NCBI GenBank assembly: GCA_023333565.1 | Contig: JAJKFH010000470.1 | Coordinates: 992,001 to 1,056,000, forward strand | DNA length: 64,000 bases | Source of the DNA: Puffinus mauretanicus | Lineage: Eukaryota > Chordata > Aves > Procellariiformes > Procellariidae | Reading direction: 5' to 3' | In this document: piece after piece, positions 1 to 64,000 of the stretch | How positions within the stretch are numbered: the stretch's first letter is position 1 | Layout: each line of letters begins with the position of its first letter | The notes under the pieces: generated by a model | Databases searched by the model: none | What the model was told of the DNA's origin: nothing | What the model saw: the letters and a program-made list of their open reading frames with translations, nothing else | Translations under genes and position numbers: made by a program

Positions 1-3000
1 TTAAATAAAATTGCATGTAATAAATAACTTGTAATCAAAATTTAAAGCCTTGAAATAGGAATCTAATCCGGCAAAGCACAGTGGATTACACAGAAGAAGC
101 TGGGGGGGATGCTTGCTTCTCCTCTGGTACAGACTGTTTTACTAAATGTTAGAAGGTCAAGTGGTTGAGTCTTTGCCACTAGATTACAGTCTGTGTTTTC
201 AATTAGACGTTGATGTAATTTCTACAAAACAGAGTTTAGCAATGGTTCTCCATATATTTTATTCAAAGCTTTCATAATTGAGAAAATAGTCACCTTGTAT
301 TTTATAGGCGTGGCTGTACTACTCAGTAGATATCCCATCTGGTTTTTTGACTTAAAAATACACAGTAGTCAGTTTAGGCAGCTGCTTCAAAAAAACCCCA
401 AAACGATTAATAAATGGGGATACAGAATCCCGCGCATAGCTTTTTGTTACAATACTTAAAGCTAACTTTGTGTAGCATGGTAAGGTATCTTCAAATTTCT
501 AACTAGTAAGGCTATTTAAAGTGTCTTGATTTTTTTAGCTTTAAATGAAGCACTGACGTCTTTAGACACTAGGAGACAGGAAGGGCAGCTAAGCAGTTGA
601 ATACAGAGACAGAAAAGACTGTGCTCTGTGTTTAGAAGAACAGGAAGGAAACTGTATGAGAGAAGCAGGAGTCTAAGAATTTGAGTTGTAAGGTAAGCTA
701 AATCTAAGGTGGGGAAGGCTCTTTCATCGTGAAACTTTCTAGTGTACATAAAGTTTGTCAGACAAAAGATATGCTCTGTATTAAAACCTCAGAATTTAAG
801 CACGGCTTGCTTTATACGGCTCTAAAAGTTTCTTCCAACTGCCTTAAAAGGAGGAACTATTCTTAAAATAAGTTATAGTCTCTCTATTCCAATCTTGGGT
901 TGTGCAGTGCATGGAAAAAAGAAGAAAGAAGTATAAATATTTTAAAAATGAGCCTTGGAGCATTTACCAGGCCATTTAAGCATGGAAGAAGGGGTCACCA
1001 ACATTTCAGAAGGGCTTTTATGATGAAAATGTTTCCACTCTACCTGACTGACGTGAGCAGTTTCTCTGCTCTCTGTGTATTGCACAACCCAACTTGCCAG
1101 TAGGCTTCCCGCTTCAGGATGCTTGTCTCCTTATTTGAGAAGAGAAAATTGATGAGCAGGGAGACACTGTGCTTGGCTTCAGGGCTACACTGCTGGAGCG
1201 GGCAGCTTGAGATGGACACAGTCCTTCATGGTTCCAAGGGTCACGTGTGAATTTGGCCGCTTTGTTGGTCTTTCCATTGCCTTCCTTTCCAAAGAGGAAG
1301 TGCAGGGACCATCTTTATGCTGTTAGTGTTTCCCTCTCAAGGAAAGGCACGTGAGAGCGCAACAATAGCACCGTGCTTTGCTACAGTGGCTTGTGCATCA
1401 GAGGTCATTGTTGCCGACTGCATGACGTGCATAGCCTTGTGTGGAAAGAAAATAACTTAATTTGGCATGAATGTTATATACAAAAGCAAAGTTTTAACAG
1501 ATTTTAAACCTCTCTATGGGAGAGATTGTCTACAGAAATACTGAAAGAATACAGAAAAGATACTGACCAACATACCAGTATCCTAAGCGACCCCAAATAG
1601 ATGGAAGATACCAGATACTGTGCTATAAGTTAGTAACCAGAGAGTTTCATTTCCCTGAAGTATGCCTGATCAGGTTTACAGCTTACTGTTTCAGCATCTT
1701 TCTTTGTGCCTTAAGGCTTTTTGCAGTGGCTGCTATTTGTGACAGTAGGGGTTGTGGTAGTTGGTTTCCCAAAATACATCACATAGGGGTTGTGCCCAAG
1801 TCTCCTCTTAAAGATTCCTGCCTATAGCTGAAATAAATACGTTTTAATCCTTTGTTTTCGCTTTTATTGCAAGTGGTTTGTAACTTCATGCTCTCATTTT
1901 GTTCTAGCATTTCTCTAGAAAACTTAGTGAAACTGTTGCCTACTCTCTTGTTCTGTAAGTCTCTCTACCAGCCCCATTTCTGATTTAGCAAGTATTAATG
2001 AAGGTGCTAAAATTAGCAAATGGGAGCATCACAGTTCCGGTTTTGTTCATAGTACATCAAGTTGGTGAGTTTGACAATACTCATTTGGAAGAGTTGAAAT
2101 AAGCAAAGCTTTTTGTGACTTGCAGCTAGTTTTATTACTAGGAATGTTGGCAACTTAGAAATGCCGTGTCATTGCTGTAAAATGACACAGCACAATCACA
2201 CTCATTCTATTAGTTCTGATTCTTTGACTACTTTTTTGGTAAATACTCCTTCTTTTAAAGGACTGACTGATTGCTTCTCCATTCTGAAGATTAAAATGCA
2301 GTTCTTGCACTAGAGATTTTTTTTTTTCAAGTGAACATGGGAAAATACGTCTTGTTTTGTTGACTAGAGTGTTATATTTCTTTTTTAAGACGGGTGTTAG
2401 ATATAATGAAGTCCATTGTATCATATATTATCTGGTATGGCATTAGTATCTAAAGAACTTTTATCCAGTTGGCTGGAACAGCAGGGTATCATTTCTGGAT
2501 TTTGTCTTTAATCTAGCCATTTTTGGTCAGAAAAAGAGTAATAAAACATCTCTTGTTTAGTCTAACTGGTCCCATGAGGCGTATCAGGCACAGAGGGAAA
2601 GTGTTTCCAAATAGAATTCTTAGAAAAAACAATAAATCCTTCTCATGTTAGTATAGTGCTGTTCCCTGTGATAAGTAGAATCGTTCTTCAGAGCCAGGAC
2701 AAGGCAGAAAAGAGATTAATTCAGCTCTTCGTCCACGTACTCATTTGTAGCTGTATTCTTCATTCTGAAGGTGCAAAGAAAGAGGTGATAAGAGAATTGC
2801 TTATTTGTTTTAACCCTGTAACTTTATATACAATAATTACTGGAAAAAGTGATTGGCAGCGAGCTCTGTGTTGGCCCATTTGAGCATTACACATCATAGC
2901 TTAACCTGTGAAATATTTATTTTAGTAGACTAGTAAAAAGCTGGGATATCTGTGTAAGAAAGGCAAGTTGTTCTGTGTGATATCTAAATCTAGTTTCCAA

Positions 3001-5078
3001 AGAGGTCTTCCTTCCTATAAAATGGTCTCAGTCAGAGCTCCAGGCAGAATCTCCGAGCAGCTCACACCCAGGCTTTTAGTAGGGAATTAGTAGGGATTTG
3101 CTATTTTACCTGGTTACTTGTGTTCGTGATGCTTGCAGGCACATAATCTCTCTGAAACCTTTTAGTTCTCTGTCAAGTATAGTCAAAACTGAAATTTGCA
3201 CCAGAAATTGGGAAGGAAACTGATGAACGTGGATACAGCGTGACTGCACAGCTTAAAGAAATGCGGCTAAAAAACTATTTCTGGAGCTTAGCATCTTCCT
3301 GTCTCCTGCAAAAACTAAATGAAACAACTGCCACATCTAGTCCCTTCCTGGCTGTCTCAAGGGCTTCAGCCACACTTTAAACTGTATGCCATATGTGGAA
3401 AACAGGAGAGACTAATCTCCTGAGGAGTGAAACACTTTAACCTTTCTTGAATTTGGGGGCTGTCCAGGATATGTATATGGAAATTTATGGTTTGTGATAA
3501 ATGAGAAGCCAGACTGGCAGACTATTTTTGGCCTTAAAGTGCATGAGGTCAACTTCCATAGTCTCATTACAAAACTCGGAAAGTGTTTTGACCTCTGGTC
3601 CAAATGCTGTGGATGTAGGAATGCCATACTGTTCGTTTCCACGGCTCTACAGCTTTTGGCGTAAATGTACTAAATTTTGCAAAAAGGAAGAAAATATAAT
3701 AGTAATGAATCTACAGTTGATGTACTTCAAAAGCCAGAAGTAAAAGCCACTTTTTTTTTCTTTTTTTTTTAAACTCTTTGGCTTAACCAACTGCTTTTCA
3801 GATTCATTCGGTATACTCTGCATCTTCTGCACTGTAGCTGTGATCAGAGCCTCAATTTCTTCCAGTCTGTAAGCAGATAAAGGACAAAGACAGTGCTGGC
3901 TAGACCAGCACTTTGCACTCTAAGCTATCAAACCTGTAATGCAAAGCAGAGTTGCCAGATTTGTTTAAACATTACTTATTCCTAGCTTTATTGTTTAGCA
4001 TGTGAGACTTGGGTTAAACTACAAAGAATTTAACCTATGAAGCTTATTTACAATTCAAGTGAACGAATTAACATCTTAAGACACACCAGAAGGGAACTTG
4101 TGTGGCTGGAAGGGAACTTGTGCTGCGTTTTTAACTTAGAAGGCTGACAAAGATACGCCTTCATAGTGGAAGGAGAGGGGTAGAAATGTCTGAGCCAGCA
4201 AGTTCTTTTTAAATACTTGTTGGACGTGCTTTTTTTTTCCTTTCTTTTTTTCCCCCTAGTTTGTTTTTTTCTGAATGAGACAAAGGTACATGATGTAACT
4301 TATTCTGGAAAGGAGTGTAGTTTTAAATGTATATGAAGTCTGCAGCCCACTTCTTAGACACTTCATGTGAGCATGCTAATTCTATCATGATGTTCTAACA
4401 GTGGTTGTTTCGGAAGATCTGAATTAAAGCTGTTTGAGAGGGAGGTGGTAAAGAAAACAGACTTGGATACACTGCATTAAAAGAACATCATCTTTGTGCA
4501 TTAAGAATCTATTCATAAAAGAAGTTTGCAGCTAATTTATTTATGATATCTAAAACTCAAGTTCTGCAAAGCCTTTGCTTAATTCTCTTGTCTTGTACTT
4601 AACTGCATACTTCTAAATGCTTTACTTTTTCATTTGGGATTTAAGTTTATTTTGGTCTGTCCTGTGCTCTGCCTCTATGCACAAGAGGTTTAGATCTAAG
4701 CCTAGAGTAAGATCAAAACTTTTTTAAAACACGAAGCAGAATGTGAAAATAAAAATACTACTAAGACTTAGCAAATTCTTTTGTTTGTCTGATTTTGTGT
4801 CATGGCTATAGGAGCTAGTAACCTAACCTAATACCATACGAGGAGATATTTATCACAAATGGGTATAACCTAAATGCTGAGACATTGTCGAAGTCTTGAT
4901 GCTTGTCAACATACACCTAAATGAAAAAATTGCTTCTGTTAGGAGCATGCCATCAAATGCCATATAAGACCAAAATACGGTCTTACGTGGCATACTGCAG
5001 TATTTGCTGTTGCTGTACTGTGGGTGGCACAACGTTGGCTAGGAGTAAAGACTTAACAATGGCCTTTTGTTTTCTTAG
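1..5078 (+). other. MMD: MMD intron (5' part outside window)
   Basis: This stretch precedes the first recognisable MMD exon and ends in a polypyrimidine-rich acceptor (ttgttttcttag, AG at 5077-5078). I looked for the exon encoding the conserved N-terminal segment (YEHAANCYTHA-like) and did not find it, so the first coding exons must lie before position 1. The interval is AT-rich with T-runs (for example near 3752-3771 and 4231-4270) and a short direct duplication of gaagggaacttgtg at about 4089 and 4109. It also has two isolated CACGTG sites, near 1243 and 1349. I see no other gene in it. Confidence 0.8.
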
Positions 5079-5239
5079 TTCCTCATTGTTCCTGCGATTG
5101 TGGGTAGTGCCCTTCTCCACCGGCTTTCTGATGATCGATGGGAAAAGATAACAGCGTGGATGTATGGCATGGGGCTCTGTGCGCTCTTCATCGTCTCCAC
5201 AGTATTTCATATCGTTTCTTGGAAAAAGAGTCACTTAAG
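5079..5239 (+). CDS. MMD: MMD coding exon, residues 37-90
   Basis: The exon starts in phase 0 after tttcttag and ends in ...AGTCACTTAAG before donor gtatca, splitting Arg90 after two bases. It encodes transmembrane helices 1 and 2 and the first PAQR metal-site motif STVFH, with the loop [10 protein letters not shown] between the helices. Confidence 0.96.
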
Positions 5240-8200
5240 GTATCACTATAAAATGTATAAGATGTTTTCTTTTCATGTTCTGTGATGTTTTTCCATTGTG
5301 TTTCTCAGTCAAAAACATGATTTTACAGAAGTCTGGAGTGGTACCTTGTACTGAATCATGAAAAAACACCCTTGATTCTGTTGGAAGAAATAGTGAGCCA
5401 AGCTCATAGATAAACAAACTTCAATGTCTGCTGCTTTTTCGCAAGGAAAATGTGTTTTTCTAGACCCTAGTGCCTCTTAATCCAGGAGTTGAATGAAAAA
5501 AACCTAATCGAAGTGCATGGTGGATATAATCCCATTGCAGAAATGAGAACGCTGTCTGGGACTATGGCACGCTCAAATACTTTGAGGAACGCGGAGCTTG
5601 CCAGGAGAATTATAATACAATACACAGTTAACTAGCAGAAAGCCTCCTTGGGAGCAAGGCAGCAATAGCAAAACTAAGATATGATTTTTTTTTTTAAATT
5701 ATTATTTTTAGTTTAGTTCCCCCCCCCCTGGCCTCCATTATGACTCCTATGTAATTCTGGGCCATAAATTGGGTTTAACCAGTAGTCACTAAATAGTAAC
5801 AGTTTCTGGATTAGACAGAGTTGATGTGACAGCTTTCTGCCGCCTTGTCAGAGAGCAGGATGCATGACGGGGTGGAGACGGGAAGAGGAATGGAGGAGTG
5901 CTCATCTCCTACGTGTCTCGCTTATGATCTCCTGAAGTTGGAGACAGCTGAACACTGTCCCAAATGGTTTCCAGAGGTTGTGGAGCTGATGGTATTTTCC
6001 CCAGTGTAATTCCAAAGTGTGTGAGGAAACAGATGATACAAAAGTCTTTCCAAAATCTGTCTTGGTGACTTGTTCTCTCCCTGACTAGGACGATGGAGCA
6101 TTGCTTTCACATGTGTGACAGAATGATGATCTATGTCTTTATTGCGGCATCATATGCACCATGGTAAGAAACCCGAAGCACAGCTTCAGAATTAAAGCTT
6201 TTTCTATTGTAAACAGTTTATCATTGCGGCTTTCCAAAATCTATAGGTATCTTCTTAGATGGAATTGACCACATTCTGCATTGTGAAATGCAACGTAATG
6301 TAATCTCCTGGGATTTGCTGAACAGAAAGTAATATTAGAAAACAGCAGAAAGTAATTTATTTATATTCCACATACCCCAGTTTATGCTTCTCTCACATCA
6401 GTGCAAACACACCTTCCATTTCTCTATGTGTAGAATGTCCAAGTGTCTTCTCCCCCATCATGCCTAAGTTATAGCTCTGAATATTTACTTATTTTTATCA
6501 AGCCCTACTACTCTTGCGTCAGTATGGTCCATTCATTCATCACTTTTGTCTCTTGAAATCTTTGTACCTTCAGGCTAAATCTACGTGAGCTTGGACCTCT
6601 AGCATCTCACATGCGCTGGTTTATCTGGCTAATGGCTGCTGGAGGAACCATTTATGTATTTCTCTACCATGAAAAGTAAGAATTATTATTTGCATTTAAC
6701 TTTAAACTGAAATTACAAGGTGGGGGCTTTCTTGCTTTCTGAGCGTTCCTATCCAGCCTTTCACACATTGAGCTTTGAAACAGTGGAAATACATGATGAG
6801 AATAATGCAAACTTATATCTTGTCAGAAGATAATTGTATTCACTCTGTCATAATATGTCTTTAGGCATATTGTTGTCTTCTCTTAAAGGGGTGGGAGGGA
6901 AGTATCCACTTTTAAAACTTTAACTTTCACTACAAGAAAGCAGGGGTGAGAGTGGGTAGGGTAAGAAACCAATTGAAATGATGGCTTTCTTATGCCCCTT
7001 ATTTATGTAGCATTGTGTATAGATTATACTGCAACATTATATTGTTTATATATACTGATGCATATTGACTCCTGCTACCTTCTTGTTTTTGTTTTGAGAT
7101 GTGAGTCCTTGAGTTTCAGATGTGAATTCTTCAGCCTGCTTTCATTACTTATCCTCAGAGAGCAAGACCCAACTTCTTTGTTTTGGAGATGAGCTACTGA
7201 GGTTCTTGTCAAATAAGAAAACATAAATTACCTCAATGTTTTATTCTCACATACAAATGCATCTAGGCAGTATTTAGAGAAGAAGGTATTGCCTGCAACT
7301 GTACAATGCAGAGATAAATACTAGCTTTATTTTTGTCATAAAACAATGGTTATCTATCTGCATAGAAAGCTTTTTGAATAGTTTAATGGACCCATGCTAG
7401 CATAAAATTTGAAGTACTTTTTTATTGTTGAAGGAAACGTTCATCCTCTTGTACACCTCCTTAAATGACTCAAATCGTTCCTTTTTAGGTATAAGATCGT
7501 TGAACTCTTTTTCTATTTAGCGATGGGATTTTCTCCTGCTCTGGTAGTGACATCCATGGTAAGGAATGTGACTATTAACATTACAAACACACAAACTTTC
7601 CTTTTATAACTAGCTTAAGTTCCAGTGCAGCTCTCCTTCTTCTGAAAAGATGTTAATTTTAGTCCACCATAATTGTAAATGTTCTCTGCGGAAGAACCAA
7701 ATACAGTCAGTTATATTTTGAGTTTATAGTTTACATTCAGTGAAATGCTACCTTGTTTTGTTGGTCTGGGCTGCAGGGTCTAGATAAAAAGAGCTTTGGT
7801 TCCGAACTTCACTTCTGAAGACCCTCGCTTCTGAAAGGATATTGGACATAACAATTCAATTACTTCCATTTTAGTAAAAATGATAAAGATGTGAAGTACC
7901 TTGGCCTGACAAGGAATGTTTCCAGATTTTACTATTTATGAATTTCCTTAATGCCCACTTACCACTTACAAATTGGGAAAGAAGCTTTTTCTTTAGGAAA
8001 GTGGAATGGACTTCTGATAACATGTTGTCCTTTTTCTTGGTATATGTAAGAGCTCTCTGGAAAATCTAATCAATTGATTCTGTGGTCTGGACCAAAGTGG
8101 GGGAAGTAAATTGATTCTTGCCCCTTTCAAAATTACTTAGGGGGCAACAAAGCTAGAAGATTTTGTCTCTTACTGGAGGCTTCTTTTTATCAGTGAAGCA

Positions 8201-9068
8201 GGGAAAAATTGAAAAGTTGAGAAGCAGTTGAGCTGTATCAAACTGATGCACTGTATCTGGGATACTTGATCTCTCAGCAGTTGGCTTTTTTTTTTTAAAA
8301 AAGGTTTCTTGGTGCAATCTACTCTGTCTGTCCACCTCAAAACTTTGACTATTATTTATTTATAGTTACATATTTTAAATAACTTTGAATAACCCTCTCT
8401 GCTGCTAATATAAATCTGACACCTCTGCAAGGTAATGCCAGTTACAGTACTTAACTGTTCCACACGAACGCTGTGCTGTACCAAAACCTTGCTGATGCTT
8501 CATCCAACTAGGAGTTGCGTTAAACTTGTGCTTACACACAGGTTTTCTTTTTCTCCATGTTTGTCTGCTGTGCTAATGAGCATAAAGCAAAACATCAGAC
8601 TTGTCTTAATTCTTGAGTTATCCTATTACTATCCTATTACTTCTATAGTGCTATTGAGACATATTATATAAATATATTATTATATATTTCACAAAGTGTG
8701 ATCTAAGTATATATTTATATACTGTTTTCTCACTTGTCCCTCTCTCGTATCCAAGCTGTTCTGGGTTATGACAGCCAGCTTTGGGGGGGGGCATGTTGTA
8801 TTTTGTGCATAAAATACCCTTTCCCTCCTTTACACCCCACCCCTAATCTTTCCTTGTTAACTGACAGAGCAACACCGATGGACTTCAGGAGGTTGCCTGG
8901 GGAGGCTTGATATACTGTCTGGGCGTGGTGTTCTTCAAGAGCGATGGAGTCATTCCATTTGCCCATGCCATCTGGCACATATTTGTGGCCACAGCAGCTG
9001 CTGTTCATTACTATGCCATTTGGAAGTACCTTTACAGAAGTCCTGCAGACATAATTCGTCACTTATGA
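5079..9068 (+). CDS. MMD: MMD, progestin/adipoQ receptor family membrane protein (PAQR11), 3' five coding exons
   Basis: Joining 5079-5239, 6089-6163, 6574-6675, 7489-7558 and 8868-9068 gives 609 nt, i.e. 202 residues plus TGA. They correspond to residues 37-238 of the 238-residue vertebrate MMD, with every intron bounded by GT-AG and every phase compatible. Visible landmarks are [16 protein letters not shown] (37-52), the SxxxH motif STVFH (S76, H80), [16 protein letters not shown] (100-115) and the HxxxH motif HAIWH (H205, H209). Ser and His residues of these motifs are the metal-site signature of the PAQR/hemolysin III superfamily. Seven hydrophobic helices can be drawn. In other vertebrates MMD is a Golgi/endomembrane protein linked to macrophage activation and Ras/ERK signalling; its biochemical activity is not settled. 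Differences from the human protein as I recall it include W183 (Cys in human), A160 and S173. The N-terminal 36 residues and promoter are off the left edge. MMD2 is the alternative paralogue, but the high identity and the HLF neighbour favour MMD. Confidence 0.96.
6089..6163 (+). CDS. MMD: MMD coding exon, residues 90-115
   Basis: The acceptor is ctgactag and the donor is gtaaga. The exon encodes [25 protein letters not shown], covering helix 3. The first base completes Arg90 and the last two bases begin Trp115, so both junction phases match the neighbouring exons. Confidence 0.95.
6574..6675 (+). CDS. MMD: MMD coding exon, residues 115-149
   Basis: The acceptor is taccttcag and the donor is gtaaga. 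The exon encodes the [15 protein letters not shown] loop and the following hydrophobic helix 4 ([17 protein letters not shown]). Phases join Trp115 upstream and Lys149 downstream. Confidence 0.95.
7489..7558 (+). CDS. MMD: MMD coding exon, residues 149-172
   Basis: The acceptor is cctttttag and the donor is gtaagg directly after an ATG codon. The exon encodes [20 protein letters not shown] (helix 5) and TSM. The 70-nt exon leaves the reading frame in phase 0. Confidence 0.95.
8868..9068 (+). CDS. MMD: MMD last coding exon, residues 173-238 and stop
   Basis: The acceptor is aactgacag and the TGA is at 9066-9068. The exon encodes [20 protein letters not shown] (helix 6), the [15 protein letters not shown] segment with the HxxxH metal motif, helix 7 ([17 protein letters not shown]) and the C-terminus [11 protein letters not shown]. 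The short tail after helix 7 is the usual length for MMD. Confidence 0.96.
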
Positions 9069-9069
9069 G

Positions 9070-9110
9070 ATATATATATATAGAGATATATATATATATA
9101 TAAAAAAAAA
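9070..9110 (+). repeat. (TA)n microsatellite directly after the MMD stop
   Basis: Two alternating TA runs separated by a GAGA interruption are followed by an A-run. They begin within a few bases of the TGA, so they lie in the proximal MMD 3' UTR and can self-pair in the RNA. Confidence 0.9.
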
Positions 9111-9345
9111 TCTGCACTTGGCCTCTGTAACAGTATTATTTGACTTAAGGAATTCGGGGAAATTGGAAGATTGCACAGAAAAACTGCACTGACTTTGGTA
9201 GTTCTCTGAACACAATTACTGTGAACTGATGTTGTGTGTCCTGCAATTGCCCATCATATGGCAAGTGCTGTAAATAACCAAGATACTGTACTGCAGTACT
9301 AAGAGTCCATTCCATGTTAGTAGAACTGGCTACCTGATGTTTACA

Positions 9346-9351
9346 AATAAA
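9346..9351 (+). terminator. MMD: Proximal MMD polyadenylation signal AATAAA
   Basis: A canonical hexamer lies about 280 nt after the stop codon and is followed by T-rich sequence. Its use would give a very short 3' UTR compared with the distal site. Confidence 0.5.
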
Positions 9352-11114
9352 TTTTGTATTCTAGTTTAATTTTACAATTTTTAACTTCGTGAATTTTTCT
9401 AAATTAGTGATTCAAACGGTGAAGTCAGTGCAATAGCGAAAATGTAACTCTCTTGATTTGAAATAGGTTTCTATCACCTTTCCAGTAGTCATTTATTAAA
9501 CATGAATCACAGACAAATAATCTACTTTTACCACCCATTATCTTGGTATAATGTGACTTTTATAGAAACTTTTTGTGTTTTTTGTAAACTTTAAAAGTAC
9601 ACTTACTGAACTGAAAACACACAACTGTCATCTATGCAGTTACTCATGTTGCAAAATCTTGCAAGAAATGGTTACATTCCACATACTGTACTGACAAGCA
9701 AACATTGTACCTCTTCCAAAGGTTGTATTATAGGTGTAATTGTAATAACCACTTTTACGAACTAAAATCTAAATGTGATTTTGCTGAGTTTTAACATGAT
9801 AGTATTCTGCTCATCTGTAATACCACTTAAACAGCACCTTAATTTGGCTTTATCCAAGATGGAAATGAAGTGCTTTAAAAGAAACGGGTAACACGAGTTC
9901 CCCCTCGAGATTTCCCAATTCTACTCCGTGCTGCCCAGCCAGGCAGCGGTTTGGATGAAAGCTGACTTACCAAAGGTTGGCAGTATTAAGGAAGGTGGAC
10001 AGCTAATATCCCCCTGAGAGTCAGCCAGTTCTCCAGAATATGTATACGCATATCGGTGCTGTAATATTAAGGCTTGGGTTTTCAAAGGGATTTAAATTTC
10101 ATTGGGATTGCTCTGTTGGGAAACCCTGGTCAGAGCAGCAGGTACAGAGCGATCGCTGACCACTTTGAATTCATGGTTATTGGTTCTTCACAAGCACAGC
10201 CTTTCAGGGAGAAGAGCTTGAAGAACTTGATATGGTGTCACTTGTCATTCTGGGACTTAACGCAGAGTAAAACTGGTCTTTAATTGTATTGCTGTCTTTC
10301 TGTACAGGAAAACCAAATGTGGTAGCAAGTCATGATTGTAGAACACGTGCATTAAATGACCAGATGTAGAAGAGTCATTGTAATACTGTTTGTCCAATAA
10401 TTGTATCCTGTCCCACTATATAATGAATGTCTTATATTAAGATTGACTTTATCCTTTTTCTAATTTACTCAGTTTTTCATGACAGTATTTAAAAACAAAA
10501 CCGAAACGTGTTGCCTTTTTCAGATTTTGTTCTGGATATTGCCTGTCTGCAAACAATAAGTAGCAAGATAGGGAAGTTTTTCAAGGTACCATTTAATATT
10601 GCACCTAGATTTGCCAGTGGGTTGCATATTTTAGAACATATACATTTATATACAGAATTTACAAGAGGGACAAACTTTAAATTCAAGGCATTGAAGAAAA
10701 TTGCTGTACGGTGTTAGCAGGTGATTGAAGAAATGGCACCATTACAGCAGACTAGTTAACTGCCCCAAAAGAGAACAAGTGGAACAACCGGGCAGGTAAT
10801 TCCTAGTACAACAGTCTCGCACATCTGGATGCCTCAGTTTTTTAACATTATGTCTATTTTAATATTTTCCACTTTTGTGATTTCATATATTTTGTTTAAA
10901 TGCAGTACTGTTAAAACCACTAAAATACATGTAAAGGTTTTCTGTAGTCAAAAGTGAAACTGTTGCTTGAATATGTTTGTTTTAATTTTAAGTTAATTTT
11001 TCATGGCATTGCTTTTTGGAGTGTTTGAAATGGTTTTTAAAAAATTTCAATTCGCCAAAAATATTTTGAATTACTGTATTCTAGTCAATAGAATCTTGAA
11101 TGTACTAGACTAAC

Positions 11115-11120
11115 AATAAA
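11115..11120 (+). terminator. MMD: Distal MMD polyadenylation signal AATAAA
   Basis: A canonical hexamer is followed 15-50 nt later by GT-rich sequence. It is the best candidate for the end of the long MMD mRNA. Confidence 0.7.
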
Positions 11121-11149
11121 CATTTTGTGCAATTTGGAAACCGTTGTAT

Positions 11150-14100
11150 TCTTGGTGGTTGGTTTTCTTTCCCCTCCAACCCTTATGCAGGAAAGTAACT
11201 CTGTTGCCACTCTTGACATGAGAGATCCAGAGTTCAATCTAATGACCCTCATGCTTGCTCAGTCAACTCATTGAATAAAAATAGTAGGAAAGATTACGAT
11301 CCAAATTATTCCATTTGTGGTACGAAAAAAATATGTTTATGTGTAAATTTCGGTCAATATTGGGAACTTGCTGCTTTCCCTTTTGCTGTTCTGGATCAAC
11401 TTTCTTATACTATTATATACTGGGGTTTGTTTTTTCAATCATATAACACTAAAGTAGGTAATCTTGCTCCTATCCCTATAGCAGTATCATTGCATTAAAT
11501 ATAGACAAGCTGAACTAAAAATGCATTTCTGTCTGGAAAACAAATATGTCAATTAGCCTTTTTTTTTTCCTCTGTCTAATTGCAGCTCTCCAGGCTGATT
11601 CCTCCCAGCAGTAACAATAGTGGTTTTTCCAGCAACATTTGCTGCAGTAGCAGAGATGTGATTTCTTTGTCTTCCTGTATTTCCTATGCTGCTCGGTTTT
11701 AGAAGTTTTAGTTTTGCAGATGGACCTTTCCAGAGGATGTTTAGGATGCAACAGGTACTTTGAATACTGGATACTTTCAGTATCATCACTTTTAGGTTGT
11801 ATTTTTCAACACAATACTGTGTGCATCTAAAAAATAATTTGGTTATCTGAAGGGATTCATTTAAGCATTTATTCTAGAGTGCACTTCTTCATATTGTATT
11901 GTTTTTTAATTCAACAGCAGCAAGGAATGCACAGAGAAAGTATTAATTTTTCTTTCTGTTAACAAAAGCGGTCATAAAAGCAGGCTCTTTTCCAATTCTG
12001 TCTTCCCCACATTCCTCTTAATTTCTTGTGAATATGGTAACAAATTATATTACTGTCTTCCAGTTCTAGGTAAGTAATGAAGTCCTTTCAAAGGAGGCTT
12101 GAGTGTCTGAACATGGGTTTTGCAGCCTTCGCTGTATCTATTGAAGGTATGGTGTAAGAACGGGATACTTCAAAGACTCTTTGAAATTGTTGTTTACCAA
12201 AATTTTAAAGTTGCCTAAATTCCAGATCTTTAGAACTGCTCAGTGTTAGCAGACAGACAGGATGGTTCCATTTAATGCGTTTTTACACAGTTTTGTTCTA
12301 ATTAGTTGGGTTTTGCCTGGTTTGAAGCGCCAAGCCTGCAGCAGGCAGGCAGCGTTCTGGTTCCGTAGACCAGCGGTTCCGCAATGTTGGCAGGGCACTG
12401 GATGCAGTAACGCACTTCTGAGGCTCAGGGTTATCGCTGGGATACTCATAAATTGCAGTATGGTTTCTTTACATGATTTTCACAGCTGGTGACTGAGCTC
12501 TTACATGCTGATACGCGAATTGTGTAAATCACGCAGGTGCCAGCATTTTTAGAGCTGCTTCTTGGTGAAATGTGTGTGTGTCAGGGGCTGGAATGAGCAA
12601 GTTAGAAGGTGCTAAGGTAGAAGGTACTAAGAGGCTTTTCTATTAACCTCTCGCTTAAATGTCCCTCATGCTTAGGACCCTGCTGCTTGTTTGGAAATCT
12701 CTTTGAGTCACCTACACAATTCTTTATTTAGGTCTGGTGTATTTAGCCAGTGATTTCTCTAGAGGCTAAGGCTGTCATGTCCACATCATGTGCTTGACTA
12801 AGTCTTTTCTCTGTGCTTTGCTATTTTTAAAAGAATGCAGGATATTCGTCTCCGCTCGCTAATTGCTTTCATCACCAATAGGTGTCATAAGATTAAAGCT
12901 AAAAATAGTTAACAAAAGAATGACCAGGATGGCAAGGCGGACGCTTGCTGGCTCCGCGGTGCGGGCGCTGTCAGCTTTGTGCCTTCCCTCTTAGCTCGTG
13001 GCACGGACCGTTGCTCTTCAACAGCTAGGGGCTGCTCGCTGTCGGTCTGCTACTATTTGAGAGTGTTTCATTCATCAATTGCCTGAATAAATTCACTAAG
13101 CACTGTCATAGTCTGGAAAGGGAACGTACATAAGACACCTGGAATGTTCGCTAGTGGCTATTTGGAAGCATTAATTTGGTGTTACAGCAGTGCTGGGAGG
13201 ACCGGTGCTGCCGAACTGTGGTACAAGCAGTAGCGTAGTGGTAGCACTGTGCCTGGGGCTGAACACCCCCCAGGCTGCTCAGCGGCAGGTTTTGGACGTG
13301 CTTGCAGCCTATCTGGAAAATTCCCTACAAAGAAGTTTGAGGTGAAGCACCTTTGGAGTATCTGTGCCATGTAAAATCTGAACTGCTGTTCAGTCTTACG
13401 GGCCCAACCTCTAGGGAAAGCACTGGTTTCTTTAAAAAAGAGTTTTCAAATTCCTGTTTGGGTAATACTTTGTAGTGAGCTGACATTTTGTTACTGAGCT
13501 GGGTGTCTGCTAGCTTGTTTTCATTCCAGTCATCCTCCTCCTGTTGGTGGTGAGCAGTAAGGTGGCAATGCTTGTTCCCTTCGTGGAACCAGGGCACTTG
13601 TTACTACGGATAAGCCGGGGAACCAAAATCCTCTTGCAAAAGGCAGCGAAGCCAGCACCAGTTTTATAACAGAAGTTACATCATTGACTCTCGTGAGACT
13701 AGAGAGCTCTCCGAAGGGTGTGTTAGATGTCTTTGTTGCTTAGCAGCCCTGCTGGCGGTGGACTTGTGCGCTCAAATCCTTTAGGTGCTTTTGAAAATCT
13801 CCCTTAAATTTTCAAATAGGTGCAAAGCCGTTGTTAGTAGGGACCTACTGAATTAGCGGGTTTAGCTCCAGCAGACATTGTCTTGCTTTCTGGTGTGTCG
13901 TGTTCCCTTCCAGGAGCGACGCAGAGGTTTGGCGTGCAGGCAGTGAGCAGCCGCAGCATGCGGCTTCCTTGACGTGGTCAGCCAGCGACCGAGCCTCGTC
14001 TCTGACAGGACAGTCAGACCAGACCACAGGATGTTTGGATGGAGAGCTGTAGTTATTCAGGATGTCGAAACACTGAAACCCAAACCCACAACCCTTACGG

Positions 14101-14390
14101 AACTTGGGGAACCCGTGGTACATTTGTCTTCAAACAGCAATGATTCAGTAGCATCATAAATGCTAAAGGATTGAACATGATTGCTGTGGGAACTCAACCA
14201 TCTTCTCAAAAACCATGCACTTGGGAAGCTAAGGATTAGTTTAGGAAGGGAATATGGATTTTTTTTTTTTTTTTTTTTTTAAAATACATGTCTTCATATA
14301 TGAACATGTTTGACTGAATGAAAATGGCTTTTGTCTTGAAGCGGATGGTGGTGCTGAGCAGCTTAATCAGCCTTCTGGTAAATGACTGAA
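11150..14390. other. Intergenic DNA between MMD and HLF, left part
   Basis: No exon, RNA gene or recognisable complete repeat is seen here. Base composition rises gradually from AT-rich near 11.2 kb to mixed near 13-14 kb. Short open frames on both strands show no protein family features. Confidence 0.7.
14259..14280. repeat. T22 homopolymer
   Basis: An uninterrupted run of 22 T lies about 115 bp before the CR1-like fragment. Confidence 0.95.
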
Positions 14391-14395
14391 AATAG

Positions 14396-14750
14396 AGCTT
14401 GAAGGGACTCTGAGATATTTTTAGCCCATCCTCTGCCTGCAGGCAGGATGAATTCTGCCTGTCATTCCTGACGTGCTTGTCCAACCTGTTCTAAAAAGCC
14501 TCTAACAACGGGGATTTCACAATCCTCCCAGGCAGTTTATTTCAGTGTTTCACCCTCTGCCCTCTTAGACTTTTTTCTGCTGTCCAAGCAGTATTTTCTT
14601 TGCTATAACTTAAGCCCGTTACTCCTTGTCCTGCCTGCTCCGAGAGGAGCCCTGACAGGCAGCTTTTATATAGCTGGAGACTCTCATTTCTTCCCTTTTC
14701 TTCCCTAGATTTAAACAAACTCAATCCCTTCAATCTTTCTTCACGGCCAC
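14396..14750 (-). mobile_element. Old CR1/L3-like LINE 3' fragment, reverse orientation
   Basis: Phrases typical of an old CR1-family 3' end appear in reverse orientation. They include 'tgtccaacctgttct', 'gatttcacaatcctccc', 'ggcagtttatttcagtgttt', 'cttaagcccgttactccttg' and 'aaactcaatcccttcaatct'. The match is divergent, no target-site duplication is evident, and there is no intact reverse transcriptase frame. I recognise the family from memory and have not made an alignment. Confidence 0.7.
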
Positions 14751-17700
14751 CTCGTTTAACAGAGTCAGGGGGTGTTCCAGAACGACTTCAGACACAATTT
14801 TCCTGGCTGATAATGTGACATAGGGACATGAGAAATCAGTGACAGGGCAAAATGAGGGAGAGGGGGAAGCAGGAGCTGTAAAACCGTGTTTCGGGAGAGG
14901 GACGGCGAGCCTGGGGCAGCCAATCCCCCAGAAACCAGTGGAGAGCCGAGGGGGGAACCGCTGCCGAGGAGAAATCAGCCCTTCCTGGGGCACAGCAGCA
15001 TCCTGAAAGGTGGAAAGTCCTTGAGGGACTGGGGAGGAAAGGGAAAGGGAGGGACACTGCCTGGGGAGGGGGCTGCAAGTCACCCAGTTGGCTTTTATGC
15101 GACCGGGGGAGTGTGAAAGCGTCAGCCCTAAGGGCACGGCAGAGAGGTGGCATGGCCTCTGGCTCCGTGGTGCCTATCGGGGGAAACAGGAGCTGGAATC
15201 AAACGCAAGGAGCCATCCTGCCCGCTGCCCGCACCACGCAGCTGGGCAAAGGTGCAGCAGCGAGGGTGAGCCTGGAGCTGGGTGCTCAGCACCCACCGGG
15301 TAGCAGCGATGTGCTGAGTAATTTCTGTAACGTGCCTCGGCGAGGGACTGTGTGCCCGCGGCCGGGTCCCGCTCCAGCCAAAGTGCTCCTCTCCCAGCTC
15401 TGCCATCCCAGGGCATCCCGGGAGAGCTGCTTTTCCTCCTCCTTCTTAGCATTTTTGTTCTGATTATTGGTTTGTTTTATTGCTGTCTTGTGAATGGGGA
15501 TTTTTGGTTGGTTGGTTTGGTTTTTTTTTAAAAACTAATTCTGGTTTGCTTTTACTTCTGGGCTTCTTTTTTAGTATTTTAATGCAATCTCTCCCCCATC
15601 CCCAGTGCTGCACTTGCTTCCCACAGAGCTCCCAGCAGCGTCTCCAGGACAATCCCCTGTATCCCCGCCGGGATGTGCTGGTCCCACCAGACACACGCTC
15701 CGGCAACAAAGCGCTCACCACGCCCCAAATAACTCTTCCCGCTCACAAGGTCAGGCCTCGGTGGCGCGAGCGGGGCTGAGCCTCCTGCCCCGGTGACTCA
15801 GAGCGGGGGAGACGCCGGCACCCACCCTCGGCTGGCACAGGGTGACACCGGCCAGCGCAGACACTGCCCGGGTGGGCAGCGAGCGCCTTGTGGCTGGGGG
15901 GGAGCGGATCTGACCCTTCGCCACAGAAACATGCAGGGCGCTGGAAACGAGCAGCACCCTGGCCAGGAGCCTGGGCTGACCCACCGGGTGCTGGGTCCAA
16001 CTTTTGCTCGCTAAACCTTCCGCTCCCCAGCAGCATCCTCCGGCTCTGCGCCTGGCAAAGCCGTTTATTTGCAGCTGAGGTGGCTGCAGGCTCTGGGCAG
16101 CGCGGCCTCGGGGTGGGGTTTGCCTTTGCAATCCCATTTTGCAACTCCGGACGCTGACTCTTCCAGCCACGTCCGCTGGGCAGGGGGGCAAATGGCAGGG
16201 GAGGGTCTGCAAAACCAGTGCAGGGCAACAGGTCCCCTCCCTGCGTGGGCATCGCTGCCTCTCCGGCCCACCTCGCTTCCTCCGGGGCCACACGGCCTCG
16301 GCAACTGGGCGACCAGCCCATCTGCACCAAGGGTGCAGGGCCCCGGGCTGAGACACAGCGTGGGGCTGGGCAGGTGAAGGTGTCTTTTCCCGGAGGATGT
16401 TTCTGGCTGAAGGCTGCAAAGGTGGAGAGGTAAAACAGCGACTGAAATACAGGTGAGAGGAACGAGGTCGCTGGGCCAAAGCCTTTGTTAGAAGAAATTA
16501 CCTCTGACTTGTCTCATCAATCCCAGGTGAAACTTGGCTGTTGATTGCTATCGAAAAACGTAGCTAGTTCTCATAGTTTCAACTAAAATTGGGTCTGCTA
16601 ATATGCAAAATGATTGAGCACCATCCTTTTAAGGACAAGTATGTTTTACACTCCCAGATGGCAGCTGAAGCATCTCGGACCGATGCTGCCCGGGCACCGC
16701 GAGCACCCCGGGGGTTACAGCCCCCCCGATGTCTCACACGGGGGTGCTCCACGAGAGCCCTGCTGCGCTCAGGGTGAGTGTTGGGCAAAGCCGCGGCGCT
16801 GATGGGGTGATGCTGCGTTTGTCCCCCAATCCCTGGTGACATTTTGGTCTTTGGCCGCACAGCCCCTTGTCACGGGGCCAGGCGAGTCCCCAGCCGAGCG
16901 GCTTCGCGGGGTCTCTTACCCTGCTGCAGCGTCACGGAGGGAGAAACGCGCTAGGGAGGATACCGCTAGATACTAAGGAGGAAAAAACGGGTGGTGGTTT
17001 CGAGGCGAGGCCAGCGCTCGGAGCCGCGCACGGCTCTTGCGTGACCCCTTGTGTCGGCGCTGGCCGCATCCGGCGCTGCCGGAGGGAGCTGGGCCGGGGC
17101 TGTGCACGGTGAGGGGTGATGCCGGCACAGCGACAGCGGCACGTATGCAGCAGGGCTCTCTGGAGCTGTCGAAGAAATGCGGCTCTGCATTCGCACCCAC
17201 GGATATCTCCCATTTCTCTCATGCACATTTACATTTAAGGGATGATTACAGTAAAAATGAAACGCAAATGTGGAGCAGAAACGCACCGGTCATACTCAGG
17301 CGTGACGGCAAGGCCTGCTTACCACGTTCAGGTATCAATTTAATGTTTTTTTTTTTTTTTTACTGGCCTGTGGACAACACGGCTGCCAGGCATGCTGTGG
17401 GTACGGCTGCCTGTTTAATTTTTTTAAGCAGCTGGATAAGTCCAATAGAGGGTTTAAAGAGTCTCAAAGTTTTTAAATTGTTGACAAGCTTCATGAAAAC
17501 TGGGGCTTGATTATAAAAAAAGAAAAAGAGAACCAGGAACCTTGGATGCCCCACTCCTGGAAGAGCTGCCCGCTGTGCCCGTCGGCAGACCAGCCCCACC
17601 AGGGCAGGGGTGTGCCCGGTGAAGGGGACGCCTCGGGGACGGGCTGGTTTATGGTGGGCAGAGCTGGGCAGTCACCCCCCGTGTGGGGGTCCCTGCGTTC

Positions 17701-18897
17701 AGGACTTCTCCTGGAGGCACCAGAAGTGGTGTGAAGCCTCGGTTGTGTTGGGAGCCTGGGTCTCCAAAGCCGGCGTGGCATCCCTGCCAGCCACAGCGCT
17801 TGCAACGCTATTATTAAGTGACACCCCGGTGTTGATGCCACTAATCCAAAACCTTTGCACCTTGTAAAGATGTTTTGGTTTATATCTCCTGGGCTTGGGG
17901 AGGAGGAGGAGCAGGAGGGTCTGGTCTTGGGCATTGTGCCGTGGTCAGGCAGTACCCGAGCGGCTCGGGGCTGGAAGAGGAGCTCCGCCAAACTGAGCTG
18001 AAACTGAGCGGCCGAAAGCAGGCGTCGGTCCCCAGCTCAGCCTGGAACCGGGGGTACAACCTGGCTGTGGCAGGAGCCGGCCTCTCCTCGCGCTGCTTCT
18101 CAGGGGGAAGAGCAGGACCCGTTACCCTGAGATCTGCAGCCCCGCAGTGCCTGAGCGAGTTCACGTGGGCCGTTTCTGGAGGTAATTTTATAAATACCAC
18201 GCCGTATCTCATCTTTATCCTGCCTGGCGTGGGCGGGATGGGGGATTTTCAGCCCCTGGGTGGTGGGGGCGGAGGGGCCACGGGCCTGGGCTTCTCCGCC
18301 GGCCTCTCCTCACGGGCGGCCGGGCCCAGCCCCGCAGGCCTCCAGAGGGCACCAGGCACCGGCGGATTAAAAACTCAATTAAAAGCTGCCTTGATTGAGC
18401 TGGTCCTGGGTTATGGTCAGCACAGGCGGCGGCGCCTCGCTGGGCACCGGCGTCCCCCGGCTCTGGGGCGGTCGGGGTGTACCCGCGGTCTGGGGGCAAG
18501 GTGGCCCCCGGGGTTCGGAGGGGGCTGCTGAGCAAAGGGGCGATGGTGGCCCCTCGGGTGGGGGCACGGAGCCCGTCAGTATCTGTCACTGGTGGCGTCA
18601 ACGTTGTTTTAATGGCTTGGGGAGAGGGGTTGTGCCTGTTTAATGTTCTTTATTTGGCGTTGGTAGCCCGAGCGTGCGCCTTGGTGGGGCCGGGGGCCCC
18701 GGGCCGGCGGGAGCTCCGTGCCCAAAGCGGGGGGAACAAGGTAAAGCTGCGATGCTGCGGTGGAGAAGAGCCCGCCCGCTGCAGCCAGCGCTGCGCAAGC
18801 AGAGCTGCACACGCAAGTGGAGACCCCCCCCCCCGCCCTTGGTCTTGACGCTGTGCCAGGGCCCCCGCCCGGGGCACACGGGGGCTCGCCCGTGAGC

Positions 18898-18922
18898 GGC
18901 GGGGGTGGGGGGGGGGGGGGGG
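18898..18922 (+). repeat. G-run with quadruplex potential
   Basis: A short G-run and a T are followed by 16 consecutive G at about 18907-18922. This could form an intermolecular or slipped intramolecular G-quadruplex. A C-run on the same strand lies about 80 bp upstream (near 18825-18834). Confidence 0.85.
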
Positions 18923-19174
18923 TCTCTCCTCTCATCACGCCCGGGCAGCGGGGCCGGTGGCGGGGAGCCCCGCACGGCTGCCGCACGCACCGATCCCCTC
19001 GGCGCCTGTTGGGAAGCGGGTGGCCCCTGCGGTGTCACCAACCTCCAGCAAGGGTGCGAGGGGCCAGGGTCCCTCTGGGGCCAGGGCTTAAACCTGGGCC
19101 GCAGCGGGTCCCCTGCCATGGACTGACGGGGGCTTTGGGAGACTCCGCAGCCAGCGGAGGTGGCCTACGGGGAC

Positions 19175-19195
19175 GGACACCCCCCCCCCGTGTCC
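19175..19195. repeat. Perfect hairpin with C9 loop
   Basis: GGACAC (19175-19180), nine C (19181-19189) and GTGTCC (19190-19195) form a perfect 6-bp inverted repeat around a pure C loop. It sits at the edge of the GC-rich island, just before the AT-rich satellite. Confidence 0.85.
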
Positions 19196-20396
19196 TGCAG
19201 CAGGTTTGCTTTAAAAACACACACAGACGTACATATGTGTGTGTGTATACACATAAAACTGTTTATAGATATGTGTAAATCTCTAAATATATATCTATAT
19301 ACATGGATTTACATATATACACATACTGAAAATTTTTATCTATCACCATAATCTACATTATATATCTAAAATAGATCATTTTATATACTTATGTATTATA
19401 TTAAAATGCTACTAAATATGCTATACTACTACTACTACTAATTCTTAAATTTTATATGTACATATGTATGCTAATGAATATTGAATTGTATGTGAAAATC
19501 TTCTGACATATATATTACTATATATAAAAATTACAAACATCTCCAAAAGCATGTATTATCTTTTATATACATAATATAAAATACAATAATAAAAAGCTGC
19601 TAAATATGCAGCCCACCTAAGGACACACACCCCCACGCCCCGCACATCTGCACTGTGTGGGTACAGTGCTCAGATCGTGCAGTGGGACTTGGCACCCAAC
19701 AAAGTTTGGTGCTCGGGGCGGGGGTGGGGGTGGAGTGGCACTGAGGAAGGTGCACAGGCCAAGGGCAATTTTTTAAAGTATTTTCCTGTAAGCATGCCTT
19801 TATACACCACGAAAATCTATTTATAGATTGAAATATAAAATGAATTTATTAAAAACATGCTTTCTGAAAACATGATCATTACACTTATAGCTAGTTATCG
19901 ATATAGCCACACATGCACACACACAGACACCGCGCGTGCACCTCTATTAGAACAAATATACTTTGTGCGTAACATATAGTGTATATTAAACACAGAACTT
20001 TATAGCAATGATATATAATTTACATACATAAATATAAACCCAGATTATTAAATTCTGCTAAATATGCTGAATGAAAATACAACTGAATTGATATCTGTAT
20101 ATGCAACTGTATATAGACATCTAAACACACAGAGCTATAGCTACATAGACACAAGCACACACACGTAAAAGTGAGAGTGCATGCACCTACGTGTTTGTGT
20201 ATTATGACAAATCTATTTTGTGCATAACATAGCATTTGTCGTAAAAACAGACCTTTATAGCAATAAAATCTATTTTTATATATTACAAAGCTATATTAGT
20301 GAGTAAAGAGCGATAACTATACTATATGAAATAGAATTATTACATTTGTATCTATACAGATATACAGAGCGAGCGCAAGACTGAGCGATCCCGGCG

Positions 20397-20410
20397 TGCA
20401 TGCGCATGCA
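20397..20410. repeat. 14-bp palindrome TGCATGCGCATGCA
   Basis: This perfect palindrome in the satellite contains the NRF1-like core TGCGCATGC. It is also fully alternating purine-pyrimidine, so a structural rather than regulatory origin is likely. Confidence 0.8.
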
Positions 20411-20953
20411 GCACACGCACGGAGCGTCGGGGGGCAGGCGGGCAGGTGTGTGCACGCGCATGTGTGCATTATAGCAAATAGACATTTTGTGCATAATGTA
20501 TAATATATATCTCTTAAAAACAGACCTTTGTCAATAAAATGTGTGCATGTGTGTGTGTGTATAAAAAGATATAAAGCCATATTAATTCAGTAAATGGTGT
20601 TAAATATGCTACATGAAAGTATAATTATTAAATTTCTATCTATAGCTAGCTACACGGGTGTACGGATATATATAGATACATGTGCATGTGCATACACACA
20701 CAGAGGCAGGGGAGAGCGAGTGTATTAGAATCAATATACTTTGTGTCTCCTATAACATATATTTAAAAAACCCAGACATTTCTTTTTAAAAAAAATTTAT
20801 ATATTTATAAATAAATATAGAAGTATAAAACTAGCTTTTAAAAATAAAATCTGCTAAATATGCTATATGAAAATATAATTTTAAAACTTTAATGCACTTT
20901 TTTATGTGTATAAAAATATATAAATTTTTAAAATAGCTCTCATGAGTGTGCAT

Positions 20954-20954
<1 letters not shown>

Positions 20955-20992
<38 letters not shown>
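20955..20992. repeat. (CA)19 microsatellite
   Basis: An uninterrupted CA dinucleotide run lies inside one satellite unit and is the longest of the CA/GT bursts in the array. Confidence 0.95.
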
Positions 20993-20998
<6 letters not shown>

Positions 20999-22223
20999 GG
21001 ACGGGGGGGGAGAGGGTTTCTGTGTAATTAAAACATATTTTTTTGTGCGTCATGATTACTATATGTTTAAACCCAGACCTTTACATATCAGAGATGACTA
21101 GTTTTATATGCGTCTTTCTATGAAAATAAAAATCTGTAAATTCTATTACATATGCTATATGAAAATAGCATCATTAAATTTCTATATGAAGATACTGAGA
21201 GTGAGTGCACGTGTGTGCGTGTATTCCAGTTTGAGCACAATATGTACTGTGTATTAAAACCAGACCTTTATAGCAATAAAATATAAAATTACAGATACAT
21301 AAATATAAACCTAGATTATTAAATTCTGCTAAATATGCTGTATGAAAACAGAATTGAATTTATATCTGTATATACAGCAATATATACATGCACAGAGCTA
21401 TAGCTATATAAACACACAGGCATGAATCTGAGTGCACGCATATGTGTATTATGACAAATCTTGTGCATATTACATAGCATTTAAAAGATCTTTATAGCAA
21501 TAAAATCTATTTTATATATATTTAAAAGCTATATTAAGCAGTAAATTCTGATAAATATACTAGATGAAATACAAGTTAAATTTATATCTATATAGACATA
21601 TACAGAGAGAGCAAGTGAGCAAGAGCAATACAGGGGTGTGCGCAGAGACACAGAGGGTGGGGAGGAAGGCAAGCGTGTGTGTGTGTGTGTGTATTATAGC
21701 AAATCTATTTTGTGCCTTATAGATAACATATATATATATAATCAAAAAGGACCTTTATAGCAATAAAATCTGTCTATGCACGTGTAGGAAAAGATATAAA
21801 GGCATATTAATCAAGCAAATGCTGCTAAATAGGCAATCTGAAAGTATAATTATTCAATTTATAGCTGTATATAGCTATATAGATACACACATATATAGAG
21901 CTACACATGGCGGGGGGGGAGGGAGAGAGAGAGAAAGCGCGCATGCATATGTGTGTGTGCATATTAAAACTAATATACTTTGTGTCTCCTATATATTACG
22001 AACCAGACTTTTATATTAAAAAACCCCTACTTTTATATGTATATATATATTAAAAAAATTAAAATATAAAACTAGCTTTTAAAAATAAATTCTGCTAAAT
22101 ATAGTATATAAAATACAATTTAAAACCTGTTTTCTATATATACATTTTTTTTGTGTGTAATTGTATAAAAATATATCTATTTATATGTATGTTCTCATAT
22201 ATATAAAAAAAAACTAATGAGAG

Positions 22224-22269
22224 AGTGTGTGTGTGTGTGTGCATGCGCTCGTACACACACGCGTGCGTG
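22224..22269. repeat. GT/CA burst with alternating GCGC and ACGCGTG sequence
   Basis: An alternating purine-pyrimidine tract is broken only near 22249-22251. It combines (GT)n, TGCATGCGC, (AC)n and GCGTGCGTG, which is the class of sequence that most readily adopts Z-DNA. Confidence 0.85.
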
Positions 22270-22759
22270 GCAGGGAGGAGATTGAGCAAGTGCATGTGTC
22301 TGTGTTATTAAAACATATATGCTGTGCATGATATATACTATACTCTGTGTGTATCTACGTATCATGCCCTCTCTCTAGCTACGTGGCTACCTAGATACAG
22401 CGAGAGAGGGGAGTGTGCATGCGTGTGCCTGTGTGTGTGCTATAACAACTATACTTTCTGCATAATATGTAACATACATATATTGAAAACATGCTTTTAT
22501 ATCAATTAAATCTATTTTATATAAAAAAGTATTTTATTAAAATAAATTCTGCTAAATATGCTGTATGAAAAGATAATTATTAAATTTCTAGAGGAAAAAA
22601 GTATGAGTGTGTGCATGCACGTATACATGCATATGTGTGTATTATAACAAATATTCTTTGTGCATAAGACGTAACATATATATTAAAAACAGACCTTTAT
22701 ACCAATGAACTCTATATACATATACATATATAGATACATGTGTACACATATTTTAATGC

Positions 22760-23425
22760 CTAACTTGGATAAATAGTTAGCAGTAAGTTAGTTATACTGT
22801 TTTTTTTCTCTCACTCACTCACTGTATGTATTGCATATAAAGTATCTGCTATGTCTTCTATAAAAAATATTAAATCTAATGGCGATTAAAAGTAATGAGT
22901 TATTTTGTAAACTAGAATGAAAATACTCCTTAATAGACAGAATTTTTATGGATGTATTACTGTCTGTGCACTGTATATTAATAAATGATCAATCTCATGA
23001 TAAATAAAGTGTATATATGTATATAAATATATATGTATGCAAATGATGTAATATAGCATACACTATAATTTTAATACTTATATATTATTATATGTAAGTA
23101 AAATACCTTATTAAATACAAAATAGTTCTAAATATACTACACTTAGAAATACAGTATCTAATCTAAATGCACATTTGGTATGGTTGGACCCAAGGTAACT
23201 CTCGCAGCCAGGCTGCCGCCGTCGCTCGGGGGCTGGCAGCAGCCGGGGCAGGCTGGGGGGGACATTTGCACCCACGGTTTCCTGGGGTCTGTCCCCCGGC
23301 AGGACCCAGCCCGGGCTGGAGGCTATGGGCACTCACGGACCAGCGTATGGGGGGAGAAAAATAAAAATATACCCTCCCAAAAGCCCTCTGCCCAACCCCT
23401 GATACACCAAAGCAAGCACACAGGT
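22760..23425. other. Intergenic DNA between the satellite and the HLF 3' end
   Basis: The AT-rich part up to about 23160 resembles the satellite in composition but lacks its unit motifs. A short GC-rich stretch (about 23200-23350) precedes the HLF polyadenylation region. No gene is seen. Confidence 0.6.
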
Positions 23426-23446
23426 GAGAGAAGAAAAATTTCAAAG

Positions 23447-23452
23447 TTTATT
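23447..23452 (-). terminator. HLF: HLF polyadenylation signal AATAAA
   Basis: On the - strand a canonical hexamer is followed 20-45 nt later by GU-rich sequence (ctgtgtgcttgctttggtgt), a typical cleavage/polyadenylation context. Confidence 0.7.
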
Positions 23453-26400
23453 AAACATTAAGAATAACAGACAAAAAAAAAAAATTTGGGCTGAACAGCA
23501 TACAGGATGCAATCCATTTCATGTCATACAGTTAATTTGATCTTATTTGTTAAACTTGTATTTAAACAGATGCTGTCTTGTGGTGTTGCCAGAAATACGA
23601 TGGTTGATCACTTGTAAGTTTTAATACACTTTTTTTTCCTTCACATAAAAAAAAAAGTCAAGAAAATAAAAATAAACTGCACATCTCTATTGTAAATTAC
23701 ATGCAAAAATAGTTTTAAAGCAATAAGTGGGGTTATTACAAACCCACAGAGGCAAGATATTCAAATGTTAGGGGTCCTTCGGCACTGCTGAACTCATCCC
23801 ACTTGCAGTTAGCGAGCGCGTTCGTGCTGGTCCGTGGAGGCACAACCCAGTAAGTCAAGCCCGAAGCCTTGCTCAGGCGCCTCCCTTTCATTTTGAATTT
23901 CTTGCTTTTGTGGATTCAAGTCAGAACTTTATTTCCATGGTGCTAGGTTTAGTGACTTTAGCACCATTCAAAAAAGAAAAAAAAATAATCCCCCCCCCGC
24001 CTCCTCTGCCACAGGCTTTCCCACGGAGAGCCCCAAGGTGCTCAAACGTCTCAAACACGTCTCAAATTCATTTTTAGAGGGCATTCTTTTTTAAAAAGAA
24101 AGAATTCACTTCTAAGATTCAGCAAAAATAATAAAAAAAAAGACAACAAGCATTTTACCAATGCTTATGGTTTAATAGAGGTCAGTGAATTATTTAGACA
24201 CACTATTAATTATTCTGCAAATATATATATTTCTATTCTTATAAAATTACAATTTCATATACCTACAAGCTCCTTCATGAGCAACAAAGCCATCAGAGGT
24301 GTGATGAGCCCAGCAAGCTCTCCTTGGGAACTGAAAATGAGCTAAACTTTCATTTATTTATTTGTTATTGTTATTTTGGGGAGACAGCCTGGTTAGAGAA
24401 CCTGGGTTTTTTCCAAGTTCTAGGGCACATATTTTGCCTTTTTTTTTTCCCCCCTCTCTTTTTTTTAAGAGTGAGCTTTTCAGAGGAGCCAGGGTGCCGC
24501 ACTCCCACGGTAAGCGGTGAGTGCCTAAGTCCCACAGGCTCCTCTGAAAGTCCTCACCCCCAAAAAAGAGAAGAGGCCAGCCTGCGCGGAGCCGGGTGCC
24601 CCGGCTGGCGCTGAGCAGCCCTTCCCGCTCGCTCCGGCACGCTTCCAACCCCCCGAGCCGCACGCTTGCCCGACGGCCCTCCCGCGCGGCAGGATGGGGC
24701 GAGCGGGCATCCGAGCAGCTCTGGGGCTGCTGGAGGAGGTGGCTGCTGGGAACCTCTGTGCTCCTCTGTGGCCGTGACAATAAAGGCGTGATATCCAGCC
24801 TACAAAAACTACCAGCTCCCACCCCTTCCCTGCCCAAAAGAAATAAAAGAATTATCTGTAATTTTCTTCCAAGCTGCCTTTTACATTTTAAAGGAAGTTT
24901 TGTGGTGACAATGCAACCCACCGATGGCCCTAGCTAGGTACGTACCCGCTGGTCTCATAGACACCGTTCCTGCTGTTCAAGCGTCACCCCGAGAACAATC
25001 ATCGTGAGGGCAATTAGCTGTTGCAATTTGCTATGTTGCTGCTAAAAGTGTATCCACAGCAGCGGCTGGCTGAGCCCTGCCACGGTCACGCTTCTTCCAA
25101 AGGACAAAAATACAGTTTATTTCATAGTGGCCTTAGCAGATGCACTGTCTCGTGCCAGACACTCTCAGTCTCGTTTCTCTACCCATGCATCCAGTGCTTA
25201 TACTGACTTTTAGAAAATAGCTTACTACGCTTTAAACTTTGCTGCAGCACGTGAAAATTCAATTTGCTGAATAAATGGTCCACAGGCAAGTACTGCACGT
25301 TAAGGGACGCTGACAAGTTGGGTATGTTTGAGGAAAAATACTGGAAAAATGCCATCGATGCGAGGATATTTTTAATGCTGCACAAAATGTTGAGTCCTTT
25401 GTAACAATCTCCTGAAGCATGAATAATGATTTAATGGAATGAACAACCTTTTTATTTGAAAATAATGTCAAAACACTTAGAAAACTGTGAGCAAGACATG
25501 TAGCACCATATTTTCCTCACATGTTAATAACCGTATGCAGTACGTACAACTGTATACATGAACAGAGCTATTTATAAAAAAATTTCAGCTGGAAACAGAT
25601 TCTAGCAGCAGCAGCAGATTAGAAATGACTATGAGTTTTTTTGTGTTATATATTATTTTTCTGCCTTTACAAAATATTGTATAGTCCAATCAAGAGTTGA
25701 CTAAAATCCATGTTGTGCTTTGTCCCTATTAAACAGATTCTTTATATGTTTCTGATGGAAAATAATAGAGTCTCTCTTTTTCAGAAATATGGAACATCCT
25801 GGAAAGCCATATTACTTCCATAAAAATTTAATTTAAAGCACAGAACATGCCGGTGTGCCAATGGTAGGCTTAAAATATTAAAGATTAAAAAAAAAAAACA
25901 ACCAACAAACCCCTAAGCATTTCCTTTCTGTACAATAATGGAGAATATATATCTTTGCTATATATTTTAAACATGGAATAGCTTTTTTTTTTGCTATATA
26001 TATGTCTTTCAAAATACATTGTCAGTATTTGTACTTGAAAAATACTGTACAAAACGAACATACTATAATTATTCTGTATAAACTTTATACATTTTATAAT
26101 ATCTATTCTTTTGGTCTATAGTAAACACTTAGATTGATTGGATTAACCACAGTATATGACAACACCATCCCCTTCTGAAATACACCAGTGTCTCTTACAT
26201 TCATTTTTCAGAAGTCCACTTTATCTTAGAACATACGTGTTCAAAAGCAAATAGAGAGTTTAAAACAAGAAAGTTCAGAACCATCAGTTCATGTCACACT
26301 CAAAACAACAATCACTAGGAAAAATGGGCTTTGCAAACCAGTGACTTCTTCTAACTGAATAAAAGTGATTTTTAGAACAGCAAGATATAATCCACAGAAA

Positions 26401-27303
26401 ATATATTACAGAACATGGGAAAAAACAACTGAATTTAGGTTTTTATTTAATTTTTAGTCACAAAACGGAACTTGAAGAAATGCGTAACTAACTGAAAACA
26501 GAAAAGCCCCTCTGATTTCGACATCGGATCTGATTTGATACTATTAATTTTGTTCTCGTTTCAACTAATTATCCTGCTTCTTATACATGCGCTCCCTATA
26601 GCAGGGATACAATTAGCATGCTCACGTTAATGTGTCTTTTACTTTTTAACTTTTTGTTAAAGACATCAAAACTCCTGTTGGGTAGGGAAACCATCCTACG
26701 TCCACTAGGAACATCCGGGCAGCATGCACGCTAGCGTACAATAGGATTATTGCTTCAGGTACAGACAGTGCAAAATACACACTCTGTGGTCTATCGACAG
26801 TACTCCTACCTACCTGGGGTCCGTGGAAATAAAAGGAACCTTAATAGCTACAGAGAAGCCATGTGGGATCTATAATGAGTAGAGCTACCTCAGTCTAACA
26901 GCACTTTAAATCTGAAGACAATTATCACCAAAACTTAAAATACAACAAAAGCAATCTATAAATTAATATTTCTGCAGTGTAGTACTAAATTATTATTTGT
27001 GCACTTTATTAGCATGTTAACTTTTCTGATTAGACATACTTAAACAATAGCTTGTTACTCTCGAAAAAACTGAGATCTACTTTTTTTTCTTTTTTCTTTT
27101 TTTTTTTTCCTTTTTTTATAATTTATACTGGGATCTTTCCAAGTAAATCAGGAGGATGGAACTGGTTACAATAACATAAAAACCCTACTCTGAAGCAGCA
27201 CTGAAAAAATATAATAAAAAGCTTACTATGGCGGTTCTCAACAGTCCAGGTAAAAATGTGGCACCCTTTGAAGAGGGCTTCATAAAAATGGGAAGTGCTG
27301 AGA

Positions 27304-27414
27304 TGCGTGCGCACGCACACACACACACACGCACATGCACACACACAAGCGCACACACATATACAGATGTGTGAACACACATGTGCACACATACGCAGGT
27401 ACACGCATACGCAA
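27304..27414. repeat. Interrupted CA/GT microsatellite in the HLF 3' UTR
   Basis: Alternating purine-pyrimidine sequence (gcgtgcgcacgcac, CA-runs, acatgtgcacacat, acgcatacgca) extends for about 110 bp. In the HLF mRNA it reads as a GU-rich tract starting about 180 nt after the stop codon. Confidence 0.9.
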
Positions 27415-27593
27415 ACAAAAAAAATAACTAAGTCAGTTTTGTTTCTGCTTCTGGTAAAGTGCTGAAGACAGAAAGGTTGGTTTGGGCGTGGTGCTATCAA
27501 ACAGGAAACACATTGTCCATCTATTCAAATGCCAACCCGCAACAAAAAAAAAAAAAAAGAAAAAAGAAAAAAAACCCACTCGCCCCCTTGAAT

Positions 27594-27809
27594 TTACAGG
27601 GGGCCGTGTCGAGCTTCGTACTTTGCAAGGACGTTCTTGCATTTGCCCAGCTCTTTCCGTAAGTCGGCCACCTCTTGGCGGAGAGCCGAGTTCTCCTTCT
27701 CCAGAAACGAGGCGCGGATGGCGATCTGGTTCTCCTTCAGCCGGCGGGCATCCCTCGATCGCTTAGCAGCCATGTTGTTCTTTCTACGCCTTGCCCAGTA
27801 TTTGTCATC
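27594..27809 (-). CDS. HLF: HLF coding exon 4: bZIP domain and stop
   Basis: The acceptor is aatgagcag and the first codons are GAT GAC AAA TAC TGG. The exon is 72 codons including TAA at 27596-27594. It holds the whole basic region and leucine zipper (residues 222-292). V281 replaces the Ile I recall for human; otherwise the segment looks invariant. Confidence 0.97.
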
Positions 27810-30800
27810 CTGCTCATTAAACACAGAAAGAAACAAACAAGATATTAGATTTCAGTAACTGAGCGGCCACCAGGACGGGCTCTTAGCCACAGCCTCCGGA
27901 CTGGGGAGGGATGACTTAACTCCGCACATTTTGCTTGCCTGGCCCAGCGAGCTGTGACAGTGCCAGGCACTGCTGGGACAAAAGTTACAGATTTACATGG
28001 CATAATCCATCCAAGGAGCACAGATGCCTGCCCATGTCTCTGTCAAAACGTTTACACTAACTCCCCTCATCCTCTTGACTGTGAATTCCTCCAAGGAAAA
28101 ATGAAGCAGTATTCCAGTGGTTCAATTCATCTTACATCTACGCTGACCTAGTTAGCACATCCACCTTCGCATGTGATGACTCACTCTCTACCGGTTGCCA
28201 GAGCAGTACTAATTACCTCTTGTACGTCCCTGCTCCTCTCCTTTGCCAGCCAACACCTGGTTCACTCTCTATGTTGGTATCATCCATTTCGTCTACGGTT
28301 CAGCTCTTTTCCTCTGTTCAAAGTTCTTTCTCTACAGAGCCCCAAAGTGTTCCCTGTTTGCACCCTAGAACAGTAAGTCACTGGAAGAGGATTCCTTGGC
28401 ACAAGAAGGACGGCTGCTTTGGTACCATCCGCAAAGAGATTAGTACAATAGGCTTTGACCGGGGAAAAAAAAGCATTTGCCAGAAATAGGTCCACTAACC
28501 TCTGAAGTTTTATAAGCTAACACATTCCCAAAGTGTTATCCCTAAAGACTTGCCTCTAGGAGATCACCTTATTGCATTGTGGCATCAATGGCTCTAAAGT
28601 CACGACTTAATTTCATCTGATTTTTCCACTCTTCAAATGAAGTGGCCTTCAGTGAAATGGCAGCTTCGTTGTTGCTTTGAAACTGAATTAGAGTTCTAGA
28701 AATTTGGAACAACTCGGTAAATACAAAGTAGGCAGAATCTCTCACGAAAAGTAAAATTCAGTCCCCTGCAGAATAAGAGCGATGCAGCCATTCAACCCTC
28801 AAGTCATATAGCTCAAACTTCCCCTCCCAGAGTCATCCCTCCATTTTTATACGCTTCAATTTGCTTGTGTGGCTTTCTTGTTTCCATACCCACGACAAGG
28901 ACCAGGAGCCATCTGCTCCTACGTTGCAGCGAATAGACAAATACCCCACCACTCCTCTGTCTTTCAGCACGAAGCATGCCAGGCCTAATACCGCTGCTCT
29001 GCATCTTCTCCCACTGCTTGCATAAAGGCAAAGCAAGAGCAAAATGACTGCTAGAAGTAATCTACAACTGCTTTGTATTAGTTTCGCTTAATGAGGTGTG
29101 CAGCAATGACGATCTGGAGCCAGCGTATCTCTAAATTGCTCTTCACCTGTACGTAGATGGGACCCCCAAAAATCCTCTTAAAAACAAGCATGCAGCAAAA
29201 AGCTATGACCCAAATCTTGTTTATAATTTCCTATCTCATTCCACTCTAAAAATCAGCTTTAAGCAATTTATTAGTGTGCCACCTAGGCTTCATCCATCTT
29301 TATTTTAACAAATTGCTATGGCAAATCCCTTAATCCAGGCCTGAAAGAGGTAAGGCTGGCATTTCAAAATCACATGCAACCCAGAGACGATTGACTGCTC
29401 TAATCTGCTTACCCTCCCCCAGAACTCAACAGCCGCTCTACATGCCGGGGGGCAGAAGCAGCACTTGGGTCAAGCACTCTGAAATGAGTCAAGGGCAACT
29501 GATGTGATTATCTCAGGGAAAAGAGAGACCCTGAACTTCTAGTTCAGTCTTTGGCTGAAAACTTGTGCACCCCACTGCTGCATGCAAGACACTGGTATTT
29601 TCCACCTCTGGCACGGAGTAGTCCAACAGCATCTTTGGCAAAAGTTTGCTGTGATGAATAAGGATACCTAGGAGACAGCACAAAATGACGAATGGCACTA
29701 AGGAGCAAACTCCGGTCTCCTTACACCCACACAGACATTTCTGTATTGAACACCTCTCTTTCGGAGACCTCTCAGCACACTGCAATGCCAACAGAGCATC
29801 GTTGGTAGTAAAATTTGCCCAGGTAAGTAATGGCATGGTGCAAATAAACCTTTCTAAACGAAAGCTGAGGATACTACAGACAAAGTGACAGCAACATACC
29901 ACCTCAACACTACTGGAATGGTGATTTCTGTGCTTTTAATGTGCACAACAGTATCCTTAGGGATAAAAATAGCGAGTAGCATCAGCTGCTTTCCCTAATG
30001 CTATCAATCTGGTGTAAACACATGGCATCCCAGTCTCTTCGCACGTGCAGCCAGGGATTCCCACCGACTCCAACAGGCTTTCAGTCGGTGTCTTGCGGGG
30101 CAGTAGCAACAGTAGAATGAAATTCGGCACTGACTACCTCTGATAAAAAAAGATCCTCTTGGAAAAAACATACTGGGAATAGAATTTTGCAAATAATGAC
30201 AATTTTCAGTTGTTTGAATCAGTTGATCAATTTATTCTGCTCTCTTCATGCTCTTTGCTCTTCACATTTCAGAAGAGTGGGAGGCATAGAGAAGGATGCT
30301 CTTTCTTTTTAAATATTGTATTATTATTATAATATATTTTAAATATTGTCTTAAAATACACTTCTTGGCAGAATAATTTTGTTTTCCTACAACTAGTTTA
30401 GATTCTTTCACCTAGATTAGTAGTGTTTACTATAGCGTTCCCATTCATTATTAAACACAGAGCTAAAGCAACTTCCAAACAAGACACAATATACTTCATT
30501 CTGTCATTATCAGGGACCTCCATGGACCCTGTAAGAGACGGATTCTTCCTTGAAGAATTCACAATCTATGCGGATGAGACAGAGAGAGGATGGAGGAAAA
30601 GGAAACATGATCAGACTGTTTCCTAAGTGGGAAATATGGGACAAAGTAAGCTTGTCCAAGGTCACGCAGGAAGTTTCTGGCATACAAAGGAAATGAATAT
30701 TGGTCTCATGAATTTCAACTGTTGCGTAACTAATAAGGGACATCCTCCCCTCAATCTTATTCAGAACCGTTAACAGTTTTATTTTACAACAAAGTCGTAT

Positions 30801-33800
30801 TTAATTTGGCAGATTTACCTTACATGAGAAAACAGATTCATGCTCAAAACCTGTATCTCAGAGTAACTGTCACAGAGTCTGTACGAACAACCTCGTCACC
30901 AGTTCCAATTTACCTTCAGGTCATCTGGAATGAAGACTTTGCGAGCTTTCTTAATCATGGGCTGTGGTTTCAGCTCTTCTTCAGAGAATTTGCGCTTACG
31001 AGGGTCAAACATCTCCTGGCCAGGAATACTGGAAAGAGCAAGATCTGCAGGGTCAGGTTCGTAGCCAACAGGAACTTGGATAGTCTCAGGATCAATGGGA
31101 CTTGGTGTGTTTCGGTTTGCTGGCAAGATCTGACCTACAGAAATAAAGGATAAATTCAGCTATGTTACAAGAAAATATGTAAATAATATTACTGAACATG
31201 GATTTTAGAAGATCTCTAAATACTTTACAAGCAATAATTCTTTAAGCTTTCACTGTAAATTTGGTATCTACTCTTGCTAAATATTAGATTGTCCATTTTG
31301 TAGGGTGCATATTCAGATCCAGACATGCTTATGCTGTTATTTTCAGAATTGGTTCCTAATTCTGGTTGCTAATCTTGGATGCCCACGTAAGATCACTGAA
31401 TCCAACACTGAGTTGCACTAGACTGCAGGCAGAAGACATACTGCTCCAACCCGTGCCACTTCATTAAGATCACATCCTCAGGAACAAATCGTAAGTACTG
31501 TCATTTAGCTCCGATTTATCCACCACACTGTAATCCTTCCCAGTTTTCTCATACACAGAGAGATATATACCTCTTCATATATACCTTTGAGGGTACGTTT
31601 AGTTTACAATCAATGTACAGTATTTGCAGTAGGACAATATCTCATGAAAATGTACTTTCAAGCTGTGCTGAAGCACTCCACTAAGGAGACTGCTATTTTC
31701 TATGAAATCCTACCGGTGGTATTCTAAAAGACAATGAAGGAAACTAGCAACATGAAAGGCTACAATGACTACTTAAAGATGCTCTGCAAAAATGAACGAA
31801 CACTTATTTACGCCACATGGCTCTTTTATGATATATAAAATCTACTGAAAAGGAGCCTATCCCCAGAAAAGAATGACACCCCCCCATTTTTCTTTTTTAA
31901 TCTTAGATATAGCCTTCAAGATCCTACAGCATCAATTCAGACACCATTCCCACTAAAAATCCAATTTAAAATCTCCACCAAAGGTTCCAAAAATAGGATC
32001 CTAAAGTCAGCTGCCTAAACATGGACTATCCCCAGGGGCAGAATTTTCAGAAGTTTTCACATGCCTCAGAAGTACAAGCCTCACAGACTTCAGAGGGAGA
32101 CTTCTGATTGATGCAGATATTCTTTTATAATTTTGGCTATTAGCTAATTCACTTTGACTTTAAAGATGCGACGGCTTTCATAATAACTACACAAACATCC
32201 TGTGACTGCATAATATTTCCTTACTTGTGCCCGCATCTGCAATATTTAGGGTGTAAAATGGTAAACATTAAATGTCATTTCTAATTCCAAACCAAGGCCA
32301 GTGTTAACAATGTAGTTTTTATTTTAATCTAGAAGATCATGGCAACAATATTGGAACTGCATAGAAAATGCACCGGGGAATCGCATTGCGCAAACCAGGG
32401 CTTGCTAACAGACAGCTTGTCTTTTGTAACTCATATTTTAAAACAGCTCTGATAAAATCAGCTTCCAGGAAAGGCTAGTAAGGGCCTGGGAGAAAAGGAG
32501 GATCAAAGTTATTAAAATGTATATACATCAATAGGAGAGGGAGCGAGAGGAAAGGATCCCGCTACCCGCGTTGTGCCAACAGCAGAGCGCTTCCTCCTCT
32601 GCCTCCGCAGCCGGCACGCCGCTGCCAAGGCCTCGGTGCCGAAAACTTGACGTTTCCTGCTGCACCTCGTCAGTAAAACCAGAAACCGCGGCCCGCCCGA
32701 CCACCGGCCGCAGGGGCGGCGGCAGCGGCCTCTCCCCGCGCTGCCCGCCCGGGGGCGCGCCCGGCCGCCGCCGCCTCGCCCGCCCCGCGGCGTGGGACCG
32801 GGGGGCCGCGTTCCCCAGCCCACGCCCCGCGTGCTCCAGCAAGCGACAGGGGATTACAGGGAAAGGAGACGGCCTGCTCGACCCTGTTTGCCTGGCGGGT
32901 TTTCACCAGCAGGCGCCTCGGCTCTCCCCGAGGTAGCTGCGATTAGTGCTTGTGTGTTTACAACGTTTCGGTCTCTGTGAAGGTGGTGGTGGGGAAACCC
33001 AGGCTGGTGACTGTTTTAAAGGCAGCCCAAACGGCTCAATGCACCAAAGCATTCTTGTAGCCTTGCTTTAAATGGATGGCTAATCTCGTTTCGGATATAT
33101 CGGCTGGCAGAAACAGGCTTATTTAAAGGATTAAGTGCAGGAAAGCTGCCTTTCATGTGAATACGCTTGTACCAGAGCAGCCAGGTATTTTTTTAATGCA
33201 GACAAATATATAGACGTACGCAGGTACAAATCTTGCAAAATCTGTAATCCAGATAAAAATGAAGCAAGACACTAGCGTGAATACTTTTATGATATTTCTG
33301 GTGAGCATGCAGGGTGTTTCTAAAAGTCAAGTGGATTGTGAAATCTGCCCTAAACAAAAGAGCCTGTATTTAAATATTGCTGAAGTTCTAGATACACAGT
33401 ATCAGTTCACATATTATCATTTATCTGTAATGTGCCATATTACACAATTACACGAGCTTTGTAATCACTGGCCTCAAGAAATTTTACAGTATCTCTCTGA
33501 AAAAAAGAAAGAGCAAAAACGCTTCTTTTAAACACGGGGAATTGAGGTATTACATCTTACCAATAGCAAAATAAAGGAGAGAGCAATGCATCTCCAAGGT
33601 GATCTGGGAGAACAACCTACAGCAATCAAGAGCCTGCCTTGTTCCCTACGTGCACGCATTTCCCTTCCCCCGGTCTAAGAAGCTCTCGCTACTGAAGACC
33701 CGGTCCTTCAGCAAACATAAGATGTCCCAGGTGCCAATGCAAAGCTCGTTCAAGCTATCACTAATGCAAAGCCTGAACAAATCATGTGCACACCTAAATG

Positions 33801-36800
33801 TTACCACCTAGGAGCCTGAAGAGTATTGCCCTGTAAGACACTCCTACACGCACACTGCACGCACACCTCTCAGTCCACGCGGGCTGACTCTCTGTTCTGT
33901 CACGCTTCTGTAAATGATCAGGAACTCCACTGACAGCAACAGAGTTAATAAGGGTGTCTAAAATCCCAGGCAGAAAAACCAGTATTTCCTTGTCCAGCAT
34001 TCTATGTTAGGCAACTCCTGGCACTTGGTATCCTTTTATTTATTCTATCAAGTTTTGCCAATAATACAAGCCAGGAACCTGTCTTCGTTAGTTTACTGGC
34101 TAATGGCCATTGCATCTATGTGGTGCTGGAACTCGTCGTAACCCAAGACGACAGCGTGGGCTGCGCTGGACTTGGCACTGCTATTACTGCAGGAGTACAG
34201 TACGTGGCCTCACGTTACATTGCTCTCCTAAGTCCTCTGCCCGTGTGTGCATGGCACTTTAGCTGTGCATCCTTCTGCCAAATTCGTTCAGGGTGTTATT
34301 TTTATGCACTAAATTCCTCGCAATCAGAGGTAGGTCAAATAAGCACAGCAATCTGAACGTCATGTGCCCAGCAGCCGACTAATCCTCACATCAGCAGGCT
34401 TCACAGCTGTCACAACATCCAGAGAAAGGACTGGTCAGAGGCTGTGATGCACAAGGAATCAGCCAAGGAGGAAGCCTACAGCGCCAGCCGCCACGGCCAG
34501 GCGAGGGTAAAGCACCTCACTGCTCAGCATTGGGAGCCAGATGCCGTTGTTGCCAGTCTCTGTATTATTTAAACACTGTGCTCACAACAGCGGCCAAATT
34601 TTCACAACAGTGAAGTGGCTGGACTGTTTAATGTGCTTAGCTTTGTTCTCAATGGGAGCTGACGATTGCCAAGTGTTTTGGAAAGAACTTAGCCCCTCTA
34701 TTTAAGTTGCTGAAATGAGAGCTCTTGAGCATTAAGCTCTTTTGGAAATCCAGCTGCAGAGCTCCATGGTGGTGGTGAAGGCAAGCTGGGAACAATGGTT
34801 AATGGAAACTTCCCCTCATACCACCCTAGTGATGTGTCTCAACCATGGCCTGGAGAGACCACAACTATGTCAACACTGGCCTTTTGTCTGGAGACTTTCT
34901 CACTTGTAGAGCTCCACTCAAGAAACACTGAGTATGCCAGGACAGACACAGTTCCAGGTGTCTCTTGGCAAAGGAATCAGCAGGTTTTGACAACCCCAGC
35001 AGTTACGGCTGCCCCAACATCTTGCCTTTGCTAATGCTCTTGGTGTTGCTCTGGCAGATATTAGCAATAACGGAAAATTTTCCAGAAAGAAGGACTTGAA
35101 AGAAAGTTGGCTGTTCTAACCCTTTCAGTCCTCCTCCTCCCAGCAGAGACTGCCAGCGAGGAAGTCCAATGTAATGGCAATATTTTCAGTGTGGTTCCTT
35201 GTTCAAAGAGAAATGGACCGAGGCCACTCACTTGTGTCATGTGGATCACCAAACGGCTGGTAAAAAAAATAGCAGCTTTTAATTGCTTGTAATAATTAAA
35301 ATGCACAATTCAAAAGTATAGAAGCATTTTTATATACCTACAAAAACAAAACGCTGATCTGGTATCGTGGGGAGCTCAATCACTGTATCCTGACTCTTAA
35401 TTTCCCCCTTTTGAAACATCCCACCTACCAGCTGTGCCCAGGAGAGTTAAGACGGAAATAACCTGTTCAACTGCACCACTGCTTGACAGACTTCTTATTT
35501 GTATTGCAAGAGATCCCCGGTGAATTATGTGGAACTCAATTTTGAATCATTCAACTCCCATAGAAATGTGCCTGATTTTCAGAAAATCTCCCTTCTCGCA
35601 GCCCTTCCACACTTTTCATCAGCTCAACAGCTGGCTGGAGAACAGCAGTGAGAAAAAGAAAAGAAAAGGGAGTGGAAATGTTGTAATCAAAATATTTTTC
35701 CCTATTTTTTACACGTATGTTGGAGGGAAAGAAAAGAGGAGTTTCTTATTCAATTTATTAGCAGCCCAGGATAAAATATGTGTTTGCTAATCATTTTTCT
35801 TTATATAAGCTAAAGGTACTTTGGGTATGTCAGTCAGACTATATAGTATAGCAGTTAAATTGACAGATAATCCTCACCCAGAGCTGCTCCAGAGAACACC
35901 ACTGCTCTGCCGATATGTTTTCCAAATCGTCTATCCGCTTGGCAGCTGGCCAGCTATTTGGGATAGTTCTCTTACTCCAAATCACAGCCTGTCCCAGACT
36001 AATCTGTCATCTATTTCTGCATTAACTCCTTCAGCCTCTAGGAAAAGTTATCTCGATGCAGAACACAAGGCAGTGGGCAGGAATCCAGACAGGCAAAAAT
36101 CCCCACAGGCAGTAAAGTAAAAGGAGAATTCTGGAGGCCAAGATTTATCTAAGGGCAGTATCTTGTCAGGTTATAATTCCTCAGTGACAATACTGTAAGC
36201 ATCATCTAATTGCCCTACTATTAGAATTCTAGTGTCTTCCAGAAACCAAAACATTTACATGGATAGCAAGACCATAAACCATAGCACTAAAGGGAATGAC
36301 AAGCCACACTGTATGATCTTCCAGCCCTCAAATGGCAGGACAAAACCAACCACTCTGCCTGGGGGTAAAGAAGACACTTCACCCCGGGTGTATTTATCTA
36401 AGCAGTTATTAGAGGAGCTTTTATTTTCTTCCAAAGCAACAGGAGGTTAGTGTATTTTGACCAGTGCTCCACCCTGGCACAGACATTCCTCTATTTCTTA
36501 TCTTACACAAACTTGATGCTGCCAAACATGGGGTGACTGCAAACACTTCCTACGGAAAGAAGGATCTTAATCCAATGCAACCACAACATATTTGCTGCTC
36601 TTAACACACACTAAAAGACTGGCACATAAAAGTGTTTTTAAAACATGTACTTTTTAAAGATATCAGCATTGTTTACAAACCTTGTGCATTTAATTATAAA
36701 AGAATTGTCATTTCCCCTCTCAGCATTGTGTGCCTCCCGCTCTGGGCCTCTACAGTATTATTACAGGCAGGACTGGTAGTCTTATTAAGATTGTCTGACA

Positions 36801-39800
36801 CCTCCCATTAGAGGATGCCGTCTTCAGTTCCTTAGACCTTTGCCAGATTTCAACCATTCTGTTTGGATTTGTATGTGCCAATTACGTTTCTGCCAAAATG
36901 GTTCTACAGTTTCCCCAAAAAGGTTCAGCAAAAATACTTCGTTTTGAACCTGTTAAAAATTTCGGGCAAACTTTCCACTGAACTGTGCTAGTGGCCTATG
37001 CACTGGAAGAGAGGGCAGCTCCTCGATCAACGTCATTTCCCTTTCGTGTGCCTTCTTACAAGCTAGCTGCTGCAAGCATGATATAAGGCTGGGTGAGAAA
37101 GAGGCAATTTGAGTAAGTGATTAGAATTGAAAGCTGAGAAGGGGGCAAGGAGAGGGGAAGGTGAGGATGAGGGAGACTGGGAGCCGCAAGGGTGAGCGGA
37201 AGTGCCTGGAAGAGGAAGGCTGCTTCAGCAAAAGCTGGGATGAACGCGTTCAGTAAAAGAGCATCGTTGAAGGGAACAGGGCAGGAGAGTGCCTGTGCTG
37301 ATGGTACTCCTGAGTCCCACAGATCCTCTGCTATCAGCAAATAGTGAAGTGCACTGGCAAAGCTCCCTGTCCCCCCTTCAGCTCCTTACAAGAGTAAGTT
37401 GTCATCCTCTACTCAGTCCCAGTGGCAGGACGCTGTCAGGTCCATTCCTACTCGTTTCCAATGTGCCTGTTGTAGGGGTGGCACATGAGAAAATCCATGT
37501 TGTTTTTTCAATTTGTTTTTAAAATTAAATGCAAGAGTTGTTTTAAGAAGCACAGTCATGGTTGCAACAATCTTTGAAGTTTTGATCACGTACTATTTTT
37601 TCCAGACTCCTTCCTCATTCAGGAGTCACTTGTTTCACCCATTTTGATTTATCCATAGGGACCCATACATTATTTGCCACAAATTATTCCAACCTCCTGT
37701 AGAGACACAATTAGCAACTTTTCAAGAGTTCCCTCCAGCAATGACGACTACTGCATCTGCGTGCTTCACAGAAATGTTTTTTTTCTCCATAAGACCCCCA
37801 TGAAAGAAGGGGCAGCACTTCCTCTTTGCAGGTTAAGGACAGAAGTACAGACATTTTAAATCAAAAGTACGTAGCCAGCCTCTCAGGTTAGCTAACATTA
37901 TAGGCATTCTCTGCATTTCAAATCGACTCTCACCGACTTCTGTTGCAGGTTGGGGGCTGTGCACTGACACAAGTGAGGGCCACTGAAGGTATCAAACTGA
38001 GCTCCTCACAAAAAGGGAAGCAAACATGCAGTGTGACAAGCTCACATAATCAAGTGACTTGCTCACAATTCTGCTGAAACGTCGTGGCAAAATCCAGTCT
38101 CTCTAAGACGAAATCCTTCTATCCTTCCTGCCAGATTTTCCCTTCTCCTCCTGCCGTTCCTTGCATCCTCTCACATCTGCAGTAAATGAGGTCAAGATCC
38201 AAGATCCTACAGACAACCGCTTCCTTCCTGATACAGCCCTGATTCAACCCAGAGCTGGTCTGACCTCTGCATTCAAAAAGAGAAAAAAGAGGATATAAAG
38301 TAATTAAAGCCTGCATCTCCAAGCAGACAAGGGAGGGAGGTGTGCTATCTGAAGCTGCACATGTGGCCTTCAGTCGAGTGTTTCCAGGCTTTTGAGGGTT
38401 GACTTTGCAACTCCTGCATGTGGTTAGCATAACATGCATGTAATATGCTATGCCTGCTGTGCCAGTAACATTCTGCCCTTCAAAAGCAATAAACAAACAA
38501 ATATGAGGCACCACCAGTTAAAATTTTCCACTATGTCTACTGGAATTAAGACTCCACTCTTCTGTAAGATCCATACTCTGAAAACCTTACCCCGTCTTCA
38601 GCCTGTGTGAAGCAGCACTTATCTCGATGAGGCCCCGTTTCTGAAAGCTACCAGGAAATCAAACTTTCCTTCCCTGCCAAACCAGCCCCCGACACCCAAA
38701 CTGCAAGAGGTCTGAAGGTAGTTGTTCTTGTTCTGAACACTTCCCTTGCAGACGTGCTACATGCAGAAAGCGATGGGTTTAACCTGCTCCTGCGACACTG
38801 CACAGGGATTTTCAAATTCTTGAAAAGCATGAAATCCACAGCCTTCTTAAATGCTTTTCTGATTTTTTGTAGGGTGCTGCTTTCCTTACAAGGTAGGCCA
38901 AGATGGCATTCAGTGGGGACAGGGCCTTAAGAGAAGCTGCAGGGAAGAACATTCAGACAGGTATTTCATTTTGATTTACACTTGATTTACATTTCAAGAT
39001 GCTGATATTCTCCGGTGCATTGGAGCTTCGTGACATCCTTTGGCATATCTGTGCATATTTTTGTTAATCGGCAATTCACATATAGTAAGGTTCCTCAAAA
39101 AGTACAATTCTTCTTTCTTTTCTTAAAGGGAAAGTTCCAGAGAAGCATCAGAATTGTTAACCTGTTCTGAAGGAAATGAAAAGATCCATTTTTCTTTCCT
39201 TGGACAATTACCTACCCAGCTTTAACAAACCGATCTCAAACAGTAGATTTTAGATAGAGCCCCTGCTTTAAGTAACAGCCTCATATCACATCCATAAATA
39301 CGCCTTCACGGGGAATACTACTCAAAAGAAAGACAACACTTGTCCTCAAGATGCGTTCATGCCACTGCCAATGTGCTCTGCAAGACTCCAGACCAAGAAA
39401 GTTCCTCTCACATTGTTCTATTTATTTGGCTAACGAACATCCAGGACAGCACGGTCTCAGTCAGTAAACAGGTCTTGCAAAAAGCCATCGTGTAATCCTG
39501 AAAGCATATGCCACCCATGACTCATGTATCTATTACCCAGTCCTGGTACCCAAGCCCATCTTGCTTGGGTGTGTTATCAGAACACAGCCAAGTGAGATTT
39601 CAAATGGCATGGAAAAGCCACGTGAACCAGGTACGTTTCCTCTAACTCCCAATCAGTAGCTAATGGCAAGCCTGGGAGACAGACAACAGATGCTATCAGC
39701 TGCTCTCTGAATATAAGAAAAAGGAGTTACAGGAACTTGCAAATCTCGCCCTCTCTTTTGATCTGTTCTGTACACACAGATCTGAACTATCTGTTGAAGT

Positions 39801-42800
39801 AGTTTTTTATTTTTACGTTTTTGTATTTTTTGTTCACTAAAACAAAGTACACTCTTCATGTGACAGAACGAAATTGATGTTTTATAGACGATGATTTGTA
39901 TAAAATAATTACATTTTAAGAAGTAGAGATGCCAGAATGGGGACACATTGTTCCCATAACCTTCTATGTAAGACTTAGTACATTTTCTTTTCTCTGTGAC
40001 TTAAATTAGGACCCTCTAATATGTTTTGGAAAAAAAAACCAAAACAGCAAAACTCCAAAAAGTTGTATTTGGTTTGTTACAGCCCAATAACTGCAGAGGT
40101 CTGATTTGCTTTTACATACTAATTTTAGTCCCAATGAGCACAAACAAAGAAAGCACAAGGCTGTGTGGTTGTATCTTTTTCTCTATTGATACATTTATCT
40201 TCATTTACAAAATATACAAATGCATCGGTCTCGGGGAGTCTGAAAAATGGGTCAGAGGAAGAAGGGAACATGTAACCACGACTTAGGGAAAATTCCAGGA
40301 GAAAAGACTGTTGCATATGGATGTTACCCGTGTATCCATAACTACTTCTTTACAGCTGCTGCATAATACAGGTTTTCGTGGCACATCAGACACAGACAAA
40401 ACCAGGGAACTTCAAAAAGCAAGTCTGATTAAAAGAAATGACGGCACTGAACACTGGGCAAGATACTGTCTTATAAATTCACTTCTAAACATGAGAGAGT
40501 CATCTAGCACCAGAAAATGCCAAGAAACTGCTGTGCTGAGAGTCTCAAAAACCAAACTAACGCCTGCAGAGATTTCTGCACCTTAGAACAGCAGTCACAT
40601 TTTCATAGAAAGATGAAGGTAAAGTGAGCAAAAAATCTCAGGGAAAAGTGACCAGAAAAAGCAACACATACCAAAATCTTCATGTTTTTATCTTTTAAAA
40701 ATAGTAGCAGTGAAAAGGTTGGCGATGGAATATTTCTTGAAGAAATCCTGGAATCCTAATACTTATTTTCCTTCTTGTGACCTCCTCTGCAAACTGTCCA
40801 TAGCCCTGAACTGAGACTCTGAACACGCTACATATGCATGTTCTGAATACAACAGATATGCAGAACCTGTGAAGATTTTGAACTATGTCAAAAATGAAAT
40901 GAAAATGCCCCAAGACACAAAAGTCAAACTTCCTTCCATCTATTGAGTAGTGCATTTATTGTGATGCCTTCAGGAGGCATCTCAGCAAAATGGATCAGTG
41001 AAACTTGACTGCCATTTGAGGTTGCTATTTCTTCCCCCAGTTCACAAGTTTGCTATCACACACAGCATGGCTCTCCATCGGCAATCAATGATAAAAGTAT
41101 TATCAACAAATTAAGTCAATATATTAAAAATAAAAATATCAATATATTAAAAACAAAAATATATTTGAGTGTAAACTTGAGAGCAACGTGAACTGGCAAA
41201 GCACTTATCAATTCACTGCATATGGGAGCTTTTAAACATACGTGTCTGCATTTTATAATGTACATAAACAGAGGACTCTGTTCAGTGAAAATTAGCATTA
41301 AGAAAAGTGTAAGCCAATGGCAGCCAGTATACAGTAACTGTATTTTTTAATAAAGTATTTTTCTTCCAGTAACCATAGCTGCAAATTTCAAAATTAGTTG
41401 CCAATCCAGACATACCAAATAACTTTCAAACAATGTCTTGGCACTGAAACTTTTCTTGAACAGAGACCCTTCTACCCCTTCGAATACAGTAAATTTCGTA
41501 GAAGTCTCTGCCTGCCTGGGAACAAAGCCCTCTGCGTGCTGCGCTGTACTCGGTGCTTCCCGGCAGCCAGACAACCAGCTCAACACCACTCTGATTAAAA
41601 ACAATGTGTTTTCCTACTTTCATAGGCAACGTATCACCGGTATGCAGCACCGCTATTTCAGGTTTACTTGGGAGGGGGGAAAGCACAATGTACTCACCTT
41701 TGACACCTTCAGTTTCCACAAAACTTACAATTTACATTAAATATAACAGTGCTTTACTAAAAGCTGATTCCCACAGAAGTAAATTGACTGGTCTGGCTTT
41801 GTTTTTACAACGGTGGTCATCCCATTCTCTATACGAGATACCTATGGGACAGTATATGCCTTACAGTATTTTACTGTCCAAGGCTTTTGAGAGGACAGGA
41901 CAGGACACGACACAATCCTTTGTGTTATTTTCCTCTTATACACCAGGTCACCCGTAGGCAAAGACACCGCAGGCTTCCCTGCCCCTGCAGAACTCCCATT
42001 CAGCCCCTGCTGAATAGAGGATTTGGTCTGCAAGAGTTGGCCATGCAGAAAAAGGTGTATCTGTGCCCAAATGAAAGGAGAAACACTGGAGAGTTGGGAA
42101 AGCACTGCAAGCTGAGGGCAGCAACAATTCATAGGCTTGGAAAATTATGTGGGCTTTACCTTTTACACTCCTGTTAACTCTGATTTTCATGAAGTAGGTG
42201 GTGTTGCTACAGCAACTGTCATATCACATCATTTCTGCTGTCTCTGTCACAGAGATCATCTTATTTTATCTTAAACTCAGATATGCAGCTTTTCTTCTTC
42301 TATTCTAAAGCCCTCTATATTTTGGATATAAAAAATGACACAAAATAGAGCCATGACATATAAATGATATTTTTAAAAAATGTAGCAAAGCTTACAGAAC
42401 ATTTTTATTTGTTCTCCTTTTCAAATGCAGTTCTCTTTTTCAAAGAAAAAGGCACTGACCAGATTTATGGTAATCCAGAGTTTCAGAAATAAATTAAAAG
42501 CTGGTCTCATGATAAAGATGCTTCGTGCACCTTTAATGTGTTCTTCCTACAGAAGCTAACCCTGTGTTTGGTGCACTTCACCAGAAGTAACTCATCTATT
42601 CACAGATGAAAACACCTTGCTTCCTCATGCCCAGGCCATTTATGTGCATACATTTCACACAATTCACACCCAGCTTAGATGATGCTGCCCATCCACCGCA
42701 CACAACACGCTGTTCCACTCGTGTACCTCACCCGCTTAGCCTGCAGCCTGGAAGAAGCATCTACTGAAGCAGAAGTCTCAACCCATCTTTACCTGTTTCA

Positions 42801-45800
42801 GAACGTTTGTCCTAGCTGCTAGGGATGAGGTCGCCACCCGGCTTTGCAGCACCCTTGCTCAGTAACCGAGACCTTGGCTCTACCTCCTTTGCCTCCATTT
42901 TGCTGCCTGGATAAGGTCTTTGAGGACTCAATGCACAAGCAAAACTCAGTGAAATCCTGATGACAGAAAGGCTCTATTAAATTTTTGTCATTAACATGCA
43001 TTCCAACTGGTGCATTCACAGATCTTCCTTTAAAAAAATAAAAAACCAATGTGGAACAGTAGTAAATATTCAGTTACACCCTCAGGCTACTCAGGAAACA
43101 AGAAAGCCCTATCTATGTTAGGGCTATGGTCAAAGGTTATTGCACAGACCACTCAGCCACTAGCACAGCTCAGACCACCAGATCAAGCTCTGCCACGGCC
43201 TAAGCTGGTAAGCATTTATATCTGCTTCTTTGTAAGCATTTCCAGTCACTTTCAAAACAATCAATGCAGGCACCAAATTACACTTCACTTCTACAAAGAC
43301 AGGTCCTGGGCAGATGGAAATCTGCCTGCACGGATCTAACCTGTGGGCAAGAACTGTATCTTGTGTACCTGGTTAAAGGCTATGCACACAATTAAGATAC
43401 CAAGTGGCCTTTCAGTTCTTCCAATGACTTTGCAAGCTTCATTTCAGTGCCCCCGTACTTGACAGTTGTTTTTTAGCTCAGTTTCCTACAGAAATGAGTT
43501 TTTTGCAATTGTGCTGTCCACATGTCTGTCTAGCCTCCTCCCAACAACTTTGGCCAATTTCAAACAAATTTGGCAGAGAAGTATGGACATGTATCACTAA
43601 CAAGCTTTGTGAAAACAATGTAAATGAAAGAAGCTCTTAACTCCCTGGCTGAAGGAAGGCTGCAGGAGCCTCGTTACATCAAGAGAACCCATGGAGATTC
43701 TGCTGCTCATGGAACCGATTCCTTGGGCAGGCAGTAGAAAGGAAAAAAGGAAAGTATTCACCAAGTTAGTTGTGGCAGTCAGGAAAGTCACTTAATCCTC
43801 TTGTTCTCTACTGGAATTGAGAGTATCTTTTCACCTTATCCCACCCACTCACTTACTATTTCCAGTAATCACGAGCACAATTATTTGTTTGACAACTGCA
43901 CTGCCACTTGACAATCTCTGAATTTCACACAGACACATCTGGTATTGATAGCCATTAAAACAGTCATGCACCTGTCCTGTATTAAAAATCAATGTAGAAG
44001 ACAGTCAGATGTGGACAACCCAACTGTCTGGTATCATCTGAGCATTTATTTATTCTTATAATATGTAGTGAAAACCAGAGCTCTACTAGAAAGAGCTTTT
44101 TTATATTATCCGCAGCACTTATTATGCAAGTAATTGAAGTCTTCCAACCAAGACACAGTAGGAGTGTTTGGGAATCAACAAATTTGCTCTGGCAGCAATG
44201 AAACATTCATTATTGGGTTTGGGGCCGGGAGGGGTTGGATGGACGGGGGAATTCTTTTTTTTTTTTAAAGATTTTGTTAAAATGCAAGACAAAAAGCTAG
44301 GTGAGGAATGCTGGGTAGGACTCATAGGTAAGAATTACAGTGCTCTATATTTATGGTGGAAACTGCATGTCTCTGCCCACTTGAGGGATACACACAGACA
44401 CACAGATCAGTATTTGCAAGATCAGAGATCCCTTCTAACCCTCCCCCTTCTTACTCTCACTGCTGTTATTTCAGTGTTACTAACGTCCACAATTACTGAA
44501 GCTTGGTGAAGAATGGGTTAAACTTAGCAAAGAAAAAACAAGCAAGAGAAACACCTTTCCTCTTTCTGCTTAACTGGATAATTGGTTAGCAGGAACCTGC
44601 TTGATGAGTTTCAGCAGCTCCCAGAGATCAGGCAAGGCTGCTTCTGAGAGTGGCTAAAGCTGCTAACTGTATCAACATCTTTAAGCCGACCACAGGGTAC
44701 CCCTTGCTAAAGTTGTTTTTTTGACAAGTAAAATTTCCAGAAGGCAATGAAGCAGTTTGTATACCAAAGATCCATCCAAACCCAGTAAGAGCAGGGAACT
44801 GAACTATTTTAGGCAGAATATTTTATAGATGTTATATACATAAAACTGTCTTATGGTCAGAATAAATGGATGATTTAAAAAATGTTTAAGTGAATGAAGA
44901 AAGACTAAATAATTCTCACTGCAATGGAGACAGTATAACAGTAAGGTTCAAATGAATAAATAACACTCCTACTAGGTTCTGTCCTAGTAATTTAAGGGGC
45001 TAAGAAAATTCTAGTTCTGAAGGTTCATGTGACAAATCAAAGGGCTTCAATGGATCTGCACAATCCTCTGGGCTTATGACTTGATACCATTTATCCACAA
45101 TGCAAAGATTTTACTCAAGTAATTAGAGATTTTGAGTCCAGTTGGCTAAAATGAAAGTACACGAGGGTTGATTTTCACACAGGGATTATCTTGTCCCGTA
45201 TCAGATGTGTGTGCAAGCACGTGAGTTTGGGGGAAAAAAAAAAAAAGTCGTCAAACCCTGGTAAAATCTTGCTATAAATTCAAACCAGTCACGACTGTAT
45301 AATCAGCAAAGCAGCACCTATAGCAATCACTGCAAAATATTGGAAAATATTTACTTAGCACTGTCGATATTATCATCTTCATTTCTATTTATTCACCTTG
45401 ATGTTTCAATCAACTAAACACTGCAAATGATAAATGGACATTTATCTGAGTTTTAACATCAAGAACCAAGCTCTCCCTTCCTGAAACTCTGTCAGTTGAC
45501 ACCAACCAGTCTCAGCACGGGGCTCTTTCTCCCAGGTTCTCTTCTCTCTGAGGATGCAGGAGAGACTAAGACAAAGCAACTGTAAATTTATATTCTAAAG
45601 AACAACGTAGAGATTTGGGGAAAAGTATTTCAGCTTTTGCCATTATTGATCTGCTCAGACACAGCTCAAAGTCTCTGATAAAGCTACCGTAAAAACAGAC
45701 TTCCAGGCTCAGTACTGTCCATATAGAACAAACCAACCAACTCCCACATTTCAAGAGAGATGTCCCTCCATAAAATAACAGGAACGCTCCTCAAACTCTA

Positions 45801-48800
45801 CTGCTTGCAATCACGTCTTGTACCCCCTCCCCAAGTGTTATGTCTTTTTGCACTATTTTTTTCATACAAGGGTGCCCTCAGAGATGTTGGGGTTTCAAAC
45901 CCAGAGCCAACTTTCCAAAACATGCTGTATTTTGAAAAGCCCATTTTTGTTTCACAGAGAAATAAATGAGTTTGCATCATAACGCCTTTATCCCCCCAAA
46001 CCCAAAGCCTCCCATACAGTTAAAAATCAAATCCAGCTTTATTTTCCTGCATGAGTCAGGCTGCATGCAAACAGCTTCAGAGGAAGGCAAGCTTGGGGTG
46101 GAGAACAGAACTGAAGTAAGAAATCCAGAGAGGGATACTTGTTCTTCTAACAGCACACTCCTATTTTCCCAAGACATTTGCTAATATTTTCATTTTAAAA
46201 CTAGAGGAAAGCCACCCCCTTCCCCCCAAAAGAAGTTTTAAAGATTATAAAGACACACAAGGACACACTTTATTATTTTAACAATTATTGCTATTTTCAG
46301 AGCTCCAGCACAGCTACTTCCTTCCATAATTGGACTTCAATCAAACCCTAGTGAAGCTTTTGATCTTGGAAAGAGTAACAACATAGCTCTGTTATCGGCA
46401 CATAGGGGGCAAAGAGTAGGACATCCAGAATTTTTCAATAAAAGAAAGTTAATTGCTTTGACTTATATTTATCACAGGTCATGGCTACAAGTTCTGAGTG
46501 CACATACATAACGGTGCACACTGAGAAATCTTGTATAGACCGGCCAAAGTAAGTGTTGGGATTATACTATCTGTGTGCATTAAAAAAAAAAAAAAAAAAA
46601 AAAAGAGAAGAAAAAAGCAGCAAAACAATGCTAGATTACTATCCAAATATACCCCAGTGGATGTCCTGCCAAATAGCAAATATGTGGCTGTAAGCTCCAA
46701 ACTGAAATAAAAGCTTGGCCAGAAGCCCAGAGCTTCACTGTATTTTGCTCAGCTAGCCATAGTCTGGCAGAACAGAGTGAACACATTCTCAGCCACGTGA
46801 TAAAGAAGCCCGTCAGGCCAAGCTGATTTCCTTGTGTTGGTTAAATGTGATCTTCAGACTGTACACACCAGCGGCTTTGGGAAAACGTGAGAAAGTGGGA
46901 AACAACAAGCCACGGGCTATAAACTGAAGGGCAGCAAAAAAATTACTTAAGGAGTTTGTTTAAACACTAGTGTTGCCAGTGCTGTATTTTAACAAGGTGT
47001 TAACTGGGCTCACAGGGCTGAGCACATTCGGCAAGGGTGCTGAGCACCAGGCATTCACCTGGATTTGGATAGAAGTTATACACCATCAGCTCCTTCAAGG
47101 ATGCAGGCCCTGAGAGGACCTGATTTGGAAAAGACATGCGAATTCTTCATTGTAGAGGATTATGAGAGCTTCCCATCAGTGGGTCAAAAATGCAAAATGC
47201 TGAACTACTACAAATTCCATATTCAGGAGAATTAGAGGTACTTAGGCCTCTCAGGATGTGGCCCAGTACAGGAAGGGTATGACTCTGATGGTGGTATACA
47301 TCCCCTATGGTGCAGATTTTGCTGACACTACTTAAATACCCACCAAGTAGCACTACTGAACACACAGAAACATTCATGAACTGAGAGAGAATTTGGCCAA
47401 AGGATTCAATCCGAAAAACATGCAAGGTCTAACAGGATAAAAGCTGCCCCAATGATCAGATATTATATTTTAATAGTAGTGATAATAATGTTTTAAATAA
47501 CTGACTTAGGAAGAGACAAACAGCATCCCTGGCCAGCATCAGAGGTGCACGTGACTTGAGAGAGCATGTTACATGTGGAAGCAGAAAGAAAAGCCTCCCA
47601 ACGCAAGATCTCAGAAGTTCATCCCTGCTATAGATAAGAGCAACTCAGATGAAACAGTCATGAGAGTACGTAAGAAAAGTGAGATCTGTTTACTTTCTAA
47701 CAGAAAAAAATTGATAACCTAGACATGTGCAGCAGCTGGTGAAATCAGAGGCACACACGAGTTGAAAATTACACCTCCAGTTCTTTCCTTCTATTTGGCT
47801 AATGATTTCTTTTCACGTGTTCAGAACAGCTTCTAGACAGAGACTACCACAATTTTCAACAATGACTTCAACCATGTCGCACTGAGAAAATTGAACAGAT
47901 AAGAGAGTTTGGAAAAGTGTTTCTTAAACCTGGTGACGAGTCCAGTCCAACAGAAAGATCAGCCTTTCTGAGAGCAGCCACGTGATTATGGATGCATGAA
48001 CGTCAGGTCTCGGAGTCCGGACAATCCAATGTCCTGATTTTTTGAGCACCGAGACACCAACAGCTAAGGTGTTTCAAGTAGACACCCAACTACAGCTGTC
48101 CAGTATTTGTAACTGAAGGCTTGTGGTTTAACCTCCTCAAAAGGTGGATATGCAGGTTAACGTTAAATATGCTGCATTCTTTCCTAATTCTTTCATTTAA
48201 GTATACAGTTGAGTGATGCAGGTGTTCACGAGGTCAACCTCCTGCTCCATTTTACTCAATTTGTGTTACTCTCAAAAATGACTCCATCACCAGACTTCTA
48301 CCACTTCAAAAAAACCTTCACCTAATGAGCAAGCCCCATTTTTTTTTGCTTATGTGAATTTGAGTAAGGCATTATAACAACACATGGCTAAGGAACATGA
48401 CACAATCTTGATATCTGACTTATTATGCTCTTTATGCTCTTCCAAGAAAAATAATCTTCACAGGCAGGGGAATTAATTCCTCATTTTTCAATGTAGATGT
48501 GTTGCTACAGAGGGCAGGCCCTTAGACAGTCGGTGACAAAGGCCATACTATGGTCAGTCCCTTGTGACTAACCTGCTTGGGTAGATGTGGTCCCTGGAGA
48601 AGTCTGGAAATTGAGACTGGGAATTAAACAAAGGCGCCTTAAGGTATTCTTAGTTTCGCTCTCCAAAGTCTGCACACTCTTCACTAATCTTCAGAGCAGT
48701 GACCACCCAGTTTAACAGGGCTTTGATTCTGGCCACCTTTCTTTAGCTACCTAGTTGCAGTCGCTCATTACTCCACCCTCACTCTGCAGTAAGCAAAGAG

Positions 48801-51800
48801 AACTGGGCTACTCCATGGGGCTAGCCCAGCATATAAAATGGATATACCAAATTAAATTATCTCAGGATGCATGTAACACAAAAAAATCCCCATTGAGAAA
48901 ATACATGCTGCTGTGAAAATTTTACTTTGACATCCATATGCCACTGTGGTGTACTTCAAACAGCAGTGAGCTCAGCACTTGCAGTTATTTCAGATCTGTA
49001 TCTGATTTTTTACTCTCCCAAAGTTAAGCTCAAGGCAATGTCTTAGACACAGTCTAAAAAAAAAAAAAAAGGCAAAGCAAAAAAAAAAAATTGCAACATT
49101 TCCCAGTAAACTTTCTCCAACTTAATCCTCAGAAAGCGGAAAAAACTCGAGTGTCTTTTCATAAAGGGTTTGGTTTTTTTTTTAAAAGACACTTCATATA
49201 GTGTATGCCACTGCCAGACTGAACAGGCATTCGGGCCTCAGAAAAGTGTTACCTTACCACAAAGGGTATCAAAATGTGTGCTGTGCTGTAAACAGAACAT
49301 AGGAAGGTCGAGAGGTTCTAACAAATTTCTAAATGCCCTAACAAGCATGTGCGTTCAGGGGCAGAGGGAATGGGACGCTAAGGGAGCAGGGGAGTCCACC
49401 CAGCCACGCTGCATTATACTGTGAGTGTGTTGTGTCATTACAGCTTTATCCCGACACACCCATATTTACAGCACACAATGTACTGTACAATTCACAATGC
49501 CAAGAAACTCAACATATCTAATCTGGCAGAAAAACAAAGTCATATCAGGTTAATCCAATTCTTAAATTGCACAACTTTGAAAAGCCAATAGGAAAACAAA
49601 TCTTCCCCTAGCTTGTGCTCCCCCTATTCCTCCTCCCAACACACATACCCTGCCACGACCTACTTTTCCTCTTTGATCCCTCCACATTTTTAGCCTGCTC
49701 TCACTGTCCCCTCATTCTCGCTCTGTTTCTCATTCACTTCTAATCTACCTCTGCCCCAGACCCCAGCGGCAGAGTGGAAAGTTACGCCGATGAGAGCAAG
49801 CCGTAAAAGGCAGCTTTGTGCGCAGCACCCCAGCCGAAACGCGCTGTGAAGAATGAATGGCAAGACGCATACACAAGGTCACTTGGACACCTGCCCGCAT
49901 GTGATACTGCAAAAATTGTGATAAGATAACAGGCTTCAAATTTGAAGTTGGCTGATTGCAAGGTAGTTTCAAACAGGGCAGCGGAGCTGGGGTGCTTCTG
50001 CTGCACAAGAGGAACAGGATATAGCAAGGTGGCGTAAAAGTTCAGAAAATTTTTAGCTAAAATAATTGTGCTCGACTTTGGAGAGGATCAAGATCATTCC
50101 ATTGCCTGGGTTCAATGCATTCAAGATCTTGCCTACAAACCTTACAGCTGGTTTTCTAACTTGCCTTTTTAAATGAAACCTTGGGAGTCTCATATAATCA
50201 CAAGATTCCAGGAGCTGAGGTTTTTAAAAGAATAATAATGGTGGAAAAAAGTTTGTGACATCCCCCCCCAACACACACCAAACCAATTAAACCTGGTTTC
50301 TTGCAGATTCGTTTCTCAAAGTGAATTGACATCTCATGGTGTCTAAAAAGGTGTCAGCTTTCCCAGAAGCATTTCACACAGATCAGGCATTTTAAAGGTC
50401 TTATGTAAATTCTCTGATGTAGAAAATGCACATTTACATTACAGCTCTTCCTGCTCAGTAACATATTCCTTTCCTATCCACTCATCTATTTTCATGAAAT
50501 TTTAGGAATGTAATTATTCTTTCAGAATCACAACTTTTTTGCCACGTTCGGTTAAAATCAGCCAGTATACTCAAAAATCATGAAGCAGGAACACGCAAGA
50601 GGCCACACATACCTAGCATGAGTGGATATGGTTTGTTTTCATAGCAAACCAGGCAAAAAAAATACCCCAACGCACATCTTTCACAGCAAGCAACAGAGCT
50701 GCAAGAGTTACATACGGAGATCGGCCAAATGCCCCACGCTGCCATGAGGGGCCGCAGCTGCAGGGATTACAGACGTCAGTAACATCTATATTTCCACTAT
50801 GCAGCACAAAGAAAGAGGGAACAGTGGTATGTCTGATTGCTGCAGGGTCCTTCAAATTAAGTCAGTTTAACCCTCTCTGTTTTGATGAGGAACAGGATTT
50901 GGTTTTGAGTGCTTAGTTCCTACTTACTAAGCATTAGAAGCTAAGCAGAGAGCTGCTTTTTAAGTAGACTTCTTGCTGGAGTAGGATTCATTTCCAAATG
51001 TTGAAATGGCAGGTTTGTAAAAATTATTAAATTGTTTTAAGTCACCTCCTCTGTTTCAATGCAGCCCTCTCGCTTTAAGCCTGTGTTTTATATTCTGCAG
51101 CCTTGAGTAATACACTCATCCACAAGAAGGTTTAGTGCTATTATTTCAGTAATCTCACTGTGCTAAAAATATTGATTGCTTTGTCAAACAGAGTTCTGCG
51201 GGAGTATTTTGTGTTTAGAAGTTTCACATTATTGTTCCTTCAGTTTTTCAAAATGCAATCTAGTTTCCTTCCTTGCCTCCTTAAAATCTCAAATTATAAG
51301 CAGTTACTAGTGGGACCACGTTTAACTGCTGTTTTGAGCGCTTTCATCTGTATCCCGATTGCTAAGTTACCAGGTCACCTCAACTACAGCAATGACCACA
51401 CACAAGAATTAAGAAAGTGGGGAGCCTTGCAAGCGATTTAAAGAAAAATTTAAGATCCAACCATTGCCACACAAAGTAATGGATCTTGCTATGGACAGAG
51501 AACCCTGTTCATTCATTTGTTTATTAAATTCAGGAGTACCAACCACTTCTGTAATGAATTACTTTAACTTTGACCTATTGTCCACAGCCATGTTCCAGAA
51601 CAAAGAATTCAGAGCAAGCTGAGGTCCCTAAGGCTAATTGGAAAAGAACACTTTTTTTTTTAAACCATTCTCCATCCTCAACAAACCTTTGCTAAACTAC
51701 GTATTTTGGCTCTCTGCTTATACACCTACATATCTAAGGATGACATTTTGTTACAGATGACTTATTGCTGTAGTTCAGTCTAGCTCCTGCTTGTAGTAAA

Positions 51801-54800
51801 TGCATGCTAATACATCGATCTGTGGGTTCCTGTCAAGTTTTGTTTCAGTAATAATCTAGACTTGTGTTCCAGTTAATAAGGACCTGAGTTTTCTAGGACC
51901 CTAATGCAATTTGGATTTTTTATTTCCTCTTACAAACAGCCATACACCAAAACACAAGCAAAGAGCTCCAAGAGAAACTTTTTAGCAGGGCCTTTTGCAA
52001 CAGGACAAGGGGTAATGGTTTTAAACTGAAAGAGGGTAGATTTAGACTAGATACAAGGACACGATTTTTTACGATGAGGGTGGTGAAACACTGGAACAGG
52101 TTGCCCAGAGGTGGTAGATGCCCCATCCCTGGGAACATTCAAGGTCAGTTGGACGGGGCTCTGAGCAGCCTGATCTAGTTGAAGATGTCCCTGCTCATTG
52201 CAGGGGGGTTGAACTAGATGGCCTTTAAAGGTAACTTCCAACTCAAACTATTCTATGATTCTAAGATCCTCAATGCCTGTTTTCATTAAATGGCAAATAA
52301 CATGAACAAGAGAATACTACCAGTAAGATTGAGAGCTAAAGCTGTTTCTCTCAAAGTTGAGCAGAGAACCCTGAAGCAAGAGCATGCCACAACAGAGAAG
52401 CTAAGCAATGGTGTTGGATGGTGTACAATGAAAATCTGGGCCAAATTTAGCCCTGGCAAGATTTAGTTCAGAGAATGAGACAGGGAAGCATAACTGTACA
52501 ACAGCTTCAAGCGTGTCAGAAATGCGAGAGGTTGAACAATAACTTGTATTCGTTTAAAACTTGATGGATAGCACCTCAGTTATGCAAAGCTGAAGTGCTG
52601 TGAAGAGCCCTAGCAGAAAAGAAAAAAGAAAAAGAAAGAAATGTTGCAACACATGCTGCTACCTACCTGTGTTAGCTCTCCCTACATTAGCTCTGAAGAT
52701 CTCAGGACCGAATTCAGCTTTGTGATAAATAGACGGCTTCTTTAATACCATTTGTTCATTAAAAAAAAAGGCGACACAAGGTACAAAATCTGTTTGTCAT
52801 GCATTCATTTTGACAGTCGTGCACGTCACATTCATTTTCTATACTAACTCATTATGTATAACTTACTCCAGTAAATGGAGTAGATTTGAGGTTTAAGTAA
52901 ATGTTTTTTTTCAGAGCTTTCATTATCTACTCAATGTAGAAGAGATCAAACCACAGTTTTTCTTGAATATAACTTAGTTGAAATACTCGTCTGATCATCC
53001 CAGTCTTCTGTGGAACTCAGACAAAACATTGAAAATATATGTTTTTTGTTATGAAAGCGAGACTTCAAAAAAAGGAAACTTATGATCACGTTTGTGTGAT
53101 ACAAATACTAAATAGCTCCATAGTGTACTGCCAGCCAACCAAGCTTCTGATTTCATAATGCTCTAAAGTCCTCTTTACCGATAACGAGTATGTCCTTTCA
53201 TCCTGAGAAAACTCCACTGGTGCACCGAGAGCCATTAGCCCCCTTAAAAAAGAATGAATGACAAGAGAGAGAATGGTGACATTTTGCTGCTCCTCCTAGG
53301 AGTTGATGAAGGAGAGTCAACAAGCTGCTCTCCTGCTGAGCAATACTGAAATCGGTAAGACTGCATGAGGAGTAAAGTACTCATCGCTGAGATTAACTGG
53401 GCAGAATCTGGCCACTACTAGCTCCTAAAATTGCCAATCTGCTGTCCTATAAGTATGTAGAGATTGAAACAATTAATGTGTTTCCTAGTACCTTCATCTA
53501 TTCAGATAATAGTATCTTCTTCGTATACATCTCCTGATGAGGTCTTCTCTTAACTATAACATATTGTTTTATGAAAGACTTCAGGGTGTACTCGCTTCTT
53601 AAAAATCAAATCACTGCACTAGAGAATCATTCGAACAAACTCTCTCCAATACACTTTAAGATAGGAAGCAAGGCGCCGAGAAAGACACTATACTTTTTCT
53701 AGGTAATTGCAACAAGTTTGACACGCAGACATCCTTGAAATGTCTTTCTAAGGGGACCAAAAAACCCTACTTGTTCCCTCTGTGTACCCTCTTCCTAACA
53801 CTGCATAGCCCTTACTTGCCTAAGTAGCTCTATCTGTGTGGAAAGCGCTATTCCCGATGAGAACTGAAAAGTCAGGCCAGGTATATTTTTAAAGTATCGC
53901 ATAAAACTCAAGATGTTTCACACTGTTTACTGTTTGAACTCCGAATTAACTTCAAGTTCTTTCATGCAGTCAAGCAATTATTCAACCAATAATCAACATT
54001 TAACAGTGAATATTAAAATTAGATCTCTTGAAGGAGACACAGTGTTCTTGCTTCTAGCATTAACTCGGCTTGTGCGTTCAGCACTTTCTTCCCTGTTGTC
54101 ATGTGACAGGCTATTTTTAATTTTTGCCTGAATATATTTTGCATCTTCCTTTGATCCAGAAAGCAGTTTTGTGAGGCTTGTCTGCATATTGCACTTCCCT
54201 TGCCGTGGCAGTCCAGAGCGAAGCTTTTCCATTTCACTGCAATTTCGGCGTCGGCTGGTAATGGCAGGAGCACACAGCCGTGCGTGCGTGCCTGCTGCTC
54301 TAGCAAAAGCCATGCTGAGCAGGCTGCACAGGGGACTGCCACGTGCCGAAAGCACGTGGTCATGCAGGCAACAGCCACCCAGAGCCTCACGTGAGAGCCA
54401 ATGTGAAGAGCAGCTCTCGGTACCAGCCTGCCTGACGGTTTAGCTGGTCCTTCCCATGTTGTCACGTGGGAGAACAAAGGTCAGGAAATTCCCAGCTCCT
54501 CTTGGAGCTGGAGGTAGAGTCCTTCGACTCTAAGAGAGGGGGCTCATGCTGTGGCTCATGCAACACCTCGTAACTGCTTGTAAACAATGATTAAAGCTTA
54601 GGAGAGGATTCCACATACAAGCTGGCTGCTGGGAATGCTGCCCTTCACACTACAAAGGCTGTGCTGGAAGAGGAGGTCACATTAAGAAACACAGGGGAAG
54701 GAAGACTGCAATAAAGGGAGTGTTGCGCACACACCCTTTTGTGGGCTGCCCCCTTCACCAAGTTATCCCCAGCATGCAGTCGAGAGGCTGGATGGAGCAA

Positions 54801-57530
54801 GAACCAGCCTCTCCCAGTTGGCTGCTGTGCCTATCACAAACAAGAGTTAAAAGAAAATGCCGAAAACCACCAATCACACCTAGTGTCAATCATTACAGTT
54901 CAGTATCTATGTAAGAAGTAAAAGGTAATACTTTTACCTTTTACCTTAAAAAGGATACTGCGCTCTAGATGAAATATCTCAGCTAAATAAATAAAACATG
55001 GCATTTAATAAAATCTTTGTGCTCTTGCAGGGGGGTGGGAGGTGTAAATACACTTCACATGGAAACAGTTTTCAGCTTTTTGATTAATGTACCCCTAAAT
55101 CTTTTTTTTTTTTTTTTAATATGAAAGTGAAGACTTGCAGATACTGCACATATATGTATCTCCACAGCAGATCACAAAGCTTATTTTTCTTTTTTTCTTT
55201 CCTTAAATAATCTTTGGCAGATCCTTTGCAAGAAGTCTAAGACACCCAGCCATCCAGGCAACACAGACTGAAAACCACTGTCACAGGAATGCAAAGAATG
55301 AGGGAGTTTTTTCAAAGCCTCTGACAGCCCTATGCTCCTTAAGGAGCAGGGTAGTAACAAAACATGGGCTATCACTCTGTCGGCAGCATCCCCGTGACAT
55401 GGCCCTACATCCAAGGCTTTGATGGCAAACAAAATTCGGATCTAAACCACAAAATCCCCAAAACCTTCTAATTAGGGTCTTCCACCAGACTTAGCTGATG
55501 CTTCTGAACTCTAATTCACTCCGTTCAAACCCTTTACAGTAGCTGCCCCATTCACCCAAATAAGGGCTACACAGGGAAAAAAAGCCAGGTAAAAGCAACC
55601 ACCAACTAGTTACCTGCAAAATACAACCCTCCCTTTACATACAAACAGCTACAAATACTCCCGATTTCCTTAAAGGACTCTGCGGTTAAATGGAGATTTA
55701 TGTTCCACCAAAAAAATGGCAGAAGATAACACAAGGTCTGCAACAGATTAAGAGCCAAGAAAATGTGTTCACAGTAACAGGTTACTTTAAAAGCTAGCTT
55801 TATAAAACCTGTTTTTCTGAGGGAGACTACAGATTTCAGCCAACTAACGAGCATCCAATACAGGGAGAGAAAAGAAGTTCCAAATGTGTCTACACATTAC
55901 AATGAACGGTGGTCTGCAATGAAAAAATAGTATTTGATTTATTTTAGATTAACAAAATTGGCACTGTGAAAAAGAAATACGTCAGATTCCAATCTTGCAA
56001 CAGCCATTACCCTGCATCCCTCTTCTTCAAAAAGAGAACGAGTATTTGCTATACGTACATTCCCCGAACAGGAATTTATGGGAAAGTAGCTTGCTTTATT
56101 CTTTGCCATAGCCCAGAGAACAGATGATAAACTGGTGAGCCTAAACATTTTCCCATCAGCCAGACAATCCAAGCTGGAAATACAGAACCAAGTTAAATCT
56201 ACAAGGAAACTTTTTTTGGTGGTTTGTTGTGGGGGTTTTTTTTTTTTTACTTTTAAGGAAAAAAAAAAAAAATCAGTGAGGATTTTGTAACGTCGTATTT
56301 ACTGTCAGGGTCAGCTCAGCTTTGCTGAGCCTGATGACACTACTCAGTGACTGCCAATGCAGATTTCCAGATCTCTTCCAGAGATAGTATAAAATACATA
56401 TTTGGGCAATACCATTAGCTTCTAAAGACAGATGAGGCTTGTATTTCAACACACACACAAAATTAAGTCTTCTTATGCCACTCTTCTATAGACCCTCTAT
56501 GTCCGAGATACACCATGTACGTGCATGAGTCACATTCGGTGTTCCACGTGCATGTGTACGTCCTCCCCCTACACAGTACATGCAGGTATAGGAGTTTTGA
56601 CCAACTGCACGTGATACGCTGATGCTAAATGCTGCGGAGCCATTTAAAGTAGGGACATAAGGATTTGACCCTGCCTTCAGCCAGAGTCTACATGCTCAAA
56701 CAGGCTTCCATCGTAACACAAAAATCCAGAGGACACAACAACGAAATATTTTTAGGAGAATTACTATCACCTAAAAAATTCAGTTTTCCTAAAAATAAGA
56801 TCACATGGAATTAATTTTTATTGAAATTGTATAGTTTATACTATTTGTTCCCGGGTTTGTTACAATAATACAAATCACAACAGCCATGCATATTGGAATG
56901 GTAGCTCCCACCAGTTAAAAAAACCCTTTCTTCATGTGACAGTTTAAAAAAAGGTATTTTAAAAGTTTTAAGATATATTAACCAAAAGGCTCCTTTATAA
57001 TGATTTTAACACTTACCTCCAGACTAACTTTCATATTTTGAAACAGCACATTTGCCTTGGCACTTTTATGACAACCTTAAATGCTCATTTTTACTTTTAC
57101 TAAAATCTTGGTTTTTAAAATATATACCATCTTATTTTAAAACTTGCTCAAATGCTAAACTCTAAGATGATCTTCCCTTCAAAACAGATTGTCTAAGTAT
57201 GATTTTTACACAACAGCACATAAAAATTTCAACAACCTGATGATAAACCAGACTACTGTTAAGTAAGTCATAGTACCGATCTGTAATAGGGAGGGAAAAA
57301 AGAAAATATTATTTTAAGAAATAGAATGAGCTCCCTTTTAAAAAAACACATTTAACCAAAAAATTATATTATTCTTAAGGCAAGGTGGTGTGGGGAAAAA
57401 ATACCTGCAAATTTAGATGGTTTATCCCACCCCAAGAGACATGACTTCTTTTACAACAGTAAAAAGCGTACAGGGAGCTTCTAGGGAGAAAAGTTTGTAA
57501 GGCTGAGCTGCAAATGGCTCAGGAAAAACT

Positions 57531-57561
<31 letters not shown>

Positions 57562-60500
57562 ATGAGTTGAAAAGTCATGCGGACAGCTGATTACAAATAA
57601 ATTCTGACAGGTGATCATTAAAAGCCTGGCTCATAACCAGGCTCCTCTGAAAAAAAAGAATGAGGACAGATTATCTGCTTTTAATTTTAGGTGCGCATAT
57701 GCGACAGAAAATGGTGTAGCATATACGCACTATTTTTAAAAACTGGCTCAGAAAAAGCAAGGGGTTTTTATATTCTGCTCTTGCCAACTCCAAATATATT
57801 TTAACTTTGGAAACCCTTTTAAGTTATTAGTTAACTATGAAATACCTTGAAACTGAAATACACAACAAAGTCAAACCCACATAAAGTAAAAGTGAGTAAA
57901 TGAAATCCACAGCTAAACACACACTTCTGACTTGGGGCCAAGGAGCCTGTTGACAGGTTTGGGGTGTTTTGGGGGGTGTTTTATTTCTTTTTAATGAGAA
58001 AGGAATGTTACAGACTTGTAAGACTTTTCTATTTCATCCTGCTCCACAATTTTTGTCCTTCTATTTATTTATTTTGCCTCCTTATCAGATGATTCTGACA
58101 ATGACTTCGCACGCTGAGCGTGGCAAACGATCAAGCAGAAGGGAGAGGAGTGGTTTCCTGCTCCCAAGAGCACACTTTGCTCTAGCAAACCTCGTGTGAG
58201 CAGAAGAGCACAATAAATAAGTCACCCTTGGTCTTTTTTTTTTTTTTTTTTTTTGAAGAAAAAGGGAAAGCTCCGTGTTTTCCAAACTTCAATGTTGACA
58301 TTAATCCACTGACCGTGATCTCAGCCATGCTGGTGTCAGGCCAGAGCAGTTATTCTGAATTCGTACTAGTGTCTCTAAAGGGATGATTCCAACTGCTAAT
58401 AAACTAATAGAAGACTTCCACTGACATCAAACAGGTTTGAATCATGCATTACAATCAGAACTTGGACTCCATGATGTTTTCTTTGCCTACAGCTTAAGGT
58501 GACTATAGACGTAATTTATCAACTCAGGTTAGAGTTACGCTCAGTTTATCCTAATTTAAGCAAGATTATAATGCAGTTCCAAAATTTAGTTCCTGCGCCA
58601 TGTACTGTGGCACATTTTACTTTGCTTAATAGCGAATAAGATTATGGCCAAAATTTCAAACAGGAAGCATTGTCTTTAAGTTTAACTTCAAAATAATTGC
58701 CCACTCCTGTGTTCTCACATCAGATATTGGCCAAAGGAATATTCTCTTTCACAGTCCTTCTCCCTGTTCATTTAACACTATGGCATCTACACATTACTGT
58801 TCTGTTTGTGGTCTTTTTACTTGCTAATAGCTAGGCTATCAATGAAGAAAAGAAGATAGGCAAGTTTCTTTGGAATTCCCACAGTTTCCTTACATAATTT
58901 AAACAAAAACCCCTGTGGAGCAAATTAGCAATAACTAGAGCTATTATTTTTATTTTTTGGAGTGTGAGTGACTCGAATCACATTGGCTCTCTCTAAGCTG
59001 CCTGTCAACCATACAGGGAGAAGCAATTATTTACACTGGAGAGGAGGGTTCATGCCAAAATCCATAGGAAGTTCTTAGGTCTGCTTTACCTGGTCTGACC
59101 GGGCTCTGCATGCAGTTCTGCGACACCATGCCTGGATGGACTGAAGTAGAAGCCCTGCTGCTGAGGTCCATGACAGAAGGTGATGCTGAGGTAGCTTGCT
59201 GGAGACCTGACTGGTGTGGGCTATGCTCGTGCTGGTTTGGGCTGGGTGGAATGCCATTTTCTGAGAGGAATTCTTCCAGGTCCATGTATTCCAACTGGAA
59301 AGTGTCTCCATCGTATGGCAGTGTCTTGTCCCATAATGTGGGACCCAAGAAAGCTGACTGAGGGACTGTGGTACTGGTGCTGTCATCATCTAACTTCTTC
59401 TCTTTGTCTTTTTCTTTACCGAATGCTTAAACAAAACACATAATAAAGACATAAGAGCTCAGTAATTAAAATATTTGCTACTACTACTCCAATTATTTCT
59501 GCTGCACTCTCAGTTGTAAGAAACAAATACTCCCTTCGTAAAAAGAACTCCTTTGATTCACTCTGTGTTGACGGGTCAAGCTAACTGAGCACCTTTGCTG
59601 GATCCAACCATGTTTTTGAGATTTTCCTCTATTTTTAGTTAACAATTCCACTGCATGCATGGCTTTGAACGTCAGCTTCAATAAGTACTCAACAAACTTA
59701 AAAGTGAGTATTTAACTTACAGCAAACTGGAAGATGTTGCTGTATTCTGGTGAAAAGGAACAGTCTTAACCTAAAATCCCCACAATTTATTATCCTGTCA
59801 TACTTCTAAATTAAGGTCCCAGTCTTGCTAGTCCTTACACAAGGAAAGTAGTCCTCAAATTCAGTACTTCTTAATATTACTAACTTACAACACTGGTGAC
59901 GTCTGAATATGTGTTCTGATGTGCAGAAGAGCTAACAAAAAATTCAAAAGTAGAAGCAAAACAACAAAAAAAAAGTTAAAATGATGCTTCCTACTCAGTA
60001 TCCAGTGATTTCAAGACACATATTTGAAGGGGAACACCTGGTTCCTCTACAAGATTTGCAAGAATCTGAACCGATAAAGCTTTCCATCAACTACCATGCC
60101 TTCTTAACATTTTCCTCTTAACCACATGCAACAACCCCGGTGAAATCTTGCGAGTCGCTTTGCAATGAAACACGGAAAGCTGAGGATAGAAAAACCCTTG
60201 GCTCTGCAAGAACTTTCATAGGGTTTCGTTTTTAATGTGCATTTGATTCACTGGAAAAACAAAGTGCAATTATGTCCGCACTACCTTAGCTTCCCAGAAA
60301 AACTGCAACTTTCTACTGTTAAAATGCCTTTCAGTTATACGGGACCATGTTTCACGGAGGGTGGTTTTCCAACGGCGGAGCAGCCGGCCGCCCCGAGGGG
60401 AGGCTGCGGCGGGACCTCGCCTCAGGCTTGGGGGGGGGTCCGTGTCGCCGCCCTGCGCGCCCCCCTCTACCCAACACTTCGCCCGAGGCACATCATGCCC

Positions 60501-60955
60501 TTTATTTTTCCAGGCGGCCGGAGCCGTCCCCGCGGTGGCTCCGCAGCGGCGAGGGAAAAGCCCAGCGCCTTCCGTTAGGTCAGGCCGGCTGCGCCCATGG
60601 CTCACCGCCTAACACCCTCACCGAAATCATCCCACCGCTTAATCGCCTTGGGGGACGGGGGGGGCGGTCGGAGGGAGGGGAAAAAGGGAAAGCGAGGCAG
60701 CGGTCCCTGAGGAGAGGGCAGGACGGGGGCCGCCATGTCGGGGCGCCTGCCCTCACCGGGCCGGGCTGTGAGGGGGCCCAGAGGGGCCGCGGGGGGCAGA
60801 GCCGGCCCCGGGGGGCTGGGGGAGCGAGGGCTGCCCGGGGAAGCCTCACCGTCTTCGTGAGCGAGCGGCAGCTTGAGCGGGTTTTCCAGCAGGGACTTCA
60901 GCACCCCGTAGGTGGGAGGTAGGAAGGTGGGGTTCAGCGGGAGCGGCCGCGACAT
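27594..60955 (-). CDS. HLF: HLF, PAR-family bZIP transcription factor, complete coding sequence
   Basis: Joining complement 60955-60850, 59425-59090, 31134-30914 and 27809-27594 gives 879 nt: 292 residues plus TAA, in frame, with GT-AG at every intron. The N-terminus is [20 protein letters not shown]. The conserved activation segment [20 protein letters not shown] is at 63-82. A proline- and acidic-rich PAR region lies at about 165-222. The basic region has the bZIP signature NNMAAKRSR (N232, R240), and the zipper heptads are I250, L257, L264, L271, C278 and Y285. The C-terminus is [12 protein letters not shown] binds TTAYGTAA-type sites as a homodimer or with DBP and TEF. In vertebrates it acts in circadian output, hepatic and neuronal gene control and haematopoietic stem cell identity. 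The exon 3-4 boundary splits PAR from bZIP, as in mammals. The paralogues TEF and DBP are excluded by the HLF-specific N-terminus and by the MMD neighbour. The protein is three residues shorter than human HLF (295) because the MEK start extension is absent. Confidence 0.97.
27810..30913 (-). other. HLF: HLF intron 3
   Basis: A 3.1 kb intron separates the PAR exon from the bZIP exon. It contains a GTTGCGTAAC element at 30721-30730. No additional exon or recognisable repeat is seen. Confidence 0.85.
30721..30730. promoter_or_regulatory. GTTGCGTAAC, C/EBP-PAR bZIP consensus site
   Basis: The decamer fits the C/EBP consensus RTTGCGYAAY exactly and differs by two bases from the PAR consensus RTTAYGTAAY. 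It lies in HLF intron 3, about 190 bp downstream of exon 3. Occupancy is unknown. Confidence 0.4.
30914..31134 (-). CDS. HLF: HLF coding exon 3: PAR domain
   Basis: The acceptor is tttctgtag and the donor is gtaaat. The exon completes Gly148 and encodes [20 protein letters not shown] through [13 protein letters not shown] (residues 149-221). Prolines, acidic residues and the [16 protein letters not shown] segment identify the PAR domain that contributes to DNA-binding specificity. Confidence 0.96.
32560..32935. other. HLF: Small GC- and CpG-rich island in HLF intron 2
   Basis: About 370 bp with many CpG dinucleotides and G+C far above the surrounding intron lies 1.4 kb upstream (in transcription order) of HLF exon 3. 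It has the appearance of a small CpG island and could be an alternative promoter or enhancer. Its open frames on both strands show no similarity I recognise. Confidence 0.55.
45218..47984. promoter_or_regulatory. Loose group of five CACGTG E-boxes in HLF intron 2
   Basis: CACGTG occurs at 45218-45223, 46794-46799, 47548-47553, 47814-47819 and 47979-47984; the last three fall within 440 bp. Two share the extended form agCCACGTGAT. Occupancy is unknown. Confidence 0.4.
46582..46604. repeat. A23 homopolymer
   Basis: An uninterrupted run of 23 A in HLF intron 2, followed by purine-rich sequence, with no recognisable SINE body. Confidence 0.95.
50401..50408. promoter_or_regulatory. TTATGTAA, PAR bZIP D-box core
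   Basis: An exact match to the TTAYGTAA core bound by HLF, TEF, DBP and NFIL3, located in HLF intron 2. A single 8-bp match may be chance. Confidence 0.3.
51925..52266 (+). mobile_element. CR1 LINE 3' fragment
   Basis: The 3' end of a CR1 element is clearly recognisable in + orientation. Phrases include 'ggacaaggggtaatggtttt', 'gaaacactggaacaggttgc', 'gtggtagatgccccatccct', 'tgcaggggggttgaactaga' and 'aactattctatgattctaag', ending in the ATTCTATG-type 3' repeat typical of CR1. It is 5'-truncated and non-coding, and lies antisense to HLF in intron 2. Confidence 0.92.
54340..54468. promoter_or_regulatory. HLF: Cluster of four canonical E-boxes (candidate CLOCK:BMAL1 enhancer)
   Basis: CACGTG occurs at 54340-54345, 54353-54358, 54388-54393 and 54463-54468. 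The first two are separated by exactly 7 nt (ccgaaag), matching the E1-E2 tandem arrangement preferred by CLOCK:BMAL1. The surrounding stretch is richer in G+C than the rest of the intron. The position is in HLF intron 2, 4.6 kb downstream of exon 2. The function is inferred; USF, MYC/MAX, MITF or HES/HEY factors could also use these sites. Confidence 0.55.
54918..54944. repeat. Perfect 11-bp inverted repeat with 5-nt loop
   Basis: GTAAAAGGTAA (54918-54928), loop tactt (54929-54933) and TTACCTTTTAC (54934-54944) form a perfect hairpin in HLF intron 2. Confidence 0.85.
56545..56613. promoter_or_regulatory. Two further CACGTG sites in HLF intron 2
   Basis: CACGTG is present at 56545-56550 and 56608-56613, 57 nt apart, about 2.1 kb from the four-site cluster. 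Confidence 0.35.
57531..57558. repeat. A28 homopolymer
   Basis: An uninterrupted run of 28 A, the longest homopolymer in the window, in HLF intron 2. No retroposon body is recognisable next to it. Confidence 0.95.
58234..58254. repeat. T21 homopolymer
   Basis: An uninterrupted run of 21 T in HLF intron 2. Confidence 0.95.
58890..58897. promoter_or_regulatory. TTACATAA (TTATGTAA on - strand), D-box core near HLF exon 2
   Basis: An exact PAR bZIP/NFIL3 core lies about 190 bp downstream of HLF exon 2. Autoregulation or cross-regulation by DBP/TEF/NFIL3 is possible but unproven. Confidence 0.3.
59090..59425 (-). CDS. HLF: HLF coding exon 2: transactivation region
   Basis: The acceptor is ttgtttaag and the donor is gtaaag. 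The exon completes Ala36 and encodes residues 37-147 plus the first base of Gly148. It begins with the lysine-rich [14 protein letters not shown] stretch, followed by the conserved activation motif (residues 63-95) and a serine/proline/histidine-rich segment with the VMDLSSRAS motif. Confidence 0.96.
59426..60849 (-). other. HLF: HLF intron 1
   Basis: A 1.4 kb intron with donor gtgagg and acceptor ttgtttaag. Its first half (about 60350-60849) belongs to the CpG island and contains long open frames on both strands that I regard as compositional. Confidence 0.85.
60850..60955 (-). CDS. HLF: HLF coding exon 1, residues 1-35
   Basis: The ATG at 60955-60953 has a good context (cccaccATGt). It opens [20 protein letters not shown] and continues [15 protein letters not shown]; the last base is the first of the Ala36 codon. 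An in-frame TAG lies about 22 codons upstream and no in-frame ATG lies between, so this is the natural AUG start. An in-frame CTG at 60988-60986 in weak context could add 11 residues. Confidence 0.93.
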
Positions 60956-61190
60956 GGTGGGCTTTCCCTCGGGGCAGCTGCGCGGCAGCGGTTCCTTCCC
61001 CTTCCTCTCGCGGCGCCGCTACGAAGCGCGGTGAAACGGGCGCAGAGCCGAGCCGAGCGCCGCTGGCGAGGGGCGCCTGGAGGCCGCCGGAGCAGGGGAG
61101 CGGGAGAGGCCCCTCCGCCGCGCAGCTCCACCACCGCTGCCCGCGCCGCTCCCGCCGCCCGCTCTGCGCCGCGCGCCCCGGCCGCGCGCC
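60956..61190 (-). other. HLF: HLF 5' UTR and core promoter (approximate)
   Basis: The transcription start cannot be read directly. From the positions of the CCAAT box and CRE it probably lies between about 61120 and 61200. An out-of-frame ATG at 61193-61191 would open a 115-codon upstream frame ending at 60846, across the HLF start, but only if transcription starts beyond it. Confidence 0.5.
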
Positions 61191-61212
61191 CATGTGCAGG
61201 CGCTGCCGGCGC

Positions 61213-61220
61213 TGACGTCA
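61213..61220. promoter_or_regulatory. HLF: Perfect cAMP response element TGACGTCA
   Basis: The full palindromic CRE (gcTGACGTCAgg) lies about 260 bp upstream of the HLF ATG in the CpG island, a typical position for a functional CREB/ATF site. Confidence 0.6.
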
Positions 61221-61238
61221 GGCGCGGCGCGGCACCGC

Positions 61239-61244
61239 CATTGG
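61239..61244 (-). promoter_or_regulatory. HLF: CCAAT box
   Basis: CCAATG on the - strand (+ strand cattgg) is 19 bp upstream of the CRE in the direction of HLF transcription, consistent with NF-Y binding. The adjoining ttggcgcggg also resembles an E2F site. Confidence 0.55.
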
Positions 61245-61494
61245 CGCGGGAGGTGCGGCGGACGGCCCCGCCCCCCCGCTCCGCGCCGCCCTGCCGGGGG
61301 TGTTTCCCGCCCCGGGCCTCCCCCCCCCGCCCCCCGGCACGCGCGGAGGCCGTTACCCGCGGCGGGCCGGGGGCAGCGGCGGGGGGGGCGCCAGGGCCGG
61401 CCCGCGCGCAGGGTGTCGGCGGGGAGCGCGGCCTGGCCGCTCCCCCCGCCCGCGGGGAGCCGCGCCTGGCGAGGCCGCGGCCGGGAGCCGTCTC

Positions 61495-61507
61495 CCCGGT
61501 AACCGGG
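61495..61507. promoter_or_regulatory. CCCGGT-A-ACCGGG near-palindrome (CP2/Grainyhead-like)
   Basis: Perfect 6-bp inverted repeats flank a single central A. The ACCGG core resembles CP2/Grainyhead sites. It is about 540 bp upstream of the HLF ATG. Confidence 0.3.
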
Positions 61508-61773
61508 AGGAATGTTAATGAGTTTGAATGTTTGACCCCGCTCGGTGCATCCGAGCGTGAGGGCAGCGGGGAGCGGGGTGGGCACCCCCCGCCGCCGCGG
61601 CCTGAGGGACCCGGGCCGTGCCGCCGCGTGAGGGGTGGCGGGTCGCGCCCAGCCCAGCGGGGAGCGCCGCGGGCTGAGGGCGGCTGCGGGGGACCCGGCG
61701 GGGGAGCCCGCCGGCGAGCTGCCCTGGCCCCGAAGGAGGCGAGGCGAGGGGTGTTTTGACCCATTCCTAAGGG

Positions 61774-61781
61774 AACCGGTT
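61774..61781. promoter_or_regulatory. AACCGGTT, Grainyhead consensus
   Basis: The palindrome AACCGGTT is the optimal GRHL core. It lies at the upstream edge of the HLF CpG island. Confidence 0.35.
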
Positions 61782-61789
61782 ACTGGGCT

Positions 61790-64000
61790 TGGGAGCATTT
61801 CGCTTCGGAACCACAGCGGATCTTTTATACGTCTCATTTCCGTAAGCAGAGTGCTTCTCTCACCAGTTACCAAGATAAACCAGGGTGAGATAGCTGTTAC
61901 CACCGGGTTCCCGGTATCTTGTCCCAATTTTGTGTCGGAAGGGGCTTTCCCCTCTGCTTGCGAAGATCCTCCTTGCAAGTACAGTTGACTTTCTACCCGC
62001 TTAGGCCTTCAGGAACTAAGCCCTGCCGGTGTAGACTGTTCAAGAAGTGCAGTCTTGCTGTAGTACCTTCCACCCTTCAGGTGCTTGTAGGCATTTGCAC
62101 CTCCCTGCTTCTCATGGTTTTTTTGGATGGCATTTTGCAAAGCTTTACCATCCATATTTAGTTGTTAATCTTTCTTCAGAAGTCAGTTCTTTTACCGCTA
62201 ACAAATATAGATAATAATAAAGGAAAGTAAATAAAGATAAATTATATGCACAAACTTTTACTTGGAGTGCCCAGTATTTAGAAATAAAAGCTGAGGAACA
62301 GAAGGCTGCCTTGAACAGTTATGTCCTCCCCTATGTATCGGTCTATGATTATGTGCACTGACTAGCGTCTGGTCAAATGATCCGACTAAAACACGCAACT
62401 CACCAAAATCCAAAGTATATTCAAATCAATAAAATTGCACTGGCACAACCAAAACCCGAAGACTGGCAACTGTAATCGTCAGGCCCTTCAGAACCAGAGA
62501 CAGCGTAACATTAACATATTTATGGCTACCAGGGAGCAGGGGTTATGGAGGAACCTTCAAATGCCGCAGAGGTGGCATCGTTCACGACTGGAGGGGCTTC
62601 CAGCGGGAATGCGACAGTAGCAGCACAGTAGTTTTTAAGTCACCTAACCAGGAAAAAAGCACTAGATTATTAAATGATTGTACACATACCAACGTTGCCT
62701 CAGCTGGCCAAATTGCTAGTTACTGGCAACCTTTAATTACAGAGGTACAGAGGGAGTGACAAAGGTTAGGGCAACAATTGGCAATCCATATGCAGATGTG
62801 GTACAGAATGTTTTTTCTATGCAGTATAAAGAAAAAAAAAAAGGATACATTTAGGAGATTTGGCAAGCAAGAAAGAAGAGTAAACAGAATAGAAGATGCA
62901 AAAGTAATGGGGATATTGGGAAACACCAGTAACAAACAAGATTAGTTAGGGATGTAATGAAAGCTCAACTTGAGCAGAACTGCTTAGGTTTTTATGGTTA
63001 TTGACCATTACAGAGAAAAAATACTCAACAGAAACAGCATTTTCAGTGCAGCAGAATGACAGGAAAACCGTGCTGTTTCACTGCTTGACATCGAGTAGGA
63101 TACATTATGTGCAGATCTGTGCAAGCGTGGAACAAAATGAAGCAACCACTGAGGACTGCATACAATTACAGAGCCTGCATTCCCAACGCGCAGGAGTTGG
63201 GAATTTCCTGGGTGAGAAAGCTGAAACAACTCTTCCCGATATAAGGACCAGGCAGAAAAGCTGAGCAAAGTACTCGAGTGTGGTTCTCGAGCTGTTGTTT
63301 TCAGTCTCACACTACAACAGGAGCAGTAACTTAACTCCAGCCTGGCCACGCAGGCAGGTTTCATACCAAGTAGCCTAAATCGCCGGGCTGTCAGGACACC
63401 ACGTTGTTTCTGAACGGGAGTGTGTGTGTACCTATGAGTTACCGATTTTGACTGGCTACGCTTTTCCAAAGGTGGTCCCCAATTCCTTCATGCTATTTTG
63501 ACCGCTGGCTGACCCCACACGCTACACTCCAGGTAATTCTAACACAACCAAAACAGAGCTAATGATACACTAAATGGGTTTCTTCCTTTTCCAACCAAAA
63601 TACCATTTGTTGGCATGTATTCTTAGGTTAGCATTCACCCAGAAAACGTTTATTTTATGGCTTATGAAGGACTATGACAGCTACTTAGTTTTTGTATAGA
63701 AAATATCTTGATTGGTCCCCAATTAAAAAAAAAAAATCTCAGCCAATGTTTGTGTTTCTGCCCCGGGTGTTTTCATAACAGAAATTTGATCAGTTATATG
63801 GCCCAAAGGTCCTATTTTTTTCAAACCGAGTACACGAGATAATATACCATTTTCCGAGTTCATCTTTTTTTTTAATGTAACCCTTTTCTTTAGCAAAGAC
63901 AATTTGAAAACACAATTTTAAACTCAAAAAGCCTTTTTAAGGGGTCCTTCCACCTACAGGCCAAGCATACCAGGATCAGACGCCCCTGTTGTAGCAGAAG
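61790..64000. other. Upstream flank of HLF, no gene recognised
   Basis: Mixed to AT-rich sequence with short A-runs and no exon I can support. By synteny with mammals the next gene beyond HLF would be STXBP4, but nothing here shows it. Confidence 0.6.

What the first reader, a model, noticed from the sequence alone, without database searches (positions are those of the whole stretch)
54340..54468. Four CACGTG E-boxes in 129 bp of HLF intron 2, two in a 7-nt-spaced tandem
CACGTG contains a CpG and should be rare in this AT-rich intron, roughly one to a few per 28 kb by my estimate. Four copies lie at 54340, 54353, 54388 and 54463, and the first pair has a 7-nt spacer. Tandem E-boxes spaced by 6-7 nt are the known high-affinity arrangement for CLOCK:BMAL1, and the sister gene DBP is driven by intragenic E-boxes in mammals. 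I infer an intronic circadian enhancer, or an alternative promoter, of HLF.
Basis: partly seen in the sequence, partly recalled or inferred. Interest (0 to 1): 0.75.

Follow-up and report, generated by a model that had tools for sequence, protein, structure and literature searches.

The report
Tandem E-box cluster in HLF intron
An intron of a bird's clock-output gene HLF holds four copies of the DNA word that clock proteins bind, two at the spacing they prefer; this probably marks an ordinary but unproven circadian enhancer.

Summary
CACGTG lies at 54340, 54353, 54388 and 54463, and the first pair is separated by exactly 7 nt. The gene is HLF on the minus strand; the cluster lies in its 28-kb intron 2, 4.6 kb past exon 2. 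The encoded protein is 100% identical to golden eagle HLF, so the genome is a bird's. The exact tandem occurs 45 times in the 1.21-Gb genome, so about 0.001 is expected in this intron. Against over-reading, spacer 7 is not favoured genome-wide (45 places; mean 68 per spacer for 4-10). Published work supports the grammar: CLOCK:BMAL1 binds 6-7-bp tandems cooperatively, mouse Dbp has such a site in intron 2, and mouse Hlf has three BMAL1 sites. Best reading: a CLOCK:BMAL1-responsive intronic enhancer of HLF, a new member of a known kind, at moderate confidence. The alternative-promoter idea has little support. Conservation and occupancy could not be tested.

The parts
54340..54345 (.). E-box 1 (CACGTG), first half of the tandem
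   Evidence: exact match
54346..54352 (.). 7-nt spacer CCGAAAG
   Evidence: sequence; spacer computed
54353..54358 (.). E-box 2 (CACGTG), second half of the tandem
   Evidence: exact match; one of 45 exact CACGTG-N7-CACGTG places in the 1.21-Gb genome
54388..54393 (.). E-box 3 (CACGTG) inside TCACGTGA, the only TCACGTGA in the window
54463..54468 (.). E-box 4 (CACGTG) in context TCACGTGG
54475..54483 (+). CAAAGGTCA, HNF4/DR1-like half site (motif name recalled), 6 nt after E-box 4; the only exact copy in the window
59090..59425 (-). HLF exon 2 (the cluster lies 4.6 kb downstream of it)
   Evidence: tblastn with recalled human HLF; splice borders
30914..31134 (-). HLF exon 3 (end of intron 2)
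60091..62160 (-). CpG island holding HLF exon 1 (start codon at 60955), taken as the promoter; no CACGTG from 56614 to 64000

Best explanation
The stretch 54340-54468 is most likely an intronic enhancer of HLF that the clock drives. Shown: two perfect E-boxes 7 nt apart plus two more within 110 bp, in intron 2 of a bird HLF gene whose promoter region (56.6-64 kb) has no CACGTG. Inferred: two CLOCK:BMAL1 heterodimers bind the tandem cooperatively, loosen the nucleosome, recruit CBP/p300 and raise HLF transcription once a day from the upstream CpG-island promoter. Boxes 3 and 4 add single sites that CLOCK:BMAL1, or other bHLH proteins such as DEC1/2 or USF, may share. The resulting HLF protein would then drive D-box output genes.
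For: Cluster far beyond chance in the intron. Exact N7 tandem only 45 times in 1.21 Gb, about 0.001 expected in this intron. Of those 45, three have four E-boxes in 129 bp; the other two look like a CpG-island promoter and a minisatellite. In mouse liver, E1-E2 tandems with 6-7-bp spacers bind two BMAL1/CLOCK dimers cooperatively, a canonical-canonical pair works like wild type, Dbp carries such a site in intron 2, and Hlf has three BMAL1 sites (passages of PMC3043000). Tandem E-boxes 7 bp apart raise nucleosome-bound CLOCK-BMAL1 from 19% to 51% (passages of PMC10338342). HLF is listed among circadian genes differing between light and dark in chicken liver (passage of PMC12649623).
Against: Spacer 7 is not enriched among CACGTG pairs in this genome: N7 45, N6 82, and 475 in all for spacers 4-10, a mean of 68. 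Most N7 tandems therefore need no clock explanation. The two contigs with Period_C matches (C116, C302) hold no exact N7 tandem. The promoter region lacks CACGTG but does hold looser variants (CACGCG 61338, CGCGTG 61625, CACGTT 63400, CACGAG 63833), so E-box input there is not excluded. No conservation, chromatin or binding data were available. The mouse Hlf BMAL1 sites are not located in the text that I could read. The gene was recognised as a clock gene before the motif was weighed, so some selection is involved.
Confidence: 0.5

Rival explanations
1. A chance cluster: a GC-richer, CpG-richer patch of intron in which CACGTG happens to recur, with no function.
For: The patch has GC 0.57 and 17 CpGs in about 400 bp, against GC 0.41 and 400 CpGs in 27.9 kb for the intron. 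CACGTG is over-represented in the whole window. Chance tandems exist (45 N7 and 82 N6 genome-wide, 254 places with three E-boxes at gaps up to 30), and most of the 50 triple places listed look like satellite DNA by eye. Spacer 7 is not preferred. Placement on random intron CpGs gives such a cluster in 1.1% of trials.
Against: 0 of 1800 Markov simulations give the cluster. No other CpG-containing hexamer does this outside CpG islands and a microsatellite-like stretch. About 0.001 exact tandems are expected in this intron. No tandem-repeat array was found there, and no other copy of the stretch in the window beyond one 19-base match.
Confidence: 0.27
2. A functional E-box element for other bHLH factors (USF1/2, MITF/TFEB/TFE3, MYC-MAX, DEC1/2) rather than CLOCK:BMAL1.
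For: CACGTG is shared by all of them (recall). Box 3 is TCACGTGA, the only one in the window, and box 4 is TCACGTGG; from recall these flanks suit TFE/MITF, DEC and USF.
Against: These factors are not known (recall) to need a 6-7-bp tandem, which is here exact. The host gene is a BMAL1 target in mouse.
Confidence: 0.18
3. An alternative promoter inside intron 2 that makes an N-truncated HLF.
For: Rat HLF is reported in a title to encode two activators with distinct circadian rhythms (Falvey 1995, seen only in a reference list). Three mammalian protein models (P0122, P0123, P0130) start with other sequence joined directly to exon 3, and mouse isoform 3 (P0126) has an extra segment between exons 2 and 3.
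Against: No CpG island at the cluster, and no TATAAA or GGGCGG within 53900-54900. None of the 239 best-listed homologues gave a separate match inside intron 2; matches overlapping exon 3 by up to about 36 bases of intron were not separated, and short segments would be missed. Alternative 5' coding sequence of two bird models maps upstream, at 62.4 kb and at 60.96-61.19 kb. A better intron-2 promoter candidate is the CpG island at 32281-33250.
Confidence: 0.05

Closest known systems
Mouse Dbp intron 2 E1-E2 site (Dbp-I2), BMAL1/CLOCK bound (PMC3043000, passages)
   Same: PAR-bZIP clock-output gene, second intron, E-boxes in tandem; when this site's spacer was varied from 4 to 20 bp, 6-8 bp (and 17) worked best.
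   Different: The natural mouse site pairs E1 with an E2 whose replacement by E1 kept activity; here both boxes are perfect CACGTG and two further boxes follow. Binding here is untested, and homology of the two sites is unknown.
Mouse Hlf BMAL1 sites (three, PMC3043000 Figure S2 legend)
   Same: Same gene in another vertebrate.
   Different: Their positions are not given in the text that I could read, so identity with this site cannot be judged.
Por distal enhancer tandem E-boxes, 7 bp apart (PMC10338342, passages)
   Same: Two E-boxes 7 bp apart in an element described as distal to its gene; nucleosomal binding by two CLOCK-BMAL1 protomers shown by structure.
   Different: Mouse, with a different gene and flanks.

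Membership tests
CLOCK:BMAL1 E1-E2 tandem E-box element | Two E-boxes separated by 6 or 7 nt | tested here: met
   54340 and 54353, spacer 7
CLOCK:BMAL1 E1-E2 tandem E-box element | At least one canonical CACGTG | tested here: met
   both are canonical
CLOCK:BMAL1 E1-E2 tandem E-box element | Rhythmic BMAL1 occupancy in vivo | not testable with these tools
   no bird ChIP data at hand; by title and abstract I saw no bird BMAL1 ChIP-seq among the 15 of 34 papers listed
CLOCK:BMAL1 E1-E2 tandem E-box element | Sequence conservation of the site | not testable with these tools
   the tool says that this genome has no relatives here
CLOCK:BMAL1 E1-E2 tandem E-box element | Host gene is rhythmic | tested here: inconclusive
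   literature passages only: HLF among light/dark genes in chicken liver; mouse Hlf bound by BMAL1
Alternative promoter | CpG island or core promoter motifs at the site | tested here: not met
   no island at 54 kb; no TATAAA or GGGCGG within 53900-54900
Alternative promoter | Transcript or protein isoform starting there | tested here: inconclusive
   no separate intron-2 match at E 1e-3 for the 239 best-listed of the 2647 and 776 homologues found; non-coding or short first exons would be missed
CLEAR/MITF-TFE element | TCACGTGA core at the sites | tested here: not met
   only one of four boxes; motif recalled

The most novel reading that the evidence does not exclude
The intron-2 tandem E-box enhancer is shared by descent between HLF and DBP, inherited from the common PAR-bZIP ancestor before the vertebrate genome duplications, and in birds it is the main E-box input to HLF because the promoter lacks CACGTG.
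Probability: 0.07. Interest if true: 0.65.

Novelty: new member of a known kind. Interest (0 to 1): 0.33.

Why it matters
If real, it gives a compact, testable circadian input site for a PAR-bZIP clock-output gene in a bird; I saw no bird BMAL1 binding map among the 15 of 34 papers listed. It would let one ask whether paralogous clock-output genes keep the same intronic control site.

Tried and rejected
Rejected: protein-coding domain at the cluster (10 open frames from the window scanned with Pfam, four of them in or beside the cluster, 0 families). Rejected: local repeat (self-comparison of 53900-54900 against the window found only itself and one 19-base match; no tandem array); I had no library of bird transposons to compare with. 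Rejected: known structured RNA (0 Rfam matches in the window). Led nowhere: scan of viral contigs for the tandem (0); papers on an Hlf intron, enhancer, promoter or locus (5 papers, none clock-related by their titles); bird chromatin paper PMC10877898, whose passages speak of HLF as a footprinted factor, not of its enhancer; passages of PMC12716789, PMC8240256, PMC5393560, PMC6839265 and PMC6627103, which say nothing on an HLF intronic site.

Planned but not obtained: positions of TEF, DBP, NFIL3, DEC1/2 and REV-ERB genes relative to the genome's tandem sites (families PF07716, PF07527, PF00105). The search machine did not complete these.

Full report
What is there. The window holds 20 CACGTG sites, four of them at 54340, 54353, 54388 and 54463. 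The first two are separated by CCGAAAG, exactly 7 nt. The surrounding gene is HLF on the minus strand. A recalled human HLF protein matches four blocks, and the splice borders give exon 1 coding 60955-60850, exon 2 59425-59090, exon 3 31134-30914 and exon 4 from 27809. The joined reading frame is 292 aa, carries the bZIP_2 domain, and is 100% identical to golden eagle HLF, 99% to the two other bird species named among the best hits and 96% to a turtle. The cluster lies in intron 2, 4.6 kb past exon 2 and 6.5 kb past the start codon.

Is it more than chance? Intron 2 holds 12, against 1.7 expected from dinucleotides, 3.7 from trinucleotides and 7.7 from tetranucleotides; 12 or more arose in 0%, 8.2% and 7.7% of 600 simulated introns at Markov orders 2, 3 and 4. 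In 24 other ten-kb loci from the same genome the background is 38 sites in 230.4 kb. These loci were chosen because they carry a tandem, and the tandem neighbourhoods (within 200 bp) were left out of the count. At that rate 4.6 are expected in the intron; 12 or more has probability 0.003, or 0.045 for 9 or more if the cluster counts once. The clustering is the strong part. It was reached in 31 of 200,000 uniform placements, 659 of 100,000 placements on window CpGs, 1137 of 100,000 on intron CpGs, and 61 of 100,000 without the CpG island near 32.5 kb. It was reached in none of 600 simulations at each of three Markov orders, while a bare 6- or 7-nt tandem arose in 0, 1 and 4 of 600. Among all CpG-containing hexamers, four copies in 129 bp are otherwise seen only in CpG islands and one CACGCA microsatellite-like stretch.

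Genome-wide view. The exact tandem CACGTG-N7-CACGTG occurs at 45 places in 1,211,937,486 bases, so 0.0024 are expected in a window of this size and 0.0010 in this intron. Among those 45 places, three have four CACGTG within 129 bp: HLF; L035, a very GC-rich promoter that I take from recall to be TUSC2; and L038, which reads as a minisatellite. Of the three, HLF alone is in ordinary intronic DNA. For the 45 places I held 10 kb for 24, 1 kb for 20 and the window itself for HLF. Three E-boxes with gaps of at most 30 nt occur at 254 places; of the 50 listed, by eye all but about a dozen look like satellite DNA, and HLF is among that dozen.

Results against the reading. Spacer 7 is not preferred in this genome: 45 places, against 82 for spacer 6 and 475 for spacers 4-10 together, a mean of 68. 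The tool warns that its DNA search skips simple repeats and very common words. The two contigs with Period_C matches hold no exact N7 tandem. So perfect tandems as a class show no clock signature in what I could test, and the case for HLF rests on the coincidence of a rare cluster with a gene already known to be BMAL1-controlled in mouse.

What it probably does. In mouse liver BMAL1 sites are enriched in tandem E-boxes with 6- or 7-bp spacers, bound cooperatively by two BMAL1/CLOCK dimers. In the Dbp intron 2 site, replacing the second box with a canonical one kept wild-type activity, and spacers of 6-8 bp (and 17) worked best. Hlf has three BMAL1 sites (passages of PMC3043000). Structural work shows two CLOCK-BMAL1 protomers on a 7-bp tandem in a nucleosome (passages of PMC10338342), and tandem binding on internal nucleosome sites is linked to CBP/p300 recruitment (passages of the preprint PMC12424780). 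Human U2OS sites are enriched for 6-bp tandems, in a paper that does not name HLF (passages of PMC4090172). HLF is listed with PER2 and CRY1 among light/dark genes in chicken liver (passage of PMC12649623). In this bird the HLF promoter region from 56614 to 64000 has no CACGTG, so intronic boxes are the natural place for canonical E-box input; looser variants do occur there (CACGCG 61338, CGCGTG 61625, CACGTT 63400, CACGAG 63833). I therefore favour an intronic CLOCK:BMAL1 enhancer acting on the upstream promoter. Every step from binding onward is inference.

Rivals. Chance remains real because nothing tests function. Other bHLH factors share CACGTG, and box 3 (TCACGTGA) and box 4 (TCACGTGG) have flanks that, from recall, suit TFE/MITF, DEC or USF. 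An alternative promoter is unlikely: there is no CpG island and no TATAAA or GGGCGG nearby, and none of the 239 best-listed homologous proteins gave a separate match inside intron 2. That test is weak for short segments: mouse isoform 3 has an extra piece between exons 2 and 3, three mammalian models join other sequence directly to exon 3, and none of these pieces matched the window. CAAAGGTCA, an HNF4/DR1-like half site (name recalled), follows box 4 by 6 nt and is the only exact copy in the window; it hints at a liver enhancer but is a single short motif.

Limits. The search machine failed on most requests, so the positions of other clock genes relative to the 45 N7 and 82 N6 tandems were not obtained beyond the Period_C matches.

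Noticed in passing
32281-33250: CpG island inside HLF intron 2, about 1.1 kb upstream of exon 3. A better candidate for an alternative or antisense promoter than the E-box cluster; one open frame there (32535-32933) gave no Pfam family.
   Followed up: partly
15661-19390 (and 24451-25110): Several CpG islands between the convergent genes MMD (matches of a recalled human protein at 5079-9065, + strand) and HLF. Five open frames in or beside them gave no Pfam family.
   Followed up: partly
47548, 47814, 47979; 56545, 56608: Further CACGTG groups in the same intron: three in 437 bp and two in 69 bp. 11 of the intron's 12 sites lie in 45.2-56.6 kb.
   Followed up: no
50401 (+) and 58890 (-): TTATGTAA D-box matches in intron 2, possible autoregulation by PAR-bZIP or NFIL3 proteins (motif recalled).
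   Followed up: no
62429-62500 and 60963-61193: Stretches matching N-terminal parts of hoazin (P0017) and golden eagle (P0001) HLF models, i.e. possible alternative 5' coding sequence upstream of the usual start.
   Followed up: partly
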